NCBI RefSeq assembly: GCF_003001955.1
Contig: NZ_PVNH01000002.1
Coordinates: 248,001-312,000, forward strand
Length of the DNA: 64,000 nt
Source of the DNA: Prauserella shujinwangii
GTDB taxonomy: Bacteria > Actinomycetota > Actinomycetes > Mycobacteriales > Pseudonocardiaceae
Direction of reading: 5' to 3'
A program made the position numbers and the translations under genes. The first letter of the stretch is position 1. Every line of letters begins with the position of its first letter. Positions 1-64,000 of this stretch are shown piece by piece. A model generated the notes under the pieces. It did not search any database. It saw only the letters and a program-made list of their open reading frames with translations, and was not told the DNA's origin.

Positions 1-327
1 GGAAGGCGCGACGGAGGGGAGCAAGGCCTGAGCCAACGCGCCTCCGAACGCGTTCCCACAGAGCAAGTTGAACGGCCGGAAGGCGCTGAGCAGCGTCCGC
101 CACCGTGCCACCATTTCGGGAAAGCCCGAAACGGACTCGTCCCACGGGGCCAACGCGTCAACGACGAACACACTGAATCCAGACTTCGTCAGCAGCCGGA
201 CTATGGGCCGGAAGAACGCACCACCGTCCCATTCCGGAAGCACCGGGGACAAGACCAACGCCAGCCGCTGAGGTCCAGCGGCCTCCGGCAGGAAGGCCGC
301 GGACCTCAGCTCGAGGACTCTGTTCAC
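1..327 (-). CDS. alpha/beta-hydrolase-fold protein, partial, nucleophile Ser replaced by Ala
   Basis: Read from a GTG at 327 leftwards off the window edge, giving 109 codons. The order of elements fits the alpha/beta-hydrolase fold: a first core strand (residues 22-27), a segment ending in VVD near 57, and a nucleophile-elbow sequence near 91-96. The elbow reads G91-N-A-F-G-G where the family has G-x-S-x-G, so the catalytic serine is an alanine (codon GCG). The GTG overlaps the stop of the upstream metallolyase gene as GTGA, so the two are probably translationally coupled. It could be a non-hydrolytic member, such as a C-C lyase or binding protein, or an inactive homologue. The C-terminal half lies outside the window, so Asp/His cannot be checked. 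Confidence 0.7.
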   Translation of the reverse strand, partial: MNRVLELRSAAFLPEAAGPQRLALVLSPVLPEWDGGAFFRPIVRLLTKSGFSVFVVDALAPWDESVSGFPEMVARWRTLLSAFRPFNLLCGNAFGGALAQALLPSVAPS

Positions 328-1310
328 CGGAAACCGGCCCCGGCCAGGTCGCGTGTGCCAGACCCGGCGTGCGACGTTCCTCCACCCCGGCTCGCGAGCT
401 CCCGAGCGGTGGCGAGACTCGTCCGGTGATTTCGAGCGACGCTCTTGCGATGCTCCACCGAGAGGTCGAACTGCCCGAGTACGAGATCGGGCAACGGCAG
501 CGACGGCTTGGACTCCGGGATCGAGCACAGGAGCAGATCAGCCAGCTCGAGGGCCGGACCGAGTTGAACACGTGGTCCGGCGACACCCGAGCGATCGAGG
601 TAGGCCAGCCACTGCTCGGCGATGAGGTTGCCTGGACCTTTGCCCATACCTTGGACCGCCGAGTCGATCCAGGTCGCTCCGGCGTCGATGGCACTGATCG
701 CGTTCGCCAGAGCCAGTCCGAGATTGTTGTGTGCATGCAGCCCAACACCGCCTTCGACCACTGCCTTCGTGGCAGCGACGAGTTCGGCGATCTCGGAGGG
801 TGCCAGGCTTCCATTCGAGTCCGCGAGGTAGACGACGTCACATCCGGCGTCCGAGCTGGCCGCGGCCAGTTCCACCACACGTCGCGCGGGCAACCGACTG
901 ACTCTGGTCAGGTTGGCCGACACCGTGAAACCGAGATCCTTCGCCTGGCGAATGCAAGCCAGGCCGGGATCGGGATCATCCGAGGGAAGACAGACCCGCA
1001 CGAGACGCGCCCCGGCTCGGTGCATCGCCGGCAGATCGTCGCGGTCGATGTTCTTCGGATGGAGAATCACGCAGACGCGGTCCGCACCGATCTCATTCGC
1101 GACCGCCGAGATGTAGTCGTCATCACCGCGCCCCGTCAGCCCCAAGGTGGGTATCGGCGCGAACGAACCTTTTCGGTAAGCGATCTCGATCCAATCGAAT
1201 CCCGACTCGACACTGAGTTTGGCGTGCTCGATGGCATAGTCGAGCGGAAATTCGAAGCCATTTCGATATCCACCGTCACGAAGCGTAACATCAATATTGA
1301 CGATATTCAT
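324..1310 (-). CDS. HMGL-like (DRE-TIM) metallolyase/aldolase
   Basis: A 328-residue protein of the pyruvate-carboxylase/HMG-CoA-lyase TIM-barrel superfamily. The N-terminus carries the DVTLRDGG motif (metal-binding Asp and catalytic Arg), and a later GLHAHNNLGLA segment supplies the two metal-binding histidines. Both are hallmarks of 4-hydroxy-2-oxovalerate aldolase, HMG-CoA lyase and related Claisen or retro-aldol enzymes. The ATG at 1310 was chosen because GAAAG lies about 10 bases upstream; an in-frame ATG at 1319 sits too close to it. It is the third gene of a leftward operon (NMO, YciI-ABM, this gene, hydrolase). The substrate is unknown; in this context it probably makes or cleaves a branched oxo- or hydroxy-acid. 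Confidence 0.85.
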   Translation of the reverse strand: MNIVNIDVTLRDGGYRNGFEFPLDYAIEHAKLSVESGFDWIEIAYRKGSFAPIPTLGLTGRGDDDYISAVANEIGADRVCVILHPKNIDRDDLPAMHRAGARLVRVCLPSDDPDPGLACIRQAKDLGFTVSANLTRVSRLPARRVVELAAASSDAGCDVVYLADSNGSLAPSEIAELVAATKAVVEGGVGLHAHNNLGLALANAISAIDAGATWIDSAVQGMGKGPGNLIAEQWLAYLDRSGVAGPRVQLGPALELADLLLCSIPESKPSLPLPDLVLGQFDLSVEHRKSVARNHRTSLATARELASRGGGTSHAGSGTRDLAGAGFR

Positions 1311-1371
1311 CGATACCATTCTTTCGGTAAGTAGAATGCTGTCGAGCTCGTCGTTGCGCTCGGTCTGGTAA

Positions 1372-1965
1372 CTATCTGCGCGGACTGAAAATCTTCTTCG
1401 TTCGGTACAGCCGGTAGCGGGCACTGTCCGTGGTTTGCGCGAATTCGCGGTAGCGCCGCACGAATTCCTCGTCTTCGAAGATCGCGGCAAACTGTTTCTC
1501 GCTGTCCCACGCGGCGAAATTGACCACGGTGTCCTGTTCCACGCTAGCGAGTAGCCGCGACCCACGGAACCCGTCCGCCGTTTCCGCGACGTACTGGACG
1601 GCGTCCCCCAGAAAGCTCAGTGTTCGGGGGGCGTCCTGCGTGGTCGCCACGTTGATGAGTAGGACGGGATCGGGCGCGTTACCGCACGTGACCACACCGG
1701 GACTGATGTGAGCAGCTGCGAACGCGGTGGTCTGGTAGTCGACCAGACCCGCCGCCTGCCAAGGATCCGCAGAAATGAGCTCCCCGATCGTTTCCTCCGC
1801 GAGGTCGGCCGTGACGATGACCGCACCCTGTCCGTCTCGCGTAGGACCCGCTACGAGGAAATTGCCGTTGTCAAAATTCTTTCGTAGCCATTCCCGGTGA
1901 TCGGCCAGCCGATCCTCCAGCACGACACGCGGAGCGCGGTACTCGACACGCAGGATGTGGATCAC
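1372..1965 (-). CDS. YciI-like domain fused to an antibiotic-biosynthesis-monooxygenase (ABM) domain
   Basis: A 197-residue protein with two ferredoxin-like (dimeric alpha/beta-barrel) halves. Residues 1-95 resemble YciI proteins (RVEYRAPR start, FLVAGPTRDGQGAVIV core). Residues 100-190 resemble ABM monooxygenases (VLLINVATT start, VNFAAWDSE). Such folds act as small cofactorless monooxygenases, lactone isomerases or dehydratase-like enzymes. The GTG at 1965 overlaps the stop of the upstream nitronate-monooxygenase-like gene as GTGA and has a purine-rich GGGGGAA upstream, so the two are coupled. The fusion would form a pseudo-dimer in one chain. Its role in the pathway is not known. Confidence 0.8.
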   Translation of the reverse strand: MIHILRVEYRAPRVVLEDRLADHREWLRKNFDNGNFLVAGPTRDGQGAVIVTADLAEETIGELISADPWQAAGLVDYQTTAFAAAHISPGVVTCGNAPDPVLLINVATTQDAPRTLSFLGDAVQYVAETADGFRGSRLLASVEQDTVVNFAAWDSEKQFAAIFEDEEFVRRYREFAQTTDSARYRLYRTKKIFSPRR

Positions 1966-2969
1966 GATTCCCCCGCGTGGATCAGGTTTGTCGCCGTCTC
2001 GCCACTGCTCAGCCTGTGCAGTACGGCCATCGCTTCGCCGACGATGTCTCGCACGACGGCACCCGCGGGCCGCACGTCGGAAACCAGATCGACGACCTCA
2101 CCCGCGAGCATCTGACGCTGTGTCACGTCGTCTTCTTCGACCGCCCTCGACCACGACGATTCGAGTTCGGCACGTCTGGCCGACAATTCCGCCTCGCGTC
2201 CCGTCCAGCGACGGGTGAAGTCATTCGCCACCGCGCGTGCCCGATAACGGTGGTCCCACGGGATACCACGCACGATGTCGAACACCCTGGTCACCACGGT
2301 GTCCGCGGCACCGGCGCGCAAGAGAACGCGCACCGTACCAGGACTGGCGAGGGACTCGTCCGTCGCCACGAACCTCGTGCCGAGCATGACCCCGTCGGCC
2401 CCCAGCGCGAGACACGCCGCGAGACCTCGCCCGTCGCAGACACCGCCTGCCGCGATGACGGGCACCGCATCGCCCACTCGGTCGACTACAGCCGGAATCA
2501 GCGGCAGCGAAGCACGTTCCTTGTGATGGCCGCCGGCTTCGGCACCCTGGGCTATCACCATGGTGGCACCCGCGTCGACCGCCGTCACCGCCTGACCGAG
2601 GTCATGTACCTGCACCGCGACGTGCGAGCCCGCGTCCCTTGCCTGGCGGACATAGCGCCGAACCTGGCTGTCGTCGCCGAACGACAATGCGACGACCGGA
2701 GGTGCGAAATCGAGCACCCTGTCCCACAGACCCGGCCGATCATCGAAGGTGAACATCACGCAGCCCGCTCCCCAGACACCTCCACCCTCGGCTGCCAAAG
2801 GCATCTCACGTTCGACGAAAGCCGGATCGCCGTAGCTGACGCCAACGAGCCCCAGCCCGCCCGCGGCCGTGACGGCCGAGGCCAGGCGGCCCCCGGCGAC
2901 GGCGCCCATGGGAGCGGAGACGACTGGATACTGGATCCCAAGCAATTCGGTCAGTCTCGTCCTGATCAC
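1962..2969 (-). CDS. nitronate monooxygenase/enoyl-reductase-like FMN protein
   Basis: A 335-residue TIM-barrel flavoprotein of the 2-nitropropane dioxygenase family. It has the N-terminal PVVSAPMG segment, the AQGAEAGGHH motif with the catalytic histidine and FMN-phosphate contacts, and VIAAGGVCDGRG further on. The family includes true nitronate monooxygenases, FabK enoyl-ACP reductases and NADH:quinone reductases, so the reaction cannot be fixed from sequence. The GTG at 2969 has GAGGAG six bases upstream; an upstream in-frame extension is not coding-like. It is the first gene of the leftward operon that runs off the left edge. Confidence 0.88.
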   Translation of the reverse strand: MIRTRLTELLGIQYPVVSAPMGAVAGGRLASAVTAAGGLGLVGVSYGDPAFVEREMPLAAEGGGVWGAGCVMFTFDDRPGLWDRVLDFAPPVVALSFGDDSQVRRYVRQARDAGSHVAVQVHDLGQAVTAVDAGATMVIAQGAEAGGHHKERASLPLIPAVVDRVGDAVPVIAAGGVCDGRGLAACLALGADGVMLGTRFVATDESLASPGTVRVLLRAGAADTVVTRVFDIVRGIPWDHRYRARAVANDFTRRWTGREAELSARRAELESSWSRAVEEDDVTQRQMLAGEVVDLVSDVRPAGAVVRDIVGEAMAVLHRLSSGETATNLIHAGES

Positions 2970-3082
2970 GCATGCTCCTCGATCGGATGTTCGCGAGTTG
3001 AGTGGGCGAATGGACCGCGCCATCGCGGAAACAGCCGCAGAATGCGTAAGGCGGCTTCTTTCGACATTCGCTGACCGGATGG

Positions 3083-3105
3083 TGAACCTTGGTCAACAAG
3101 GTCAC
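3083..3105. promoter_or_regulatory. inverted-repeat operator candidate upstream of the leftward operon
   Basis: A dyad ACCTTG-N5-CAAGGT lies at 3086-3102, with looser GTGA/CAC flanks. It is about 115 bases upstream of the first gene of the leftward operon and just before a terminator for the next operon. Position and symmetry suggest a repressor or activator site, perhaps for the IclR protein of the island, but no consensus was matched. Confidence 0.4.
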
Positions 3106-3191
3106 TTCATTAGATTAGGGCGGCACTCCCGGCCGAGTCCAAGACGTAGGTCTCGTGGCAGCCATCGGATCGCCCTATGGCAGAACGGAAA

Positions 3192-3223
3192 GGGGCCGGG
3201 CACCGTCAACGGTGCCCGGCCCC
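3192..3223 (-). terminator. hairpin terminator after the flavoprotein gene
   Basis: A perfect 13-bp stem (3192-3204 with 3211-3223) closes a 6-base loop, just downstream of the leftward flavoprotein gene that ends at 3241. It has no long U tract on either side, as is common in high-GC actinomycetes. Confidence 0.8.
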
Positions 3224-3240
3224 TCCGGCAGGCGGATTCG

Positions 3241-4662
3241 TTACGACAGCTGCGCCGCCGCGTGGCTTCCGGCGATGCGGCCGAACGTGAGTGAGCGGAG
3301 CACTGACGTGGCCGGCGGATACTCGTGGTAGAAGAGCCCGGTGATCTCCCCAGCCGCGTACAACCCGGGAACCGGGATGCCCGCAGGGGTCACCACCCTG
3401 GCGTCGACATCGGTGCGGACTCCGCCGTAGGTGAAGCAGATCGCCGCGGTCAGCGGAATGCCGATGAACGGTGGAGTGTCCAGCGGAACGGCCCAGTTGC
3501 TCTTCGGCGGCACGAGCCCGATCGTGCTCTTGCCGTCCATGCGGGTGTGGTCGAACTCGCCGGGCCCGGTCGCGGCGTTGAACTCGGCGACCGTCTTCTC
3601 GACCGCCTCCGGTTCCAGGCCGAGCTTCCGGGCGAGCTCGCTCAGCGAATCCGCCTGTTCCGGCGGAACGTCACTGAGCAGGGCGTTTTCGATCCCGGGA
3701 ATCGCCAGTGTCTTGGCGTCCGCGATCCAGTACGCCTCCTGGTTCTGGTGCCGCCAGATCTCGTATCCGACCAGCTCGAACGTGTTGTCCCAGGTGTCCT
3801 TGCCCTCGTCGAAGAAGCGCTCCGCCTTGCCGTTGACGAAGATCCCGCCGATGTAGCCGTACAACACGGCGTCGGCGGACGTCGTACGCCGGTCGACCGG
3901 CTCGGCGTGGATCATGTCGAACTGTCCCGCGGTGTCCGCACCCACCTCGGTCGCCATCCGGATTCCGTCACCCCGGTTGTACGCGATGCCCGGCGCGATG
4001 AGCGGCAGGTCGCACGCCTGGTTCCCGAGGTAGCGCGTGAGCATCTCCGGGTTCCCCTCGAAGCCGCCACAGGCGAGCACCACCGCCTGACTACCGAGCA
4101 GCTTCAGCCGACCGTCGTTGCCTCGGACCACGACGCCGTTCACCGCTCCGTCGTCCGTGGTCGCCAGCCGCACGGCCTCCGTCTCGAAGTACACGTCGAC
4201 GTTGTTGTGCCGATCGAGTGCCGCCGACAGCGTGGAGACGATCGCCGCACCGCCGCCCTTCGGGTTTCCGGGTGGCGTCATCCGCGCGGTCCCACCGTCG
4301 AAGGTGTGAGCGATGGGAAACTCGTTGAACACCAGTTCGACGCCGTGTTCCTCGATGAACTTCAGGGTCGCGGGAACCTCGCGTTCCAGCGTTTTGCAGT
4401 AGTCGTAGTCGGAAAGGCCGCCCGACACTCGTTTGACGTGGTCGGGCCAGTCCGGGTCGAGCTTGCGCTCCTCGGTGATGCGCAGGAATGCGCCGGTCCA
4501 CCGGGTCGCCCCGCCGCGTTCGGATTCCGGCGATCGCTCGAGCAGGGCGACGCGGGCCGGGCTCGGGCGTTCGGCGGTGGCCTCTGCGAAGCTCAGAGCC
4601 GCGGCAAGCCCCGCGGCGCCGGAACCGATCACGACGAGGTCGTAGTTTTGCGTGGGTTGCAT
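3241..4662 (-). CDS. FAD-dependent dehydrogenase, fumarate-reductase/TcuA/KstD superfamily
   Basis: A 473-residue soluble flavoprotein. The dinucleotide-binding GSGAAG motif is at 13-18, a GGATRWTGAF segment follows, and the C-terminus has the GLYAAGE and FGRIAGSHAA motifs that close the FAD site in succinate dehydrogenase/fumarate reductase flavoproteins. Length and the AGE...YPP...FGRIAG layout are most like tricarballylate dehydrogenase TcuA; 3-ketosteroid dehydrogenases are a second possibility. The start at 4662 has AAGGAG six bases upstream, while an in-frame ATG at 4683 would place that Shine-Dalgarno inside the gene. It is last in a three-gene operon after a 2-hydroxyacid dehydrogenase and an ALDH. 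It may dehydrogenate a di- or tricarboxylate feeding the neighbouring CoA pathway. Confidence 0.85.
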   Translation of the reverse strand: MQPTQNYDLVVIGSGAAGLAAALSFAEATAERPSPARVALLERSPESERGGATRWTGAFLRITEERKLDPDWPDHVKRVSGGLSDYDYCKTLEREVPATLKFIEEHGVELVFNEFPIAHTFDGGTARMTPPGNPKGGGAAIVSTLSAALDRHNNVDVYFETEAVRLATTDDGAVNGVVVRGNDGRLKLLGSQAVVLACGGFEGNPEMLTRYLGNQACDLPLIAPGIAYNRGDGIRMATEVGADTAGQFDMIHAEPVDRRTTSADAVLYGYIGGIFVNGKAERFFDEGKDTWDNTFELVGYEIWRHQNQEAYWIADAKTLAIPGIENALLSDVPPEQADSLSELARKLGLEPEAVEKTVAEFNAATGPGEFDHTRMDGKSTIGLVPPKSNWAVPLDTPPFIGIPLTAAICFTYGGVRTDVDARVVTPAGIPVPGLYAAGEITGLFYHEYPPATSVLRSLTFGRIAGSHAAAQLS

Positions 4663-4715
4663 GGCTGTCTCCTTTGTCGCCATTGACAAGGGCAAGGTGG
4701 GGACGAGTTGGCGTG

Positions 4716-6191
4716 TCAGCGCAGGACGAAGGGATCGGCCATCGGTTCCGCACTGGACTCGAACCAGATGGACTTGGGCTGGGTGAACTCCGCGAAGCCG
4801 TCGATTCCGTTCTCCCGGCCGTAACCGCTGTTCTTGGTGCCGCCGAACGGAGTGCCGTAGTGCAGTGCCCGGTAGGTGTTGACCCACACGGTTCCCGCTT
4901 CGAGACTGCGTGCGACCCGGTGGGCACGCCGCAGGTCCGCCGTCCACACCCCGCCCGCCAGACCGAACGGCGAGTCGTTCGCGATGGAGACTGCCTCCTC
5001 CTCGTCGCCGAACCGGATCACCGAGAGAACCGGCCCGAACAGCTCGTTGCGCGCCACCGACATGTCGTTGGTGACGTGGTCCAGGACGGTGGGCGCGTAG
5101 AACCACCCCCGGTCCGGAATCCGCGCGCCGGGCCCGCCCACCACCAGTTCGGCACCCTCACCGATCGCCTCGTCGACACGGCTTCGCACACCGGTGAGGA
5201 TCTTCTCCTGCGACAGTGGCCCCATCTCGGTGGCCGCCGAGGTGGGATCACCGAGCCGGATCTGCCTGGCCCGCTCGGCTATCGCCTTCACCAGCTGATC
5301 GGCGATGCGGTGGTGCGCGAGGAGGCGGGAACCGGCCACGCAGGTCTGCCCGGCCGCGGCGAAGATGCCGGCGAGAACGCCGTTGACGACCTTGTCCACG
5401 TCGACGTCCTCGAAGAAGATGTTGGCCGACTTGCCGCCGAGCTCCAGCACGGTCGGCTTGAGTCCGGACGCGGCCCGCTTCGTGACGGCGCGGGCGGACT
5501 CCGGACCACCGGTGAAGAAGATCTTGCGCGCCAGCGGGTGACCGACGAGCGCGTCGCCCGCCTCGTGACCGTAACCGTGCACGATGTTGAGGCAGCCATC
5601 CGGAAGACCGGCCTCCTTCGCGAGCCGACCGAGCAGGAGAAGCGACAGCGCGTTCACTTCCGGTGGCTTCACCACGACGGTGTTTCCCGCGGCCAGCGCC
5701 GGGGCCAGTCCCATCGCGCCGAGCATCATGGGCGAGTTGAAAGCCGGGATGACGCCGATGACGCCGTAGGGCTCCCGAACGGTCACCGCCAGCATCGACT
5801 CACTGTCGTGCGGAACCTGCCTGCCTTCCCGGTGATGGGCCAGGGTCGCGTAGTAGTGGTACCAGTTCCGCAAGGCCACCTGCTGGCCACGCACCTCGCG
5901 AATCACCTTGCCCGCATCACGTGACTCGAGCCCGGCCAGCTCGTCGGCGTGCTCGGCGATCAGATCGCCGAGTTTCCACAGCACTTCGGCTCTGGCACTC
6001 GGGCCGACACGCCGCCACGCGCCGAACGCCTCATGCGCGGCGGTGACGGCACGGTCGACGTCGTCCGCGCCGCCGCGCGCGATCTCCGCCCACGGCTCGG
6101 CGGTCATCGGATCGATCGTGGGAAGGTACTCGCCGGAAGACGGAGCCACCAGGGCTCCGCGGATCCAGTGGTCGTGTCGTTCCAGCCTCAT
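4716..6191 (-). CDS. NAD(P)-dependent aldehyde dehydrogenase
   Basis: A full-length 491-residue ALDH-superfamily enzyme that oxidises an aldehyde to an acid. The general base is Glu250 in LELGGKS and the nucleophile is Cys284 in AAGQTCVAG. The Rossmann FTGGPESARAV motif lies near 226-235, and the C-terminal FGGTKNSGYGRENG is typical of betaine/4-guanidinobutyrate-type ALDHs. The ATG at 6191 overlaps the stop of the upstream 2-hydroxyacid dehydrogenase as ATGA. Within the island it probably makes the carboxylate later activated by the CaiB pair. Confidence 0.92.
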   Translation of the reverse strand: MRLERHDHWIRGALVAPSSGEYLPTIDPMTAEPWAEIARGGADDVDRAVTAAHEAFGAWRRVGPSARAEVLWKLGDLIAEHADELAGLESRDAGKVIREVRGQQVALRNWYHYYATLAHHREGRQVPHDSESMLAVTVREPYGVIGVIPAFNSPMMLGAMGLAPALAAGNTVVVKPPEVNALSLLLLGRLAKEAGLPDGCLNIVHGYGHEAGDALVGHPLARKIFFTGGPESARAVTKRAASGLKPTVLELGGKSANIFFEDVDVDKVVNGVLAGIFAAAGQTCVAGSRLLAHHRIADQLVKAIAERARQIRLGDPTSAATEMGPLSQEKILTGVRSRVDEAIGEGAELVVGGPGARIPDRGWFYAPTVLDHVTNDMSVARNELFGPVLSVIRFGDEEEAVSIANDSPFGLAGGVWTADLRRAHRVARSLEAGTVWVNTYRALHYGTPFGGTKNSGYGRENGIDGFAEFTQPKSIWFESSAEPMADPFVLR

Positions 6192-7207
6192 GCCATGTCC
6201 ACCCCGCCAACGACGTCTCGGGATCCTCGCGGTCCCGGTGGGAACGCGAGCTCGCCGGGGCTCAACCGGAACTCGAGGTAGTCCTCGAGCTGGCCGGCAG
6301 CACCCTCCGCGAACTCGGCGAACGCTTCGCGCACCGTCCAGCCGATGTGCGGAGTCAGCACGACGTTCGGCAACGTGCGCAACGGTGAGTCCGCGGGCAG
6401 CGGCTCCTCGGCGAACACGTCCAGCCCCGCCGCACGCAGCGGGCCGTGCCGGAGGGCGTCGACGAGCGCGTCCTGATCGACGATCGCGCCGCGTGCGGTG
6501 TTCACCAGCACCGATCCGGGCTTCATCGCCTTGAGCTTCGCCCCGTCGAGCAGTCCGCGAGACTCCTCCGAGAGCCTCAGATGGACGCTCACGATGTCCG
6601 AGGTGGCCAGCAATTCGTCCATGGGCAGTCTCGGCACGCCGTCAGCGGGCTCCGCCCGCGCGCCGGAGCGAGCCCAGGCGACCACGTCCATGTCGAAGGC
6701 CTTGGCCAGGCGTGCGACCGCCGCACCCTGCAGACCCATCCCGAGTATCCCCAGTCTGCGGCCGCGGAGCGTCCCGCCGAGGATTCCCGGCCACTGACCG
6801 TCCCGCATGGCCTGCCCGGCGAGCGGGAAGTTCCGCAACGCGGCGATCATCAGTCCGAACGTCAGCTCCCGCATCGCGGCCTCGCACGCGTCGTGACTCC
6901 GCCACAGCGGAACCACGATCCCTCGCCTGGCGGCCTCGTCGGCGTCGATGTGATAGGCGTGGCCTCCGGTCTGCAGGATGAGCTCCAGTTTCGGCAGGCG
7001 ATCCAGCGTCGCGGCGTCGAAGCGAGTCCGCTCGCGGACGGCCAGCACTATCCGGACGTCGGCCAGTTCCCGGTCCGGGACGTCCGCGAGCGGGCCGTCG
7101 AGCACGGTGACGTCGGCGAGCTCTCGCAGCCGGTCGGTCCCCGCGGCTTTGCGTATCTGCCCCTCCCAGTCATCGAGAATGAGCATCCTCGGCCAGTCGC
7201 GACCCAT
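6188..7207 (-). CDS. D-isomer-specific 2-hydroxyacid dehydrogenase
   Basis: A 339-residue NAD-dependent oxidoreductase of the D-2-hydroxyacid/phosphoglycerate dehydrogenase family, interconverting a 2-oxo acid and a 2-hydroxy acid. It has the coenzyme-binding GILGMGLQG motif and the catalytic Arg-Glu-His set in NTARGAIVD, GLDVFAEEP and LTPHIGW. There is no C-terminal ACT domain, so it is not serine-pathway PGDH. The ATG at 7207 has GGAGG six bases upstream; the in-frame extension to 7312 lacks coding character. It is the first gene of the leftward operon and is divergent from the CoA-transferase operon. Confidence 0.88.
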   Translation of the reverse strand: MGRDWPRMLILDDWEGQIRKAAGTDRLRELADVTVLDGPLADVPDRELADVRIVLAVRERTRFDAATLDRLPKLELILQTGGHAYHIDADEAARRGIVVPLWRSHDACEAAMRELTFGLMIAALRNFPLAGQAMRDGQWPGILGGTLRGRRLGILGMGLQGAAVARLAKAFDMDVVAWARSGARAEPADGVPRLPMDELLATSDIVSVHLRLSEESRGLLDGAKLKAMKPGSVLVNTARGAIVDQDALVDALRHGPLRAAGLDVFAEEPLPADSPLRTLPNVVLTPHIGWTVREAFAEFAEGAAGQLEDYLEFRLSPGELAFPPGPRGSRDVVGGVDMA

Positions 7208-7272
7208 CACCGACCTCCGGTTCGCATGCCCAGCGCAGTCCACATCGTTGGTACCGCCTCCTCGCCTTGCGC

Positions 7273-7410
7273 ATCCGCCTACGAGCGGATCTCCGAGTGT
7301 TCGAATAACCATCCGCTGTTACGGATCGTTTAAGCATCTGCGTGGCCCCCTGAGTTGTCAACCGCTAGCCAAGCTTCGTATATACGTAGTATGTTTCGAG
7401 TACACGAAGC
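7273..7410. promoter_or_regulatory. divergent promoter region with three dyads
   Basis: The 214-base gap between two divergent operons holds three dyads: ATCCG-N8-CGGAT (7273-7290), ATCCG-N6-CGGAT (7311-7326) and a 9-of-10 inverted repeat GCTTCGTATA/TACACGAAGC (7373-7382 and 7401-7410). The last sits directly upstream of the CoA-transferase Shine-Dalgarno and overlaps AT-rich promoter-like sequence. They are plausible sites for the IclR regulator encoded at 13637, but no consensus was matched. Confidence 0.5.
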
Positions 7411-7421
7411 TAGGAGGACCG

Positions 7422-8645
7422 TTGTCAGGCGACTTCCTGCCCTTGCGAGGCGTCCGCGTTGCCGACTTCACCTGGGTCGGTGCCGGGCCGTTCATGACAA
7501 AGCCGTTGGCGGACCACGGTGCGGACGTGATCAAGATCGAGTCACGGGTGAAGACGGACGTGATCCGCGGCATGGCGCCGTTCGCGGAAGGTGAGCCCGG
7601 CGTCAACCGCAGCGGCTACTTCGCGAACCGCAACTCGAGCAAACGCTCCGTCTGTCTTGACCTCCGGAGCCCCGAGGGCCGCGAGCTCGCCCTGCGCCTC
7701 ATCAGCGTCAGCGACGTCGTCGCCAACAACTTCACACCGGGAACCATGGACCGGCTGGGCCTGGGTTACGAGTCGGCCAGGGCCGTCCGGCCCGACATCG
7801 TCTACCTCGACATGCCCATGCAGGGCAACACGGGACCGCACCGGGACCACCGTGGCTTCGGGCTCTCCATCGGCGCCGCCGGCGGACTGCTGGCCCAGAG
7901 CGGTTATCCCGACCGGCCGCCCGTCGGCACGGGCACGAACTACCCGGACCACGTTCCCAACCCGCTGCATGCGGCGATCGCGGTGCTCGTGGCGTTGCGA
8001 CGACGGCGCCGTACCGGGCACGGCCAGCACATCGAGCTGTCCCAGCTCGAGTCGACTCTCAACGCCATCGGTCCCGACCTGGTCGCCGCATCCGCCGGCC
8101 GTCCCGTCGGCAGACGCGGGAACGATGACGACCTGGCCGCTCCGCACGGCGTGTTCCCCTGCGCAGGCGAGGACCGATGGTGTGCCATCGCCGTGGTCAC
8201 CGACGAGCACTGGCACGGACTGGTCACCGCACTGGGCCGACCGAGCTGGGCCGACGACCCCGCCCTCACCTCAGCCGGAGGCCGACGAGCCGCGTCCGCG
8301 CGACTCAGCGAATCACTGCGGCAGACGGTGCTCGACTGGGACGCCGAGAAGCTCGCCGACACGCTCGCCGAGGCCGGCGTTCCCGCTGCGCTCGTCGCCG
8401 ATGCCGCATACCTCTTGTACAGCGATCCCCAACTGGCCGCACGCGGTCACTGGGTTTCCTTGCGGCACCCGGAGATGGGTGCGTGCGTCTACGACGGCAT
8501 CCCGTATCGCCTCTCACGCACTCCCGGGTCGCTTCGCTCGCCGGCCCCGCTGCTCGGGGCCGACACCCGCGCCGTCTGCACGGAACTGCTCGGCGTGGCC
8601 GACACCGAGTACGACCGCCTCGCCGAACAGGGAGTCGTAGGCTGA
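7422..8645 (+). CDS. CaiB/BaiF-family CoA-transferase, catalytic subunit candidate (BbsF-like)
   Basis: A 407-residue family III CoA-transferase, which moves CoA from an acyl-CoA donor to a carboxylic acid through an enzyme aspartyl anhydride. The N-terminus (RVADFTWVGAGP) and ADVIKIE are typical. The catalytic aspartate is Asp176 in NYPDHVPNP, just before the LHAAIAVLVAL helix. The TTG at 7422 is preceded by AGGAGG at 7412-7417, and no nearer ATG or GTG fits. It begins a rightward operon with hydratase, Zn-ribbon protein, thiolase and two SDRs. A second CaiB protein at 12373-13554 lacks the Asp, suggesting a heteromeric enzyme as in benzylsuccinate CoA-transferase BbsEF. Confidence 0.88.
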   Translation: MSGDFLPLRGVRVADFTWVGAGPFMTKPLADHGADVIKIESRVKTDVIRGMAPFAEGEPGVNRSGYFANRNSSKRSVCLDLRSPEGRELALRLISVSDVVANNFTPGTMDRLGLGYESARAVRPDIVYLDMPMQGNTGPHRDHRGFGLSIGAAGGLLAQSGYPDRPPVGTGTNYPDHVPNPLHAAIAVLVALRRRRRTGHGQHIELSQLESTLNAIGPDLVAASAGRPVGRRGNDDDLAAPHGVFPCAGEDRWCAIAVVTDEHWHGLVTALGRPSWADDPALTSAGGRRAASARLSESLRQTVLDWDAEKLADTLAEAGVPAALVADAAYLLYSDPQLAARGHWVSLRHPEMGACVYDGIPYRLSRTPGSLRSPAPLLGADTRAVCTELLGVADTEYDRLAEQGVVG

Positions 8646-8646
8646 C

Positions 8647-9450
8647 ATGACCATCGACTGCGAGATCGACGACCGCACGTTGCTCATTCGGATCAACCGT
8701 CCCGAAGCGCTCAACGCACTCGACGTCGCCTCCATGCGTGGGCTCAACGAGGCCCTGCGGCGCTTCCGGGATGATCCCCACCTGCTCGTGGCCGTGCTGA
8801 CCGGCAGTGGGGACCGCGCGTTCTGCACCGGCGCCGACCTGAAGCGCACGACGCCGGCCTCGGGATCGTTCGCCAGTTCCTATTTCGCGCCGCACGAGGA
8901 GAGCATCGGCGACGGCATGTACGTCCGGGCCATCACTCTCAGTGAGCTGCGTATTCCCAAGCCCCTCATCGCGGCGGTGAACGGCCACGCACTCGGCGCG
9001 GGCCTGGAACTCGCGCTCGACTGCGATCTGCGGATCGCCAGCCGGAACGCGACCTTCGGCCTTCCGGAGGCCCGCTGGGCGAGCGTGCCCGCCGTGGGCG
9101 GGGTTTCGAACCTGCTGCGATCCATCCCGCGTGCGGTCGCGATGAAGATGATCCTGACCGGAGACCGCATCGACGCGCGGGAGGCACACCGAGTCGGCCT
9201 GGTGAGTGACGTCGTGCCACCCGGCGAGCTCGTGGAAACAGCGCTCGCCCTCGCCCGGCGCCTGTGCGCCAACGGTCCGCTCGCCGTCATGAGCCTCAAG
9301 ACACTCGCGATGCGCACCGGTGACCTCCCGCTGAGTCAGTCCATCGCCATGGAGCAACTGCTGTGGGGTGTGCTCAGGGACACCGAGGACCGGATCGAGG
9401 GCAGGGCCGCGTTCACGGACCGGCGGACACCCCACTACCACGGCCGATGA
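8647..9450 (+). CDS. enoyl-CoA hydratase/isomerase (BbsH-like position)
   Basis: A 267-residue crotonase-fold enzyme. Both catalytic glutamates of classical hydratases are present, one in GAGLELALDCD and one in FGLPEARW, with the oxyanion-hole HALGAG segment. It should hydrate a 2-enoyl-CoA to a 3-hydroxyacyl-CoA. The ATG starts one base after the CoA-transferase stop codon. In bbs-type pathways the equivalent step hydrates phenylitaconyl-CoA; here the acyl chain is unknown. Confidence 0.9.
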   Translation: MTIDCEIDDRTLLIRINRPEALNALDVASMRGLNEALRRFRDDPHLLVAVLTGSGDRAFCTGADLKRTTPASGSFASSYFAPHEESIGDGMYVRAITLSELRIPKPLIAAVNGHALGAGLELALDCDLRIASRNATFGLPEARWASVPAVGGVSNLLRSIPRAVAMKMILTGDRIDAREAHRVGLVSDVVPPGELVETALALARRLCANGPLAVMSLKTLAMRTGDLPLSQSIAMEQLLWGVLRDTEDRIEGRAAFTDRRTPHYHGR

Positions 9451-9468
9451 GAACGGACGGAGACAACC

Positions 9469-9873
9469 ATGACCAGCCCACTACGCGTGATCGGCGCAGA
9501 CCGGGTCGACATCGAGGGCGACCAGGTGTCCTTGCTGATCACCCGGTGCCTGGACTGTGCGAGCAGCTGGTTCCCCGCTCGGGAACAGTGCTCGCGGTGT
9601 GGCGGCACGAGAGTCGATGGAGACCGGATCAGCGGGCAGGGAACGGTCTACGCATCGACAACTGTCCACATCGGCGCCGGTGCGTTTCCCACGCCGTACG
9701 CGCTGTCCTATGTCGACGTCGAAGACATACGTCTGCTCGCCCACACGCGTTCCGTTCGGCCACTCGCCCCAGGTACTCCGGTCGTCCTCGTACTCGGTGA
9801 GGTCGGCGCGGACGGCACCGGCGCGTTGTGGTCGTACGTCGCGGTGCCCCGTACCGATGGAGAAGTCGCATGA
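9469..9873 (+). CDS. DUF35 Zn-ribbon/OB-fold protein, thiolase partner (BbsA-like)
   Basis: A 134-residue protein with an N-terminal zinc ribbon (Cys27, Cys30, Cys41, Cys44; CLDC...CSRC) followed by an OB-fold acyl-CoA-binding domain (GQGTVYASTTVH core). Proteins of this family bind thiolases or SCP2-type retro-aldolases and stabilise or open their active sites, as in BbsA-BbsB and the Ltp2-ChsH2 complex. The gene overlaps the thiolase start as ATGA, consistent with a tight complex. Confidence 0.9.
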   Translation: MTSPLRVIGADRVDIEGDQVSLLITRCLDCASSWFPAREQCSRCGGTRVDGDRISGQGTVYASTTVHIGAGAFPTPYALSYVDVEDIRLLAHTRSVRPLAPGTPVVLVLGEVGADGTGALWSYVAVPRTDGEVA

Positions 9874-11012
9874 GAGAGGTCCATATCGCCGGTGCCGCGG
9901 TACACCCGTTCGGCAAGAGCCGCGGGAAGACCGCGGCCGACCTCGGGTACGACGCCGTCACACGGCTCCTGACGACAACCAGCATCGGGCCCGACCTGAT
10001 CGACGTCGGCTACTGCGGCTCCAGCTACGGCGGCTCCCTCCTCGCGCAGCGCGTGCTGCAACGCGTGGGTGTCTCCGGTCAACCCGTGTACACCGTCGAG
10101 AACGCCTGTGCGAGCGGCGCGTCCGCCCTGCACCTGGCATGGCAGGCGGTCGCCTCCGGAGCCGCCGACTGCGCTGTCGCGTTCGGCACCGAGAACCTGT
10201 CGGGGTTCGGCGGTGGCGCCCTGCCGCTGACCACGAACGACATCGAGATCGAACTTGGCCTCGTCATGCCTGCCGCCTACGCGATGCGAGCGCAACGGCA
10301 CCTGCACGATTTCGGCGCGACCGAGGCGGACCTCACGATGGTGTCGATCAAGAACCGGCGCAACGGCGCGGCGAATCCGCGGGCGCACTTCCAGGCGGAG
10401 GTCAGTGCCGACCAGGTCGAGAACTCGCGGCCGGTGGCGGATCCGCTCCGCCTTCTGCACTGCTGCCCCAACAGCGACGGTGCCGCGGCGGTGTTGGTCT
10501 GCTCCAGCGACCTGGCGAGGGAGATCGGCACGCCCACCGTGCGGATACGTGCCAGCGTTGTCCGGTCCGGCCGGTTCCACACGTCGTACCGCGACATGAC
10601 ATGGCCGGACATCACGGCTCGCACCGCGGAAGCCGCCTACGAGATGGCGGGCGTACGTCCCAGCGATCTCGACCTCGTCGAACTCCACGACGCGTTCAGC
10701 ATCGCCGAGCTGCTCCACGCCGAGGCGCTCGGCATCGCCGCCAGGGGCAAGGCCCACCGCGCCATCGCCGACGGGGAGTTCGATCGGGACGGCAGGGTCG
10801 CCGTCAGCCCCAGCGGTGGGCTGCTCTCCCGGGGCCATCCGGTCGGGGCGACGGGTGTCGTCCAGGTGTGCGAGACCTACTGGCAGCTCACCGGGCAAGC
10901 GGGCCGGCTGCAGGTACCGGCCGCATCGGTCGGCTTGACGCACGTCACCGGCGGGGGCATCTACGGCGTCGACAACGGTGCCTGCGCCGTCCACATTCTC
11001 ACCTCAGACTGA
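9870..11012 (+). CDS. SCP2-type thiolase/retro-aldolase (BbsB-like)
   Basis: A 380-residue thiolase-fold enzyme. The nucleophile is Cys80 in ENACASGAS, His273 lies in ELHDAFS and His323 in SRGHPVGATG. The second cysteine of biosynthetic/degradative thiolases (CxGGG) is replaced by Val359-Thr in VTGGG. That pattern is shared with SCPx/Ltp-like thiolases and retro-aldolases that need a DUF35 partner. It would cleave a 3-oxoacyl-CoA (or a beta-hydroxyacyl-CoA) to two CoA products. The ATG at 9870 overlaps the DUF35 gene stop. Confidence 0.88.
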   Translation: MREVHIAGAAVHPFGKSRGKTAADLGYDAVTRLLTTTSIGPDLIDVGYCGSSYGGSLLAQRVLQRVGVSGQPVYTVENACASGASALHLAWQAVASGAADCAVAFGTENLSGFGGGALPLTTNDIEIELGLVMPAAYAMRAQRHLHDFGATEADLTMVSIKNRRNGAANPRAHFQAEVSADQVENSRPVADPLRLLHCCPNSDGAAAVLVCSSDLAREIGTPTVRIRASVVRSGRFHTSYRDMTWPDITARTAEAAYEMAGVRPSDLDLVELHDAFSIAELLHAEALGIAARGKAHRAIADGEFDRDGRVAVSPSGGLLSRGHPVGATGVVQVCETYWQLTGQAGRLQVPAASVGLTHVTGGGIYGVDNGACAVHILTSD

Positions 11013-11023
11013 AGGACCGACAC

Positions 11024-11599
11024 ATGGCAGATGCGGTAGGGCGGGTCGTCGTGACCCCGGAGGGCAGTGTCACGGGGGCGGCCATCCGCGCTCGTCTGCG
11101 GGCCCAGGGGTGGGCGGTGGAAGCAGCGGCCAGCCGTGACCCGGACGCGCTCGTCTTCGACCCCGGGCTCCTCGACGACCCACCGGTGGTCCCACCGAAC
11201 CGGGTGGTGGACGAGTTCCTGGCGGAGTCTCAGCGGCACCACATGTCGCGCATCGTCGTCGTGAGCACACGCGACCAACTCGGCTGGTCGACGAGGCCGG
11301 AGCTCGCCGCTGCGGGCGGCGCGCTCGTTTCCGCCGCCCGCAGCCTGGCTCTCCGGCTCGCGCCGAAGGGAACAACCGTGAACGTGGTCGCGGCCTTCCC
11401 GCCGAGATCCAGCGCGTTGCGGGATGAGCGCACCTCGGACGCGTCCGCCGAACCGTCCGAACTCACGCCGGAGCCCGTCACCGCCGAGGACGTCGCGAAC
11501 GTCGTGGCGTTCTTCCTGCACCCGCGCAGTCACTACATCACCGGACAGGTTCTCTACTGCTGTGGCGGCACGAGCCTGCTCTCCAGTCTCTCCGTGTGA
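11024..11599 (+). CDS. degenerate short-chain dehydrogenase, non-catalytic subunit candidate (BbsC-like)
   Basis: A 191-residue SDR homologue, about 60 residues shorter than the family norm. The glycine-rich TGxxxGxG motif is replaced by TPEGSVTG, the NNAG motif is missing, and the YxxxK position reads as an Ala/Gly-rich segment with no Tyr or Lys. The C-terminal part (GQVLYCCGGTSL) closely parallels the tail of the adjacent intact SDR (GQVLYVCGGKSL). It cannot bind NAD or catalyse in the usual way. A catalytically dead SDR paired with an active one is the known architecture of BbsCD, the hydroxyacyl-CoA dehydrogenase of benzylsuccinate beta-oxidation. Confidence 0.8.
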   Translation: MADAVGRVVVTPEGSVTGAAIRARLRAQGWAVEAAASRDPDALVFDPGLLDDPPVVPPNRVVDEFLAESQRHHMSRIVVVSTRDQLGWSTRPELAAAGGALVSAARSLALRLAPKGTTVNVVAAFPPRSSALRDERTSDASAEPSELTPEPVTAEDVANVVAFFLHPRSHYITGQVLYCCGGTSLLSSLSV

Positions 11600-11612
11600 G
11601 AAGGGGCCAGTC

Positions 11613-12371
11613 ATGCATCATCTGGACGGCAAGGTCTGTGTCGTGACCGGAGCGGGTAGCGGAATCGGGCTCGCGATCGCCGGGGAACTCGCGAACAGCG
11701 GTGCGAGCGTGGTCGTGAGCGATCTCGTACTGGAGCGAGCCGAACAGGCCGCCAAGAGCATCGCGGCGCGGGGAGGGACCGCTGTCGCACTGCCGGTCGA
11801 TGTCGCTTCCCGCTCGGCTGTGGACGATCTGTTCGCCGAGACCGAGTCGGCGCTCGGTCCGGTCGACGTACTGGTCAACAACGCGGGAATCAGCATCGAT
11901 CGCGGAGTCCGCCGGATCACCGACGAGGAATGGCAGCGGACGCTGGACATCAACCTCACCGGTGTCTTCCTGTGCGCGCAGGCCGCGGCACGGTCGATGG
12001 TGCCCCGGCGCCAAGGACGCATCATCAACATCGCGTCCCGGGCGTGGCTGGGCTGGTTCGGGCAGTTGGCCTACGCCTCGTCGAAGGGTGGCGTCGTGTC
12101 GGCGACCCGATCCCTCGCGATCGAGCTGGCCAGGTACGGCGTCACCGTCAACTGCCTGGCGCCGGGTCTGATCGACACTCCGCTGCTCCGCGCGGAACCG
12201 CCCGAAGTCATGCAGCGGCTGATGGCCGCACAGCCCACCGGAACCTTGGGGTCACCGGACGACGTCGCGTGGGCGGCCCGCTTCTTCGCCTCTCCCGCCA
12301 GTGCGGCGGTGACCGGACAGGTGCTCTACGTGTGCGGAGGGAAGAGCCTCTACGCCCGCCCCGCCCGGTGA
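11613..12371 (+). CDS. short-chain dehydrogenase/reductase, 3-hydroxyacyl-CoA dehydrogenase candidate (BbsD-like)
   Basis: A 252-residue classical SDR with TGAGSGIG at 12-19, NNAG at 89-92 and the catalytic set Asn114, Ser142, Tyr154, Lys158 (YASSK). The ATG at 11613 is the start that directly precedes the SDR core (GKVCVVTGAG). It is the last gene of the rightward operon, and its stop is one base from the stop of the convergent second CaiB gene. It is expected to oxidise a 3-hydroxyacyl-CoA with NAD+, probably as a heteromer with the preceding degenerate SDR. Confidence 0.9.
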   Translation: MHHLDGKVCVVTGAGSGIGLAIAGELANSGASVVVSDLVLERAEQAAKSIAARGGTAVALPVDVASRSAVDDLFAETESALGPVDVLVNNAGISIDRGVRRITDEEWQRTLDINLTGVFLCAQAAARSMVPRRQGRIINIASRAWLGWFGQLAYASSKGGVVSATRSLAIELARYGVTVNCLAPGLIDTPLLRAEPPEVMQRLMAAQPTGTLGSPDDVAWAARFFASPASAAVTGQVLYVCGGKSLYARPAR

Positions 12372-12372
12372 G

Positions 12373-13554
12373 CTAGCCGAGGTCCCCGAGGCGGGGCGGC
12401 CCGCCTCGGGGACCGACGTCGAGTCCGGCGAAGCGGTAGGGCGGCCCGGGAAAGAGGATGGAATCGCCGTCCACCTCGATCGGCCGGAAGAAGCCACGTT
12501 CGGTGAGCTGAGGATTGTCCAGCAGATCCTCCGGAGTGGACACCGGGGCGATGCTCACCCCGTACCGCTGCCCCGCCTCGTAGAGTTCCCGCTTGCCCAG
12601 GCCGGCGGCGAACCCCTCGAACAGCTCGCGGAACACCGCCACGGCCTGCGCGGTCCGCCGCCACCGGAAATCGGACCATCGCGGGTCACGCAGCTCGCTC
12701 GCGGCCGTGACTCCCTCGGCCTCGAGCCACGTGACGAGGCCATCCCAGCCGAGTGGCCGGCCGCCGAGTCCGCATACCAGGTACACCCAACCGTCCCGGC
12801 AGGTGAACAGACCGGTACCCGCCTCCGTGGGCGCGTTGCCAACCCGGCGGCGCACCACGCCTTCGAGATCGACGTACTGAACGGCGTTCTCGAGCGAATG
12901 CGCCACCGATTCCTGCGCGGATACGTCGACCACCTGGCCGAGGCCGGTCTCATCCCGGACGAGCAGGGCGAGGAGCACACCGACCACGGCATGCAGTGAG
13001 GTCGCCACGGAACTCTGCGGTGGGGCCGGCCGCACCGGCTCCCGATCGGGGTCTCCCGCGAGCGAGAGCAGACCACCGGCCGCCAGCACGGTGAGGTCCG
13101 TCGCCGGCCGGTTCGCATACGGTCCGTCCAGGCCGAACGGGCTCATGGCGAGGTGGATCAACCGCGGCTGCCCGCGCAGCACCTCCGGCCCCAGCCCTCG
13201 CTCGGCCAGCGCCTCGGGTCCCTCGCTGGTCAGCAGAATGTCAGTGCCGCCGAGCATGGCGAGGAGCCGGTTCCGGTAGTCCGGGTCGGCCGGATCCAGG
13301 ACCACGCTCCGCTTCCCCGCCTCGGTGAAGGCGAACGTGGCGCTGGTGCCGCCCGGCAGAAGCGGGCCGGCCGTTCGCTCCGGAACCCCTTCCGGGTTCT
13401 CGATCCGGGTGACGATCGCTCCGAGATCCGAGAGCAACCTGCCCGCGTACGCTCCCAGCCAGTTCGTCGCGTCGAGGACGTGGATATCAGCGAGCGGTAG
13501 CTCTTCACGGGCCGACCGGCCAGCCTGACCCACTGCCGACAAGGATTCGTACAT
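12373..13554 (-). CDS. CaiB/BaiF-family CoA-transferase lacking the catalytic Asp (BbsE-like subunit)
   Basis: A 393-residue family III CoA-transferase homologue. Aligning the helix SLHAVVGVLLAL with LHAAIAVLVAL of the other CaiB protein places Ser181 where the partner has catalytic Asp176, so it should be inactive alone. The ATG at 13554 has a TAGCAT box seven bases upstream (13562-13567), pointing to a leaderless transcript. It faces the SDR operon and shares a promoter region with the divergent IclR gene. I infer it forms a heteromer with the 7422 protein. Alternatively it could use another residue or act on a different substrate. Confidence 0.85.
   Translation of the reverse strand: MYESLSAVGQAGRSAREELPLADIHVLDATNWLGAYAGRLLSDLGAIVTRIENPEGVPERTAGPLLPGGTSATFAFTEAGKRSVVLDPADPDYRNRLLAMLGGTDILLTSEGPEALAERGLGPEVLRGQPRLIHLAMSPFGLDGPYANRPATDLTVLAAGGLLSLAGDPDREPVRPAPPQSSVATSLHAVVGVLLALLVRDETGLGQVVDVSAQESVAHSLENAVQYVDLEGVVRRRVGNAPTEAGTGLFTCRDGWVYLVCGLGGRPLGWDGLVTWLEAEGVTAASELRDPRWSDFRWRRTAQAVAVFRELFEGFAAGLGKRELYEAGQRYGVSIAPVSTPEDLLDNPQLTERGFFRPIEVDGDSILFPGPPYRFAGLDVGPRGGPPRLGDLG
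12382..12413. terminator. bidirectional hairpin inside the 3' end of the second CaiB gene
   Basis: A perfect 14-bp stem (12382-12395 with 12400-12413) closes the 4-base loop GCGG. It starts 11 bases after the SDR stop and lies wholly in the last codons of the convergent CaiB gene. It can serve as terminator for the rightward operon while encoding the PRGGPPRLG tail of the other protein. Confidence 0.7.
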
Positions 13555-13636
13555 GCGGATTATGCTACGTGTTTTCGATGTGGAAGGCCAGGCCTGGTCG
13601 GGGAATCCTCCGCCCGGCTGGACTACCCTGACCCTC
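13555..13636. promoter_or_regulatory. divergent leaderless promoters of CaiB2 and iclR
   Basis: The 82-base gap has a TAGCAT -10 box for the leftward gene (13562-13567, seven bases before ATG) and a TACCCT -10 box for the rightward regulator (13624-13629, seven bases before GTG). The sequence ACGTGTTTTCGATG resembles part of the 7373-7410 dyad (ACGTAGTATGTTTCGAG), hinting at a shared regulator. Confidence 0.5.
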
Positions 13637-14461
13637 GTGAACCCCGCACGGCTTGATCGGGCCTTCGCTGTGCTCGGCTACCTCGCCAACCACCACGATG
13701 GCCGCAGCGTCAAACACCTCAGCGACGATCTGGGGCTGCCGATGAGCAGCACACACGACCTGCTCCAGGCACTCCTCGAACTGGGCGCCGTCCGGCTTGT
13801 CGGCCAGCGCAGCTACGCGCTGGGCCCGAGATCGATCGGGCTGGCATTGTCGATTGTGGATTCGGTGAAGCTGCGTCAGGTCGCACGTCCGTACCTGATC
13901 GAGCTCTGCGAGGAGGTCAACGAGAACACCTACCTCGCCGTGCGCAGCGGCGACGAGGTCGTGTACGCGGATCGATACGAGGCTTCCCAGCTGCTGTCGG
14001 TCGTGATCCAGCTCGGCGGGGGGCGGCCGCTGCACGCCTCCGCGGTCGGCAAGCTGATCGCCGCGTTCGATCCCGAGCTCCAGAGCGCGACGCTGACCGC
14101 CCCCCGACTCGAACCGTTGACCCCGTACACGCTGACGAACCGGGAGTTCCTCAGGGAGGAGTACGTCGCCATCCAGTCTCGCGCCTACAGCGTGAGCGAT
14201 GGAGAAAGCGTCGAGGGCATCATCGGACTGGCCACCCCGATCATGGACGCGAACGGAGCTGTGGTCGCGGCCGTGCACATCTCCGCGCCGCGGGGCCGGT
14301 TGTCCCCCGACAGGTGCCCGGTCGTGCTCACCCAGATGCTGCGGACAGGCGCCCGCATCTCCCGGCAACTCGGCGCCCCCGCCGAGGCGATGCCCCAGCC
14401 GGACCTCGACGAGGTGATCGCACTGGAGGAGAAGCGGCGGAAGGAGAAGAGCGTCCACTGA
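13637..14461 (+). CDS. IclR-family transcriptional regulator
   Basis: A 274-residue IclR protein with an N-terminal winged helix (RAFAVLGYLANHHDG...HLSDDLGLPMSSTHDLL) and a C-terminal effector-binding GAF-like domain (RPLHASAVGKLIAAF, EGIIGLATPIMD). Such proteins usually sense an aromatic or short carboxylic acid and control the adjacent catabolic operon. The GTG at 13637 is preferred over an upstream in-frame start because a TACCCT box lies seven bases before it and the extra residues are not family-like. It is the only regulator in the island and the natural candidate for the dyads at 3083, 7273-7410 and 13555-13636. Confidence 0.9.
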   Translation: MNPARLDRAFAVLGYLANHHDGRSVKHLSDDLGLPMSSTHDLLQALLELGAVRLVGQRSYALGPRSIGLALSIVDSVKLRQVARPYLIELCEEVNENTYLAVRSGDEVVYADRYEASQLLSVVIQLGGGRPLHASAVGKLIAAFDPELQSATLTAPRLEPLTPYTLTNREFLREEYVAIQSRAYSVSDGESVEGIIGLATPIMDANGAVVAAVHISAPRGRLSPDRCPVVLTQMLRTGARISRQLGAPAEAMPQPDLDEVIALEEKRRKEKSVH

Positions 14462-14490
14462 CCCTCCGCGGCACCGTGCGAGCCACCGCT

Positions 14491-14532
14491 CGTGAGCGTG
14501 CTTCGTGGTGACAACCACGTTGCTCACTCACG
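14491..14532. terminator. convergent hairpin with GTGAG/CTCAC base
   Basis: Outer CGTGAG (14491-14496) can pair with CTCACG (14527-14532), and inner CGTGGT (14504-14509) pairs with ACCACG (14514-14519). It lies between convergent genes and overlaps the stop codon of the leftward gene. It belongs to a recurrent hairpin type in this window (44933, 53129, 54333). Confidence 0.6.
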
Positions 14533-15010
14533 GTCGAGGATCCTCGGCGGCCACGTGCCTCGACCTGACCCGGAACACGGGGTACGCGGGCGCCACGCGC
14601 TCGAACTCGGCGATCGGCGCGTCCTTGTCCACGGGCAGGTGCGCCCTGGCGTTGGGCGCTCGCCGCAGGTAGGCCTTGAGCACGCGGGCCCGGTCCGCGG
14701 GCGCCACCTCGTCCAGGTGGACGTCCTCTCGCCGGCCGTGCCGGATCGTGACGTCACCGGCCGCGGCTCGCACGTTGCGCACCCAGTTCGCCCGCTCGCC
14801 CAGCATGGCGACGAGGTAGCGCTCGTTCTCGACGACGGCCATGACCAGCGGCACGGCGACGGTCCGGCCGGACCGCCTGCCGGGCACCTCGAGCTGGACG
14901 AGGCGATCCGGGGCGATCCCGCGGCCGTAGAGCGCGGCCGTCGCCCGGTCGAGAACGCGCGCCACCCGGTTGGGCCGCCCGCCACGGTAGAACCACGTCT
15001 TCAGGCCCAT
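14528..15010 (-). CDS. deazaflavin (F420)-type nitroreductase family protein
   Basis: A 160-residue split-barrel protein of the DUF385/Ddn family: WFYRGGRPNRVAR start, VPGRRSGRTVAVPLVMAVVENERYLVAMLG core, WVRNVRAAAGDVTIRHGRR. These bind F420 or act as quinone/nitro reductases in actinobacteria. The start at 15010 has GGAGG upstream. It is divergent from a TetR gene with three shared operators between them, so it is the likely regulated target. Confidence 0.88.
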   Translation of the reverse strand: MGLKTWFYRGGRPNRVARVLDRATAALYGRGIAPDRLVQLEVPGRRSGRTVAVPLVMAVVENERYLVAMLGERANWVRNVRAAAGDVTIRHGRREDVHLDEVAPADRARVLKAYLRRAPNARAHLPVDKDAPIAEFERVAPAYPVFRVRSRHVAAEDPRP

Positions 15011-15031
15011 CGCCACCTCCCACAGCTGGAC

Positions 15032-15078
15032 TGTACAACGTACATGTACACCGTACATTCGTTCCTGTACGGCGTACA
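15032..15078. promoter_or_regulatory. three copies of TGTAC-N3-GTACA operator
   Basis: Three 13-bp palindromes of form TGTAC-N3-GTACA lie at 15032-15044, 15045-15057 and 15066-15078. The first two are directly abutting. The third overlaps a TACAAT -10 box (15075-15080) that is eight bases before the tetR ATG. The array fills the tetR/nitroreductase intergenic region and is almost certainly the TetR operator. Confidence 0.85.
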
Positions 15079-15088
15079 ATCCGCAGGC

Positions 15089-15778
15089 ATGGCTCCCGAT
15101 CGACGCCGAGCCGCGGCGGACCCCGAGCGGACACCCCTCACGCCCCGCGCGGTGGTCGAGGCGGCGCTCGCCCTCGCGGATTCGGAAGGACTCCCGGCCG
15201 TCACGATCCGGCGGCTGGCCAGGGAACTGCGCGTGACGCCGATGGCGCTCTACTGGCACTTCCGCACCAAGGACGAACTGCTGGACGGCATGGTCGACCG
15301 CCTCCACGACGAGATCGACCCGGCGGTGCCCGGCGCCGCCCCGTGGCCCGAGCAGCTGCGGGCGCTCCTGACGTCGATCGTCGACGTGCTCCGCGCCCAT
15401 CCCGCGGTCGCCCCCCTGGTCTCGACCCGCAGCACGGCCTCCGCGAGCAGCCTCCGCACGACCGAGACCCTGCTGGAGATCCTGCGGCGCGGAGGGTTCT
15501 CCCCTGCCGAGGCGACACAGGTCGCCCGGCACGCGCTGAGCACCCTCACCCACCTCGTCGCCGAGGTCGCTGGCCCTGGACTGCCCGAGGAGACCGCGGA
15601 GCAGCGGGAGACCCGGCGGCAGGCCCGGGTCTTCCTGGGATCGCTGCCGCCGGACCGCTACCCGCGCCTGGTGGAGGCGGCGGAGCCGCTGAGCGAGTGC
15701 GAGGACCCGGAGGGCTACTTCGCGTTCGGCCTCGACCTGCTGCTCGCGGGCATCGAGGCGATGGCGCGGCGCGGTTAG
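15089..15778 (+). CDS. TetR-family repressor (TetR_C class)
   Basis: A 229-residue regulator. The helix-turn-helix spans about 18-65 (TPRAVVEAALALADSEG ... RELRVTPMALYWHF), followed by a ligand-binding domain like that of tetracycline-repressor-type TetR_C proteins. It is divergent from the nitroreductase gene with three identical-core palindromes between, so autoregulation and control of the neighbour are likely. The ligand is unknown. Confidence 0.9.
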   Translation: MAPDRRRAAADPERTPLTPRAVVEAALALADSEGLPAVTIRRLARELRVTPMALYWHFRTKDELLDGMVDRLHDEIDPAVPGAAPWPEQLRALLTSIVDVLRAHPAVAPLVSTRSTASASSLRTTETLLEILRRGGFSPAEATQVARHALSTLTHLVAEVAGPGLPEETAEQRETRRQARVFLGSLPPDRYPRLVEAAEPLSECEDPEGYFAFGLDLLLAGIEAMARRG

Positions 15779-15942
15779 CCGATCACCCGTGTCGTCCCGT
15801 CGCTTTCGTCGGTGCCGAGCAGGGTGATCCGGCCGAGCAGACCCCGCGCCCCGCCTGGCGCGACCCCGGCGCGCACCGGCACGTGCCCATGAACCCCGCG
15901 TCTCCGTCGAACCGATTCTGCACGGCCGCTCCCGCGGCGGGG
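15779..15942. other. intergenic; possible short 3' coding remnant
   Basis: No confident gene. On the minus strand the last ~40 codons ending with TAA at 15777-15775 read coding-like (LLGRITLLGTDESDG...), but no start with a Shine-Dalgarno and no known domain was found. It may be a decayed gene end. Confidence 0.3.
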
Positions 15943-17112
15943 TCAGATCGGCGCGCAGTCGGGTTTGTCGGTCCAGTCGGCCCCGCACAGGTAGAGCGTG
16001 ACGAGGGTGTTGTAGCCGTACCGGGCGCCCAGGGTGTTGTACTCGCCGACGTCCACGCGCTGCGCCAGGTAGTGCTCGGTCGGGGTGCCCTCCGCGGTGT
16101 CGCGGTATGGCGGCGGGTCACCCGGCGTGGTCGTCGACGGCGGGGCCTGCCCGTCGTCGAGACCCCAGAACCGGGCGATGTGATAGGCCGAGCAGACGTC
16201 GACATCGAGCAGGTACGCACCCGCGGTGCCGCACTGGTCCGCCCCCGATCCCGGGTCGACCGGCTGGCCATGGTTCATGCCGGTGATCTCGAAGTACTCC
16301 ACCGTGCCGCCGTAGACCCGGTGCGGGTGGCCTGCGACGGTGTCGCTGACCTCGGGTGTCTGGTCGGTGCCCGCGACGTCGGTCCACTGCTCGACCAACT
16401 CGGTCGCGTTCCCCGGGCGCACGGTCGTGTCGGCGCTGCCGTGCCAGATCGAGACCCTGGGCGGGGACCCGCCGTGGGACGCGGCGGCCCGGACCAGATC
16501 TCCCCACTGCCGCGGGGTCCGGTCGACGCCCGGGCTCATGCAGTTGTAGGCCGACACCACCGAGTCGGCGCACCCGTAGGGCAACCCGGCCACCACGCCA
16601 CCGCCGGCGAACACGTCGGGGTAGGTGGCCAGCAGGACGGCGGTCATCGCACCACCCGCGGACAGCCCCGTGGCGAACGCCTCGGTGGAGCCGATGTCCT
16701 GCCTGGTCCGGTCCACCATCTGCGTGAGGGACAACGCCTCCCCGCCGCCCCGGCGCGTATCGCCTGGCTCGAACCAGTTGAAGCAGCCGTTGGCGTTGTT
16801 GGCGGACCGCTGCTGCGGGAACACGACCGCGAACCGCCACCGGTCGGCCAGCTCGGGCCAGCCGGTTCCGGCGGCGTAGCCGGACGCGTTCTGGGTACAG
16901 CCGTGCATCGCGACGACGACCGGGCGGCCGCTGGCCAGCCCGTCCGGCACGTAGCGGAACATCCGCAGGTTGCCGGGGTTCGAACCGAAGCCGGTCACCT
17001 CCTCGATCGTGGCGGCACCGGCGCTGCGCGGAACCAGAACCAGGGACAGCACGGTGGCGAGGAGAGCGACCAGCGCGGCGGGGACGGCGACGGTCAGGCG
17101 GCGAACGGACAT
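15943..17112 (-). CDS. secreted PHB-depolymerase/feruloyl-esterase-like esterase (LpqC family)
   Basis: A 389-residue exported alpha/beta hydrolase. A signal peptide covers residues 1-33 (hydrophobic VALLATVLSLVLVP, then SAGA-A). The oxyanion-hole HGC motif is at 70-72, the nucleophile is Ser151 in GLSAGG and the catalytic His lies in GMNHGQP. Family members cleave polyhydroxybutyrate, feruloyl or acetyl esters. The C-terminal tail (about 325-389) with paired cysteines is an additional small region after a Pro/Thr-rich linker and may bind substrate. GGAGG lies upstream of the ATG. Confidence 0.88.
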   Translation of the reverse strand: MSVRRLTVAVPAALVALLATVLSLVLVPRSAGAATIEEVTGFGSNPGNLRMFRYVPDGLASGRPVVVAMHGCTQNASGYAAGTGWPELADRWRFAVVFPQQRSANNANGCFNWFEPGDTRRGGGEALSLTQMVDRTRQDIGSTEAFATGLSAGGAMTAVLLATYPDVFAGGGVVAGLPYGCADSVVSAYNCMSPGVDRTPRQWGDLVRAAASHGGSPPRVSIWHGSADTTVRPGNATELVEQWTDVAGTDQTPEVSDTVAGHPHRVYGGTVEYFEITGMNHGQPVDPGSGADQCGTAGAYLLDVDVCSAYHIARFWGLDDGQAPPSTTTPGDPPPYRDTAEGTPTEHYLAQRVDVGEYNTLGARYGYNTLVTLYLCGADWTDKPDCAPI

Positions 17113-17297
17113 GACGATACCTCCACGCTGAGGCGACGACGGTCATTCCGGCGGGCCAAGGTTAGAAGCGGAGAACCGTCCGTGACTGTGGTCCGCGACC
17201 CCACTTTCCGGTCCGCCCGGCTGTGTGCGCGCCACGTATAACCGTCCGCCGCACGGGGTACCACGGAATCGAACACACGCTCGACGAAAGGTGTGCC

Positions 17298-17516
17298 ATG
17301 AGCGAGGAACAGGGCTTCCAGAACCCGGAGAAGGACCGCGGCGACTGGGTCACCGCGGACGAGCCGATGACCGGCCCCCAGCGTTCCTACCTGCACACAC
17401 TCGCCCAGGAAGCCGGCGAGGAGGTGCCGGACGAGCTCACCAAGGCGCAGGCCTCCGAGCTGATCGACGAGCTGAAACAGCGCACCGGCCGCGGCACCGG
17501 CCAGTCCGGTTCGTGA
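17298..17516 (+). CDS. small DUF3072 protein
   Basis: A 72-residue acidic protein with the DUF3072 signature (DEPMTGPQRSYLHTLAQEAG and LTKAQASELIDELK). The function is unknown; the motif resembles the SAP-like or DUF3072 segments found alone or fused to other proteins in actinobacteria. AAAGG lies about eight bases before the ATG, and a TATAAC box at 17237-17242 may be its promoter. Confidence 0.8.
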   Translation: MSEEQGFQNPEKDRGDWVTADEPMTGPQRSYLHTLAQEAGEEVPDELTKAQASELIDELKQRTGRGTGQSGS

Positions 17517-17529
17517 CCCCCGCGCCCGG

Positions 17530-18009
17530 TCAGCGGCTCGCGCTCGTGGCCCGGGCGCGCGACCAGACCGGGCTGTCCACGTAGTGGTTGTCGTAGCGAG
17601 CCCCGGACTCGCCGATCTCCTTCGGGTCGGCCTCCCCGCGGGCGACCCGGTCCAGCAGCCGGTAGTAACCGAACCGGTCCATCCCGGGCGTGAACGCCAC
17701 CAGCACGTCGGCGGAGGATCCCGCCGCGGGGCCGAAGGCGTGTGGCACGTGCGGTGGCACGGCGAGGAAGTCGCCCTCGTCCAGCGTGTGCAGCTCGTCT
17801 CCGGTCAGCACCTGCAGCGAGCCGCCGAGGACCAGGAAGAGCTCGGTCGCGCGGGTGTGGAAGTGCGCGGGCGTGCCGACCACGCCCGCGTCGAGCGTGG
17901 CGCGGTTGGCGGTGAACGCCGGTGACTCGGCCAGCAGCGTGATGAGGCTGCCGGGCGCGTCGGAGCGAACCTCGGCTGCCGCCGCGCGGACGAGCACGGT
18001 GTCGGACAT
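17530..18009 (-). CDS. cupin-domain protein
   Basis: A 159-residue single-domain cupin. Motif 1 is HFHTRATELFLVLGG (metal-binding His, His, Glu) and motif 2 is VPPHVPHAFG. Small bacterial cupins like this include quercetinase- and dioxygenase-like enzymes and sugar isomerases; the substrate cannot be read from sequence. The ATG at 18009 has GGGAG five bases upstream, while an in-frame ATG at 18021 would bury it. It is divergent from a LysR gene with a perfect dyad between them, so it is the probable target of that regulator. Confidence 0.85.
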   Translation of the reverse strand: MSDTVLVRAAAAEVRSDAPGSLITLLAESPAFTANRATLDAGVVGTPAHFHTRATELFLVLGGSLQVLTGDELHTLDEGDFLAVPPHVPHAFGPAAGSSADVLVAFTPGMDRFGYYRLLDRVARGEADPKEIGESGARYDNHYVDSPVWSRARATSASR

Positions 18010-18095
18010 GGGTACTCCCATAGACTCGGGAAACGGAGCTGACACCTCGACCTTCCTCCGCGGGCACACCCGGAACAACGCGGGAAAGTGGCACA

Positions 18096-18119
18096 ATCGA
18101 TAACCGCGGACTTATCGAT
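18096..18119. promoter_or_regulatory. LysR-type operator ATCGATAA-N8-TTATCGAT
   Basis: A perfect 8-bp inverted repeat with an 8-base spacer lies 12 bases before the lysR GTG and 86 bases before the divergent cupin ATG. Its T-N11-A content and position fit a LysR recognition/activation site. Confidence 0.8.
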
Positions 18120-18131
18120 CGGGGGCAGAGC

Positions 18132-19064
18132 GTGGAACGGCGCGACATCGAGATCTTCCTGGCCCTCGCCGAGGAGCTGCACTTCGGCCGCACCGCCGAG
18201 CGGCTGCACGTCTCCCAGGCCAGGGTCAGCCAGTCGGTGAAGTCGATGGAGCGCCGCATCGGCGCGCCGCTGTTCGACCGCACCAGCCGCCGGGTCGCCC
18301 TCACCGCGATCGGCAGGCAGCTGGAGGCGGACATCCGGCCCGCCTACGAGCGGATCCGCACCGGAATCGAACGGGCCGTCTCGGCGGGTCGCGGCGTCGA
18401 CGGCCCGCTCCGGATCGCCTTCGAGGCACCCGCGCTCGCGGAGTTGCTCTCCGAGCTGCTCGGCACGTTCCGCGGCCGCCATCGGGGCTGTGAGCTCCGT
18501 ATCCACGAGGCGCCATTCGCCGATCCCCTCTCAACCCTGCGAACCGGCGACGCCGACGTGCTGGTCACGCTGCTCCCGGTCTCGGACCCCGAGCTGACCG
18601 TCGGCCCCACAGTCCACAGTGAACGGATGGTGCTCGCGGTCGCCACGCATCATCCCCTCGCGCGCGCGGACTTCGTCACGCTGGAGGACCTGGGCCGCGA
18701 CACGGTGTTCCGCGCGGCCCGTCCCGCACCCGCCTACTGGCAGCCCCCTTCCGCGCCGTGGCACACCCCGGGCGGAACGCCGATCGCCCGCGGCCGCACG
18801 TTCGGCACCTTCCAGGAACTCCTCCTGGCGATCGCCGCAGGCGAGGGCATCTGCCCGCTCGCCGCGCACGGCGCGGAGTACTTCTCCCGGCCCGGCGTCG
18901 CGTACGTGCCGTTTCGCGGCACGCCGGATGCGGAGTGGGCGCTGGTGTGGCGCACCGCGGCGGAGACCGGGCGGATCCGGGCGTTCGCCGACACGGCCAG
19001 GATCAGCACGGCGCCTGGGCAGGCTCCAGGCCCGCGTAGTCGGCGGGCGGCAGCGCGCGGCTGA
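18132..19064 (+). CDS. LysR-family transcriptional regulator
   Basis: A 310-residue LTTR. The N-terminal winged helix (DIEIFLALAEELHFGRTAERL, VSQSVKSMERRIG) is followed by a substrate-binding domain of the BenM/CbbR type. The GTG at 18132 is preceded by GGGGGCAGAG and follows the dyad. The 3' end overlaps the frameshifted rhodanese gene on the other strand by about 60 bases. It most likely controls the divergent cupin gene. Confidence 0.9.
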   Translation: MERRDIEIFLALAEELHFGRTAERLHVSQARVSQSVKSMERRIGAPLFDRTSRRVALTAIGRQLEADIRPAYERIRTGIERAVSAGRGVDGPLRIAFEAPALAELLSELLGTFRGRHRGCELRIHEAPFADPLSTLRTGDADVLVTLLPVSDPELTVGPTVHSERMVLAVATHHPLARADFVTLEDLGRDTVFRAARPAPAYWQPPSAPWHTPGGTPIARGRTFGTFQELLLAIAAGEGICPLAAHGAEYFSRPGVAYVPFRGTPDAEWALVWRTAAETGRIRAFADTARISTAPGQAPGPRSRRAAARG

Positions 19065-19490
19065 CGACGTCGAGGGCTCCCCTGGCGAGCGCGCCGAGCA
19101 ACGCGTCCCGCTCGCCGGGAACCGCGAAGAGCAGGTCTCCCGCCCACCTCCCGCCGACGAGGACCCGTACCACCAGCCGCCTCTTGTCGTCCGGCAGGAC
19201 CAGCTCGACGCGGGCCCGCCTGCCGTGCCCCTCGGGGGCGCGCCACCGTTCGCCCTGGAGTCGGCAGGCAGCACCCCGAGCCGCTGCAGGCTCGCCGCCG
19301 CCAGCGCCGACCGGCAGCCGGTGGTGCGGTAGACGATCGCCCTGCGCCCGGTGTCGAACCAATCCCGGTGCCACCGCGACCCGGGGTCGGCGACCAGCTC
19401 CCGCAGGCCTCTCGGCAACAACACCGCCGCCGGGATCACCCCGTTCACCGCCTCGGCGGTCTCCCGCACGTCCAGCAGCAGCATCCCCAC
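19003..19490 (-). pseudogene. rhodanese-like protein, frameshifted
   Basis: The N-terminal part (from GTG 19490 or ATG 19484) reads as a rhodanese domain: LLLDVRETAE, IPAAVLLPRG and the active-site loop YRTTGCRSALAAASLQRLG with its cysteine. Near 19262 the family-like reading moves to another frame, which continues RRARVELVLPDDKRRLVV ... LPPADYAGLEPAQ to a TGA at 19003. The original frame stays open without family character. A single-base loss, or a sequencing error, explains this. It follows the SARP fragment by 16 bases on the same strand. Confidence 0.6.
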
Positions 19491-19505
19491 TGTCCACTTC
19501 GGCCG

Positions 19506-19805
19506 CTACCTCGGCCGGCCGCCACGCAGCACGACGGCGTCGCCGTCACCGAGGGCCCGCCGTGCGTGGTGGGCGGCCTTGCGCAGGTTCGCCGCGCCCG
19601 CGGCGCCGTTCAGGTGCGGCCACAGCGCCTCGATCACCAGGTCGCGCAGCAGTTGACGACCAGGCTGGAGCGCGAGCAGTTGCACCAGCTCCGCCGACCG
19701 GCGCCCCGGCCACTGGTCCGGCGCCACCGCACGGTCGCCGACTCGCACCCGGAACCGGCAGCGGAGCTCGATCCGCACCTCGCCCTCCGCGGTGCAGCCG
19801 GCCAT
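19506..19805 (-). CDS. stand-alone SARP-type winged-helix DNA-binding domain (truncated)
   Basis: A 99-residue protein consisting of the trans_reg_C/SARP winged helix only: VRIELRCRFRVRVGDRAV, GRRSAELVQLLALQPGRQL, LIEALWP-like motif, AANLRKAAHHARRALG. It stops right after the wing, where full SARPs continue into the BTAD domain. It may be a true mini-regulator or a remnant, given the frameshifted neighbour. It is divergent from the GntR-ABC operon. Confidence 0.6.
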   Translation of the reverse strand: MAGCTAEGEVRIELRCRFRVRVGDRAVAPDQWPGRRSAELVQLLALQPGRQLLRDLVIEALWPHLNGAAGAANLRKAAHHARRALGDGDAVVLRGGRPR

Positions 19806-19855
19806 CACGCCTCCCGCCGCCCATTATCGGCTCCCTGCCCGCGCGGGAACAGCAC

Positions 19856-19906
19856 TTGACAGCGCGGTCGCGCTACCTCCATGGTTACCTACATGACTAA
19901 TGAACC
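19856..19906 (+). promoter_or_regulatory. promoter and operator of the GntR-ABC operon
   Basis: TTGACA at 19856-19861 is followed after 18 bases by CATGGT (19880-19885). An imperfect dyad with GGTT (19883-19886) and AACC (19903-19906) spans the expected start point, which fits autoregulation by the YtrA-type GntR protein encoded next. Confidence 0.5.
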
Positions 19907-19921
19907 GGGGAACCGGCCGTC

Positions 19922-20287
19922 ATGAAGGACGACGGCAGGCCGCTGTTCCTGCAGATCGCCGAACAGATCGAGAACGCGATCATCGACGGCTCGCTGCCGG
20001 AGGAGACCCGGGTGCCGTCGACGAACGAGCTGGCCGCGTTCCACCGGATCAATCCCGCGACCGCGGCGAACGGCATCAGCCGGCTCGTCGCCGACGGGTT
20101 GCTCTACAAGCGAAGGGGGATCGGGATGTTCGTGGCACGCGGTGCCCGCGACCTGCTCCTGGAGCGCCGCAGGGAGTCGTTCGGGCGAACCTACATCGCC
20201 CCGTTGCTCACCGAGGCGCACAAGCTGGGCATGGACGCCGAGGACCTGAAGAAGATGATCGACTTCTGGCGGGAGGACCAGCCATGA
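19922..20287 (+). CDS. GntR-family regulator, YtrA subfamily
   Basis: A 121-residue regulator with a GntR winged helix (PLFLQIAEQIENAIIDGSL, ELAAFHRINPATAANGISRL, GIGMFVARGA) and the short C-terminal helices typical of the YtrA subfamily. Those proteins repress an ABC transporter encoded downstream, and that is the case here: the stop codon overlaps the ATPase start as ATGA. Confidence 0.92.
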   Translation: MKDDGRPLFLQIAEQIENAIIDGSLPEETRVPSTNELAAFHRINPATAANGISRLVADGLLYKRRGIGMFVARGARDLLLERRRESFGRTYIAPLLTEAHKLGMDAEDLKKMIDFWREDQP

Positions 20288-21180
20288 GCGTGGTGCGCAT
20301 GCGGAACGTGACCAAGCACTACGGCAGGACGGCGGCGCTGTCGGGGATCACGCTCGACCTGGCGGAGCACCGGATCCACGGACTGCTCGGCCGCAACGGC
20401 GCGGGCAAGACCACGATCATGCAGATCCTCACCGGGCAGAACTTCGAGACCTCAGGCGAGGTCGAGGTGTTCGGTCAGCACCCGTACGAGAACACCGACG
20501 TTCTCGGGAAGGTCTGCTTCATCAGGGAGTCGCAGAAGTACCCGGACATCTTCGCGGCGCGGCACGCCTTCGCCGCGGCCGAGTTGCTGTACCCGAACTG
20601 GGACACCGACTTCGCCGCGGAACTCGCCGACGAGTTCGCGCTCCCGCTCAACCGCCGGATCAAGAAGCTCTCCCGTGGCCAGCTCTCCGCGGTCGGCGTG
20701 ATCATCGGGCTCGCGGCGCGGGCACCGCTGACGTTCTTCGACGAGCCGTATCTCGGCCTCGACGCCGTGGCCCGGCGCCTGTTCTACGACCGGCTGCTCA
20801 CCGACTTCGCCGAACACCCGCGCACGATCGTGCTCTCGACACACCTCATCGACGAGGTCAGCGACCTGATCGAGGACGTCGTGCTCATCGACCGCGGCAA
20901 GCTCCTGCTGGACGAGGACGCCGAAACGTTGCGCTCGCGCGCCGTCACCGTCACCGGACCGGTGTCCGCAGTGGAGGCGTTCGCCCGGCACCACCGCGAG
21001 CTGCATCGCGAGCAGCTCGGCGGGCTCCTGCGCGTGACACTGGAGGGACCGCGACCTGAGTCTGATGTGGATGGTCTACAGGTCGAGCCGGTCTCGCTCC
21101 AGGAACTCGTCGTCCGGACCACCCAGCAGGCACGCGAAAGAGAGCTCGTCGGCACCACGAACGGAAAGGGAGAACGGTGA
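20284..21180 (+). CDS. ABC transporter ATP-binding protein (YtrB-like)
   Basis: A 298-residue ATPase. Walker A is GRNGAGKTT, the signature reads LSRGQLSAV and Walker B is LTFFDEPYLGLD, with a switch histidine in LSTHLIDE. The C-terminal ~60 residues are a regulatory extension. It works with the six-helix permease encoded next, whose start overlaps this stop (TGATG). In Gram-positive bacteria such GntR-ABC units respond to envelope-active antibiotics; here the substrate is unknown. Confidence 0.92.
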   Translation: MSVVRMRNVTKHYGRTAALSGITLDLAEHRIHGLLGRNGAGKTTIMQILTGQNFETSGEVEVFGQHPYENTDVLGKVCFIRESQKYPDIFAARHAFAAAELLYPNWDTDFAAELADEFALPLNRRIKKLSRGQLSAVGVIIGLAARAPLTFFDEPYLGLDAVARRLFYDRLLTDFAEHPRTIVLSTHLIDEVSDLIEDVVLIDRGKLLLDEDAETLRSRAVTVTGPVSAVEAFARHHRELHREQLGGLLRVTLEGPRPESDVDGLQVEPVSLQELVVRTTQQARERELVGTTNGKGER

Positions 21181-21878
21181 TGAATCGCGTGTGGAGAGTG
21201 GTGAGGATCCAGCTCGCCAACGGTCCCATGGTACTCGGCATGCCGCTGGTCATCCTCGCCCTGGTGCTGCTGGCCAATCTTGCCATCTTCGGCGTGATCG
21301 ATACCAGCGCGTCGCCGGAGAACCGCATGACCGGGGGCATGATCTCCATCTACATCGTACTGCTCGTGGCGCACCTGCAGACGATCACGCAGTTCTTCCC
21401 GTTCGCGCTGAGCCTGAGTGTCACCCGGCGCATCTTCTTCGCGGCGACGTGCCTGGTCGTGCTCGGACAGTCGGTCGGCTACGGGCTGCTGCTCTTCCTG
21501 CTGCGCCTGCTGGAGGACGCGACCGGCGGCTGGGGGCTGGACATGGGATTCTTCGCCCTGCCGTTCCTCACGACGAGCAACGCGCTCACCCAGGTCGCCG
21601 TGTACACGGTGCCGTTCATCGCCATGTCGTTCTTGGGTCTGCTGGTGGGGATCGTGTTCAAGCGCTGGGGCCAGCTGGGCTTGTACACGCTGGGCATCGG
21701 CGTCGGGGTGCTCGCGGTACTCCTCGTCCTGCTCGCCACGTGGCAGGACTGGTGGGCCGCCATCGGGCGGTTCTTCGCCCAAGAGCCGGCGGTACACCTG
21801 TTCGCCACGTATCCGCTCGTGCTGGCGGCACTGCTCGCCGGGATCGGCTACCGTGCCCTGCTGCGCGCCACTCCCTGA
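21180..21878 (+). CDS. ABC transporter permease, six-TM
   Basis: A 232-residue membrane protein with about six hydrophobic segments (near 20-40, 60-80, 95-115, 140-165, 175-200 and 210-230). It has no recognisable enzymatic motif and is the expected partner of the preceding ATPase. ATG at 21180 has GGGAG seven bases upstream; an in-frame GTG at 21177 is also possible. Confidence 0.85.
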   Translation: MNRVWRVVRIQLANGPMVLGMPLVILALVLLANLAIFGVIDTSASPENRMTGGMISIYIVLLVAHLQTITQFFPFALSLSVTRRIFFAATCLVVLGQSVGYGLLLFLLRLLEDATGGWGLDMGFFALPFLTTSNALTQVAVYTVPFIAMSFLGLLVGIVFKRWGQLGLYTLGIGVGVLAVLLVLLATWQDWWAAIGRFFAQEPAVHLFATYPLVLAALLAGIGYRALLRATP

Positions 21879-21897
21879 GCCCGGGTCTGCCCGGCCG

Positions 21898-22785
21898 TCA
21901 CCCGCCGAGGAGGCCGCCGCCGAGATCGAGAACGCCGCTGACCACTCCGTTCACCGGGTCGAGGACCGGGTCGAGGACGCCGCCGTTCCGGGGCTCGCTG
22001 GTGGTGGTCGGCGAAGGCTGGCTGGTCGCCGGAGGCGTGGTCGGCGCGGGTTCCTGGGAACGCGTCGTGGTGGGCTGGGGCGCGGTCGTGGGTGCGGGCG
22101 CGCCGCTGTCCGCGCCGTCGCCGCCGCCCGTGCCGCCAGCCCGGCCCGTGCTGCCGGTCGAGGTGCCGGTGCCACCTGTGCCACCGGAGTCACCGGAGTC
22201 ACCGCCGGTGCCGCCGCGGGAGTCGGCGGGCGGCGCCTGCAGGTCCGTCGTCTCGCTGAGCAGCACGCTGCCCGCGGCGGTGGTCGGCGCCGACCCGCCA
22301 CCGCTGCGGTCGCGCTGCGCGGACAGACCCGGCTGCGCACCCTGCGGCGCGCTGAGCGCCTGGTCGGCCTCGCGCGGTCCCTCCTCGACCGGGGTGGAAG
22401 CCACCCCGGGTTTGAAGGCGACCAGGCCCGCGACGGTGAGCCCGAACAGGACGACGCGTCCCCAGGTGGCGGCCTTCGCGGAGGTCCGGCCCCTGTCCGC
22501 GGGCTCCGGCGGCTCCGCACGGACGGGCGCCTCGGCACGGGAGCGCGGCGCGGGCGGCCCGGCCGGGACAGCCGCGAACGTCTCGGTGGGGCTGTCGTCG
22601 CCCTCGAACTCGATGCCCTCGCGGCGCAGCAGTTCCGCGACGGGAAGATACTGGCGCGGCGTCTCGTCGAGGTCCGGTCTGGGCATGGGCCGCCGCGCCG
22701 TGGCCCCCTCTCGGGCCAGCAGCTCGGCGACGGTCGTATACCGCCGGGTCGAACTCCTCGCGCTGTCCGCCACGTTCGTCGCCAC
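21898..22785 (-). CDS. single-pass membrane protein with two VAELL(A/R)REG motifs and Gly/Ser/Thr/Pro-rich exterior
   Basis: A 295-residue protein of unknown function. The cytoplasmic N-terminus holds two copies of a short linear motif, TTVAELLAREG and LPVAELLRREG, 30 residues apart. A single TM helix (VVLFGLTVAGLVAF, around 110-125) follows, then a long extracellular low-complexity region rich in Gly, Ser, Thr and Pro. The GTG at 22785 has AGAGG upstream; an in-frame extension to 22926 is not coding-like. A TAGTAT box (22850-22855, complementary strand) may be its -10. The motif pair suggests docking to a cytoplasmic partner. Confidence 0.75.
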   Translation of the reverse strand: MATNVADSARSSTRRYTTVAELLAREGATARRPMPRPDLDETPRQYLPVAELLRREGIEFEGDDSPTETFAAVPAGPPAPRSRAEAPVRAEPPEPADRGRTSAKAATWGRVVLFGLTVAGLVAFKPGVASTPVEEGPREADQALSAPQGAQPGLSAQRDRSGGGSAPTTAAGSVLLSETTDLQAPPADSRGGTGGDSGDSGGTGGTGTSTGSTGRAGGTGGGDGADSGAPAPTTAPQPTTTRSQEPAPTTPPATSQPSPTTTSEPRNGGVLDPVLDPVNGVVSGVLDLGGGLLGG

Positions 22786-22992
22786 TCCGAACCTCTCGTT
22801 TCGCCAGCGCACGCGCCTCGCGCGACTACGGACTGTCTGACGTTGGCGGCAGATACTACCTGTCTGGATGAAAATGCCAAGGCCAAAGCCGGGAAGAACA
22901 CACGCAGCGTAGATACCCAGCGTCACAGATCACGGACAGATCTCGACGAAAACGCAGGTGACAAGTGAAACACCGGTGCCGTTCCGCGCCGG

Positions 22993-23307
22993 TCAGGAGA
23001 ACACCTTGAGCCCGGCCACACCGGCGACGATGAGGACGAGGCAGGTGATCCGGGCGACCGTCGCCGGCTCACCGGCGGCCGCGATTCCGTACAGCGCGGT
23101 GCCGACCGCACCGATGCCCACCCAGACGGCGTATCCGGTGCCGACCGGAATCGTGCGCAGGGCGTAGGCGAGACCGATCATGCTCAGCGCGAGGGAACCG
23201 GCGAACACCACGCTCGGCACCGGGCGGGAGAAGCCACGCGAGGCGGACAGCGACGCCGCCCACACGGTCTCCAGGAATCCCGAAATCACGAGCACGATCC
23301 AGTTCAC
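22993..23307 (-). CDS. SMR-family transporter, guanidinium exporter type (SugE/Gdx-like)
   Basis: A 104-residue four-helix protein. It has the membrane-embedded glutamate in the first helix (ISGFLETVWAASL) and the GTGYAVWVGIGAVGTALYG motif of helix 3, which is closer to SugE/Gdx than to EmrE/QacE. Gdx proteins export guanidinium in antiparallel dimers. The GTG at 23307 has GGAGG upstream. A guanidine-III riboswitch sits 40 bases upstream, which strongly supports guanidinium export. Confidence 0.9.
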   Translation of the reverse strand: MNWIVLVISGFLETVWAASLSASRGFSRPVPSVVFAGSLALSMIGLAYALRTIPVGTGYAVWVGIGAVGTALYGIAAAGEPATVARITCLVLIVAGVAGLKVFS

Positions 23308-23347
23308 GCCGGCCCTCCGCAGCAATGTCCGATGCCTGATCATCACT

Positions 23348-23387
23348 GCGTCGTCTTGTCCTGACCGGGTACGACGCGCTCGTCCGG
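23348..23387 (-). promoter_or_regulatory. guanidine-III (ykkC-III) riboswitch
   Basis: Forty bases on the minus strand, beginning CCGGACGAG and ending GGACAAGACGACGC, match from memory the Thermobifida fusca ykkC-III aptamer almost base for base. In the long helix the GCGCCGU/ACGGCGC pairing is replaced by GCGTCGT/ACGACGC, a compensatory C-G to U-A change. CCGG/CCGG pairs form the pseudoknot helix. It precedes the SMR exporter gene by 40 bases and presumably exposes its Shine-Dalgarno when guanidinium binds. Confidence 0.92.
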
Positions 23388-23447
23388 GCCGGCGAGCGCC
23401 GGCCCTTCGACGCTAGCACGCCGCACGGGCGCCGTGTCGGGGCTCGC

Positions 23448-23903
23448 TCAGCCTGCGTGGCCGGGCCCCGGCAGCACGTCGACGTCGGTGGCGCGCATCG
23501 GCTCGCCGCAGGCGGAACACGAAGGCTCGACGTGCGCGATCTCCCCGCAGGCGTGGTGGCGGTACAGCACCGGTGGCCCCGCCTCGCCGGCCAGCCACCG
23601 GTCGCCCCAGCGGACCATCACGAGCAGCAGGTCACACAGCTCGGTGCCCTTGTCGGTGAGCGTGTACTCGAAGCGGGGCGGCCGCTCCGAGTACTGCCGC
23701 CGCGCCAGCACCCCGCTCTCGACCAGCCACTTGAGGCGTTCGGCAAGCACCTTGCGGGAGATCCCGAGATCCTGCTGCAGCTGGTCGAACCGGGTGAGCC
23801 CCACGTAGACGTCCCGCAGGATCAACGGCGACCACGGCTCCCCGATCACGTCCAGGGTGCGCGCGATCGAGCAGGCCATGTCTCCGAACCGCGTGCGCTG
23901 CAT
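23448..23903 (-). CDS. HxlR-family transcriptional regulator
   Basis: A 151-residue MarR-like winged-helix protein (CSIARTLDVIGEPWSPLILRDVYVGLTRFDQLQQDLGIS, split here as the HxlR signature region 11-49). A C-terminal zinc ribbon (CGE..., CSACG) is also present. HxlR proteins sense electrophiles or redox stress. The ATG at 23903 has TAGGCT six bases upstream, suggesting a leaderless message. It is divergent from a flavin-fold oxidoreductase with two matching dyads between. Confidence 0.9.
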   Translation of the reverse strand: MQRTRFGDMACSIARTLDVIGEPWSPLILRDVYVGLTRFDQLQQDLGISRKVLAERLKWLVESGVLARRQYSERPPRFEYTLTDKGTELCDLLLVMVRWGDRWLAGEAGPPVLYRHHACGEIAHVEPSCSACGEPMRATDVDVLPGPGHAG

Positions 23904-23923
23904 GCTCCCAGCCTAGCTCAAAG

Positions 23924-23975
23924 GTTCCCTCAAGGAACTCATCGTGTTACCGTTCCGCTAGTTCCCTGAAGAAAC
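23924..23975. promoter_or_regulatory. two HxlR-type operators GTTCC-N5-G(G/A)AAC
   Basis: A perfect dyad GTTCC-CTCAA-GGAAC lies at 23924-23938, and a second copy with one mismatch, GTTCC-CTGAA-GAAAC, at 23961-23975. They sit between the divergent hxlR and oxidoreductase genes, 37 bases apart centre to centre. Confidence 0.75.
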
Positions 23976-23995
23976 CTACTGAGCCGGAGGCCACC

Positions 23996-24448
23996 ATGGC
24001 CAGGACCCTCACCGTCGCGGAGAGCCAGCGGTTCCTCGCCGAACCCCACATCGGCGTGCTCTGCGTCGAGCGCGACGGCGAACGTCCACCGCTCGCCGTC
24101 CCCGTCTGGTATCACTACCGGCCCGGCGGGGACCTGACGTTCTTCACCGGCACGCAGGGCCGCACCGCGCGCAAGACCGCGCTGCTGGAGCGCAAGCGCA
24201 GGCTGAGCTTCTGCGTGCAGCGACCGGAACCGCCGTACCGGTACGTGACCGCGGAATGCACCCTGCGCGCACTGGACCGCTCGCCCAGCGTCGAGGACGT
24301 GCACGCGATCACGTCCCGGTACCTGCCCGACGACGTCGCGCGGGACGTGGCCGTCGCCGAGGCGACCGGCGGCTCGCCGACCTTCGTCCTGTTCCGGGCG
24401 CGGCCGGACCGGTGGGTGAGCTTCGACTTCGCCGACGAGACCGACTGA
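23996..24448 (+). CDS. pyridoxamine-5'-phosphate-oxidase-fold (split-barrel) flavoprotein
   Basis: A 150-residue PNPOx-like protein: FLAEPHIGVLCVERDG start, VPVWYHYRPGGDLTFFTG and KTALLERKRRLSFCVQ. Such proteins bind FMN or F420 and reduce small molecules. GGAGG lies five bases before the ATG. It is the likely target of the divergent HxlR regulator and is convergent with the nitroreductase-hemerythrin gene three bases away. Confidence 0.88.
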   Translation: MARTLTVAESQRFLAEPHIGVLCVERDGERPPLAVPVWYHYRPGGDLTFFTGTQGRTARKTALLERKRRLSFCVQRPEPPYRYVTAECTLRALDRSPSVEDVHAITSRYLPDDVARDVAVAEATGGSPTFVLFRARPDRWVSFDFADETD

Positions 24449-24451
24449 GGG

Positions 24452-25282
24452 CTACGGCTGGACCGCGTTCAGCACCGGGACCAGCCGCTCCTCGTAGTCC
24501 AGGTGGGCCTCCAGTTCCGCGACCAGGCGATCCACTTCGGACAGCACGGCGGCCGGGTCCGCACCGTCCGCCGAGACGACGCGCTCCAGCTCGTCGAGCA
24601 GCAGCGCGATGGCCTCGTGCTCCCGGCGCAGCCGCGCGACGGTTCCGGCGAGCTCGGGATGGTGTTCGTCGAGAAACGGCAGCAGTTGCCCATCCTCGCT
24701 GGCGTGGTGGTGATGCAGGCCCTGGCACACGGTGAGGCAGTTGATCCGCAGCTGGGAACCCAGCCCGGGGCCGGACCGCGCGATCTCCTCGCGGATCAGG
24801 GCGAGCTCGCGGCGGAACGCGTCGTGGACGAGCTTCAGCGCATCGCCCCACGCACTCGCGTTCGGCACCCCCGACACCGGTCGCAGGACCACCACGGGCA
24901 GCCGCCGCCCCGCCTTGCGCTCGTAGTCCGCCCAGCCGGAGTCGGCCTCGGCCGCCCTCGCGAAGACCTGGTCGCGTTCCGCTCCCCGCAGGACCACCGC
25001 ATCCGCCTCGAAGGTGAACACTCCGGTCTCGACGGTGACGCGCGGGTTGGCGCGGATGTTGTGGAACCACGCGGGATGGGCCGGAGCCCCGCCCGCGGAT
25101 CCGATGACGACGGTCCGCCCTTCGCCGTCGGGCAGGTAACCGAGCGGCACCGTGTGCGGCGCGCCGGACCTGGCCCCCGTGGTGGTCAGCAGAAGCAGTC
25201 GCGCGCCCTCGAACGGGCCGCCGACCCGTCCCTTGTTGGCGCGGAACTCCGCGATGACGTGCTGGTTGAAGTCAACAGGCAT
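24452..25282 (-). CDS. F420-type nitroreductase fused to hemerythrin-like domain
   Basis: A 276-residue two-domain protein. Residues 1-130 are a Ddn/DUF385 split barrel (LLLLTTTGARSGAPHTVPL, PAWFHNIRANPRVTVETG). Residues 145-270 are a hemerythrin HHE four-helix bundle, with metal ligands in LHHHHASEDGQLLPFLDEHHPEL, H in LRREHEAI and LDYEE near the end (split motifs). It joins a deazaflavin/flavin site with a di-iron O2 or redox site. Its role could be quinone or nitric oxide/oxygen stress handling; this is inference. Confidence 0.85.
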   Translation of the reverse strand: MPVDFNQHVIAEFRANKGRVGGPFEGARLLLLTTTGARSGAPHTVPLGYLPDGEGRTVVIGSAGGAPAHPAWFHNIRANPRVTVETGVFTFEADAVVLRGAERDQVFARAAEADSGWADYERKAGRRLPVVVLRPVSGVPNASAWGDALKLVHDAFRRELALIREEIARSGPGLGSQLRINCLTVCQGLHHHHASEDGQLLPFLDEHHPELAGTVARLRREHEAIALLLDELERVVSADGADPAAVLSEVDRLVAELEAHLDYEERLVPVLNAVQP

Positions 25283-25475
25283 GATCAGGTTCTTCTCCGG
25301 GAAAGTGGCATGACGAAAACGGATTCGGTGCTGGAGAAGAACGGGAAGGCGGGCCCCTGCCCCGCCCGGCGATCACGCCGTGGCCGGGAACCTCACTCGC
25401 TCATGGCACTCGGCCGACCCGGCAGTCACGAGGTGACACTAACACGGATCACCCGCCCACGGAACACGATTGAAC

Positions 25476-25492
25476 TATACCCGTGGGGGTAT
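25476..25492 (+). promoter_or_regulatory. CsoR/CstR-like operator overlapping the TauE promoter
   Basis: The palindrome ATACCC-N4-GGGTAT (25477-25492) overlaps a TATACC -10-like hexamer and lies ten bases before the TauE ATG. The ATACC...GGTAT layout resembles persulfide-sensor CstR and CsoR operators. No csoR-family gene is in the window. Confidence 0.65.
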
Positions 25493-25501
25493 CATCGACG
25501 C

Positions 25502-26284
25502 ATGCTGATCGCCGCCGGACTCGGGCTCCTTCTCGGCTTCGTGGTCGGCCTGCTCGGCGCGGGCGGTTCCATCCTCGCGGTTCCGGCGCTGGTCTACGGC
25601 CTCGGCGAGCCGGTCCACCAGGCGATCCCGATCTCCCTGGTCGTCGTCGGCAGCACGGCGGCGGTGAGCGTGCTGCCCCGGCTGCGGCAGCGGGTCATCC
25701 GCTGGCCGGTGGCCGGGGTGTTCGGCGCGGCGGGCATCGCGGCGTCGTTCGGCGGCGCGGCGCTCGGCCGGCTGCTCTCCCCGCAGGTCCTGCTGCTCGC
25801 GTTCGCGGCCGTGATGGTCGCCGCCGCCGTGCGCATGCTGACCGGCGACACGACGCCACGGGGTGCGTGCACGGTCACCGGCGGCCGGGTGAACTGGCGC
25901 GCCTGCCTGCCCAAGTCCCTCGCGATCGGCGCCGTGGTCGGGTTTCTCACCGGGATGTTCGGCGTCGGCGGAGGCTTCCTCGTCGTGCCCGCCCTCGCGC
26001 TGCTGCTCGGCCTCGAGATGCCCGCGGCCGTGGCGACGTCGCTGGTCATCGTCGCCCTCAACGCGGCGGGCGGCCTGGTCGCCCACGCGAGCGCGGTGCC
26101 GGAGCTGGACCCGCGCGTGGTGGCGGCGTTCACCGGCACGGCGCTGGTCACCGCCGTGCTCGCGGCGCGGTTCGGCGGGCGGCTGGACGCCGCCCGCCTG
26201 CGCCGCTGGTTCGCCTGGTTCGTGCTCGCCGTGGCCGGCTTCGTCACCGTCCAGGCGCTGCTCGACCCGGCCGCGCTGAGCTGA
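25502..26284 (+). CDS. TauE/SafE-family sulfite/sulfur-anion exporter
   Basis: A 260-residue polytopic membrane protein with the duplicated TauE fold: GLLLGFVVGLLGAGGSILAVPAL at the N-terminus (positions 7-29) and FLTGMFGVGGGFLVVPALAL in the second half. It has about eight TM helices. The family exports sulfite, thiosulfate or organosulfonates. The CstR-like operator suggests induction by sulfane sulfur or copper. It is convergent with the GH16 gene. Confidence 0.9.
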   Translation: MLIAAGLGLLLGFVVGLLGAGGSILAVPALVYGLGEPVHQAIPISLVVVGSTAAVSVLPRLRQRVIRWPVAGVFGAAGIAASFGGAALGRLLSPQVLLLAFAAVMVAAAVRMLTGDTTPRGACTVTGGRVNWRACLPKSLAIGAVVGFLTGMFGVGGGFLVVPALALLLGLEMPAAVATSLVIVALNAAGGLVAHASAVPELDPRVVAAFTGTALVTAVLAARFGGRLDAARLRRWFAWFVLAVAGFVTVQALLDPAALS

Positions 26285-26296
26285 CCGGCCCCGGCG

Positions 26297-27541
26297 TCAC
26301 ACCCGCCACTTCTGGTTGGCCGTGCCCGCGCACGTCCAGATCTGCAACCGGGTGCCGTCGGCGGAATCGGCGCCCGTGACGTCGAGGCACTTGTCGGCGT
26401 GGGGGTTGACGATGTCCCCCGCCGCGGTGTGCACCCACTGTTGCGCGGCCGTCCCGTTGCACTCGTACAGCTGCACGGGAGTGCCGTCGGCGGTGCCTGC
26501 ACCGGCGACGTCGAGGCACTTGCCGAGCGCCCGCACACTGCCGTCCGCGGCGAACGTCCACCGCTGCGCGGCCGTCCCGTTGCACTCGTACAGCTGCACG
26601 GGGGTGCCGTTGTCGGTGCTCGCTCCCGCCACGTCGACACACTTGTCGGCCAGTCCGACGATCGGCTGTCCCCCGCCCGAGGTGGCGCCGTCCGTGACGC
26701 GGACGTAGTCGATCACGAGCTGTTGCGGGAAGGACGTGCTGCCGTCCGGGTCGCCCGGCCACCGCCCGCCGACGGCGAGGTTCAGGATGAGGTAGAAGGG
26801 GTGGTCGAAGACCCACTCGTCCCCGCCGAGGTCGGCAGGCGTCCGGACCTGGTAGACGTTGCCGTCGACCGACCACTGGATGCGCTGCGGGGACCAGTCG
26901 ACCGCGAACGTGTGGAAGCCGTCGGAGAACCGCTCGCCGCCGGGCAGCGTGTACGCGGCGCCGATGCCGTCCGGGCCCGAGTAGCCGGGACCGTGCAGGG
27001 TGCCGTGGACCGTGCCCGGCTCGTGGCCCACGTTCTCCATGATGTCGATCTCGCCGCTGTCCGGCCACCCCACGTCGCCGAAGTCGGCTCCGAGCATCCA
27101 GAAGGCGGGCCATATACCGCGCCCCTCCGGCAGCTTCATCCGGGCCTCGAAGTGACCGTACGCCTGCGTGAACGTCTGCGCCGTGCTGAACTTCGCCGAC
27201 GTGTACCAGCAGCTGCCGTACCAGCACTGGTAACCGGCGGGGTTCTCCTCCCGCGCGGTGATCACGAGGTTGCCGTCGCCGTCGAGCGCGGCGTTGTCCG
27301 TGCCGTCGGTGTAGTACTGGCGCTCGAGGTTTCCCCAGCCTTCGTTGCCGTTGCCGATCTCGTGCCGCCACTTGGCACTGTCGACCGGAGCGCCGGCCGG
27401 TCCTTCGAAGTCGTCGAAGAAGGTGGTGGCGGCGGCGTTCATCCCCCCGCCGGGCGTGGGTTCCGCGGTGGCGGGCCCCGGGACGACGGCAGCCGCGAGC
27501 GCGGCGAGGCCGGCGACGAGGGCGCGGGCTGGTCTGGACAT
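26297..27541 (-). CDS. secreted GH16 endo-beta-1,3-glucanase with C-terminal ricin-B (CBM13) lectin
   Basis: A 414-residue exported enzyme. The signal peptide ends near ATA-EP (26-27). The GH16 domain spans 40-285 with the catalytic GEIDIMEN motif (nucleophile Glu164, Asp166, acid/base Glu169), typical of laminarinases. Residues 292-414 form a beta-trefoil with three QxW repeats (AAQRW, AAQQW, ANQKW). It would hydrolyse fungal or algal beta-1,3-glucans outside the cell. GGGAG precedes the ATG. Confidence 0.93.
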   Translation of the reverse strand: MSRPARALVAGLAALAAAVVPGPATAEPTPGGGMNAAATTFFDDFEGPAGAPVDSAKWRHEIGNGNEGWGNLERQYYTDGTDNAALDGDGNLVITAREENPAGYQCWYGSCWYTSAKFSTAQTFTQAYGHFEARMKLPEGRGIWPAFWMLGADFGDVGWPDSGEIDIMENVGHEPGTVHGTLHGPGYSGPDGIGAAYTLPGGERFSDGFHTFAVDWSPQRIQWSVDGNVYQVRTPADLGGDEWVFDHPFYLILNLAVGGRWPGDPDGSTSFPQQLVIDYVRVTDGATSGGGQPIVGLADKCVDVAGASTDNGTPVQLYECNGTAAQRWTFAADGSVRALGKCLDVAGAGTADGTPVQLYECNGTAAQQWVHTAAGDIVNPHADKCLDVTGADSADGTRLQIWTCAGTANQKWRV

Positions 27542-27667
27542 CGTGCTCCCTTCTCAGCCGTACGGCGAAGCGGGAACCAGTGTCCAGTGGTCTGGACCAC
27601 GCTGACAACAGCCAGGGCGGATCCTGTCCGGTCATGACCGCAACCGGACAGTTTCCGGCCCCCTGGC

Positions 27668-27859
27668 TCAGTAGTCGCGGTCGGGCATGATCAGCCAGAG
27701 CGCGATGTAGAGGATGAACTGCGGGCCGGGCAGCAGGCAGGAGAGCACGAACAGCAGCCGGACCGTGTTCGGCTTCCAGCCCCAGCGCTCGGCCAGCCCC
27801 GCGCAGACGCCCGCGATCATGCGGTTCCGCTTCGGCCTGGCCAGTGTCTTCGTCGTCAT
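27668..27859 (-). CDS. small PspC-domain membrane protein
   Basis: A 63-residue protein that is essentially one PspC domain: RNRMIAGVCAGLAERWG, then an amphipathic/TM helix (LLFVLSCLLPGPQFILYIAL). PspC proteins take part in envelope-stress signalling. The ATG at 27859 has GGAGG directly upstream; the in-frame extension upstream is not family-like. Confidence 0.85.
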   Translation of the reverse strand: MTTKTLARPKRNRMIAGVCAGLAERWGWKPNTVRLLFVLSCLLPGPQFILYIALWLIMPDRDY

Positions 27860-27942
27860 ACCTCCACAATGCCGCCGTCGCGGCCGGAGCGCATCGGGAG
27901 GAACCCGGAGATCCCCCTGGCGGGGAACACCGACGACTCCGA

Positions 27943-27954
27943 TTGTCTTGACAA
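27943..27954 (+). promoter_or_regulatory. -35/dyad upstream of the SRPBCC-hydrolase operon
   Basis: TTGTC-TT-GACAA forms a short palindrome that contains a consensus TTGACA (27948-27953), about 50 bases before the ATG at 28002. It is a probable promoter and possible operator. Confidence 0.4.
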
Positions 27955-28001
27955 CTTTGTTTTTCGGTGGCATCGTTCCGGTCGAGGAAGGGAGCGAGCC
28001 G

Positions 28002-28760
28002 ATGGGGCACGAGTTCGAGATCAGAACGGAAGCGGAGCTTCCGGCGAGCCCGGATCAGGTGTGGCAGGCGATCGCCACGGGACCGGGCATCGACTCCTGG
28101 TTCATGGGCCGCACCGAGGTCGAGCCCGGCGAGGGCGGCGCGGTGCGCACGGTCTTCGGTGGCTACGCCCCGGAGCAGCCCGTCACCGCGTGGGAGCCGG
28201 AGCGCAGGCTGGCCTACGGCTCGGTACCCGCCCCGGACGGCCGGTTCGCCGCCTACGAGTTCCTCATCGAGGGCCGGGCGGGCGGCAGCACCGTGCTCCG
28301 CATGGTGACGAGCGGGTTCCTGCCGGGGGACGACTGGGCGGACGAGTACGAGGCCATGACCCGCGGGACCGCGCTGTTCTTCCACACCCTCGTCGCCTGC
28401 CTGACCCACTTCCCTGGCCGGACCGCGGTGCCGGTGACGGTGTTCGGTCCACCGGTCACGAACTGGGCCCGCACCTGGGCCGCGGTACGGCAGGGACTCG
28501 GGCTCGAAGACTCCGTGACCGAGGGCGACCGCGTGCGGTTCTCCCCGGACGGCGGCGCACCGGTGAAGGGCGTCGTGTACTTCGCCAACGAGGACACGCT
28601 CGGCGTCCGCACCACCGACGCGCTGTACCGCTTCCTCAAGGGCTTCCGCGGCCCGCTGATCGCGGCACACCACTACTTCTCCACTGTAGACACACAGGAG
28701 GCCGAACGCGCCTGGCTGGCCTGGCTCGAGCGGCACGACGGAAGGGAACAGCGGACATGA
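28002..28760 (+). CDS. SRPBCC (AHSA1/START-like) protein
   Basis: A 252-residue helix-grip protein: EIRTEAELPASPDQVWQAIATG start and WFMGRTEVEPGEGG. AHSA1-type proteins bind hydrophobic ligands or act as polyketide cyclase-like enzymes. The second half is longer than the basic fold and of unknown role. GGAAGGGAG precedes the ATG. It overlaps the next gene as ATGA, so the two are co-translated. Confidence 0.85.
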   Translation: MGHEFEIRTEAELPASPDQVWQAIATGPGIDSWFMGRTEVEPGEGGAVRTVFGGYAPEQPVTAWEPERRLAYGSVPAPDGRFAAYEFLIEGRAGGSTVLRMVTSGFLPGDDWADEYEAMTRGTALFFHTLVACLTHFPGRTAVPVTVFGPPVTNWARTWAAVRQGLGLEDSVTEGDRVRFSPDGGAPVKGVVYFANEDTLGVRTTDALYRFLKGFRGPLIAAHHYFSTVDTQEAERAWLAWLERHDGREQRT

Positions 28761-29554
28761 GCAGCGTCACCTCGGCCGACGGCACCAGGATCGCGTTCGA
28801 GCGCACCGGCAACGGCCAGCCGGTGATCCTCGTGGACGGCGCCATGTGCTACCGCGACTCGGGACCGATGCGGCCACTCGCCGAGCAGCTGGCGAAGGAC
28901 TTCACGGTCTACCTCTACGACCGGCGGGGTCGCGGGGAGAGCGGCGACACCGCGCCCTACTCGCCGCGACGCGAGATCGAGGACATTGAGGCGCTCGTCA
29001 AGGATGCGGGCGGCTCCGCGCACCTGTTCGGCATCTCGTCGGGTGCGGTGCTCGCGCTGGAAGCCGCCAACGCCGGGCTGCCGGTCCGCGGGCTGGCGCT
29101 GTACGAGCCGCCGCTCATCGTGGACGACACGCGGGACCCGGTTCCCCCGGAGTGGGTCACCGAGCTGCGCCGGGAGGTCGCGGAAGGCCGGCGCGGGGAC
29201 GCCGTACGCCGGTTCATGCGGGTGGTGCAGGTACCCGCGGTCGCGATCTTTCTCATGCGGTTCCTGCCCGCCTGGCGGAAGATCACCGGTGTCGCGCACA
29301 CGCTGCCGTACGACTTCGAGGTGATCGGCGACCTGCAGTCCGGCAGGCCGCTGCCGGCCGACCGCTGGACGTCGCTGACCGCAACCACGCTCGTCCTGGA
29401 CGGCGGGAAGAGCCCCACCTGGATCCGCAACGGCACCAGGGCGCTCGCCGACGTGCTGCCCACCGCCCGCTACGACACCCTGCCCGGCCAGACCCACATG
29501 GTGAAGCCCACCGCGCTCGCCCCCGCCCTCGCCGAGTTCTTCGGCGCCCACTGA
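28757..29554 (+). CDS. alpha/beta hydrolase
   Basis: A 265-residue alpha/beta hydrolase. The N-terminus is typical (TSADGTRIAFERTGNGQPVILV). The nucleophile Ser is in GISSGA, an Asp candidate is in VLDGGKSP, and the His is in GQTHMVKP. The substrate is unknown. It forms an operon with the SRPBCC gene before it and the DUF1801 gene 12 bases after it. Confidence 0.88.
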   Translation: MSSVTSADGTRIAFERTGNGQPVILVDGAMCYRDSGPMRPLAEQLAKDFTVYLYDRRGRGESGDTAPYSPRREIEDIEALVKDAGGSAHLFGISSGAVLALEAANAGLPVRGLALYEPPLIVDDTRDPVPPEWVTELRREVAEGRRGDAVRRFMRVVQVPAVAIFLMRFLPAWRKITGVAHTLPYDFEVIGDLQSGRPLPADRWTSLTATTLVLDGGKSPTWIRNGTRALADVLPTARYDTLPGQTHMVKPTALAPALAEFFGAH

Positions 29555-29566
29555 GAGGACACCGCC

Positions 29567-29935
29567 ATGCCCAGGCACACCACCGTCGCCGAGTACGTCA
29601 CCGCCCTCGACAGCCCGCTGCGGGAGGTCGCCGGGAAGCTGGTGCCGATCATCGAGGCCGCGCTGCCGGACGCACCGGGCGCCCTCTGGCACGGGCATCC
29701 CGTGTGGGGCACCGGGCCGAAGCCGGGGGCCGCCCCGATCTGCCTGCTCAAGGCCTACTCCTCGTCCGTGACGTTCGGGTTGTGGCACGGCCAGGCCGTC
29801 GCGGACCCCTCCGGCAGGCTGGAGCCCGGCGCCCGCGAGATGGCCGGCGTCAAGCTCGCCGACGTCGCCGACATCGACGGGGAGCTGTTCACCGGCTGGT
29901 TGCGGCAGGCACGGGCGCTCGCGAACCCGAGTTGA
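29567..29935 (+). CDS. DUF1801-family protein
   Basis: A 122-residue protein with the YdhG-like DUF1801 pattern (TVAEYVTALDSPLREVAGKL, LWHGHPVWG, CLLKAYSSSVTFGLWHG). The family is small and soluble with unknown function. It is third in the SRPBCC-hydrolase operon. Confidence 0.8.
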   Translation: MPRHTTVAEYVTALDSPLREVAGKLVPIIEAALPDAPGALWHGHPVWGTGPKPGAAPICLLKAYSSSVTFGLWHGQAVADPSGRLEPGAREMAGVKLADVADIDGELFTGWLRQARALANPS

Positions 29936-29969
29936 CCGGTCCGGGCGCGGCTTCTCGTAGGATCGCCCG

Positions 29970-31778
29970 ATGACTTCGGCCGAAACGCTGGGCGTGCTGA
30001 ACCGGGTCTTCGGATACGACTCCTTCCGCGAGGGGCAGCGGGAGATCGTCGACCACGTCTCCGCGGGCGGCGACGCGCTGGTGCTGATGCCGACCGGCGG
30101 TGGCAAGTCGCTGTGCTACCAGATCCCCGCCCTGGTCCGCGACGGCGTGGGCGTCGTCATCTCCCCCCTCATCGCGCTGATGCAGGACCAGGTCGACGCG
30201 CTGCGGGCGCTCGGAGTCCGCGCCGGGTTCCTCAACTCGACACAGGACCCCGACGAGCGCAGGCTCGTGGAGGCCGAGTTCCTGGCGGGTGAGCTGGACC
30301 TGCTGTACCTGGCGCCGGAACGGCTGCGCTCGGAGTCGGCGCTGCGGCTGCTCGACCGGGGCACGGTGGCGCTGTTCGCGATCGACGAGGCGCACTGCGT
30401 GGCGCAGTGGGGGCACGACTTCCGGCCCGACTACCTCGCGCTGTCGGAGCTGCACGAGCGCTGGCCGGACGTACCGCGCATCGCGCTGACGGCCACGGCC
30501 ACCAAGGCCACCCACGCCGAGATCGCCGCGCGGCTGGGCCTCGAGGACGCCCGCCACTTCGTCGCCAGCTTCGACCGGCCGAACATCCAGTACCGGATCG
30601 TCCCGAAGAACGAACCACGCAAGCAGCTGCTGGAGCTGCTGCGCACCGAACACTCCGGCGACGCGGGCATCGTGTACTGCCTGTCGCGCAAGTCGGTCGA
30701 GGAGACCGCGGAGTTCCTGGTGCGCAGCGGGTTCGACGCCGTGCCGTACCACGCCGGGCTCGATGCGGCCACCCGCTCGGCACACCAGGCGCGGTTCCTC
30801 CGCGAGGACGGGCTGATCGTGGTCGCCACGATCGCGTTCGGTATGGGGATCGACAAGCCGGACGTCCGGTTCGTGGCTCACCTGGACCTGCCGAAGTCCG
30901 TCGAGGGCTACTACCAGGAGACCGGCCGCGCGGGCCGGGACGGGCTCCCGTCCACGGCCTGGCTGGCGTACGGGCTGCAGGACGTCGTGCAGCAGCGCAA
31001 GCTCATCGACGCCTCCGAGGGCGACACCGCGCACCGGCGGAAGCTCGGCGCGCACCTCGACGCGATGCTCGCGCTGTGCGAGACCGTCGAATGCCGCCGC
31101 GTGCAGCTGCTCGCCTACTTCGGACAGAGCGCGTCGCCGTGCGGCAACTGCGACACGTGCCTGGCCCCGCCCGAGTCGTGGGACGGCACCGTGGCCGCCC
31201 AGAAGCTCCTGTCGACCGTGGTACGGCTGCGCCGCGAGCGGGGGCAGAAGTTCGGCACCGGCCAGATCGTCGACATCCTGCTCGGCAAGCGGACGACCAA
31301 GGTGACCCAGCACCGGCACGATGAGCTCTCGGTGTTCGGGGTGGGTGCGGACCTGCGGGACGGCGAGTGGCGCGGCGTCGTGCGGCAGTTGCTCGCCCAG
31401 GGTCTGCTCGCCGTCGAGGGCGACTACGGCACGCTGGTCACCACGGAAGCCAGCGACGAGGTGCTGTACCAGGGCCGCAAGGTGATGCTCCGCCGCGAGC
31501 CGGAACGCACCATCCGGGCGGCCAAGCCGAAACGTGCGGCGGCCACCGAACTGCCGGAGCACGCGGCCCCCGTCTTCGAGCGGCTACGGGCCTGGCGCGC
31601 GGCGACCGCGAAGGAGCAGGGCGTGCCCGCGTACGTGATCTTCCACGACGCCACCCTGCGGCAGATCGCGGCCGAGTCGCCAACCAGCCTGACGCAGCTG
31701 GGCACGGTGAGCGGCGTCGGGGAGAACAAACTCGCCAAGTACGGCAGGCAGGTGCTGGACGCCGTGTCCGGCTCGTGA
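29970..31778 (+). CDS. recQ: ATP-dependent DNA helicase RecQ
   Basis: A 602-residue SF2 helicase that unwinds DNA 3'-5' in recombination repair. Motif I is [12 protein letters not shown], motif II is the DEAH box in [17 protein letters not shown], and QxxGRAGRDG is present. A RecQ zinc-binding set (Cys in [15 protein letters not shown]) and winged helix follow. An HRDC domain closes the protein ([18 protein letters not shown]). A TAGGAT box six bases before the ATG indicates a leaderless message. Confidence 0.97.
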
Positions 31779-31791
31779 ACGACGAACGTGG

Positions 31792-32403
31792 TCAGTGCCG
31801 CGCCCGCCGCCGCCTGACCAGGTAAACGGAGCCTGCCACGAGCACGACCAGCGCGAGCACGATCCAGCTGCCGACCCCCACCGCGTTCTCGAGCTGGCGC
31901 GCCGCCTCGCCCGCGGCCGCGCCGATCCCGATGTGCAGCGCGCACCACGCGGCCCCGCCGAGGAACGCGACGGGCAGGAACTTGCGGTACGGCAGGCGCG
32001 AGGCGCCCGCGGCGGCGGGCATGAGCGTGCGCAGCACCGGCAGGAAGATGCCGACGAACACCGCCCACGCGCCACGCCTGCGCAGCTGGTCCAGTGCGCG
32101 GTCCCACCCGTCGCCGTGCCGCCGGACGACCTTCGTGCGGCGTAGCCGCGGACCCAGCTTCCGGCCGATCAGGTAGCCGACCGAGTAACCGGCGACCGCG
32201 CACAGCGTGGTGACCAGCCACATGAGCAGGAACCGCCACGCGGAGGTGGCTGTGGTGCCGAGGATGAACAGGCCGGTCTCACCGGGCGCGACGAAGCCGA
32301 GCCCGAGCGTCGTCTCGCCGAAGACGAGCGCTCCCGCGCCCGCCAGCAGGGCCGCGGGCGGCAGCGAGCGCAGCCAGTCGAGCACATCGGACACCAGGGC
32401 CAT
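31792..32403 (-). CDS. DedA/VTT-domain membrane protein
   Basis: A 203-residue DedA protein with FVAPGETGLFILG near the N-terminus, the GYSVGYLIGR motif and FLPVLRTLMPAAAGASRLPYRKF, where the conserved Arg and Pro sit. It has about five TM segments. DedA proteins are lipid scramblase/flippase-like and support membrane homeostasis. It is convergent with recQ. Confidence 0.9.
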   Translation of the reverse strand: MALVSDVLDWLRSLPPAALLAGAGALVFGETTLGLGFVAPGETGLFILGTTATSAWRFLLMWLVTTLCAVAGYSVGYLIGRKLGPRLRRTKVVRRHGDGWDRALDQLRRRGAWAVFVGIFLPVLRTLMPAAAGASRLPYRKFLPVAFLGGAAWCALHIGIGAAAGEAARQLENAVGVGSWIVLALVVLVAGSVYLVRRRRARH

Positions 32404-32789
32404 AGCTCACCTTTCGGTCGACGCCGGGGTCGGCGGCATTCATTCCATCGTGCCAATTCAGATGGTTGCGGTCAATTACAGAACGTATTTTTCACGACAC
32501 CGGGGCAGGTGGTTTGAAAAGGGAATCCAGCGGGGAACGGTGCGGACTCTCGGTGCGCCGTCCCGAACCGCGACCGATCCGGACATTCCGCTTTCTTCCT
32601 GTACACAACCCCACTCCAGCGATCCGCTCACGGCAGGCGGCGCGAACCAATCCCCGACTCGGGTGACCGTCAACGCGCGATGCGCGCATTCGCCGGGACG
32701 GCTTTTCCGTTGCTAGCTTTTGATTCGTCGGCGGACACGGACTCCGCCGCCAAAACAAACCGGAACCGACGCTCGATTGGAAAGACATC
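32404..32789. other. intergenic, 386 bases
   Basis: No gene is supported. The right part is comparatively AT-rich and should carry the promoter of the secreted protein (a TAGCTT-like box near 32714). No RNA gene was recognised. Confidence 0.5.
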
Positions 32790-33113
32790 GTGCTCAAGAA
32801 AGCCGCTTTCGTTGCCGCAGCTTCCGCCGGAGTGCTCATGATCGGTTCGCCGGCCTTCGCGGGTGGTGGCCACCACGACGGCGACAAGTGGGGCCATGGC
32901 GGCCACCCCGGCACCGGTCAGATCGGGCTGGTCAACGTGAACGACGTCCTCAACGACAACAACGTCGGCGTGTGCGACAACAAGGTGAACGTGCTCGGCG
33001 TGCAGGCCACGGACGCCCTCAACGGCATCGGCCTGCCGCTGCTGTCCCCTGGCGCTCCGACGTCGGCGGCCAACAAGGCACCGGACGTGTGTGTCGTCGA
33101 ATCCGGGCACTGA
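32790..33113 (+). CDS. small secreted Gly/His/Asn-rich surface protein
   Basis: A 107-residue exported protein. The signal peptide covers 1-24 (AAFVAAASAGVLMIG, cleavage after PAFA). The mature protein starts with a His/Gly-rich stretch (GGGHHDGDKWGHGGH), then QIGLVNVNDVLND, NNVGVCDNKVNVLGVQ and a second cysteine near the end (PDVCVVESG), allowing one disulfide. Composition and size recall chaplin/rodlin-like coat proteins of filamentous actinomycetes, but no chaplin domain is present. GGAAAG precedes the GTG. Confidence 0.75.
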   Translation: MLKKAAFVAAASAGVLMIGSPAFAGGGHHDGDKWGHGGHPGTGQIGLVNVNDVLNDNNVGVCDNKVNVLGVQATDALNGIGLPLLSPGAPTSAANKAPDVCVVESGH

Positions 33114-33130
33114 GCGATCCGGGCGACGAA

Positions 33131-33166
33131 AGCGGGTGGGGCACCCTTCCGGGCGCCCCACCCGCT
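33131..33166 (+). terminator. intrinsic terminator after the secreted-protein gene
   Basis: A 12-bp perfect stem (33131-33142 with 33155-33166) is followed by TTTC and begins 17 bases after the stop codon of the secreted protein. Confidence 0.85.
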
Positions 33167-33279
33167 TTCTCAGCGGCCACCGGATGCGATCCGGTTCGGC
33201 CCGGTATCCAGTTCGTCCCTCGCTGAGCGATCAACGAGCGGTCGCAGGCCACGAGATCTCGCAGGCGATCCGCGCCTGG

Positions 33280-33675
33280 TCACGCGACCGCGGTTCCCTC
33301 GAGTTCGACCATCTGGCCGGGGATCGCCAGCCGGGTCACCCCGAGCATCGTGGTGGCTGGTGCCACCCCCGCGGCGCCCAACCGCGATGCCAGCACACCG
33401 TAGTGCGGGAACAGCAGGTCGATGTCGGTGGTGTAGACGTTGAGCCGGACGAGGTTCGCCAGCGACATGCCGGCCTCGCCGAGCACGGCCTCCAGGTTGT
33501 CGAGGCTCAGCTCCAGCTGTGCGGCCATGTCGCCGTCATGCCGGGGCTCCCCCTCGCCGCTCATCGCGGTCTGTCCGGAGCAGTACAGGGTACGGGTGTG
33601 CCCGGCGACGAGCTCCCCCTGGTTGAATCCCCTCTCCACCGACCACGTCACCGGGTTGACTGCCGTTCGTTCCAT
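33280..33675 (-). CDS. RidA-family (YjgF) protein
   Basis: A 131-residue RidA-like protein with TLYCSGQTAM near the N-terminus, a helix AAQLELSLDNLEAVLGEAG and the C-terminal PGQMVELEGTAVA. The family hydrolyses reactive enamines or acts in catabolic deaminations; the Arg of true RidA (near PATR) is not evident (PATTMLG), so function may differ. ATG 33675 was chosen because the fold begins there; an in-frame ATG at 33738 would add 21 untypical residues. It is divergent from a WYL regulator. Confidence 0.8.
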   Translation of the reverse strand: MERTAVNPVTWSVERGFNQGELVAGHTRTLYCSGQTAMSGEGEPRHDGDMAAQLELSLDNLEAVLGEAGMSLANLVRLNVYTTDIDLLFPHYGVLASRLGAAGVAPATTMLGVTRLAIPGQMVELEGTAVA

Positions 33676-33811
33676 CGCCACATCAGGTCCATTCGATTCG
33701 TTGACGGTGCGTACGCCCGTCGGCTCGGTAGTCGTCATCTCTGACGGCGTGCCGACGAGCCTCGCGACGAATCACGACATCCTCGGTCATGTATTCGGAT
33801 AAGGTTCCCGA

Positions 33812-34786
33812 ATGCGCGCAGACCGGTTGGTCTCGCTGGTGCTGCTGCTGCGTCAGCGCGGTCGGCTGACCGCGGACGCGCTGGCCCGCGAGCTGGAGGT
33901 GTCGACCCGTACCGTGCTGCGCGACATCGAGGCGTTGTCCGCGGCAGGCGTCCCGGTCTACGCCGAACGCGGCCGCCACGGCGGGTTCGCGTTGTTGCCC
34001 GGTTTCCGGACCGAGCTCACCGGACTGAACCACGACGAGGCGCTTGCCTTGCTGACCGCCGGATCGGGGCGCGGCGAGCAGGTGTTCGGCCTCGGCTCGG
34101 CGCTGGCGTCGGCCATGCGCAAGGTGGTTGACGCGCTGCCCGAGAGTCACCGGGCCACCGTGCGTGACGCGGCTCAGCGAATCCTCGTCGAGCCGGAGAC
34201 CGACCTGCTCTCCCGCCGACTGGTCACCGAAGAGGTCCCCGGCACGACGATGACCGAGATCCGGCGCGCGGTGCTCGGCGGACACCGGCTGCGCATCCAC
34301 TACGCGGCCACGGGCCAGCGGCCACAGTGGCGCACGGTGGACCCGATCGGACTGGTCACCGTACGCGACCGGGGATACCTGCTGGCCACGAGATCCGGCG
34401 CGGACCGCACCTACCGGCTGTCGCGGGTCTCGGCCGCCGAGGGACTCCCCGAACCGGCACAGCGACCGCACCAGGTCGACCTGGACCGGATATGGCGGGA
34501 ACGCTGCGCGCGGTTTCTGTCCAGCGACCACGTCGCCACGCTGATCCGGGTGAACCCGGAGCGGCGGGAGGAGCTGCTGGGCACCGCGGTCGCCGTCCGC
34601 GCCGCGGAACCCGACACGGCCGGCTGGCTGCGGCTCGAGGCGACGTTCCAAGACCTCCGACACGCCGAGTGGGCGCTGTGGCAGCTCGGCACGGATGCGG
34701 AAGCCTTGAGCCCGGAGCCGCTGCGCACCGCGCTGCGTGACCGCGCCACCGCGATCGCCACCCGCTACGGAAACGCTCGTGCGTGA
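33812..34786 (+). CDS. WYL-domain transcriptional regulator (YafY/DeoR-like)
   Basis: A 324-residue regulator with an N-terminal HTH_11 winged helix (RLVSLVLLLRQRGRLTADALAREL, TVLRDIEAL) and a central WYL-type domain (LRIHYAAT..., DPIGLVTVRDRGYLLA), where the Trp-Tyr-Leu signature is relaxed to GYLLA. WYL domains bind nucleic-acid or small ligands. A TAAGGT box six bases before the ATG indicates a leaderless message. It likely controls the divergent RidA gene. Confidence 0.9.
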   Translation: MRADRLVSLVLLLRQRGRLTADALARELEVSTRTVLRDIEALSAAGVPVYAERGRHGGFALLPGFRTELTGLNHDEALALLTAGSGRGEQVFGLGSALASAMRKVVDALPESHRATVRDAAQRILVEPETDLLSRRLVTEEVPGTTMTEIRRAVLGGHRLRIHYAATGQRPQWRTVDPIGLVTVRDRGYLLATRSGADRTYRLSRVSAAEGLPEPAQRPHQVDLDRIWRERCARFLSSDHVATLIRVNPERREELLGTAVAVRAAEPDTAGWLRLEATFQDLRHAEWALWQLGTDAEALSPEPLRTALRDRATAIATRYGNARA

Positions 34787-34863
34787 GAAACGTTGTCAGG
34801 CCCGGCCGTCGCCCGGCCACCACCCCTGATCGAGGCGGTTCGCGCCGCCGCGTCGCGGTCCGC

Positions 34864-35364
34864 TCACGCGAGGTACTGCGCGGTCGTGCCGGCGAGGGGC
34901 ATCGGGTCGAGGCCGAGCTTGCGGTGATCCCACGACCGGACCCGCTCCGGCTCGACGCGCACCACGACCCGCTTCCGCATCATGAACTCGACCATGGGCT
35001 TGACCTCGTCGGTGTAGGGGCCGTTGTAGCGCTCCCACACGCTGACCCCGACGCGCCAGACGTCGTCGGGGTCCTCGCTGATCACCCCGCGCCCCTCGAT
35101 CGAGACGCCACGCAGCTCGTCGTAGGTGCGGCCGTCCTCGATGAGGCAGGTCAGCCGGTCGTCGCGGCGCAGGTTCCGCACCTTCTGCGACTTGGCCTTG
35201 GTCTCGAACCAGATCAGCCCGTCCACCACGGCGTACCACATGGCGACGGAGTGCGGGAACCCGCGCGGACCGAGCGTCGACAGGGTCGCCGTGCGGCTGC
35301 GCTCGACGAACGAGGCGATCTCCTCATCGGTCATCCGGATCTGCGCCCGCTGGTTCACTCCCAC
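34864..35364 (-). CDS. PNPOx-like F420/FMN-binding protein
   Basis: A 166-residue split-barrel protein ([53 protein letters not shown]). It is of the F420-dependent or FMN-binding PNPOx class common in actinobacteria. The GTG at 35364 has GAGGAG upstream and lies inside the end of cysQ (41-base overlap), so it is probably the last gene of the cys operon, but no role in sulfur metabolism is evident. Confidence 0.85.
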
Positions 35365-36124
35365 TGCGGCTCCTCTCGGTCGCGATCGCGGCGAGCAGCT
35401 TTTCGGCCAGCTCCGGCCCGCAGATCAGCAGGTCGGGCAGGTACGGGTGCGGCTCGTTGTAGCGCAGCGGGGAGCCGTCGACGCGGGAGGCGTGCAGGCC
35501 CGCGGCCAGCACGACGCCGACCGGCGCGGCGGAGTCCCATTCGTACTGGCCACCCGCGTGCAGGTACGCGTCGGCCTCCCCGCGCAGAACCGCCATGGCC
35601 TTGGCCCCGGCCGACCCCATGGGCACCAGCTCGGCGCCGACGGCTTCGGCCACCGGCGCCGCGAAGCCGGGCGGCCGGGTGTCGCTCACGACGACGCGGG
35701 GCCGCCCCGTGCGCGCGGGCGGCGGCGTGACGTCGTCGGAGGCGTACACGGCCTGGCGGGACGGCTGCGCGACCGCGGCCGCGGTGATGCCGGTGACCCC
35801 CCGGCCGCGCTCCCACAGCGCGACGTGCACCGCCCAGTCGTGCCTGCCGGGCATGCCGTACTCGCGGGTGCCGTCGAGCGGGTCGACGATCCACACCCGG
35901 TCGGCGTCGAGGCGGGCCCGGTCGTCGGCCGACTCCTCGGACAGCACGGCGTCCCCCGGCCGCTCCCGCGCGAGCCGGTCGAGCAGCAGCGCGTTGGACT
36001 CGGCGTCACCCCGCCTGCCGAGCGCCCGGGGATCACCGTTCGGGCCGTCCTCGGCCCGGATGCGCAGCAGCAGTTGCCCGGCCTCGTCGGCGAGCCGGGC
36101 GGCGAGTCGCGTGTCTGTGGTCAC
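35324..36124 (-). CDS. cysQ: 3'(2'),5'-bisphosphate nucleotidase CysQ
   Basis: A 266-residue inositol-monophosphatase-superfamily enzyme. Metal-binding motifs are [19 protein letters not shown] and the C-terminal [15 protein letters not shown]. With cysD/cysNC next to it, the likely role is hydrolysing PAP (and PAPS) to control sulfate activation, as in mycobacterial CysQ. The GTG overlaps the cysNC stop as GTGA. Confidence 0.92.
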
Positions 36125-37932
36125 CGGTCCAGGAAAGCAAGGATCTCGGAGACCATCGCGGCGGGGTCGCTCTCCGCGGGCCGCAGCACCACGTCCGGCG
36201 AGGACGGCGCCTCGTACGGGTCGTCGATCCCGGTGAAGCCGGTGATCTCGCCACGCCGGGCACGGGCGTAGAGGCCCTTGGGGTCACGGCTCTCGCACAG
36301 CTCCAGCGGGGTGTCCACGAAGACCTCGACGAACGGCAGCCCGGCGTCGGCGTGCGCCGCGCGCACGCGGTCGCGGTCGGCCCGGTAGGGGCTGATCAGC
36401 GACACGATCGCGATCACGCCGGAGTCCGCGAACAGGCGGGCGACCTCGCCCGTGCGCCGCACGTTCTCCGCCCGGTCGGCCGAGCTGAAACCGAGGTCGG
36501 AGTTGAGTCCGTGCCGCAGGTTGTCCCCGTCGAGCAGGTACGCCGGCCTGCCCTCGGCCACCAGCCTGCGTTCCAGTTCGGCGGCGATCGTCGACTTGCC
36601 GGAGGCGGACAGCCCGGTGATCCACACGGTGGCGCCCTCGGTGGCGCGCTGCTCCCTGGTGACCGACGTGCGGTGCCAGACCACGTTGGTGGCGGGCCGG
36701 TGCGCGCCGGTGATCATGCCCGCCGCGACGGTGTGGCCGCTGGCCTCGTCGACGAGGATGAAGCTGCCGGTGTGCCGGTTGCGCTTGTACGGGTCGAACA
36801 GCAGCGGCTCGTGGGTGCGCAGCCGGATGCGGCCGATCTCGTTGAGCGTCAGCGCCGCGGCGTTCTCGTCGCGGTGCAGGGTGTTGACATCGAGCCGGTA
36901 GTCCAGCTCGGACACCTGCGCCTTGACCGATCGGGTGGTGTGCTGCACCAGGTACCGCGAGCCGGGGGTCAGCGTGCCGGTCTCGCTGAACCAGCACACC
37001 ATCGCGTCGACGTCCGAAGCGATGTGCGGCCGGTTGCCGGGACGGCACAGCACGTCGCCGCGTGCGACGTCGAGCTCGTCGGCGAGCTGCACGGTGACGG
37101 CCTGCGGGGGGAACGCCTCGGCCAGCTCGGTGCCGCCGGGTCCCCAGATGGCCCTGACCGTGGTGGTGAAGCCGGACGGCAGCACGGTCACCTCGTCGCC
37201 CGGCTTGAACACGCCGCCCGCGACCGATCCCGCGTACCCGCGGAAGTCCCGCTCACCCTGGCTGCGGATGACGTACTGCACCGGCAGCCGCGCGTCGATG
37301 AGGTTGCGGTCGGAGGCGATGTGCACCTCCTCCAGGTGGTGCAGCAGCGACGTGCCCTCGTACCACGGCATGTTGGCGCTGCGGTGGACGATGTTGTCCC
37401 CGTGCAGCGCGGAGATCGGGACGAACGTCAGGTCCGGCACGTCCAGCTTCATCGCGAACTGCCGGAACTCCTCGCGGATCTCGTCGAACCGCTCCTGCGA
37501 CCAGTCGACGAGGTCCATCTTGTTCACGCAGAGCACGAGGTGCGGGATGCCGAGGAGGCTGGCCAGGAAGGCGTGCCTGCGCGACTGTTCGAGCACGCCC
37601 TTGCGCGCGTCGATGAGCACCAGCGCGAGGTCCGACGTGGACGCGCCGGTGACCATGTTGCGCGTGTACTGCACGTGGCCGGGCGTGTCCGCGATGATGA
37701 ACTTGCGCCGGGGCGTGGCGAAGTAGCGGTGCGCGACGTCGATCGTGATGCCCTGCTCGCGCTCGGCACGCAGACCGTCGGTGAGCAGCGCGAGGTCGGG
37801 CGCCGCACCGCGCTCGATGGCCGCGAGGTGGTCGGTGAACAGCGACTTCGAGTCGTAGAGCAACCTGCCGATGAGCGTGGACTTGCCGTCGTCGACGCTT
37901 CCGGCGGTGGCCAGCCGCAACAGTTGGGGCAC
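36121..37932 (-). CDS. cysNC: bifunctional sulfate adenylyltransferase subunit 1/adenylylsulfate kinase CysNC
   Basis: A 603-residue fusion. Residues 1-430 are the CysN GTPase (G1 [10 protein letters not shown]3 DTPGH, G4 NKMD) that drives ATP sulfurylase. Residues 435-603 are an APS kinase with P-loop GLSASGKST, which phosphorylates APS to PAPS. The GTG start shares one base with the cysD stop (TAGTG). It is the same arrangement as mycobacterial CysD-CysNC. The product PAPS is the donor for the sulfotransferase at 41760. Confidence 0.95.
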
Positions 37933-38843
37933 TAGAAATACCCTTCTCGCTTACGGTCTTCCATGCCGGACTCGGAGATCCGGTCGTCCGCGCGCGTCGC
38001 GCCCCGCTCGGACACGCGCGTGGCGGCCACCTCGGCGACCACCTCGGCGGGGCTGGCCGCCGTCGACTCGACGCAGCCGGTGCAGGTGGCGTCGCCGACC
38101 GTACGGAACCTGACCTGCGCCTCGTACGGCTCCTCGCCGTCGAGCAGCGTCAGGTGCCGGGTGTGCGCGAGCAGCATCCCGTCGCGCTGCACGACCTCGC
38201 GGCGGTGCGCGTAGTAGATCGGCGGCAGCTCGATGTTCTCGTTCAGCACGTATTCCCACACGTCCAGCTCGGTCCAGTTGGACAGCGGGAAGACCCGGAT
38301 GTGCTCGCCCTTGCGGCAGCGCCCGTTGTAGATGTTCCACAGCTCGGGCCGCTGCCTGCGCGGATCCCAGCGGCCGAACTCGTCGCGGAAGCTGAACACG
38401 CGCTCCTTGGCGCGGGCCTTCTCCTCGTCGCGCCGGGCCCCGCCGAACACGGCGTCGAACGAGTTCTCGTTGATCGCGCGCAGCAGCGTGGTGGTCTGCA
38501 GCCGGTTACGACTCGCTCGAGGGCCGGTCTCCTCGACCACCCGGCCTGCGTCGATGTCGTCCTGCACGCTCGCCACCAGCAGCCGGACACCGAGTTCCTC
38601 GGCCACCCGGTCACGGAAGGAGATGACCTCGTCGAAGTTGTGCCCGGTGTCGATGTGCAGGACCGGGAACGGCAGCGGCGCTGGCCAGAAGGCGCGGACC
38701 GCGAGATGCAGCATGAGCACGGAGTCCTTGCCCGCCGAGAACAGCAGGACAGGACGCTCGAAGGTCGCGGCCACCTCACGGAAGACGTGCACGGCCTCGG
38801 CCTCGAGTGCGCGGAGATGAGTCAGCTCGTACGTGGCGTCCAC
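37932..38843 (-). CDS. cysD: sulfate adenylyltransferase subunit 2 CysD
   Basis: A 303-residue PP-loop ATP pyrophosphatase (LLFSAGKDSVLMLHL) that makes APS from ATP and sulfate with CysN. The C-terminal GDATCTGCVES and the KREGYF end are typical. The GTG at 38843 has TAGTCT seven bases upstream, so the message is probably leaderless. That -10 box overlaps a KstR-like dyad (38855-38868) shared with the divergent SnoaL-like gene. Confidence 0.95.
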   Translation of the reverse strand: MDATYELTHLRALEAEAVHVFREVAATFERPVLLFSAGKDSVLMLHLAVRAFWPAPLPFPVLHIDTGHNFDEVISFRDRVAEELGVRLLVASVQDDIDAGRVVEETGPRASRNRLQTTTLLRAINENSFDAVFGGARRDEEKARAKERVFSFRDEFGRWDPRRQRPELWNIYNGRCRKGEHIRVFPLSNWTELDVWEYVLNENIELPPIYYAHRREVVQRDGMLLAHTRHLTLLDGEEPYEAQVRFRTVGDATCTGCVESTAASPAEVVAEVAATRVSERGATRADDRISESGMEDRKREGYF

Positions 38844-38854
38844 CCACCGAAGAC

Positions 38855-38868
38855 TAGAACAGGTTCTT
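38855..38868. promoter_or_regulatory. KstR-like operator (one mismatch)
   Basis: TAGAAC-AG-GTTCTT fits the KstR consensus TNNAACNNGTTNNA except for the last base. It overlaps the cysD -10 box by two bases on one side and the TTGAAA -35-like hexamer (38867-38872) of the SnoaL-like gene on the other. Confidence 0.6.
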
Positions 38869-38903
38869 GAAAACGGTCACACAACGGCGCAAGCTTACCT
38901 GGC

Positions 38904-39416
38904 ATGGAAATCGCCGCCATCGAGGCCATCCGGACCGTCGAGGACATCAAACGAGTCAAGTACCGCTACCTGCGCTGTGTCGACCTCAAGCAGTGGGACG
39001 AACTGGCCGGCACGCTCGCGCCGGACGCCACCGCCGACTACGGGACCCCCACCTATGGCGAGCCGCTGCGGCTGTCCGGCCGCGACGAGATCGTGGGCTT
39101 CCTGCGGGACAAGCTGGGGCCGGAGATCATCACCGTGCACCAGGCGGGCCAGCCCGAGATCGACGTCGAGGGCGACACCGCCACCGGCACGTGGTGCTTC
39201 GAGGACACGGTGATCGCCACCGAGCACCGTGTCCTGATCAAGGGCGCGGCCTTCTACGAGGACCGCTACGTCCGCGGATCGGACGGGCGGTGGCGGATCG
39301 GGCACACCGGATACGTCCGGACGTACGAGGCGATGCTCTCGCTGGACGACGTGCCGAGCTTCCGGCTCACCGCCAACCGCTGGGCGGCGCGGGACGCTCC
39401 GTTGACCGGCGGGTAG
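38904..39416 (+). CDS. SnoaL-like (NTF2-fold) protein
   Basis: A 170-residue SnoaL_4-type protein: EDIKRVKYRYLRCVDLKQWDEL (positions 14-35), LAPDATADYG, then GTWCFEDTV and GAAFYEDRYVR. NTF2-fold proteins include ketosteroid isomerases and dehydratases; whether it is an enzyme here is unknown. It lies between two KstR-like dyads, and its TAG stop is part of the second. Confidence 0.85.
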   Translation: MEIAAIEAIRTVEDIKRVKYRYLRCVDLKQWDELAGTLAPDATADYGTPTYGEPLRLSGRDEIVGFLRDKLGPEIITVHQAGQPEIDVEGDTATGTWCFEDTVIATEHRVLIKGAAFYEDRYVRGSDGRWRIGHTGYVRTYEAMLSLDDVPSFRLTANRWAARDAPLTGG

Positions 39417-39427
39417 AACACGTTCTA
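39414..39427 (+). promoter_or_regulatory. KstR-like operator, perfect palindrome
   Basis: TAGAAC-AC-GTTCTA is a perfect palindrome that fully matches TNNAACNNGTTNNA. It overlaps the TAGTCT -10 box (39426-39431) of the leaderless GTG at 39438, so bound repressor would block transcription of the DUF1214-SDR-sulfotransferase genes. Confidence 0.8.
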
Positions 39428-39437
39428 GTCTGGCTCG

Positions 39438-40607
39438 GTGCTGACACAGGCGTTCGCGGACGCGGTGGTCGAGGCGGAGAAGGTCATCGCCGAGGCCCCG
39501 CACATCCGGACCGAGCAGGACCTCGTCGAGGGCTACGACTACCTGGCCGGCAGCATCCGTGCCGCACTGCAGCTGGCCTGGGCCTACGAGCGCGACTTCC
39601 CGTACTTCGTCCGCTCCACCGGGCCGTACACGAAGATGGGGCTGGACAACCCCGACGCGCTGTACTTTCACTCCTACCTGCGGGATGACGCCGAGTACGT
39701 CGTCACCGGCGAACGCGGGACCACCAGGGACCTGAGCTTCCAGGTGCTGAACGGGGACTACTCCCCCGTCGACGTGCCGGACAGCCTGGCCGCGTTCGAC
39801 GACCGCGAGATCGAGATCGCCGACGACGGCTCCTTCGAGCTGCGGTTCGGCCCGGACCGGGACGGGGGCGGGCCGAACCGCTTCGTCCTGGGCGAGGGCT
39901 CGGCGATGCTGGTGGTGCGCGAGGTGTTCAGCGACTGGACCCGCGAGCGGCCCGGCATGATCCGCATCCGGCGCGCCGACCACGCCGGTGCCGCCCCGCC
40001 GCCGAAGGACCGCGGCACGCTGGAGAAGCGCTACGGCGTCGCCGGGAAGATCCTGCTCAGCAGGCTGCGCACGTTCCTCGCGTTCCCGGAGTGGTTCTAC
40101 CTGAAGCTGCCGGTGAACACGATGACCGAGCCGAGACCGACACCGGGCGGGCTGGCCACGCAGTTCTCCTCGGCCGGGCACTACGACCTCGCCGACGACC
40201 AGGCCATGATCGTCACCGTGCCCGCCTCCGACGCGCCGTACCAGGGCATCCAGCTCGGCAGCATGTGGTACGTCTCGCTCGACTACGTCAACCACCAGAC
40301 GAGCCTCACCGCCGACCAGGCCAGGATCGACCCGGACGGCCGGATGCGGTTCGTCATCAGCGAACGCGACCCCGGCGTCGCGAACTGGCTGGAGCGCACC
40401 GGGCACTCCCGTGGGTACGTGCAGATCCGCTGGCAGCGGCTGTCCCGGGAGCTGACCGCCGAGGACGGGCCCACGGTGGAGATCGTGCCGGTGGACGAGC
40501 TGCCCGGCCGGCTGCCCTACTACGAGCGGGCCAGGGTGACCCCGGCCGAATGGGCCGAGCGGATCGCCCTGCGCCAGGACGCCGTCGCGGCGAGGATGCT
40601 CGGCTGA
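39438..40607 (+). CDS. DUF1214-like protein, Rv3531c-type
   Basis: A 389-residue protein without catalytic motifs I can name. It has an N-terminal helical part (LTQAFADAVVEAEKV) and beta-rich C-terminal region (FQVLNGDYSPVDVP, YQGIQLGSMWYVSLDYVNHQ). The fold and the following SDR and sulfotransferase genes resemble, from memory, the Rv3531c-Rv3530c-Rv3529c set of mycobacterial sterol-catabolic regions. The GTG at 39438 is leaderless (TAGTCT six bases upstream). It overlaps the SDR start by one base (TGATG). Confidence 0.7.
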   Translation: MLTQAFADAVVEAEKVIAEAPHIRTEQDLVEGYDYLAGSIRAALQLAWAYERDFPYFVRSTGPYTKMGLDNPDALYFHSYLRDDAEYVVTGERGTTRDLSFQVLNGDYSPVDVPDSLAAFDDREIEIADDGSFELRFGPDRDGGGPNRFVLGEGSAMLVVREVFSDWTRERPGMIRIRRADHAGAAPPPKDRGTLEKRYGVAGKILLSRLRTFLAFPEWFYLKLPVNTMTEPRPTPGGLATQFSSAGHYDLADDQAMIVTVPASDAPYQGIQLGSMWYVSLDYVNHQTSLTADQARIDPDGRMRFVISERDPGVANWLERTGHSRGYVQIRWQRLSRELTAEDGPTVEIVPVDELPGRLPYYERARVTPAEWAERIALRQDAVAARMLG

Positions 40608-41392
40608 TGCCGCTCGAAGGGCTCGACGGGAAGGTCGTCGTGGTCTCCGGCGTCGGCCCGGGGCTGGGGCAGGCGATCGCGGTGCGCTCGGCACGGGCGG
40701 GAGCGGACGTGGTGCTCGCCGCGCGGACCGAGGCGCGGCTGGACGAGGTGGCCGAGCAGGTGACCCGGCTCGGCCGCAAGGCGGTGCCGGTGCCGACCGA
40801 CATCAGGGACGACGAGGCCGCGCGGCGGCTCGTGGACACCGCGCTCGGCACCTTCGGCCGCGTCGACGCCCTCGTGCACAACGCGTTCGCCGTGCCGCCG
40901 ATCACCGACCTGCTCGACGTGGACCTCGACCAGGTGCGGAAGGGTTTCGAGACCAACGTGCTCGCCGCGCTGCGGCTGACCCGGCTGTTCACGCCGGGCC
41001 TCGAGCAGAGCCGCGGCTCGGTCGTGATGATCAACTCGGCCGTGCTGCGCCACTCCCGGCGCACGTTCGGCGCGTACAAGATGGCAAAGGCGAGCCTGCT
41101 GGCGCTGGCACAGAGTCTCGCGACCGAGCTCGGGCCGCGCGGCATCCGCGTCAACTCGGTCGCCCCGGGCTACATCTGGGCGGACTCGCTCCAGTGGTAC
41201 TTCGAGTACCTGGCCGGGCAGCGCGGCGTCGATCCGCAACAGGTCTACGACGAGACGGCCGCCACGATCGACCTGCGGAAGCTGCCGGAACCGGACGAGA
41301 TCGCCGACGCCGTCGTGTTCCTCGCCTCCGGCCTCGCCAGGGCCGTCACCGGGCAGTGCCTCGACGTCAACGGCGGCGAGTACCACCACTGA
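40607..41392 (+). CDS. short-chain dehydrogenase/reductase (Rv3530c-like)
   Basis: A 261-residue classical SDR: SGVGPGLGQAIA coenzyme motif (variant of TGxxxGIG), HNAF replacing NNAG, and active-site Ser plus YKMAK (Tyr, Lys). It probably oxidises or reduces a steroid-type or other bulky alcohol, judged from the KstR-like operator upstream and the synteny. It is co-transcribed with the DUF1214 gene. Confidence 0.88.
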   Translation: MPLEGLDGKVVVVSGVGPGLGQAIAVRSARAGADVVLAARTEARLDEVAEQVTRLGRKAVPVPTDIRDDEAARRLVDTALGTFGRVDALVHNAFAVPPITDLLDVDLDQVRKGFETNVLAALRLTRLFTPGLEQSRGSVVMINSAVLRHSRRTFGAYKMAKASLLALAQSLATELGPRGIRVNSVAPGYIWADSLQWYFEYLAGQRGVDPQQVYDETAATIDLRKLPEPDEIADAVVFLASGLARAVTGQCLDVNGGEYHH

Positions 41393-41405
41393 AAGGGAGT
41401 TCCCC

Positions 41406-41755
41406 AATGTGGCATTCGTTGCACCCGCCCGCCTCCCACCACCCACACGGAAACCCCACGCGCCGCTGCCCTGCCTCCACGCACCCAATGCGGCTTTCGT
41501 TGCGCCCAATGCACCCAATGCCGCATCCGGTGCACCCATCGCACCCAATGCGGCTTTCGTGGCACCCGCCCGTCTCCCACCACCCAGAAGGAGACGCTGC
41601 GCGCCGCTGTGCCCGCCCGATGCACCCAATGCCGCATTCGTGGCGTTCACCGCACCCAATGCGGCATCCGGTGCACCCACCGCACCCAATGCGGCATTCG
41701 GTGCGTCCAACGCACCCAATGCCACATTGGGGAGCTTTCGGCGCACGGGAGGAGA
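41406..41755. repeat. 141-bp tandem duplication of palindrome-rich repeats
   Basis: The gap between the SDR and sulfotransferase genes is built of many variants of CCCAATGCGGCATTCG, which is close to its own reverse complement. A larger unit is duplicated at an offset of 141 bases: the block GCACCCGCCCGCCTCCCACC at 41421 recurs, with one change, at 41562. One frame stays open across it (APNAAFVAP-type peptide repeats) into the sulfotransferase. It could be a transcribed hairpin array or a recent 5' extension of the gene. Confidence 0.8.
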
Positions 41756-41759
41756 GCAG

Positions 41760-42911
41760 GTGAGTGCGGGAAGGGACAGCGTCGGCACCGTCGAGGACCT
41801 GCACGCCTCGGCGAGCCGGCTCACCGGGCTGACCGACTTCGGCACGGACGCCTACCGCGACGGGCTCGAGGTACTGCTGGAGTCCTACGCCCGCGAGGCG
41901 GGACTGACGCCGCTGGGCAACAAGATCAAGCGGGCCTTCCTGCGCGGCGCGCTCACCGCACGGCTGCTCAGCGAGGCGGCCTGGCAGCGCCACCCCGAAC
42001 ACGCGGACGTCCCGATCGAGCGGCCGATCTTCGTGACCGGGCTGCCGCGCACCGGCACCACGGCGCTGCACCGGCTGCTCACCGCCGACCCCGCGCACCA
42101 GGGCCTCGAGGTGTGGCTGACCGAGGTGCCGCAGCCCCGCCCGCCCCGGGAGACCTGGGCGGACAACCCCGTCTTCCAGCGCATCCAGGCGGGCTACGAG
42201 CAGCACCACGTCGAGCGCCCCGAGTTCATGGGCGTGCACGCGATGTCGGCCGAGATGGTCGAGGAGTGCTGGCAGCTGCTGCGCCAGTCGATGCGGTCGG
42301 TGTCCTACGAATGCCTCGCCCACGTGCCGGCGTACTCGCGCTGGCTCGCCGAGCAGGACTGGACCGGCGCCTACCGCAGGCACCGGCGCAACCTCCAGCT
42401 GATCGGCCTGCCCGACCGCGACCGGCGGTGGGTGCTGAAGAACCCGAGCCACCTGTTCGCCCTCGACGCGCTGCTGGAGGTCTACCCGGACGCGCTGGTG
42501 ATCCAGACCCACCGCGACCCGTGCACCGCGATCGCGTCGGTGTGCAGCCTCAACGCGCAGGCCACCGAGGGCTGGTCGGAGACGTTCCGGGGCGAGGTGA
42601 TCGGCCGCGACCAGCTGGACCTGTGGGCCCGCGGGCTGGAACGCTTCGTCGCCGAACGCGCCCGGCACGACCCGGCGCGGTTCCTCGACGTCGACTACGC
42701 CGACTTCGTGGCCGACCCCGTCGGCACGGTCGAGTCGATCTACGCCCACTTCCGGCTACCGCTCACCGACGCCGCCGGGACGGCCATGCGGGCGCTGCAC
42801 GCGGAGAGCACGCGCGGCGCCACGCGGCCTGCCCACCGCTACCACCTCGCCGACTTCGGCCTCACGCCGGAAGAGGTGACCGAACGCTTCACCGGCCTCG
42901 TGCACGCCTGA
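41760..42911 (+). CDS. PAPS-dependent sulfotransferase family protein (Rv3529c-like)
   Basis: A 383-residue sulfotransferase-fold protein. The 5'-phosphosulfate-binding loop is FVTGLPRTGTTALH and the 3'-phosphate motif is QTHRDPCTAIAS. It would transfer sulfate from PAPS to an acceptor, although members next to sterol genes have unproven activity. The GTG at 41760 has GGAGGAG seven bases upstream. The frame is also open upstream through the repeat array. PAPS could come from the divergent cysD-cysNC operon. Confidence 0.85.
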   Translation: MSAGRDSVGTVEDLHASASRLTGLTDFGTDAYRDGLEVLLESYAREAGLTPLGNKIKRAFLRGALTARLLSEAAWQRHPEHADVPIERPIFVTGLPRTGTTALHRLLTADPAHQGLEVWLTEVPQPRPPRETWADNPVFQRIQAGYEQHHVERPEFMGVHAMSAEMVEECWQLLRQSMRSVSYECLAHVPAYSRWLAEQDWTGAYRRHRRNLQLIGLPDRDRRWVLKNPSHLFALDALLEVYPDALVIQTHRDPCTAIASVCSLNAQATEGWSETFRGEVIGRDQLDLWARGLERFVAERARHDPARFLDVDYADFVADPVGTVESIYAHFRLPLTDAAGTAMRALHAESTRGATRPAHRYHLADFGLTPEEVTERFTGLVHA

Positions 42912-42929
42912 CCGGGCGGCACCGGGGTC

Positions 42930-43793
42930 TCACCGAAGGGCCAGGACCTCGACGAAGGCGGCCGTCAGCGGGTCCGGCTCGTGCCGGGTGTAGGCGGCGA
43001 GCGGACGGGTCACCGCGGGGCGGGGCCGCAGCACGTGCCCCTCGAAGTGGGGCGGGACCACGGTCGCGGGCACGAGCGCCGGGCCGAGGCCCGCCGCGGC
43101 CAGCACCGGGGCCGCCGCCGTCTGCTCCGTGCGCACCCCCGCATGCGGCTGGAAGCCCGCCGCGGCACACGCCCGGTCCACCACGTCCGCCAGCCCGTTG
43201 CCCGGGGCGTAGTGCACCCACCGCCGGCCGGCGAGCGTGGCGAGATCGACCTCGGTGCCGTCGGCGGCCGGGTCGTCCGCGGGTACCACCACGACGAACT
43301 CCTCCGCACCGAGCGCGCGCACCGGGCCGGCCCAGCCTTCCGGGAGCGGACCCACCGCGAGGTCCGCCTGCCCGCCCGCCGTGGCCTCGCGCAGCTCGTC
43401 GGCGTGCCGGTGCTCGAAGAGCCTGATGTGCACGTCCGGGTACGCGCGCCGCCACGCCCGCAGCACCGGCGGCAGCAGCCCGAGGCTGATCGAGAACACC
43501 GTGGCCACCTCCAGCTCACCCCGTTCGAGGCCGGACGCCCGCCGCGCGGCCGAACGCGCCCGCGCGGCCTCCGCCAGCGCTGCCCTGGCGTGCGGCAGCA
43601 TCGCGCGGCCCATCGGCGTCAGCCGGACCGACCTCGGCAGCCGTTCGAGCAGCGCTCCGCCCGCCGCCCGCTCCAGTGCCCGGATCTGGTGGGACAGCGC
43701 GGGCTGCGTGACGTGCAGAAGCTCGGCGGCGCGGGTGAACGATCGCTGGTCGACCACGGTGACCAGATACTCCAGCTGGCGGAGGCTTGTCAT
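42930..43793 (-). CDS. LysR-family transcriptional regulator
   Basis: A 287-residue LTTR with the canonical N-terminus (LRQLEYLVTVVDQRSFTRAA, LHVTQPALSHQIRALE) and an effector domain (VFSISLGLLPPVLRAWRRAYP). The ATG at 43793 has TAAACT six bases upstream, so the message is probably leaderless. It is divergent from the PRISE-type reductase gene, 71 bases apart, and is the likely regulator of it. Confidence 0.92.
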   Translation of the reverse strand: MTSLRQLEYLVTVVDQRSFTRAAELLHVTQPALSHQIRALERAAGGALLERLPRSVRLTPMGRAMLPHARAALAEAARARSAARRASGLERGELEVATVFSISLGLLPPVLRAWRRAYPDVHIRLFEHRHADELREATAGGQADLAVGPLPEGWAGPVRALGAEEFVVVVPADDPAADGTEVDLATLAGRRWVHYAPGNGLADVVDRACAAAGFQPHAGVRTEQTAAAPVLAAAGLGPALVPATVVPPHFEGHVLRPRPAVTRPLAAYTRHEPDPLTAAFVEVLALR

Positions 43794-43864
43794 GAGCACA
43801 GTTTATGGAAGATGTAGAAAACAGCACTTGGACTTATCGCAGGGCGCGGCGAACCATCGAGGTC

Positions 43865-44923
43865 ATGAGTACGGAACGCAAGGTCGCCCTGGTCGCCGGG
43901 GCGAACGGAGTCATCGGCCGCAACCTCGTGGACCACCTCGCGACACTGGGCGACTGGGAGGTCATCGGCCTGTCCCGTCGCGGCGGGCCCGCCGGGGGCA
44001 GGATCCGGCACCTCGCGGTCGACCTGCTCGACCCGGCCGACTGCCGGGACCGGCTCGGCGGGCTCGGCGAGGTGACGCACATCTTCTACGCGGCGTACCA
44101 GGACCGGCCCACGTGGGCGGAGCTGGTGCCGCCCAACCTGGCGATGCTGGTCAACCTGGTCGACGCCGTGGAACCGGTGGCCACGAACCTGCGGCACGTG
44201 AGCCTCATGCAGGGCTACAAGGTCTACGGCGCGCACCTCGGCCCGTTCAAGACGCCGGCCAAGGAGACCGACGCCGGGCACATGCCCCCGGAGTTCAACA
44301 TCGACCAGCAGGACTTCCTCGAGCAGCGCCAGCACGGCAAGTCCTGGACGTGGTCGGCGCTGCGGCCGTCGGTGGTCTGCGGGTTCGCGCTCGGCAACCC
44401 GATGAACCTGGCGCTTGTCCTCGCGGTCTACGCCGCGATCTCCAGGGAGCTCGGCCTGCCGCTGCGCTTCCCCGGCAGGCCCGGCGCCTACGACAGCCTG
44501 CTCGAGATGACCGACGCCGGTCTGCTCGCGAAGGCCACCGTGTGGGCGGCGACGGACGAGCGGTGCGGCAACCAGGCGTTCAACATCAACAACGGCGACC
44601 TGTTCCGCTGGCGCGACCTCTGGCCCGCGATCGCCCGGCACTTCGAGCTCGACGTCGCCCCGCCACTGCCGATGTCGCTCGCCGACGTCATGGCGGACAA
44701 GGAACCGTTGTGGGACGCGATGGTGCAGCGGCACGGGCTGGAGCGGAACTCCTACCGCGACGTGTCGTCCTGGCGCTTCGGGGACTTCGTCTTCGCGTGG
44801 GACTACGACGTGATCGCCGACGGGTCCAAGGCACGCCGCTTCGGCTTCCACGAGTACGTCGACACGGAGGAGATGTTCCTCCGGATCTTCGACGACCTCC
44901 GCAAGCGACGGGTCATTCCGTGA
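43865..44923 (+). CDS. PRISE-type NAD(P)-dependent enone reductase (progesterone 5-beta-reductase/iridoid synthase-like)
   Basis: A 352-residue extended SDR. The dinucleotide motif is VAGANGVIGRNLV. Diagnostic PRISE-like segments are FYAAYQDRPTW, SLMQGYKVYGAHLGP (in place of LQTGTKHY) and FNINNGDLFRWRDLW. The family reduces activated C=C bonds such as delta-4-3-ketosteroids. ATG 43865 starts the dinucleotide-binding fold; an in-frame ATG at 43805 would run through promoter-like DNA. The nearby KstR-like regulon makes a steroid-type enone a reasonable guess. Confidence 0.82.
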   Translation: MSTERKVALVAGANGVIGRNLVDHLATLGDWEVIGLSRRGGPAGGRIRHLAVDLLDPADCRDRLGGLGEVTHIFYAAYQDRPTWAELVPPNLAMLVNLVDAVEPVATNLRHVSLMQGYKVYGAHLGPFKTPAKETDAGHMPPEFNIDQQDFLEQRQHGKSWTWSALRPSVVCGFALGNPMNLALVLAVYAAISRELGLPLRFPGRPGAYDSLLEMTDAGLLAKATVWAATDERCGNQAFNINNGDLFRWRDLWPAIARHFELDVAPPLPMSLADVMADKEPLWDAMVQRHGLERNSYRDVSSWRFGDFVFAWDYDVIADGSKARRFGFHEYVDTEEMFLRIFDDLRKRRVIP

Positions 44924-44932
44924 AGCCGCGCA

Positions 44933-44980
44933 CCTCGTGAGTGTTGTCCGTCGTTCTAACCACGTTTCTCGCTCACGAGG
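44933..44980. terminator. convergent hairpin overlapping the XRE gene end
   Basis: CCTCGTGAG (44933-44941) pairs perfectly with CTCACGAGG (44972-44980). It lies 10 bases after the PRISE gene and encodes the last codons (LVSEKRG, stop) of the convergent XRE gene. It belongs to the GTGAG/CTCAC hairpin group. Confidence 0.6.
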
Positions 44981-45270
44981 CGGAACAGCGAGCCACGCGG
45001 CAGTTCGAGCACGTCCTCGAGGTGGCGCAGGACGACGAGGGACTGCCTGCGTTCGGGCCGGCGCCGGCCCGACTGCCAGTGGCTCAACGTCGCCATGCTG
45101 ACTGTCGCCCCCTCCAGCCGGAGCCGGTACTGGATCCGTTCGAGCCCGAGGCCGCGGGCCCGGATCGCGGCGCGCAGCGCGTCGGCGAACGGGCCCGTGG
45201 CCAGGACGGCGCGCAGCTCGTCCGCGGTGATCGTCTGACGACTCAGCTGAGGTGTCCGTTGACCGGTCAT
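44956..45270 (-). CDS. XRE-family helix-turn-helix regulator
   Basis: A 104-residue Cro/CI-like protein: FADALRAAIRARGLGLERIQYRL, VSMATLSHWQSGRRRPERRQS and a final helix LRHLEDVLELPRG. It resembles small DNA-binding proteins with an extended HTH in actinobacteria. ATG 45270 has GGAG upstream. Confidence 0.8.
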   Translation of the reverse strand: MTGQRTPQLSRQTITADELRAVLATGPFADALRAAIRARGLGLERIQYRLRLEGATVSMATLSHWQSGRRRPERRQSLVVLRHLEDVLELPRGSLFRLVSEKRG

Positions 45271-45379
45271 GGCCGCTCCACTCTCCGGAAGGGAACCGAA
45301 GAAGCCTAGAAAATCCCCGCGGTGATCGGAAGGGGCCGAAGGTCCCGATCCACAATGGACAACGGAGCGCGGGCGACCG

Positions 45380-46063
45380 CTAACGGACGGCGACCGAGAG
45401 CGCCTGGGCGATCTCCTTGCCGAGCGCGTGCACGGACGCGTCGGCTGGCGCACCGACCTTCACCACGATGGGCCCGCCGAACGGCTGCCGCTCCACGACC
45501 TCGATCCGCTCGCCGAGCGCGATGCGGTGGTCGGAGAGGTACCGCAACAGCTCCGGGTCGGTGTCCCACACACGCACGATCTCGCCCACGGTGCCCGGGG
45601 GAAGGTCGTCCAGCAGCCGGGTGGACAGCTCCTCGATGCTGCCGTCGATGGCGGGGATCGGGTCGCCGTGCGGGTCGCGCACGGGGTTGCCGAGCTTCGC
45701 CGCGATCCGGTCGACGAGCAGGTCGGACACGACGTGCTCCAGCCGGTCGGCCTCGGCGTGCACCTCGTCCCAGGTGTAGCCGAGCTCGGACACCAGGTAC
45801 GACTCGATCAGCCGGTGCCTGCGCAGCACCGACCTGGCGAGCTGCCTGCCCTCCCCGGTGAGCTCGATCCCCCGGTACGGCACGTGGGCCACGAGCCCCT
45901 GCTGCGACAGCTTCGTCACCATCCCCGAGGCCGAGGACGGGCTGACCTCCAGCCGGGCGGCCAGTGTCGTGTTGGTGACCGGCTCGCCACGCTCCGCGAG
46001 GCCGTAGATCGCCCGCACGTAGTCCTCGATGGACGCCGATCGCCGGTTCGAGCTCTCCACCAT
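45380..46063 (-). CDS. DtxR/MntR-family metal-dependent regulator
   Basis: A 227-residue protein with a DtxR winged helix (SIEDYVRAIYGLAERG, LEVSPSSASGMVTKL), a dimerisation/metal-binding domain (HRLIESYLVSELGYTWDEVHAEADRLEH; residues near 80-110, with the first-site Glu and His residues) and a C-terminal SH3-like FeoA domain. It should be an Fe(II)- or Mn(II)-sensing repressor. The ATG at 46063 has TATCGT seven bases upstream (leaderless). Confidence 0.92.
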   Translation of the reverse strand: MVESSNRRSASIEDYVRAIYGLAERGEPVTNTTLAARLEVSPSSASGMVTKLSQQGLVAHVPYRGIELTGEGRQLARSVLRRHRLIESYLVSELGYTWDEVHAEADRLEHVVSDLLVDRIAAKLGNPVRDPHGDPIPAIDGSIEELSTRLLDDLPPGTVGEIVRVWDTDPELLRYLSDHRIALGERIEVVERQPFGGPIVVKVGAPADASVHALGKEIAQALSVAVR

Positions 46064-46486
46064 GCCTTCCACGATACGGCGCGGACCTGCGCTGCCGCGC
46101 ACCCCGACGTGCCGCGCCGGGTCATCCCGCCCCGCAGCGGCGGGGTCGGCGAGTTCGACCGGCCTGCTTCGTCACCCTCCGCCGACACGCTCTGCCTGTT
46201 CAGCAACGACGGCCCCGCTCGGCCGCGCCGGCGTGGCCGCTGTACGGAACTCCGGCGGGCGGGCCGCGTCCGTCCGGACCCCGCTGCGCAAGGCGCTGAC
46301 CAGAACCGCTCCGGTGACGACCTCGCCTTCTCGGGGCACCCGCATACCGGCCCCACCCGGCCTGCCCCGTCCGGTTTCTCGCAGGACTGTGCGGCGGCGC
46401 GCGTTCGCATGGCACCATGCTCGTTGACTTCATAAAAACAAGCATGATTGTCTATTGCCAGCAAGGCAGCAGGAGAAGGAGGGCCC
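46064..46486. other. intergenic, 423 bases, with a dyad near its right end
   Basis: No gene is supported. An AT-rich dyad CATGCT-c-GTT / AAC-a-AGCATG (46416-46425 and 46437-46446) overlaps TTGACT (46424-46429) and is the probable promoter/operator of the RibD-like gene. Confidence 0.5.
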
Positions 46487-47050
46487 ATGGCCGAACTCAG
46501 CATCGACATCTTCGTGAGCGTGGACGGGTACGCGTTCGGATCGCGGTCCCCGGCCTATTTCGGCTTCTCCGGCCCGGACCTCGCGTCGTGGATCGACGAA
46601 CACGCCGGCAGGCCACACCGCGCGCTGATGGGGCGGCGCACCTACACGGTCCTCGACGAGCTTCCGGCCGAGGCCCGGGATGCCGGCTGGCACCGCATGG
46701 TCACCACCCCGACCGTCGTGTTCTCCCGGACACTGACCTCGGTGGGCTGGCCCGGCGCGACGCTGTGCGCGAACGACGCCGTCGACGAGGTGCGCACCCT
46801 CAAGCAGGACGGCGGCACGGACTTGCGCACCATCGGCAGCATGTCACTGGCCCGGCAGTTCCTCGACGCGGAACTGGTGGACCACCTGCGGCTTCTCGTC
46901 TTTCCCGTGGTGCTAGGTCAGTCGGGTCAGCAACCGGCGTTCGCGGCCGCGCCCGACCTGGCCCTCGAACTCGTCGATCACTCCGTCCTCGACGGACGCA
47001 TCGCCTGCTATGACTACCGTCCGGCCGGCCCGCCGCCCTATGCCGCATAG
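46487..47050 (+). CDS. RibD C-terminal/dihydrofolate-reductase-fold protein
   Basis: A 187-residue DHFR-like protein: LSIDIFVSVDGYAFG start, ALMGRRTYTVL and LRTIGSMSLARQFLDAELVDHLRL, FPVVLG. The family uses NADPH or F420H2 to reduce various substrates. AAGGAGGG lies three bases before the ATG. It is monocistronic. Confidence 0.88.
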   Translation: MAELSIDIFVSVDGYAFGSRSPAYFGFSGPDLASWIDEHAGRPHRALMGRRTYTVLDELPAEARDAGWHRMVTTPTVVFSRTLTSVGWPGATLCANDAVDEVRTLKQDGGTDLRTIGSMSLARQFLDAELVDHLRLLVFPVVLGQSGQQPAFAAAPDLALELVDHSVLDGRIACYDYRPAGPPPYAA

Positions 47051-47280
47051 GACGCAGGCAGCACCCCGGTGACCCGAGCGGCCAGCGGCGTCCCTTGTGG
47101 ACACCGAAGGGCCGATCCCGTGCCGCCACCGCGGAACTCGCGGCGATCCGCGAAGCCGTGCGGCCCGGCACGGAGATCTCCTCGAACGTGCTCGGACCGG
47201 CGGTCTGCGCTCGACGTCGGTGGCAGTGCTCCACGTGCTTGCCCGGCTCCGCCGGGCGCACCGGCCACCGGGGAACCAGA

Positions 47281-47712
47281 TCAGGGCCGCCAGCGGTAGC
47301 GGATCCAGCCGGGCACCGGTTCGGCACCGAGCTGGGTGTAGAAGGCCGCCGCGCGGTCGTTGCCCTCCTGCATGTCCCACTCGATGCGGCCCGCGGTGCG
47401 CTTGCGCAGCTCGGCCAGCAGCTCACCGCCGAGCCCGTGCCGCCGGAACTCCGGCCGGACGAAGATGTCGTCGAGCCAGATCCCGGGCCTGGCCTCCCAG
47501 GTGGAGAAGTTCCAGTTGCAGAACGCCATGCCGGCGACCTGGCCACCGTGCTCGGCCATCAGCACCCAGGCCTTGGGATCCGGCCCGAAGAGGTGCCTGG
47601 CCATGTCCGCGCGGTCCAGGCGCAGCTCGTCGTTGCCCTCGTAGCGGGCGTGCTCCTCGATGAGGGCGCAGATCTCCCCGATGTCGCCCGGCTCGGCGTC
47701 GCGTACCGCCAC
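47281..47712 (-). CDS. GNAT-family N-acetyltransferase
   Basis: A 143-residue GNAT protein with the acetyl-CoA motif IFVRPEFRRHGLGGELL and N-terminal RDAEPGDIGEICALIEEHARYEG. It resembles diamine/thialysine-type acetyltransferases. The GTG at 47712 has GGAGG upstream. It is divergent from the echA-fadD-tetR operon. Confidence 0.88.
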   Translation of the reverse strand: MAVRDAEPGDIGEICALIEEHARYEGNDELRLDRADMARHLFGPDPKAWVLMAEHGGQVAGMAFCNWNFSTWEARPGIWLDDIFVRPEFRRHGLGGELLAELRKRTAGRIEWDMQEGNDRAAAFYTQLGAEPVPGWIRYRWRP

Positions 47713-47753
47713 CGGCCCTCCTCTCGCCTCGGCGTGCTCGTCGTCCGCACTCT

Positions 47754-47782
47754 ATCGATCGATCGATCGGGTGGTCTAGGCT
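47754..47782 (+). promoter_or_regulatory. ATCG-repeat palindrome and leaderless -10 of the echA operon
   Basis: A 14-bp palindrome ATCGATCGATCGAT (47754-47767) lies ten bases upstream of TAGGCT (47777-47782), which is seven bases before the echA ATG. The palindrome is a candidate operator for the TetR protein encoded third in this operon. Confidence 0.6.
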
Positions 47783-47789
47783 GCCTCGC

Positions 47790-48533
47790 ATGGAGACCGT
47801 GGAGCTCGCGATCGACGACGGCGTCGCACTCGTCCGGCTGAACCGCCCCGACCGGCTCAACGCCGTCGCCCCGGAACTCGTGGAGGACCTGGTCGGCGCG
47901 CTCGACACGGCGGCCGCGGACAGCACCGTCCGGGCCGTGGTGCTCGCCGGGCGCGGGCGCGCGTTCTGCGCGGGACACGATCTCAAGGCGCCCGCCCCCG
48001 AGGGTGACTCACGGCAGCGCCTGGAACGCCTGCAGGACGTGACCAGGCGGCTGCGCGCGCTGCCCCAGCCGGTGCTCGCCGCCGTGCACGGCTACGCCAT
48101 CGGCGCGGGCGCCGAGTTCGCCCTCGGCTGCGACCTCGTGCTCGCCGCCGACGACGCCGTCTTCGCGTTTCCCGAGGTCGGCCTCGGGCTCAGCGTCACG
48201 GGTGCCGCCTCCCGCCTGCTGCCGCTGCTCGTCGGGCCGTTCAGGGCGAGGGAGCTGCTGCTGTTCGGCGACCGGGTGGACGCCCGGGAGGCCGAGCGGA
48301 TCGGCCTGGTCAACCGGGTCGTTCCCGCCGGCGAGCTGCTGGAGCGGGCGACGGAGTGGGCGAGCAGGCTCGCCGGGCAGCCCGCCACCGCCGCGGCACT
48401 GGCCAAACGGGCCGTCGACCGGGGCCTCGACGGGACGCTGGACGCCGCGCTGGAGCTGGAGGTCAGCCACGCGCTGATCACCGAGCACACCCCCGAGGTC
48501 GCCCGCTCGGCCGAGGAGTTCCGGTCCCGGTGA
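47790..48533 (+). CDS. enoyl-CoA hydratase/isomerase family protein
   Basis: A 247-residue crotonase-fold protein: VRLNRPDRLNAV, GRGRAFCAGHDLK, HGYAIGAGAEFALGCD, FPEVGLGL. The first catalytic Glu is present (GAEFALGCD) and the second is in FAFPEVG. It is first in an operon with an acyl-CoA ligase (GTGA overlap) and a TetR regulator, and probably acts on a fatty or side-chain acyl-CoA. Confidence 0.9.
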   Translation: METVELAIDDGVALVRLNRPDRLNAVAPELVEDLVGALDTAAADSTVRAVVLAGRGRAFCAGHDLKAPAPEGDSRQRLERLQDVTRRLRALPQPVLAAVHGYAIGAGAEFALGCDLVLAADDAVFAFPEVGLGLSVTGAASRLLPLLVGPFRARELLLFGDRVDAREAERIGLVNRVVPAGELLERATEWASRLAGQPATAAALAKRAVDRGLDGTLDAALELEVSHALITEHTPEVARSAEEFRSR

Positions 48534-50080
48534 GCGAGCTGGAGCGGATCGAGGACCTGGTCGGGCTGCTGCGCAGGGCCGCCCGCACGTGGCCGGACGC
48601 GGTGGCGTGGATCTTCGACGCCACCGGTGAGCGGCTCACCTTCGCCGAGGTCGACCGGCGCAGCACCGAGCTCGCCACCGCGCTGCACGAGCTCGGCACG
48701 GGCGAGGGCGACCGCGTGGCGGTGATGCTGCGGAACCAGCCCGAGTTCCCGCTGCTGTGGCTGGCACTGGCCAAGCTCGGCGCCGTGCTGGTGCCCGTCA
48801 ACACGAACTACCGGGAACTCGACGGGGAACACGTGCTCACCCACTCCGGGGCCCGCTTCGCCGTCACCACGGAGGAGTTCACCGCGCTGCTGGAGACCAT
48901 CGCGCCCCGGACGTCGGTGGAGCGCGTGCTGCGTGTCGGCGAGCTGGCCGCGCGCGGGACACCGCCGCCGTTCCGGGCCGTCCCCGAGCGGCCTGCCAAC
49001 ATCCAGTACACGTCGGGGACCACGGGAGCGCCGAAGGGCTGTGTGCTGCCGCACCGGTACTGGACCACGCTGGCCCGCGACCTCGCGACGGAGTTCCCCG
49101 CGATCGGCGCCGACGACGTCATGCTGACCGCGCAGCCGTTCCACTACATCGATCCACAGTGGAATGTGGCACTGGGACTCGCCTCCGGCGCGACACTCGT
49201 GGTGCTCGACCGCTTCCACCCTTCGACGTTCTGGGCGAAGGTCCGGGAGTACGGGGTGACGTGGTTCTACTGTCTCGGGCTCATGCCGACGGTGCTGCTG
49301 CGCGCGCCGGAGTCGCCGGAGGACCGCGACCACCGGGTGCGCGCGATCACCGCCTCGGCGATCCCTCGCGAGCTGCACGCCGAGCTGGAGCGGCGGTGGG
49401 GGGTGCCGTGGTACGAGGCGTTCGGCATGACGGAGACCGGCGGGGACATCCGGGTGCTGCCGGAGGACCACGACGACACGGTGGGCACCGGCTGCATCGG
49501 CAGGCCGTCGCGCTTCCGCGAGGCGATGGTCGCCGACGAGACCGGCGCGCCGGTGCCCAGGGGACGGACCGGCGAGCTGCTGTTGCGCGGCGTCGGGCTC
49601 ATGCACGGCTACCACGACGATCCGGAGGCGACCGCGCGCGCGTTCCGCGGCGGCTGGTTCCACACCGGTGACCTGGCGAGGATGGACGACGAGGGCCGCG
49701 TGTACTACGTGGGCCGCACCAAGGACATGATCCGGCGCAGCGGCGAGAACGTGTCCGCCGACGAGGTGGAACGCGCGCTGCTGCTGCACCCGGCCGTGGC
49801 CACCGCGGCCGTGCTGCCGGTGCCGGACCCGTTGCGCGGCGAGGAGATCAAGGCCTACGTCGTGCTCGCCGACGGTCACTCGGCCGCCGACGTGCCCCCC
49901 GAGGAGCTGGCGGAGTTCTGCGCGGAGAAGCTCGCCTACTTCAAGGTGCCGCGGTACTGGGCGTACGCCGGCTCGCTGCCGATGACCCCTTCCGAACGGG
50001 TGGCCAAGGGCGAGCTGCGCGCGGCGAGCGAGGACCTGCGCTCCGGCACCTACGACCGCGTGGCGGGCACGTGGCGGTGA
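48530..50080 (+). CDS. AMP-dependent acyl-CoA synthetase/ligase
   Basis: A 516-residue ANL enzyme activating a carboxylic acid to its CoA ester via an acyl-adenylate. The A3 motif is YTSGTTGAPKG, A5 reads EAFGMTETGG, A8 is GGWFHTGDLARMDDEGRVYYVGR (residue ~383-405), and the C-terminal catalytic Lys lies in PSERVAKGEL. The gene overlaps both echA (GTGA) and tetR. Substrate unknown. Confidence 0.93.
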   Translation: MSELERIEDLVGLLRRAARTWPDAVAWIFDATGERLTFAEVDRRSTELATALHELGTGEGDRVAVMLRNQPEFPLLWLALAKLGAVLVPVNTNYRELDGEHVLTHSGARFAVTTEEFTALLETIAPRTSVERVLRVGELAARGTPPPFRAVPERPANIQYTSGTTGAPKGCVLPHRYWTTLARDLATEFPAIGADDVMLTAQPFHYIDPQWNVALGLASGATLVVLDRFHPSTFWAKVREYGVTWFYCLGLMPTVLLRAPESPEDRDHRVRAITASAIPRELHAELERRWGVPWYEAFGMTETGGDIRVLPEDHDDTVGTGCIGRPSRFREAMVADETGAPVPRGRTGELLLRGVGLMHGYHDDPEATARAFRGGWFHTGDLARMDDEGRVYYVGRTKDMIRRSGENVSADEVERALLLHPAVATAAVLPVPDPLRGEEIKAYVVLADGHSAADVPPEELAEFCAEKLAYFKVPRYWAYAGSLPMTPSERVAKGELRAASEDLRSGTYDRVAGTWR

Positions 50081-50709
50081 CCAGCGGGGAACGCGTGCGC
50101 CGGGCGGCCGTGAAGCTGTTCGCGGCCAAGGGGTTCCACGGCACCGGCATCCGCGACCTCGCCCAGGAGGCGCAGCTGTCGTCGGCCAGCCTGTACCACT
50201 ACATGGGCACCAAGGAGGACCTGCTCGCCGGCATCATGCGCGACAGCCTCGGCCGCCTGCTCACCGGCGCCGAGCGGGCCGTGGCCGGCGTCACCGACCC
50301 GGCCGAGCGCATGGGCAGGCTGGTCGCGTTGCACGTCATCACCCACGCCCGGCGACCGGAGGAGACCAAGGTGGTGGACGACGAGGTGCGCGTGCTCTCC
50401 TCCGGGGCACGCCGGGCGGTGGTGGAACTGCGGGACGCCTACGAACGGCTGTGGGGCGAGACGATCGAGGCCGGGCTGCGCGCGGGCGCGTTCCACACCC
50501 CCCGGCCGGAGGTCACGCGCAAGGCGCTGCTGGAGATGTGCGGCGGGGTGGCCCGGTGGTACTCGGCGCGAGGTGCCCTTTCGCTGGACGAGCTCGCCGG
50601 CCACTACGCCGTGCTCGCCCTGCGTGCGCTGGGCGCGCGGGAGCCGCTGGCCGCGCCCGACCTGGACGTCTGCCGGGCCGTCGTCGCGTCCGTCTGGGGT
50701 CCCGCGTGA
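50077..50709 (+). CDS. TetR-family regulator
   Basis: A 210-residue TetR protein with HTH (RVRRAAVKLFAAKGFHGTGIRDLA, SSASLYHYMGTKEDLL) and a KstR2/TetR_C_33-like ligand domain (THARRPEETKVVDDEVRVL). The GTG at 50077 overlaps the ligase stop; an in-frame GTG at 50071 is possible. As third gene of the echA-fadD operon it probably senses an acyl-CoA and autoregulates at the 47754 palindrome. Confidence 0.9.
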   Translation: MTSGERVRRAAVKLFAAKGFHGTGIRDLAQEAQLSSASLYHYMGTKEDLLAGIMRDSLGRLLTGAERAVAGVTDPAERMGRLVALHVITHARRPEETKVVDDEVRVLSSGARRAVVELRDAYERLWGETIEAGLRAGAFHTPRPEVTRKALLEMCGGVARWYSARGALSLDELAGHYAVLALRALGAREPLAAPDLDVCRAVVASVWGPA

Positions 50710-50733
50710 CATCGACCGGCCAGGGATGTTACG

Positions 50734-50750
50734 GGGGCAACGCTTGCCCC
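50734..50750 (+). terminator. short hairpin after the echA-fadD-tetR operon
   Basis: GGGGCAA (50734-50740), loop CGC, TTGCCCC (50744-50750), starting 25 bases after the tetR stop. Confidence 0.6.
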
Positions 50751-50778
50751 GGCGGCCTCACTGAGGGACGCTCGAAGG

Positions 50779-51114
50779 GTGAGTGAGCAAACGATCCAAC
50801 TGGAACTCAACGAAGCGGGTGTCGCGCCGGGGCTGCCGGTGCCGTCCGATCCGCGGGATCAGGTACAGGACGTGCCGTACCGCCCGGTGGAGTTCCGCGA
50901 CGACGATCTCCCGGCCGCGTTGGAGCGCTGCGCCGGCTGGCTCCGCCAGGCACAGCAGTGGCTCGGCGAGCCCCTCGACGTGCTCGCCGTTCACCTCGAC
51001 TACGACGAGCGGGACGGCTCCCCGTACTACGACCTCAAACTGCTGTGCAACGAGGAGGACCTCGCCGGAGTCCCCGTCGCCCTGCGCGAGCACCGACAGT
51101 CAAAGAAGTCCTGA
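50779..51114 (+). CDS. conserved hypothetical protein
   Basis: A 111-residue acidic soluble protein of unknown function: QLELNEAGVAPGLPV, DLPAALERCAGWLRQAQQWLGEPLDVLAVHLDY and DLKLLCNEEDLAG (all short segments). There is no signal peptide, TM or known motif. Codon use is normal for the region. The start is GTG with a purine stretch GAAGG just before. A long hairpin follows nine bases after the stop. Confidence 0.6.
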   Translation: MSEQTIQLELNEAGVAPGLPVPSDPRDQVQDVPYRPVEFRDDDLPAALERCAGWLRQAQQWLGEPLDVLAVHLDYDERDGSPYYDLKLLCNEEDLAGVPVALREHRQSKKS

Positions 51115-51122
51115 ACACCCTT

Positions 51123-51171
51123 CATGAGTGGCTCGTTACTGGCGGATTCCGTCAGTAACGAGCCACTCATG
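51123..51171. terminator. 19-bp perfect hairpin between convergent genes
   Basis: 51123-51141 pairs perfectly with 51153-51171 around an 11-base loop. It lies between the convergent hypothetical gene and the acyl-CoA dehydrogenase gene and can terminate both. Confidence 0.8.
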
Positions 51172-51178
51172 GCAGTTC

Positions 51179-52348
51179 TCAGCCCAGGGTCCCGCCGACT
51201 TTGACGTGACCCTTGAGCAGGTTGCGCGCGATCGTCCGGCGCTGGATCTCGTCGGTGCCCTCGTAGATGCGCAACAGCCGCAGCTCGCGGTACCAGCGTT
51301 CGATCGGCAGCTCCCGCGTGTAGCCCATGCCGCCGTGGATCTGCAGCACGCGATCCACGATCTCGTTGGCCTTCTGCCCGCCGTACAGCTTGGCGATCGA
51401 CTGCGCGTGCCGGGAGTCCATGCCCTGGTCCACCTGCCACGCGGCGTGCAGCACCAGCCAGCGCAGCGCCTCGATCTCCACCCCCGAGTCGGCGATCATC
51501 CACTGGATCGCCTGCCGCTCGGCGATCGGTGCGCCGAACGTCTCGCGGGTGTTCGCGTGCTCGATGGCCATCGACAGCAGCCGCTCGCACGAGCCGATGG
51601 CGTGCGCGGGCAGCAGGTACCGCCCCCGGCCGATCCACTGCATGGCGAGCGCGAAGCCCTGGCCCAGCTCACCGAGGATCTGCCGCTCGGGCACCCGCAC
51701 GTTGTCGAAGACCAGCGCGGCGGGCCCCCACTCGCCCATCGTGTCGATGTACTCGGACCGCCAGCCCATGTCGCGGTCGACGAGGAAGCACGTCACGCCG
51801 CCGTTGGCGCCCTTCTCCGGGTCGGTGATGGCGAACACCATGCAGAAGTCGGCCTCGTTGCCGCCGGTGATGAACGTCTTCTCGCCGTTGATGACCCAGT
51901 CCGAGCCGTCCTTGCGGGCGGTGGTCCGGATGGCCTTGGCGTCGGAGCCCGCACCCGGCTCGGTGATGGCGAAGCAGGACCTGCGCTTGCCCTCGATCGT
52001 CGGGATCAGGTACTCGCGCTTCTGTTCCTCGTTGGCGTAGAAGAGAATGTTGTCCGCGGAGCCGCCGAAGCGGAACGGCACGAACGTCCTGCCCAGCTCG
52101 GCTTCCAGCAGCGCGGTCATCACCGCGGACAGCCCCATGCCCCCGTACTCCTCGGGGGTCTGCACACCCCAGAAGCCCGACTCCTTCGCCTTCAGCTGCA
52201 ACTCGGCCAGCTCGTCGGAGGTGATCCCCGGCTGCCCGGCCCGCTCCCTGCGCAGTACCTCCTGCTCGCGGGGCATCAGCTCGCGCTGGACGAACGTCCG
52301 CACCCAGTCGCGGATCTCGCGTTCTTCGACGCTGAGGCTGAAATCCAT
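51179..52348 (-). CDS. acyl-CoA dehydrogenase
   Basis: A 389-residue FAD enzyme introducing a 2,3-double bond into an acyl-CoA. Family signatures are CFAITEPGAGSDA, GEKTFITGG and the C-terminal RIYEGTDEIQRR holding the usual catalytic Glu. It is monocistronic. A perfect ACTAAGC-N4-GCTTAGT dyad lies about 20 bases upstream of the start, indicating TetR control. Confidence 0.95.
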   Translation of the reverse strand: MDFSLSVEEREIRDWVRTFVQRELMPREQEVLRRERAGQPGITSDELAELQLKAKESGFWGVQTPEEYGGMGLSAVMTALLEAELGRTFVPFRFGGSADNILFYANEEQKREYLIPTIEGKRRSCFAITEPGAGSDAKAIRTTARKDGSDWVINGEKTFITGGNEADFCMVFAITDPEKGANGGVTCFLVDRDMGWRSEYIDTMGEWGPAALVFDNVRVPERQILGELGQGFALAMQWIGRGRYLLPAHAIGSCERLLSMAIEHANTRETFGAPIAERQAIQWMIADSGVEIEALRWLVLHAAWQVDQGMDSRHAQSIAKLYGGQKANEIVDRVLQIHGGMGYTRELPIERWYRELRLLRIYEGTDEIQRRTIARNLLKGHVKVGGTLG

Positions 52349-52368
52349 CGCCGCACGGCTCCTTCACT

Positions 52369-52386
52369 ACTAAGCGGTTGCTTAGT
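52369..52386 (-). promoter_or_regulatory. TetR-type operator ACTAAGC-N4-GCTTAGT
   Basis: A perfect 7-bp inverted repeat with a 4-base spacer at 21 bases upstream of the acyl-CoA dehydrogenase start. Such sites precede many actinobacterial fatty-acid genes. Confidence 0.75.
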
Positions 52387-52447
52387 GAGCACGGTAGCCC
52401 AACTCCGCCGCTGGCGGCATCCCCGCCCGTGGCGGTAGGTTCCTCTG

Positions 52448-53134
52448 GTGATCGACTGCGCCGTGTGGTGGGCGACCCCGGTGCCCCCGGCCGGCGAGTT
52501 CCTCGCCCTCCTGGACGACGTCGAGCGGCAGCGGTACGGCGCCTACCGCAGGGAGGCCGACCAGCGCCGCTTCCTCACCGGAAGGGTGCTCGCGAAGACG
52601 CTGGCCGGCGAGCGGCTCGGCCTCGACCCCGGTGCCGTGCGTTTCGACGCCACGTGCGCGGACTGTGGCAAACACCACGGACCGCCGAGACTGCCCGGCA
52701 TGCCGCTGGCCCTGTCGATCTCCCATTCCGGCGACCGGGTCGGCATCGCGCTGACCGGGGGCGCCCCGGTGGGGCTCGACGTCGAGGCGGTGACCAGGAA
52801 GGCCGACGACGGGCTGATCGAGTACGCGCTGAGCGATGCGGAGCGGTCCGCGGTCGCGAGCCTGACCGCCACCGAGCGCGGCGCGGCGTTTTTCACGTAC
52901 TGGTCGCGCAAGGAGGCGATACTGAAGGCGACCGGGCGCGGTCTGCGCCTCCCGCTGCGCGGCATCACGGTGTCCGGCCATGCCGAACCCGCCCGGCTGG
53001 TGGCCGCCGAGGCGGGCGAGCCGTCCCCGGCGAGAACCCGGCTCGCCGACCTGGCCCCCGGAGCGGACTACCGCGCGGCCGTCGCGGTGCTGACCAGCCA
53101 GGAGATCACGGTCACCGAACGCTGGTGGTCGTGA
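52448..53134 (+). CDS. 4'-phosphopantetheinyl transferase, Sfp type
   Basis: A 228-residue Sfp/AcpT-type enzyme that moves phosphopantetheine from CoA to carrier proteins. The motifs are SISHSGDRVGIAL, VGLDVEAV (Mg2+-binding Asp/Glu) and the YWSRKEAILKATGRGL helix (W-x-x-K-E). The GTG at 52448 has TAGGTT six bases upstream (leaderless). It is next to an isochorismate synthase, a pairing known from siderophore loci, but no NRPS is in the window. Confidence 0.93.
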   Translation: MIDCAVWWATPVPPAGEFLALLDDVERQRYGAYRREADQRRFLTGRVLAKTLAGERLGLDPGAVRFDATCADCGKHHGPPRLPGMPLALSISHSGDRVGIALTGGAPVGLDVEAVTRKADDGLIEYALSDAERSAVASLTATERGAAFFTYWSRKEAILKATGRGLRLPLRGITVSGHAEPARLVAAEAGEPSPARTRLADLAPGADYRAAVAVLTSQEITVTERWWS

Positions 53135-53172
53135 GCGGGGAACGTGGTTCTAACCACGTTTCCCACTCACGA
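53129..53172. terminator. 21-bp hairpin containing the stop codon of the PPTase gene
   Basis: 53129-53149 pairs with 53152-53172 with two mismatches; the inner AACGTGGTT/AACCACGTT is perfect. The PPTase TGA is within the outer GTGAG. Confidence 0.75.
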
Positions 53173-53189
53173 GTCGGGCAGGGCCGACA

Positions 53190-54344
53190 ATGGTCCCAAT
53201 GGACGTGGTGCGGCTGCTCGACGACTACGCGCGGGGCGACTTCTTCCTCGCGACCGCTGAGCGCACCCTGCACACGTCGGGCGTCGCCGCGGCCCTCACC
53301 GACACCGACGAGGTGGGCCTGAGCGCTCGGGTGGACGCCGCGCTCGCCGGGGCGGACGTGCCGATCGCCGTCGGCGTCCTGCCGTTCGACAGCGAGGCCG
53401 CGGGCGGCACGCCGGGTCACCTGGTCCTGCCGGAGCGGGCCCGGTTCGCGGGGCCGCCGCATCCAGCCGTGGCGGGCGCACCACGCAGGAACCTGGCCCA
53501 GCCGGTGCGGATGACGCCCGTCCCGGCACCCGAGCGCCACCTCGACGCGGTCGCCAGGGCGGTCGCCGCGCTGCGGGACCGCGGGCTGCGGAAGGTGGTG
53601 CTGGCGCGCGCCCTCGACCTGGAGTTCGACGGGGAGGTCGGGCCGGAGCCGATACTGCACAACCTGGTGCTGGACAACCCGCGCGGTTACACGTTCGCGG
53701 CGGACCTGCCTTCCGGGCGGACGCTGGTGGGGGCGAGCCCCGAGCTGCTGCTCTCGCGCACCGGGGGACACGTCGTGTCGCACCCGCACGCCGGGTCCAT
53801 GCCGAGGTCGGCCGACCCGGTGACCGACGCCGAGAACGGCAAGGCGCTGCTGTCGTCGCGCAAGGACCACATCGAGCACGCGGTGCTGACGGAGGCGGTC
53901 GTGGAGACGTTGCGGCCGTTCTGCCGGAAGCTGGACGCACCGACCGTGCCGGACCTGGTGTCGACGCCGACCATGTGGCATCTGGGCACGACCGTGACCG
54001 GCGAGCTGGTCGACCGCGACGTGACCGCGCTGCGGCTGGCCGCGGCACTGCACCCCACGCCCGCCATCTGCGGTACTCCGACCGAGTCGGCCCGTGGACT
54101 GGTGGCCGAGCTGGAGCCGTTCGAACGCGGGTACTACGCGGGCGCCGTCGGCTGGGTGAACGCCGAGGGCGACGGCGAGTGGGCGGTGTCGATCCGCTGC
54201 GCGGAGGTGGCCGAACGGTCCCTGCGGCTCTACGCGGGTGGCGGCATCGTGCCGGACTCCGAGCCGCGGGCGGAGCTGGACGAGACCTCGGCCAAGTTCG
54301 CGACCCTGTTACGGGCCATGGGCCTCGACTCGGTGAGTGGCTAG
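53190..54344 (+). CDS. isochorismate synthase (DhbC/EntC/MenF type)
   Basis: A 384-residue chorismate-utilising enzyme. Signatures are LRKVVLARALDLEF, FVGASPELL-like LVGASPELLLSR, SSRKDHIEHAVLTEAV and HPTPAICGTPTE, GYYAGAVGWV, with the Lys and Glu acid/base residues in expected segments. It converts chorismate to isochorismate for catechol siderophores, salicylate or menaquinone. An alternative ATG at 53199 follows GACAAT by seven bases. The gene end lies in a hairpin. Confidence 0.9.
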   Translation: MVPMDVVRLLDDYARGDFFLATAERTLHTSGVAAALTDTDEVGLSARVDAALAGADVPIAVGVLPFDSEAAGGTPGHLVLPERARFAGPPHPAVAGAPRRNLAQPVRMTPVPAPERHLDAVARAVAALRDRGLRKVVLARALDLEFDGEVGPEPILHNLVLDNPRGYTFAADLPSGRTLVGASPELLLSRTGGHVVSHPHAGSMPRSADPVTDAENGKALLSSRKDHIEHAVLTEAVVETLRPFCRKLDAPTVPDLVSTPTMWHLGTTVTGELVDRDVTALRLAAALHPTPAICGTPTESARGLVAELEPFERGYYAGAVGWVNAEGDGEWAVSIRCAEVAERSLRLYAGGGIVPDSEPRAELDETSAKFATLLRAMGLDSVSG

Positions 54345-54377
54345 CCGGATCGGTACCGAACGCGGCTAGCCACTCAC
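54333..54377. terminator. 14-bp perfect hairpin spanning the isochorismate synthase stop
   Basis: GTGAGTGGCTAGCC (54333-54346) pairs perfectly with 54364-54377; the TAG stop of the synthase lies in the left arm. It separates convergent genes. Confidence 0.8.
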
Positions 54378-54382
54378 GGAAG

Positions 54383-54694
54383 TCACTTCAGGGCCTGGAT
54401 CAGAGCCTCGCGCTGGCGCTCGCCGAGCCCGGCCGCACGGCGGTCGGGGTCGATGCCCGTCTGCTCCAGCAGGGCCGCGACCTTCACCGCGCCGAGCCCG
54501 GGCACCGCCTTCAGCAACTGGGTGACCTTGGTCTTGCCGATGGTCTTGTCTTCCTTGGCCTTCTTGAGCACGCTCTCGATGCTCGTGTTGCCGGACTTGA
54601 TCGACGCAAGCAGCTCGGAGCGCGCCTTGCGGGCCTCGGCCGCCTTGGCCAGGGCCTCCGCCCGCTGCTCCGGAGTCAACGTAGGCAGAGCCAA
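54383..54694 (-). CDS. mihF: actinobacterial integration host factor (mIHF family)
   Basis: A 103-residue nucleoid protein: MALPTLTPEQRAEAL start, helical linker, then the DNA-binding helix-hairpin part KTKVTQLLKAVPGLGAVKV and RRAAGLGERQREAL. The TTG at 54694 is the start because the family begins MALP and GGAAGG lies nine bases upstream. In most actinobacteria mihF is next to pyrF/gmk; here it stands alone, so it may be a second paralogue. Confidence 0.9.
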   Translation of the reverse strand: MALPTLTPEQRAEALAKAAEARKARSELLASIKSGNTSIESVLKKAKEDKTIGKTKVTQLLKAVPGLGAVKVAALLEQTGIDPDRRAAGLGERQREALIQALK

Positions 54695-55012
54695 CGTACT
54701 AATCCTTCCTTATTCGGGTGTCCGCATTTTTCGCGGCGACAACCCGGATCCCCAGGTGCTTGCACAGGCAAGCGCTGGCCAGGCCGTCTCCTACCACGGC
54801 CCCAGTAAACGCCACCTGGGCCGATAGTGCGAAATCGACACGCACTTGCCCCCCATCCGGGCCATCTTCCGGGGCGAGAATTCAACGCGCGGCAATCGGC
54901 CCAGCGGCACTGCGTAACGGTTGTGCATTCCGCACATGGGCGGCGGGCCCGCACGGCACTAGGCTCGCGCGTAACCCAGTTCACAAAAGAACGATCAATT
55001 GCGGGAGCCACG
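54695..55012. other. intergenic between divergent mihF and fadD
   Basis: 318 bases without a supported gene. A TAGGCT box at 54960-54965 could be the -10 of the ligase gene, giving a ~40-base leader. No structured RNA was recognised. Confidence 0.45.
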
Positions 55013-56641
<1,629 letters not shown>

Positions 56642-56652
56642 CGCCACCCTGC

Positions 56653-56709
56653 GCGCAGTGAAGGCCACCTTCAGTGCGTCCAACGCACTGAAGGTGGCCT
56701 TCACTGCGC
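56653..56709 (+). terminator. 27-bp perfect hairpin with 3-base loop
   Basis: 56653-56679 is the exact reverse complement of 56683-56709; the loop is CCA. It starts 12 bases after the ligase stop. The arm itself contains a shorter palindrome (GAAGG...CCTTC). Confidence 0.85.
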
Positions 56710-56762
56710 TCGTTACTCCGGAGGTAATCGACTCCGCGCGGCGGGTCGGGCAGGGTTCCGGC

Positions 56763-57173
56763 ATGGATTCTGACCTGGACGTCGACGGCACCACGCTGTT
56801 CCACCGGACCATGCCGTTCACCGAGCGCCTCGGCATCGAGGTGCTGTCCCACTCGGCCGGGCTGGTGCGTGCCCGCATCGCCCACGACCCGACGCTGTGC
56901 ACGCTGGGCGGCACCCTGCACGGCGGCGTCCTCATGGCGCTGGCGGACTCCGCGGCCGCCGTGTGCGCCCACCTCAACCTGCCCGAAGGCGCCCAGGGTA
57001 CGACGACGATCGAGTCGCGCACCAGCTTCCTGCGCGCGGTCCGCGCCGGTCACGCCACCGCGTCGGCCCGCCCGCTGCAGGCCGGGCGCCGGGTGATCGT
57101 GGTGGAGACCGAGATCCACGACGACGAGGGCCGCCTCGCCGCCAAGGTCACCCAGTCCCAGGCCGTCCGCTGA
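56763..57173 (+). CDS. PaaI-type hotdog thioesterase
   Basis: A 136-residue hotdog-fold protein. The family signature is GGTLHGGVLMALADSAAA with the catalytic Asp in LADS and TTIESRTSFLRAV. It hydrolyses acyl-CoAs such as phenylacetyl- or aromatic-CoA. It follows the fatty acyl-CoA ligase beyond a hairpin, so it may be separately transcribed. Confidence 0.9.
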   Translation: MDSDLDVDGTTLFHRTMPFTERLGIEVLSHSAGLVRARIAHDPTLCTLGGTLHGGVLMALADSAAAVCAHLNLPEGAQGTTTIESRTSFLRAVRAGHATASARPLQAGRRVIVVETEIHDDEGRLAAKVTQSQAVR

Positions 57174-57217
57174 CCCCACGACCTCGCCACCGCGCCCGCC
57201 ACCGCCCCGCCGGAAGG

Positions 57218-57268
57218 GGAGCGAGGGAGCTTTACTCCCGTCTGACGGTAGTAAAGCTCCCTTGCTCC
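57218..57268 (+). terminator. 19-bp hairpin after the thioesterase gene
   Basis: 57218-57236 pairs with 57250-57268 with one G/T wobble-type mismatch, and an inner CCGTC/GACGG extends it. It starts 45 bases after the stop. Confidence 0.75.
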
Positions 57269-57358
57269 CTCCGGGGAGTGCGCGGCGCGAAAGGTTTACA
57301 AGGATTCGGTAGGGCGCGAAAATTCTTGGCCAGCGTCGGGTCGAGGGTTGGAGTGTCC

Positions 57359-58588
57359 ATGCGCGGACGGGTGGTCATCATCGTGCTGGCGGTGCTCGCC
57401 GCCAGCACGATCACGGGGCAGGCAGCGGCCGAGGGAGGGGGACACGAGAAGATCGACCACCACGGCTGGAGCGGCGCAGGCCTGGCCAGCGGCAGGCTGG
57501 ACGGCGTGGTCGCGACCCGCGACGGCCTGCGGATCGGCGAGCCCGCGGGGACCTTCGACGACGGCGAGCGGACGTACGAGTACGGCCGGTGGACCTCGCC
57601 CGTGCACGCCCCCGGCTTCGACGCCACCGAACTGATCGCGTCGTGGAACGCGGGCACACCCGAACGCACCTGGCTGCGGATCGAAGCCCGCACCCGGACC
57701 GCGGGTGGCGACCGGACGGCCTGGTACGAGCTCGGCCGCTGGGCCCACGGCGACACCGACATCCGCCGCACGTCCGTGCCCGGGCAGAGCGACGAGCACG
57801 CCCGCGTCAGCGTGGACACGCTCGTGGCCAAGCCGGGCGTCCGCTTCCGCGCCTTCCAGCTCCGCGTGACGCTCTACCGCGCGCGGGGCGGCTCCGCGAC
57901 CCCCGTCCTCCGGGCGGCGAGCGCCATGACCTCCCGGGTGCCCGACCGGTTCACCGTGCCCATCTCCGCCCCCGGGGTGGCGCGCGGGATCGAGCTCCCC
58001 GTGCCGAGGTACGCCCAGAACATCCACAAGGGACGGTATCCGGAATACGGCGGCGGCGGGCAGAACTGGTGCAGCCCCACGTCGACGGCGATGGTGCTCG
58101 ACTACTGGAACGCGGGACCGGACGAGCACGAGCTGTCCTGGCTGCCGTCCGGCTACCCCGACCCGGCGGTCGCGCACGCGGCGAGGCACACCTACGACCA
58201 CGCCTACGAGGGCACCGGGAACTGGCCGTTCAACACCGCCTACGCCGCGCGGTACGGCCTGCGGGCCCACGTCACCCGGCTGCACTCGCTGGCCGAGCTC
58301 GAGCGCTACATCGCCAGGGGCGTTCCGGTGATCACGTCACAGTCCTTTCTGGAACGGGAGCTGGACGGAGCGGGGTACGGCACCGCGGGCCACCTCATGG
58401 TGGTGATCGGTTTCACTCAGGACGGTGACGTGATCGTCAACGATCCGGCCGCCGACTCCAGCGCGGGCGTGCGCAACGTCTACCCGCGCGCGCAGTTCGA
58501 GACCATCTGGCAGCGCACCCTGCGCCACGACGCCGAGGGGAACGTGGCCGGCGGTCCGGGAGGGATCGTGTACCTCGTCACACGGTGA
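57359..58588 (+). CDS. secreted C39-like cysteine peptidase
   Basis: A 409-residue exported protein. The signal peptide is residues 1-24 (VVIIVLAVLAASTITG, cleavage near AAAEG). A ~200-residue beta-rich N-terminal part precedes a C39-like papain-fold peptidase: the nucleophile Cys is in QNWCSPTSTAMVLDYW, His in GTAGHLMVVIGF and Asp/Asn in VIVNDPAAD. Family members cleave after double Gly or act as cell-wall peptidases; the target is unknown. GGAG precedes the ATG. Confidence 0.88.
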   Translation: MRGRVVIIVLAVLAASTITGQAAAEGGGHEKIDHHGWSGAGLASGRLDGVVATRDGLRIGEPAGTFDDGERTYEYGRWTSPVHAPGFDATELIASWNAGTPERTWLRIEARTRTAGGDRTAWYELGRWAHGDTDIRRTSVPGQSDEHARVSVDTLVAKPGVRFRAFQLRVTLYRARGGSATPVLRAASAMTSRVPDRFTVPISAPGVARGIELPVPRYAQNIHKGRYPEYGGGGQNWCSPTSTAMVLDYWNAGPDEHELSWLPSGYPDPAVAHAARHTYDHAYEGTGNWPFNTAYAARYGLRAHVTRLHSLAELERYIARGVPVITSQSFLERELDGAGYGTAGHLMVVIGFTQDGDVIVNDPAADSSAGVRNVYPRAQFETIWQRTLRHDAEGNVAGGPGGIVYLVTR

Positions 58589-58718
58589 GCGCATCGGCTC
58601 GATCACCGGGCGTCCCGCCGGTACGGTGGCGTGCGTTTGGTGGTGATCGACGATTCTCTTCACCGATGACGACTTCCCCGGCGATCCCTACCCCGGTGCG
58701 CGCCCGGAGTGCTCGTAC

Positions 58719-59369
58719 GTGCATCTCGACGGCGCGGGCCGTCCGCTGAGCACGGCACCCGCGGGCTGGCGGGAGCGGATTCCCGTGCTGGCCTACGGCT
58801 CGAACGTCTGCCCCGCCAAGATCACGTGGTTGCGGGAGACGCTCGGGCTCGCCGGGCCCGCGGTGGTGGTCAGGGCGGAGTGCCGGGGACTGGCCGCCGT
58901 GTGGTCGGCGGGTCTGCGGCAGCGGGACGGTCAGCGCCCGGCGACCCTGACCGCCGCGCCGGGGGTGACCGAGTGGCACGCGGTGTGGTTCGCCACGCCA
59001 GAGCAGGTGGCCGTGCTGGACGTGTGCGAGGCGCGCGGCACCAGCTACCACCTCGCGCGCCTGCGCACCGGCACGGTCACGCTCGAGGACGGCACGGTGC
59101 TCGACGAGGTGCTCGCCTACGTCGGCGCGGGACCGCAGCGGATGCCGCTGCTGGTGAACGGCCGGCCGGTCCGGATGGCCGAGTCGCCACAGGCGGAGGC
59201 GCTGCGGCTGACCGGCATCCCCGCGGACACGCACGGCCTGGACGTCTCGGTCCTGGAGCCGGCGGCTCAGACCAGCTTGCCCGGATTGAGGATGCCGGTC
59301 GGGTCCACCGCTCGCCGGGCCGCGGCGAGCACGTCGGCGCCGAGGTCCCCGATCTCCGCCCGCAGGTAG
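58719..59369 (+). CDS. conserved hypothetical protein (gamma-glutamylcyclotransferase-like YGSNV motif), start uncertain
   Basis: A 216-residue protein as read from GTG 58719. It has VLAYGSNVCPAKITW and WHAVWFATPEQVAVLDVCEARG, reminiscent of AIG2/GGCT-fold cyclotransferases (YGSN motif). The frame is open and coding-like upstream to 58647 (ILFTDDDFPGDPYPGARP), where the only start-like codon is ATT at 58653 with GGTGGTG before it. The true start may be that rare codon, or a frameshift hides it. The last 103 bases overlap the end of the convergent flavoprotein gene. Confidence 0.65.
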   Translation: MHLDGAGRPLSTAPAGWRERIPVLAYGSNVCPAKITWLRETLGLAGPAVVVRAECRGLAAVWSAGLRQRDGQRPATLTAAPGVTEWHAVWFATPEQVAVLDVCEARGTSYHLARLRTGTVTLEDGTVLDEVLAYVGAGPQRMPLLVNGRPVRMAESPQAEALRLTGIPADTHGLDVSVLEPAAQTSLPGLRMPVGSTARRAAASTSAPRSPISARR

Positions 59370-60895
59370 GGCGCGTGGTCGGTACCGACGGCGTGGTGGT
59401 GCGTGATCGTGCCGAGCGAACCGTCGGCGATGGCTTCGCTGGCCGCCCGCTTGGCCCGCTCCCACTGCCCGGCCGGATCCGCCTCGTCGCGGACGGCGAG
59501 CACCGTGAAGTACAGCGACGCGCCCGTCTCGTAGGCGTGCGACACGTGGCAGAGCACCAGCGGGTGGTCGAGTGAGTCCCGCAGCGCCGCCCGGACCCGG
59601 TCCCGCAACTCATCGAGCCGGGACCAGTACGTCGCGGTCTCCAGCGTCTCGACGCAGACACCGAGGTCCAGCAGCGCGTCCCGCTGCCGGGGCCCGGCGA
59701 ACCGCCCGCGCCGCCACGCCTCGCCGACCGCGGCGCCGAGCGCGACCGCGCCCTCCGGGCGCAGCACCCGGATCGCCGCCCTCCGCCGCCGCGCGATCTC
59801 GCGCGCCGACGCGCCGTGCCAGCCGAGCACGAGCAGGCACGGTTCCCCGATCCCGCGCCCGCGCAGGTACCGGCGCAGCAGCGCCGTCTTCCAGCCACCG
59901 GCCAGCGCGAGCGAGGAGTCGGTCTCGTCCGGATCGGAGAGCCGGGTGACGTCGGCGAGGAGCCCGCGCTGGGCCAGCTCCCGGACGGCGGAGGTGCCGC
60001 GCTGCCAGCCGTCGAGGGCGAACGCCTCGTACCGCTCGGCGGCGGGTGCGGGCCGCACCCGCACCGCGACCTCGGTGAGGACGCCGAGCGTGCCCTCGCT
60101 GCCCACCGCGAGCTGACGCAGGTCGGGTCCCGCCGCCGACGCGGGCGCGACGCCGAGCCGCCACTCACCACGCGGGGTCGCGAGACGCACCCCGACCACC
60201 ATGTCCTCGAACCGGCCGTACCCGGAGGAGGCCTGCCCGGCCGAGCGGGTGGCCGCGAAGCCCCCGATCGTCGCCCGCTCGAACGACTGCGGCACATGCC
60301 CGAGCGTGAAGCCCCGGTCGCCGAGCATGCGCTCGGCCTCGGGTCCCCGCACGCCGGCCTGCAGCACCGCGACGCGCGAGTCCGGATCGAGCGACACCAG
60401 CCGGTCGAGGCGGGCCAGGTCGAGCACGATCACCGCCTCCTTGTCGCCGCGCAGTGCCGTGACCCCGCCGACCACGGACGTGCCGCCGCCGAAGGGCACC
60501 ACCCCGATGTCCCCCTCGACGCACACGTCGAGCACCCGCTGCACCTGGTCGGGGTCGGCGGGCAGCACGACGGCGTCGGGCACCGTGAGTCCCAGCTCCG
60601 GCCTCCTGCGCCGCAGCAGGTCCAGGTACGACAGGCCGCCGCAGCGGCCGAGCCGCTCAGCGGGGTCGACCAGCACGTGCTCGGCGCCGACGACGGCGGC
60701 CAGCCCGGCACGCGTCCGCCGCGGCAGGCTCGACGACGGCACCTCGAGCGCGGCGTCGGGCACGACGGATGCGGAGGCGCCCGGCGTACCGATACGCTCG
60801 GCGAGCCAGCGCAAGACTTTCGGAGTCACGTCGGCCGCGGCCGCTCCCCGCGGTGTCCAGGCGCTTCGCAAACGGTGGTCAACGGTGTCGGTCAC
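59267..60895 (-). CDS. FAD-binding oxidase, alkyl-DHAP synthase (AGPS) family
   Basis: A 542-residue PCMH-type flavoprotein with VVPFGGGTSVVGGV FAD-phosphate motif, GHVPQSFERATIGGFAATRSAGQ and a C-terminal HHHAVGTDHAPYL resembling the AGPS active site. AGPS swaps an acyl for an alkyl chain on DHAP; actinobacterial homologues are of unproven activity. The GTG at 60895 is divergent from a TetR gene with a dyad between, and glpD follows, which ties the locus to glycerophosphate metabolism. Confidence 0.88.
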   Translation of the reverse strand: MTDTVDHRLRSAWTPRGAAAADVTPKVLRWLAERIGTPGASASVVPDAALEVPSSSLPRRTRAGLAAVVGAEHVLVDPAERLGRCGGLSYLDLLRRRRPELGLTVPDAVVLPADPDQVQRVLDVCVEGDIGVVPFGGGTSVVGGVTALRGDKEAVIVLDLARLDRLVSLDPDSRVAVLQAGVRGPEAERMLGDRGFTLGHVPQSFERATIGGFAATRSAGQASSGYGRFEDMVVGVRLATPRGEWRLGVAPASAAGPDLRQLAVGSEGTLGVLTEVAVRVRPAPAAERYEAFALDGWQRGTSAVRELAQRGLLADVTRLSDPDETDSSLALAGGWKTALLRRYLRGRGIGEPCLLVLGWHGASAREIARRRRAAIRVLRPEGAVALGAAVGEAWRRGRFAGPRQRDALLDLGVCVETLETATYWSRLDELRDRVRAALRDSLDHPLVLCHVSHAYETGASLYFTVLAVRDEADPAGQWERAKRAASEAIADGSLGTITHHHAVGTDHAPYLRAEIGDLGADVLAAARRAVDPTGILNPGKLV

Positions 60896-60902
60896 CGCTA
60901 GA

Positions 60903-60931
60903 GTGTGACATATGGCAGCTGAACGTCACAC
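60903..60931. promoter_or_regulatory. TetR-type operator GTGTGAC-N15-GTCACAC over a leaderless start
   Basis: A perfect 7-bp inverted repeat flanks the ATG at 60912; a TAGAGT -10 box (60899-60904) lies seven bases before that ATG. Repressor binding would block both tetR and the AGPS-like gene. Confidence 0.6.
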
Positions 60932-61550
60932 CCTGTCCGCGCCGAGCGGCCTCGCGGACGCCCGGACCCGTTCGGCGACCAGCCGGATGCCCGACGACGC
61001 GCTGCTCGACGCCGCCCGGGATTGCGTACTGGCCAGCGGGGTCCGGCGCACGACGCTGGCGGAGATCGCCCGGACCGCGAAGGTCAGCCGGATGACGCTC
61101 TACCGGCGCTTCCCCGACGTGCGGAGCATCCTCGCGGCACTGATGACGAGGGAATTCGGCGCCCTGCTGCGCCGGACGAGCGAGGAGGCGGCGACCGCGC
61201 GCACCGCGCGGGAGCGACTTGTCGACAGCGCCGTGGCCGGGGTGCGGGCACTGGTGACCGACCCGCTCATGCGCACCGTCCTCGACGTGGACGCCGACCT
61301 GCTGCTGCCCTACATCACCGAGCGGCTCGGCGCGACGCAGCGTCTCGCCGAGGACGGGTTGCGCGTGGTGATCGGCGCGGGGCACGAGGATGGCTCCATC
61401 CGGCGCGGGGACGTCGCGGCGCAGGTGCGCGCCGTCCTGCTCGTGGTCCAGTCGTTCGTGCTGTCGCTGCGCCCGGCGACCGTCGACGTGCCGGAGGAGG
61501 CGCTGCTCGCCGAGCTGCGCCACCTCCTCGACGCCGCCCTCGCCCCGTGA
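60912..61550 (+). CDS. TetR-family regulator
   Basis: A 212-residue TetR protein. HTH: DDALLDAARDCVLASG, TLAEIARTAKVSRMTLYRRFPDV. It is leaderless, overlaps glpD as GTGA and is divergent from the AGPS-like gene. It likely regulates both. Confidence 0.9.
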   Translation: MAAERHTLSAPSGLADARTRSATSRMPDDALLDAARDCVLASGVRRTTLAEIARTAKVSRMTLYRRFPDVRSILAALMTREFGALLRRTSEEAATARTARERLVDSAVAGVRALVTDPLMRTVLDVDADLLLPYITERLGATQRLAEDGLRVVIGAGHEDGSIRRGDVAAQVRAVLLVVQSFVLSLRPATVDVPEEALLAELRHLLDAALAP

Positions 61551-63106
61551 TCACCGCGTCGCTCACCGCCCGCCGCCGGGCCGCCGAGCTGGACGCCCTC
61601 GCCTCGGGCGAGCAGGTGGACCTGCTCGTGATCGGCGGCGGGGTGACCGGCGCGGGAATCGCGCTCGACGCCGCGTCCAGGGGCCTTTCGGTGGCGCTGG
61701 TGGAAGCGCACGACCTGGCGTTCGGCACGTCCCGCTGGTCCAGCAAGCTGGTGCACGGGGGGCTGCGTTACCTCGCCCACGGCGACGTGGGGATCGCCTG
61801 GGAGAGCGCGGTGGAACGGCACCTGCTCATGACGCGGACCGCGCCGCACCTGACCCGGTCGCTGCCGCAGCTGGTCCCGCTGCATCGCCGCACGTCACGA
61901 GCGCAGCAGGCACTCGTGACCGCGGGCCTGCACGCGGGCGACGCCCTGCGGCGGGCCGCGGGCACACCGTCGCACGTGCTGCCGCGCCCCCGCACCGTCC
62001 CGGCGCCCGAGGCGCTCGCGCTGGCTCCCGGACTCTCCCCCGCCGGGCTGCGGGGAGGCCTGCTCTCGTTCGACGGCGCGCTGACCGACGACGCGCGGCT
62101 CGTCGTTGCGCTCGCGCGGACGGCCGCGGCCCACGGAGCCCGGATCCTGACCCGGCTGCGGGCGCTGGCGGCGTCCGGCGACCGGGTCGTGGCCCGCGAC
62201 GAGCTCACCGGGGAGCGGGCGGAGCTGCGGGCGCGCCAGGTGGTCAACGCCGCGGGCGTCTGGGCGGGCTCGATCGTGCCCTCGGTGCGGCTGCGGCCCT
62301 CGCGTGGTTCGCACCTCGTGCTGGACGCCGAGCGCACGGGCCTGCGGGAGACCTCGGTGATGGTGCCCGTCCCCGGCACCCGGAACCGGTTCGTCCTCCT
62401 GCTCCCGCAACCGGGCGGCAAGCTCTACCTCGGCCTCACCGACGAGCCGGTCACCGGGGAGCCGCCAGACGTCGCTGACGTCCCGGAGTCCGATGTGGAC
62501 TTTCTGCTCGACGTGGCCTCCTCGGCGCTCGGCAGGCGGCTCGGACGGGGTGACGTGCTCGGCTCCTTCGCCGGGCTGCGGCCACTGATCGAGTCCGCGG
62601 GCGAGACCGCGGACCTGTCCAGGGCGCACGCGGTGCTGACCGACCCCGGCGGCGTCATCACGGTGGTCGGCGGCAAGCTCACGACGTACCGGCGGATGGC
62701 AGCCGACGCGGTGGACGCCGCCGTGGCGGCCACGGGACTGCGGGCGGGTCCGGTACGCACGGCGAGACTCCCGTTGCTGGGTGCGACATCGCGCGCCGCA
62801 CTGTCCGCAGTGGATGCCCCTGCCCGGTTGGTGGCCAAGTACGGCACCGAGGCTCCGCGCGTGGCCGCGCTGGCCGAGGTGGACGCCGAGCTCGGCCGCC
62901 CGCTGTTCGAAGGGTGCCCCGTCACGGGGGCGGAGGTCGTCTGGGCGGTACGGCACGAAGGAGCGCTCGACACCGAGGACGTGCTCCACCGGCGGACCCG
63001 CCTCGGTCTCGTTCCCGCCGAGGCACGAGCCGCCGAGCAGCGGGTCCGGGACCTGGTCGAGCGCGCGCTGCACGGACTGGGCACCGGATTTCCCCGTTCC
63101 TGGTAA
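61547..63106 (+). CDS. glpD: glycerol-3-phosphate dehydrogenase GlpD
   Basis: A 519-residue FAD enzyme oxidising sn-glycerol 3-phosphate to DHAP at the membrane. The FAD motif is LLVIGGGVTGAGIALDA, with LVEAHDLAFGTSRWSSKLVHGGLRY (split here at the family signature), VNAAGVWAG, and VVGGKLTTYRRMA. The C-terminal DAO_C helical domain is present. GTG 61547 overlaps the tetR stop. Its product DHAP is a substrate for the AGPS-type reaction encoded divergently. Confidence 0.95.
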   Translation: MITASLTARRRAAELDALASGEQVDLLVIGGGVTGAGIALDAASRGLSVALVEAHDLAFGTSRWSSKLVHGGLRYLAHGDVGIAWESAVERHLLMTRTAPHLTRSLPQLVPLHRRTSRAQQALVTAGLHAGDALRRAAGTPSHVLPRPRTVPAPEALALAPGLSPAGLRGGLLSFDGALTDDARLVVALARTAAAHGARILTRLRALAASGDRVVARDELTGERAELRARQVVNAAGVWAGSIVPSVRLRPSRGSHLVLDAERTGLRETSVMVPVPGTRNRFVLLLPQPGGKLYLGLTDEPVTGEPPDVADVPESDVDFLLDVASSALGRRLGRGDVLGSFAGLRPLIESAGETADLSRAHAVLTDPGGVITVVGGKLTTYRRMAADAVDAAVAATGLRAGPVRTARLPLLGATSRAALSAVDAPARLVAKYGTEAPRVAALAEVDAELGRPLFEGCPVTGAEVVWAVRHEGALDTEDVLHRRTRLGLVPAEARAAEQRVRDLVERALHGLGTGFPRSW

Positions 63107-63171
63107 AACTTGCGATCATGTGTGCGATCGTCGGCGTACGGTCGGCGTCGAAGGCACCACGGAGGGGATTC

Positions 63172-64000
63172 GTGCCACAGCGAACGCTGGAAATCGACAG
63201 CGTGTCCAAACGTTTCGGGGACGTCGTCGCCCTCGACTCGGTCAGCTTTGACGTGCGGCCCGGCGAGCTGTTCGGGTTCGTGGGCAGCAACGGAGCGGGC
63301 AAGACGACGGCGATGCGGATCGTGCTGGGCGTCGTGTCGGCCGACGCGGGCGAGGTCCGCTTCGACGGCAGGCCGGTGACGCACGAGATCCGCACCCGCA
63401 TCGGTTACATGCCGGAGGAACGCGGGCTGTACCCGAAGATGAAGGTGCTCGACCAGCTCGTCTACCTCGCGCAGCTGCACGGGATGCCGCCCAACGAAGC
63501 GCACCGCAACGCGGAGACGTGGATCGGCAGGCTCGGTCTCACCGACCGGCGCGCCGACGAGGTGCAGAAGCTCAGCCTCGGCAACCAGCAGCGCGTGCAG
63601 CTGGCCGCGGCACTCGTGCACGACCCCGCGGTGCTCGTGCTCGACGAGCCGTTCTCCGGCCTCGACCCGATCGCCGTGGACGTGATGAGCGACGTGCTCA
63701 GGGAGCAGGCCGCGTCCGGGGTGCCGGTGATCTTCTCCAGCCACCAGCTGGAACTCGTCGAGCGGCTGTGCGACCGCGTCGGCATCATCCGCAGCGGGCG
63801 GATCGTGGCGTGCGACTCGGTGGCCGAGCTGACCTCGAGCGCGGCGTCGCAGCTCGTCGTGTCGGCTCCGGCCGCGCCCCCGGGCTGGGCGGCCGCCCTT
63901 CCCGGGGTCAGGGTGGTGTCCGAGAGCGGCGGGTCCACCGTGCTCGAGCTGGCGCCGGACGCGGACGACCAGTCCGTGCTGGCCGCCGCGCTGGCGACCG
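63172..64000 (+). CDS. ABC transporter ATP-binding protein (NatA-like), truncated by window end
   Basis: Starts at GTG 63172 with GGAGGGG upstream and runs off the window (276 codons). Walker A is GSNGAGKTT, signature LSLGNQQRV, Walker B VLVLDEPFSGLDP and the H-loop FSSHQLE. A YMPEERGLYPKMKV segment is typical of NatA/Na+-efflux ATPases. The C-terminal extension begins near residue 215. The permease should be just to the right. Confidence 0.9.
   Translation, partial: MPQRTLEIDSVSKRFGDVVALDSVSFDVRPGELFGFVGSNGAGKTTAMRIVLGVVSADAGEVRFDGRPVTHEIRTRIGYMPEERGLYPKMKVLDQLVYLAQLHGMPPNEAHRNAETWIGRLGLTDRRADEVQKLSLGNQQRVQLAAALVHDPAVLVLDEPFSGLDPIAVDVMSDVLREQAASGVPVIFSSHQLELVERLCDRVGIIRSGRIVACDSVAELTSSAASQLVVSAPAAPPGWAAALPGVRVVSESGGSTVLELAPDADDQSVLAAALAT

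Follow-up and report, generated by a model that had tools for sequence, protein, structure and literature searches.

Does an oxygen-respiring actinomycete break down a 2-substituted succinate with a set of enzymes resembling the one that anaerobes use for benzylsuccinate? The bbs operon encodes the beta-oxidation of benzylsuccinate, the later part of anaerobic toluene degradation, in Thauera, Aromatoleum, and Geobacter, and Bbs-type enzymes are known from anaerobic hydrocarbon degraders. The 64,000-nucleotide stretch of Prauserella shujinwangii DNA analyzed here ("the window") carries a seven-gene module, with six genes on the + strand (7422-12371) and a converging CoA-transferase gene on the - strand (12373-13554). 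Probably these genes allow oxygen-respiring hosts to degrade a 2-substituted succinate, perhaps a 2-alkylidene or 2-arylidene one, through Bbs-like beta-oxidation. What we observe directly is the gene content, the match of each subunit to its Bbs counterpart, the residue patterns, and the recurrence of the module; from these we infer both the reactions and the substrate class.

Gene Content and Recurrence of the Module

Pfam and NCBIfam matches bear out the gene series of the original prediction: CaiB, enoyl-CoA hydratase, DUF35, SCP2-type thiolase, degenerate SDR, and intact SDR, facing a second CaiB. The genes pair with BbsF, H, A, B, C, D, and E, in that order:

7422-8645, + strand: CaiB1, BbsF-like CoA-transferase subunit without the catalytic Asp (PF02515, 367 bits; TTG start)
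8647-9450, + strand: BbsH-like enoyl-CoA hydratase (PF00378)
9469-9873, + strand: BbsA-like Zn-ribbon/OB subunit (DUF35, ChsH2-type; Pfam, NCBIfam)
9870-11012, + strand: BbsB-like SCP2-type thiolase (PDB match, C-terminal signature, tree)
11024-11599, + strand: SDR1, truncated pseudo-enzyme, BbsC-like (PDB matches BbsC, next BbsD)
11613-12371, + strand: SDR2, intact dehydrogenase, BbsD-like (TGxxxGxG and YxxxK present)
12373-13554, - strand: CaiB2, BbsE-like CoA-transferase subunit with the catalytic Asp (Pfam/NCBIfam CaiB; PDB 9fn0_A)

The module is real, and this host is not alone in having it: it occurs patchily in other actinobacteria, and we observe at least 13 module loci including the window, all actinobacterial and two of them on Rhodococcus opacus plasmids (pLPS8 in strain S8). 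The pattern scan yielded 269 relatives, of which the best 80 were taken as loci, so that copy counts are lower bounds; subsets of these 80 were used for the trees, loci without a usable match being omitted. With a threshold of E 1e-60, 35 of 150 genomes have a match to the thiolase. Among the first 11 module loci examined, 7 show an operon of the form IclR / MatC-E-F-H-A-B-C-D, whose flanking genes are mostly unlike between genera, and a MatC-type dicarboxylate carrier is present in 7 (MatC_N domain at about 199 bits in both carriers scanned). The haem-copper oxidase COX1 is encoded in all module genomes examined (9/9) and is absent from the anaerobic comparison. Among the titles and beginnings of abstracts listed by searches of the open-access PMC literature, none describes a Bbs-like module in aerobic actinobacteria.

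No Benzylsuccinate Synthase in the Genome and No BbsG-like Gene near the Module

The statement in the original prediction that no benzylsuccinate synthase is present holds for the whole genome of P. shujinwangii, where PF02901 has no match. Of the 9 genomes examined for a glycyl-radical enzyme, 7 have none; a Streptomyces genome (G152) has one of unassigned type, and the anaerobic comparison strain has another. The acyl-CoA dehydrogenase BbsG is also missing near the module, as had been claimed: a BbsG query matches the window only at 51212-52348, with no match in the 12 kb upstream of the window. Likewise, 12 of 13 module stretches have no BbsG-like gene, the one in the window's stretch lying 38 kb away, whereas in the anaerobic comparison a BbsG-sized gene occupies the gap in 15 of 17 loci having both flanking genes.

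It is quite possible, though short of an even chance, that the module is served by an acyl-CoA dehydrogenase whose gene lies elsewhere in the genome; the module would then act on a saturated 2-alkyl- or 2-arylsuccinate by ordinary Bbs chemistry; this would be a sub-case of the main explanation and not exclusive of it. Actinobacterial genomes hold many such enzymes, the best BbsG match reaches 44% in P. shujinwangii itself (L115), with values of 42-43% for G112, G145, and Kribbella, and in the more distantly related G374 a BbsG-like gene (49%) lies close to the module. Against this, the best match in G112 and G145 is an orthologue (89-91%) of the window enzyme at 51179-52348, that in Kribbella is a 66% relative of it, and a search at E 1e-120 detects the family of this enzyme in 43 of the 60 genomes from the host's own taxonomic family. 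The Nocardioides, Streptomyces, and Arthrobacter genomes have no BbsG match above 35%, and the module stretches lack a BbsG-like gene apart from the distant one in the window. Neither L115 nor the 51179-52348 enzyme (41%) was accepted as a BbsG orthologue.

Correspondence of the Subunits to Bbs Enzymes

Among PDB sequences, five proteins (CaiB1, CaiB2, the thiolase, SDR1, and SDR2) each have the corresponding Bbs subunit as their top match. CaiB1 matches 9fn0_B best (330 bits vs. 179 for the next entry) and CaiB2 matches 9fn0_A (230 vs. 122), and each groups in one clade with its counterpart at SH-aLRT 100, while the CaiB paralogues from the same genome used in the tree branch outside both clades. 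CaiB1 and CaiB2 therefore belong to clades of the Bbs E/F type; the E and F names are assigned here from gene order in the anaerobic loci and from the bbsA-H order. The CaiB tree was a quick search without bootstraps, from which own-family CaiB matches below 80 bits were left out. One detail of the original prediction is reversed: the second CaiB does not lack the catalytic Asp, as alignment with 4ed9 gives Gly in CaiB1 and Asp in CaiB2, the latter being a residue that we take to be catalytic from what is known of the family. This split recurs in 13 of 13 loci (11 of 11 plus the two R. opacus plasmids), and the solved transferase 9fn0 has the same one, with Asp in chain A and not in chain B, so that only one subunit of the pair carries Asp, as in Bbs.

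The hydratase, in which all 11 loci compared retain the two catalytic Glu, joins the BbsH-position hydratases of the anaerobic loci at a weak node (SH-aLRT 90), the ECH paralogues of the same genome used in the tree lying outside that group (quick search, no bootstraps). The DUF35 protein, whose CxxC...CxxC is present in all 10 module loci read, has BbsA as its single NCBIfam match, at 47.4 bits vs. a cut-off of 250, and its match to the archaeal partner in PDB 6esq (34 bits) is slightly above that to BbsA (29.3). For the thiolase, the top PDB match is BbsB (7pxp_C, 289.6 bits vs. 211 for the next); the top NCBIfam model is PRK06064 (319.8 bits), and the BbsB model scores 317.7 vs. a cut-off of 750. 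The curated BbsA and BbsB equivalog cut-offs are therefore not reached, and homology itself is supported by the PDB match and by a C-terminal signature, HxTGGG...C, that is present in 10/10 module and 15/15 anaerobic-type thiolases, in 0/8 of the group C clusters described below, and in 1/17 other SCP2 thiolases (L031). In the tree, which is without L037 (its contig ends there, and it was dropped by length), the thiolase joins the Bbs proteins at a weak node (91/42).

SDR1 is a truncated pseudo-enzyme by its sequence: it has 191 residues vs. 250 in BbsC, lacks both the Gly-rich motif and YxxxK, and has a tail like that of C-position SDRs. Its AlphaFold model (pLDDT 76.5) matches SDR folds generally (BbsD TM 0.57) and was set aside as not specific to Bbs. 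SDR2 matches BbsD best (239 bits vs. 196 for the next). The pair has C-type and D-type tails; no supported node in the SDR tree (quick search, no bootstraps, L037 left out) joins SDR2 to BbsD. YxxxK counts vary with the pattern, a narrower one also missing L108 and a wider one missing L112 alone.

These comparisons make it rather improbable that the module merely shares superfamilies with Bbs and serves the general beta-oxidation of some branched monocarboxylic acid. CaiB, ECH, SDR, and thiolase are indeed large families, and the curated cut-offs are missed by a wide margin; the E/F correspondence of two subunits with the right Asp split, the C/D-type SDR tails together with the thiolase signature, and the dicarboxylate carrier that relatives have in their operon all argue against such a cluster. 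A retro-aldol system for steroid or bile-acid side chains, of the Ltp2/ChsH2 or Sal/Shy type, in which an SCP2-fold enzyme also has a DUF35 partner, is very unlikely, as the module thiolase has the motif HDAF, like BbsB, and not the YDHF or YDCY of steroid aldolases (as given in PMC12329534), and Ltp2 (6ok1) matches it at 112.7 bits vs. 289.6 for BbsB. HDAF excludes aldolases only, because several other SCP2 thiolases carry it too.

The original prediction would have been refuted had each gene belonged to unrelated pathways; with five Bbs matches in the PDB and the CaiB and ECH paralogues outside, this check did not refute it. The proposal that a 2-substituted succinate may be broken down by Bbs-like logic fits as well and gains support from the dicarboxylate carrier of related operons. 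We describe the working mode as Bbs-like and not as the Bbs pathway because BbsG, Bss, and scores above the curated cut-offs are missing.

Flanking Genes and a Proposed Route

The module is flanked by the following genes:

3241-4683, - strand: FAD dehydrogenase, TcuA-like (top NCBIfam model tricarballylate dehydrogenase TcuA; conserved neighbor)
4716-6191, - strand: aldehyde dehydrogenase (PF00171; top NCBIfam HpaE, 474 bits, cut-off 638; conserved neighbor)
6188-7207, - strand: D-2-hydroxyacid dehydrogenase, divergent (PF02826)
13637-14461, + strand: IclR-family regulator (PcaR/PcaU/PobR subfamily, 140 bits, cut-off 285; start set by homology)

An IclR regulator adjoins the module in related loci, and the D-2-hydroxyacid dehydrogenase does so in G112 and on both R. 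opacus plasmids. The flavoprotein and the aldehyde dehydrogenase accompany the module in some lineages. We rejected the flavoprotein as a universal part: it is present at ≥65% in 4 of 10 module genomes, at 46% in G374 and 44% in G145, while four give no match at E 1e-40. G096 carries it too, at 67-68% and within another operon, although the thiolase search did not include G096 among its 35 matching genomes of 150. The tcuABC genes serve tricarballylate use in Salmonella, and tricarballylate is itself a 2-substituted succinate; the module flavoprotein scores 333.4 bits, below the TcuA cut-off of 369, and in the alignment it does not keep the fumarate-binding residues of flavocytochrome c3 (in what we take to be their numbering), an argument against an active site of the simple succinate type.

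Following the Bbs pathway steps as described in PMC10818641, we propose that a dicarboxylate would be taken up (by the MatC carrier in relatives) and would receive CoA from succinyl-CoA through a CaiB2/CaiB1 heterodimer with Asp in CaiB2 only. An exocyclic double bond, already in the substrate or introduced elsewhere, with no BbsG in the operon, would be hydrated by the ECH; in this genome its source may be the adjacent TcuA-like flavoprotein, acting on the free acid. The beta-hydroxyl would then be oxidized by an SDR1/SDR2 complex, with SDR1 as a structural pseudo-subunit, and the DUF35/thiolase pair would split the 3-oxo thioester into R-CO-CoA and succinyl-CoA, the latter feeding back into CoA transfer.

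A bbs-like set without the first enzyme and the dehydrogenase, patchy in oxygen-respiring actinobacteria, suggests that an undescribed route for branched dicarboxylic acids may exist. Tentatively, and with the odds against it, we suggest such a pathway, spread as a cassette, in which an alcohol or aldehyde would be oxidized to the 2-substituted succinate, the TcuA-like flavoprotein would desaturate the free diacid in place of BbsG acting on the CoA ester, the Bbs-like enzymes would yield acyl-CoA and succinyl-CoA, and the SDR partner would have been inactivated independently of BbsC. If true, Bbs-type enzymes would not be tied to fumarate addition, and the module would provide further models for studying BbsEF and BbsCD and would hint at a class of branched dicarboxylic acids that actinobacteria use as substrates. 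R. opacus S8 and 3D, named strains for which published studies are listed, make the module directly testable.

The module shares with the bbs operon the one-Asp CoA-transferase pair, a hydratase, a Zn-ribbon protein with a thiolase, and an SDR pair with a dead subunit, BbsC itself being dead; it differs in lacking bss and bbsG, in gene order, in IclR control and a dicarboxylate carrier, and in having hosts with COX1. Another set of E/F-pair clusters, from Burkholderiales and others (group C), is represented in both of these CoA-transferase clades and has a hydratase related to that of the module; its thiolases are different, and an SDR pair like C/D was not found in it; we know of no characterized member. 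These clusters were rejected as full bbs sets, as the gap gene is MmgE/PrpD in both loci scanned (L042 and L060); in L047 the BbsG slot holds an acyl-CoA dehydrogenase.

Gene content and likeness to Bbs subunits

The module and its regulator occupy the following positions in the window.

Genes of the module and its regulator (coordinates, strand, product)
7422-8645, +, CaiB1
8647-9450, +, enoyl-CoA hydratase
9469-9873, +, DUF35 protein
9870-11012, +, SCP2-type thiolase
11024-11599, +, SDR1, degenerate SDR
11613-12371, +, SDR2, intact SDR
12373-13554, -, CaiB2, second CaiB
13637-14461, +, IclR regulator

Searched against all PDB sequences, the module proteins had as their top matches BbsB for the thiolase (289.6 bits; next 211), BbsD for SDR2 (239; next 196), BbsC followed by BbsD for SDR1 (50 and 44), and chains B and A of the benzylsuccinate CoA-transferase for CaiB1 (330; next 179) and CaiB2 (230; next 122), respectively. 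The exception was the DUF35 protein, for which archaeal 6esq (34 bits) exceeded BbsA (29.3 bits); its sole NCBIfam match is BbsA. A tree built from 68 CaiB sequences puts CaiB1 and CaiB2 into separate clades (SH-aLRT 100), each with the matching chain of the solved CoA-transferase 9fn0; both clades also hold the anaerobic loci and group C (Burkholderiales and other clusters), and the included paralogues from the Prauserella genome lie outside. The E/F naming of these subunits follows how the genes are arranged at the anaerobic loci, together with the order bbsA-H. The original prediction placed loss of the catalytic Asp in the second CaiB; the assignment is the reverse, CaiB2 having Asp and CaiB1 Gly in 11/11 loci each and in both Rhodococcus opacus plasmids.

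The ten module thiolases form one clade (100/100), placed beside the BbsB clade (joining node 91/42), and the module hydratases, which retain both Glu residues in 11/11 loci, join the anaerobic clade at 90; the SDR tree has no supported node linking SDR2 to BbsD. A C-terminal motif, HxTGGGxxGxxxxxC, is shared by all 10 module and all 15 anaerobic-type thiolases; none of 8 from group C has it, and among 17 others it is seen once (L031). L031 and three further loci (L146, L147, and L148) encode ~50% identical thiolases adjoining a DUF35-like protein and a CaiB gene, with no SDR1/SDR2-like pair beside them; L146 and L147 also have, by eye, cytochrome P450-like and ferredoxin-like proteins. The module probably works as the Bbs pathway does but has neither BbsG nor Bss and scores below the curated cut-offs.

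Distribution of the module

The module is rare: its thiolase is matched in 5/394 class genomes at E 1e-110, only two of which (the Prauserella genome included) reach ≥66%, and the next match within the Prauserella genome is 35% identical, leaving a single thiolase of this kind. A scan of 84,980 species genomes gave 8 actinobacterial copies among the best 80 of 269 relatives, from Arthrobacter (three, two within one strain), Kribbella, Nocardioides, Streptomyces, an Actinomycetota MAG, and a Mycolicibacterium MAG, the last interrupted by a contig end. With the window and genomes G112 and G145 these make 11 loci, and with two R. opacus plasmids 13. The order IclR, MatC carrier, CaiB2, CaiB1, hydratase, DUF35, thiolase, SDR1, SDR2 recurs in 7/11 loci, with flanks mostly unlike from genus to genus. 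Haem-copper oxidase COX1 is present in 9/9 module genomes examined and was not found in the anaerobic comparison G155.

The hydratase gene at L152 19215-20014 (R. opacus 3D pLP414) is missing from the annotation table, and its match is broken into two segments that are not in one frame, so it looks frameshifted, unlike its pLPS8 counterpart. A transposase-like fragment (by eye) between SDR2 and SDR1 splits the G112 operon (L029 9711-10175).

SDR1 as a probable pseudo-subunit

SDR1 lacks both the Gly-rich motif and YxxxK in 10/10 sequences, and in the window has 191 residues vs. 250 in BbsC. Its tail is of the C-position type (SSLSV or similar at the end), distinct from D-position tails. Solved BbsC likewise lacks YxxxK; among 15 anaerobic-type C-position SDRs, YxxxK (wider pattern) is missing only in L112, the Gly-rich motif is lost or altered in several proteobacterial members, and both are kept in 6/7 from Bacillota. 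Because, L088 aside, the anaerobic group forms a single clade among the thiolases (100/98) and also within each of the two CaiB clades, these motif losses suggest that C-subunit activity was lost at least twice, although gene transfer could blur this inference. In the Bbs-like set of L088 (5271-10475), an alphaproteobacterial MAG, only 18 bases separate CaiB1 from the hydratase that follows, where BbsG would not fit; in the trees its thiolase, CaiB2, and hydratase fall on the actinobacterial side, but its CaiB1 does not.

Proposed chemistry and the missing dehydrogenase

The module's proposed reactions are modelled by analogy on the Bbs steps described in PMC10818641. The most economical substrate would be a 2-alkylidene or arylidene succinate. 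The main rival is a saturated 2-substituted succinate with a dehydrogenase encoded elsewhere. Where the contig permits, the gene order at anaerobic loci, among them those of strains Tol-M and Tol-SR, is A-B-C-D-E-F-gap-H, and a BbsG-sized gene fills the gap in 15/17 having both flanks. A BbsG query found no match in 12/13 module loci, over the 3.8 to 37 kb covered for each, or in 48 kb of Cupriavidus necator N-1 pBB2; its sole match in the window lies 38 kb from the module. Genome-wide, the top match is ≤44% in 8/9 genomes (seven module, one group C Paraburkholderia), the ninth being the anaerobic comparison. Four genomes exceed 40%; the matches in G112 and G145 are orthologues of a family-common enzyme, and that in Kribbella is a 66% relative of that enzyme. 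BbsG absence is not universal among module relatives, because the more distant G374 (thiolase 66%) carries PrpF and MmgE/PrpD genes along with a BbsG-like gene at 49%.

One hypothesis is that a TcuA-like flavoprotein replaces BbsG. Divergent to the module in the window lie genes for D-2-hydroxyacid dehydrogenase, aldehyde dehydrogenase, and an FAD protein; among curated families, the last of these scores best against tricarballylate dehydrogenase TcuA. The product that TcuA forms from tricarballylate is cis-aconitate, according to the title of a reference cited in PMC10468695. Modules with this flavoprotein and the aldehyde dehydrogenase as neighbours are those of the window, of G112, and of the two R. 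opacus plasmids (there as FAD-ALDH-D2HDH-carrier divergent to CaiB1-...-SDR2, with CaiB2 and IclR nearby); the two genes also adjoin the G374 E/F pair at 45-48%, are separated by ~10 kb from a related pBB2 set, and are on contigs other than the module's in two Arthrobacter genomes. No TcuA-like flavoprotein was found at E 1e-40 in 4/10 module genomes.

The loci of group C (L042, L060, and others) come from proteobacteria and Geodermatophilus and encode CoA-transferase pairs of the E/F type; their G slot holds an MmgE/PrpD gene in both loci scanned (L042, L060) and an acyl-CoA dehydrogenase in L047. Genes scattered around the G374 module (L145, L162) include one for aldehyde dehydrogenase and one that, read by eye, encodes alcohol dehydrogenase. 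A second catabolic operon at window 1-3023 (-) and in the 12 kb upstream (L032 8885-12000) encodes FabK-like NMO, YciI-like, HMGL-type aldolase, hydrolase, RraA-like, DUF6282, and isocitrate/isopropylmalate-type dehydrogenase proteins and a LysR gene; it is seen again at L161 of G096, where it includes a TcuA-like FAD gene of its own.
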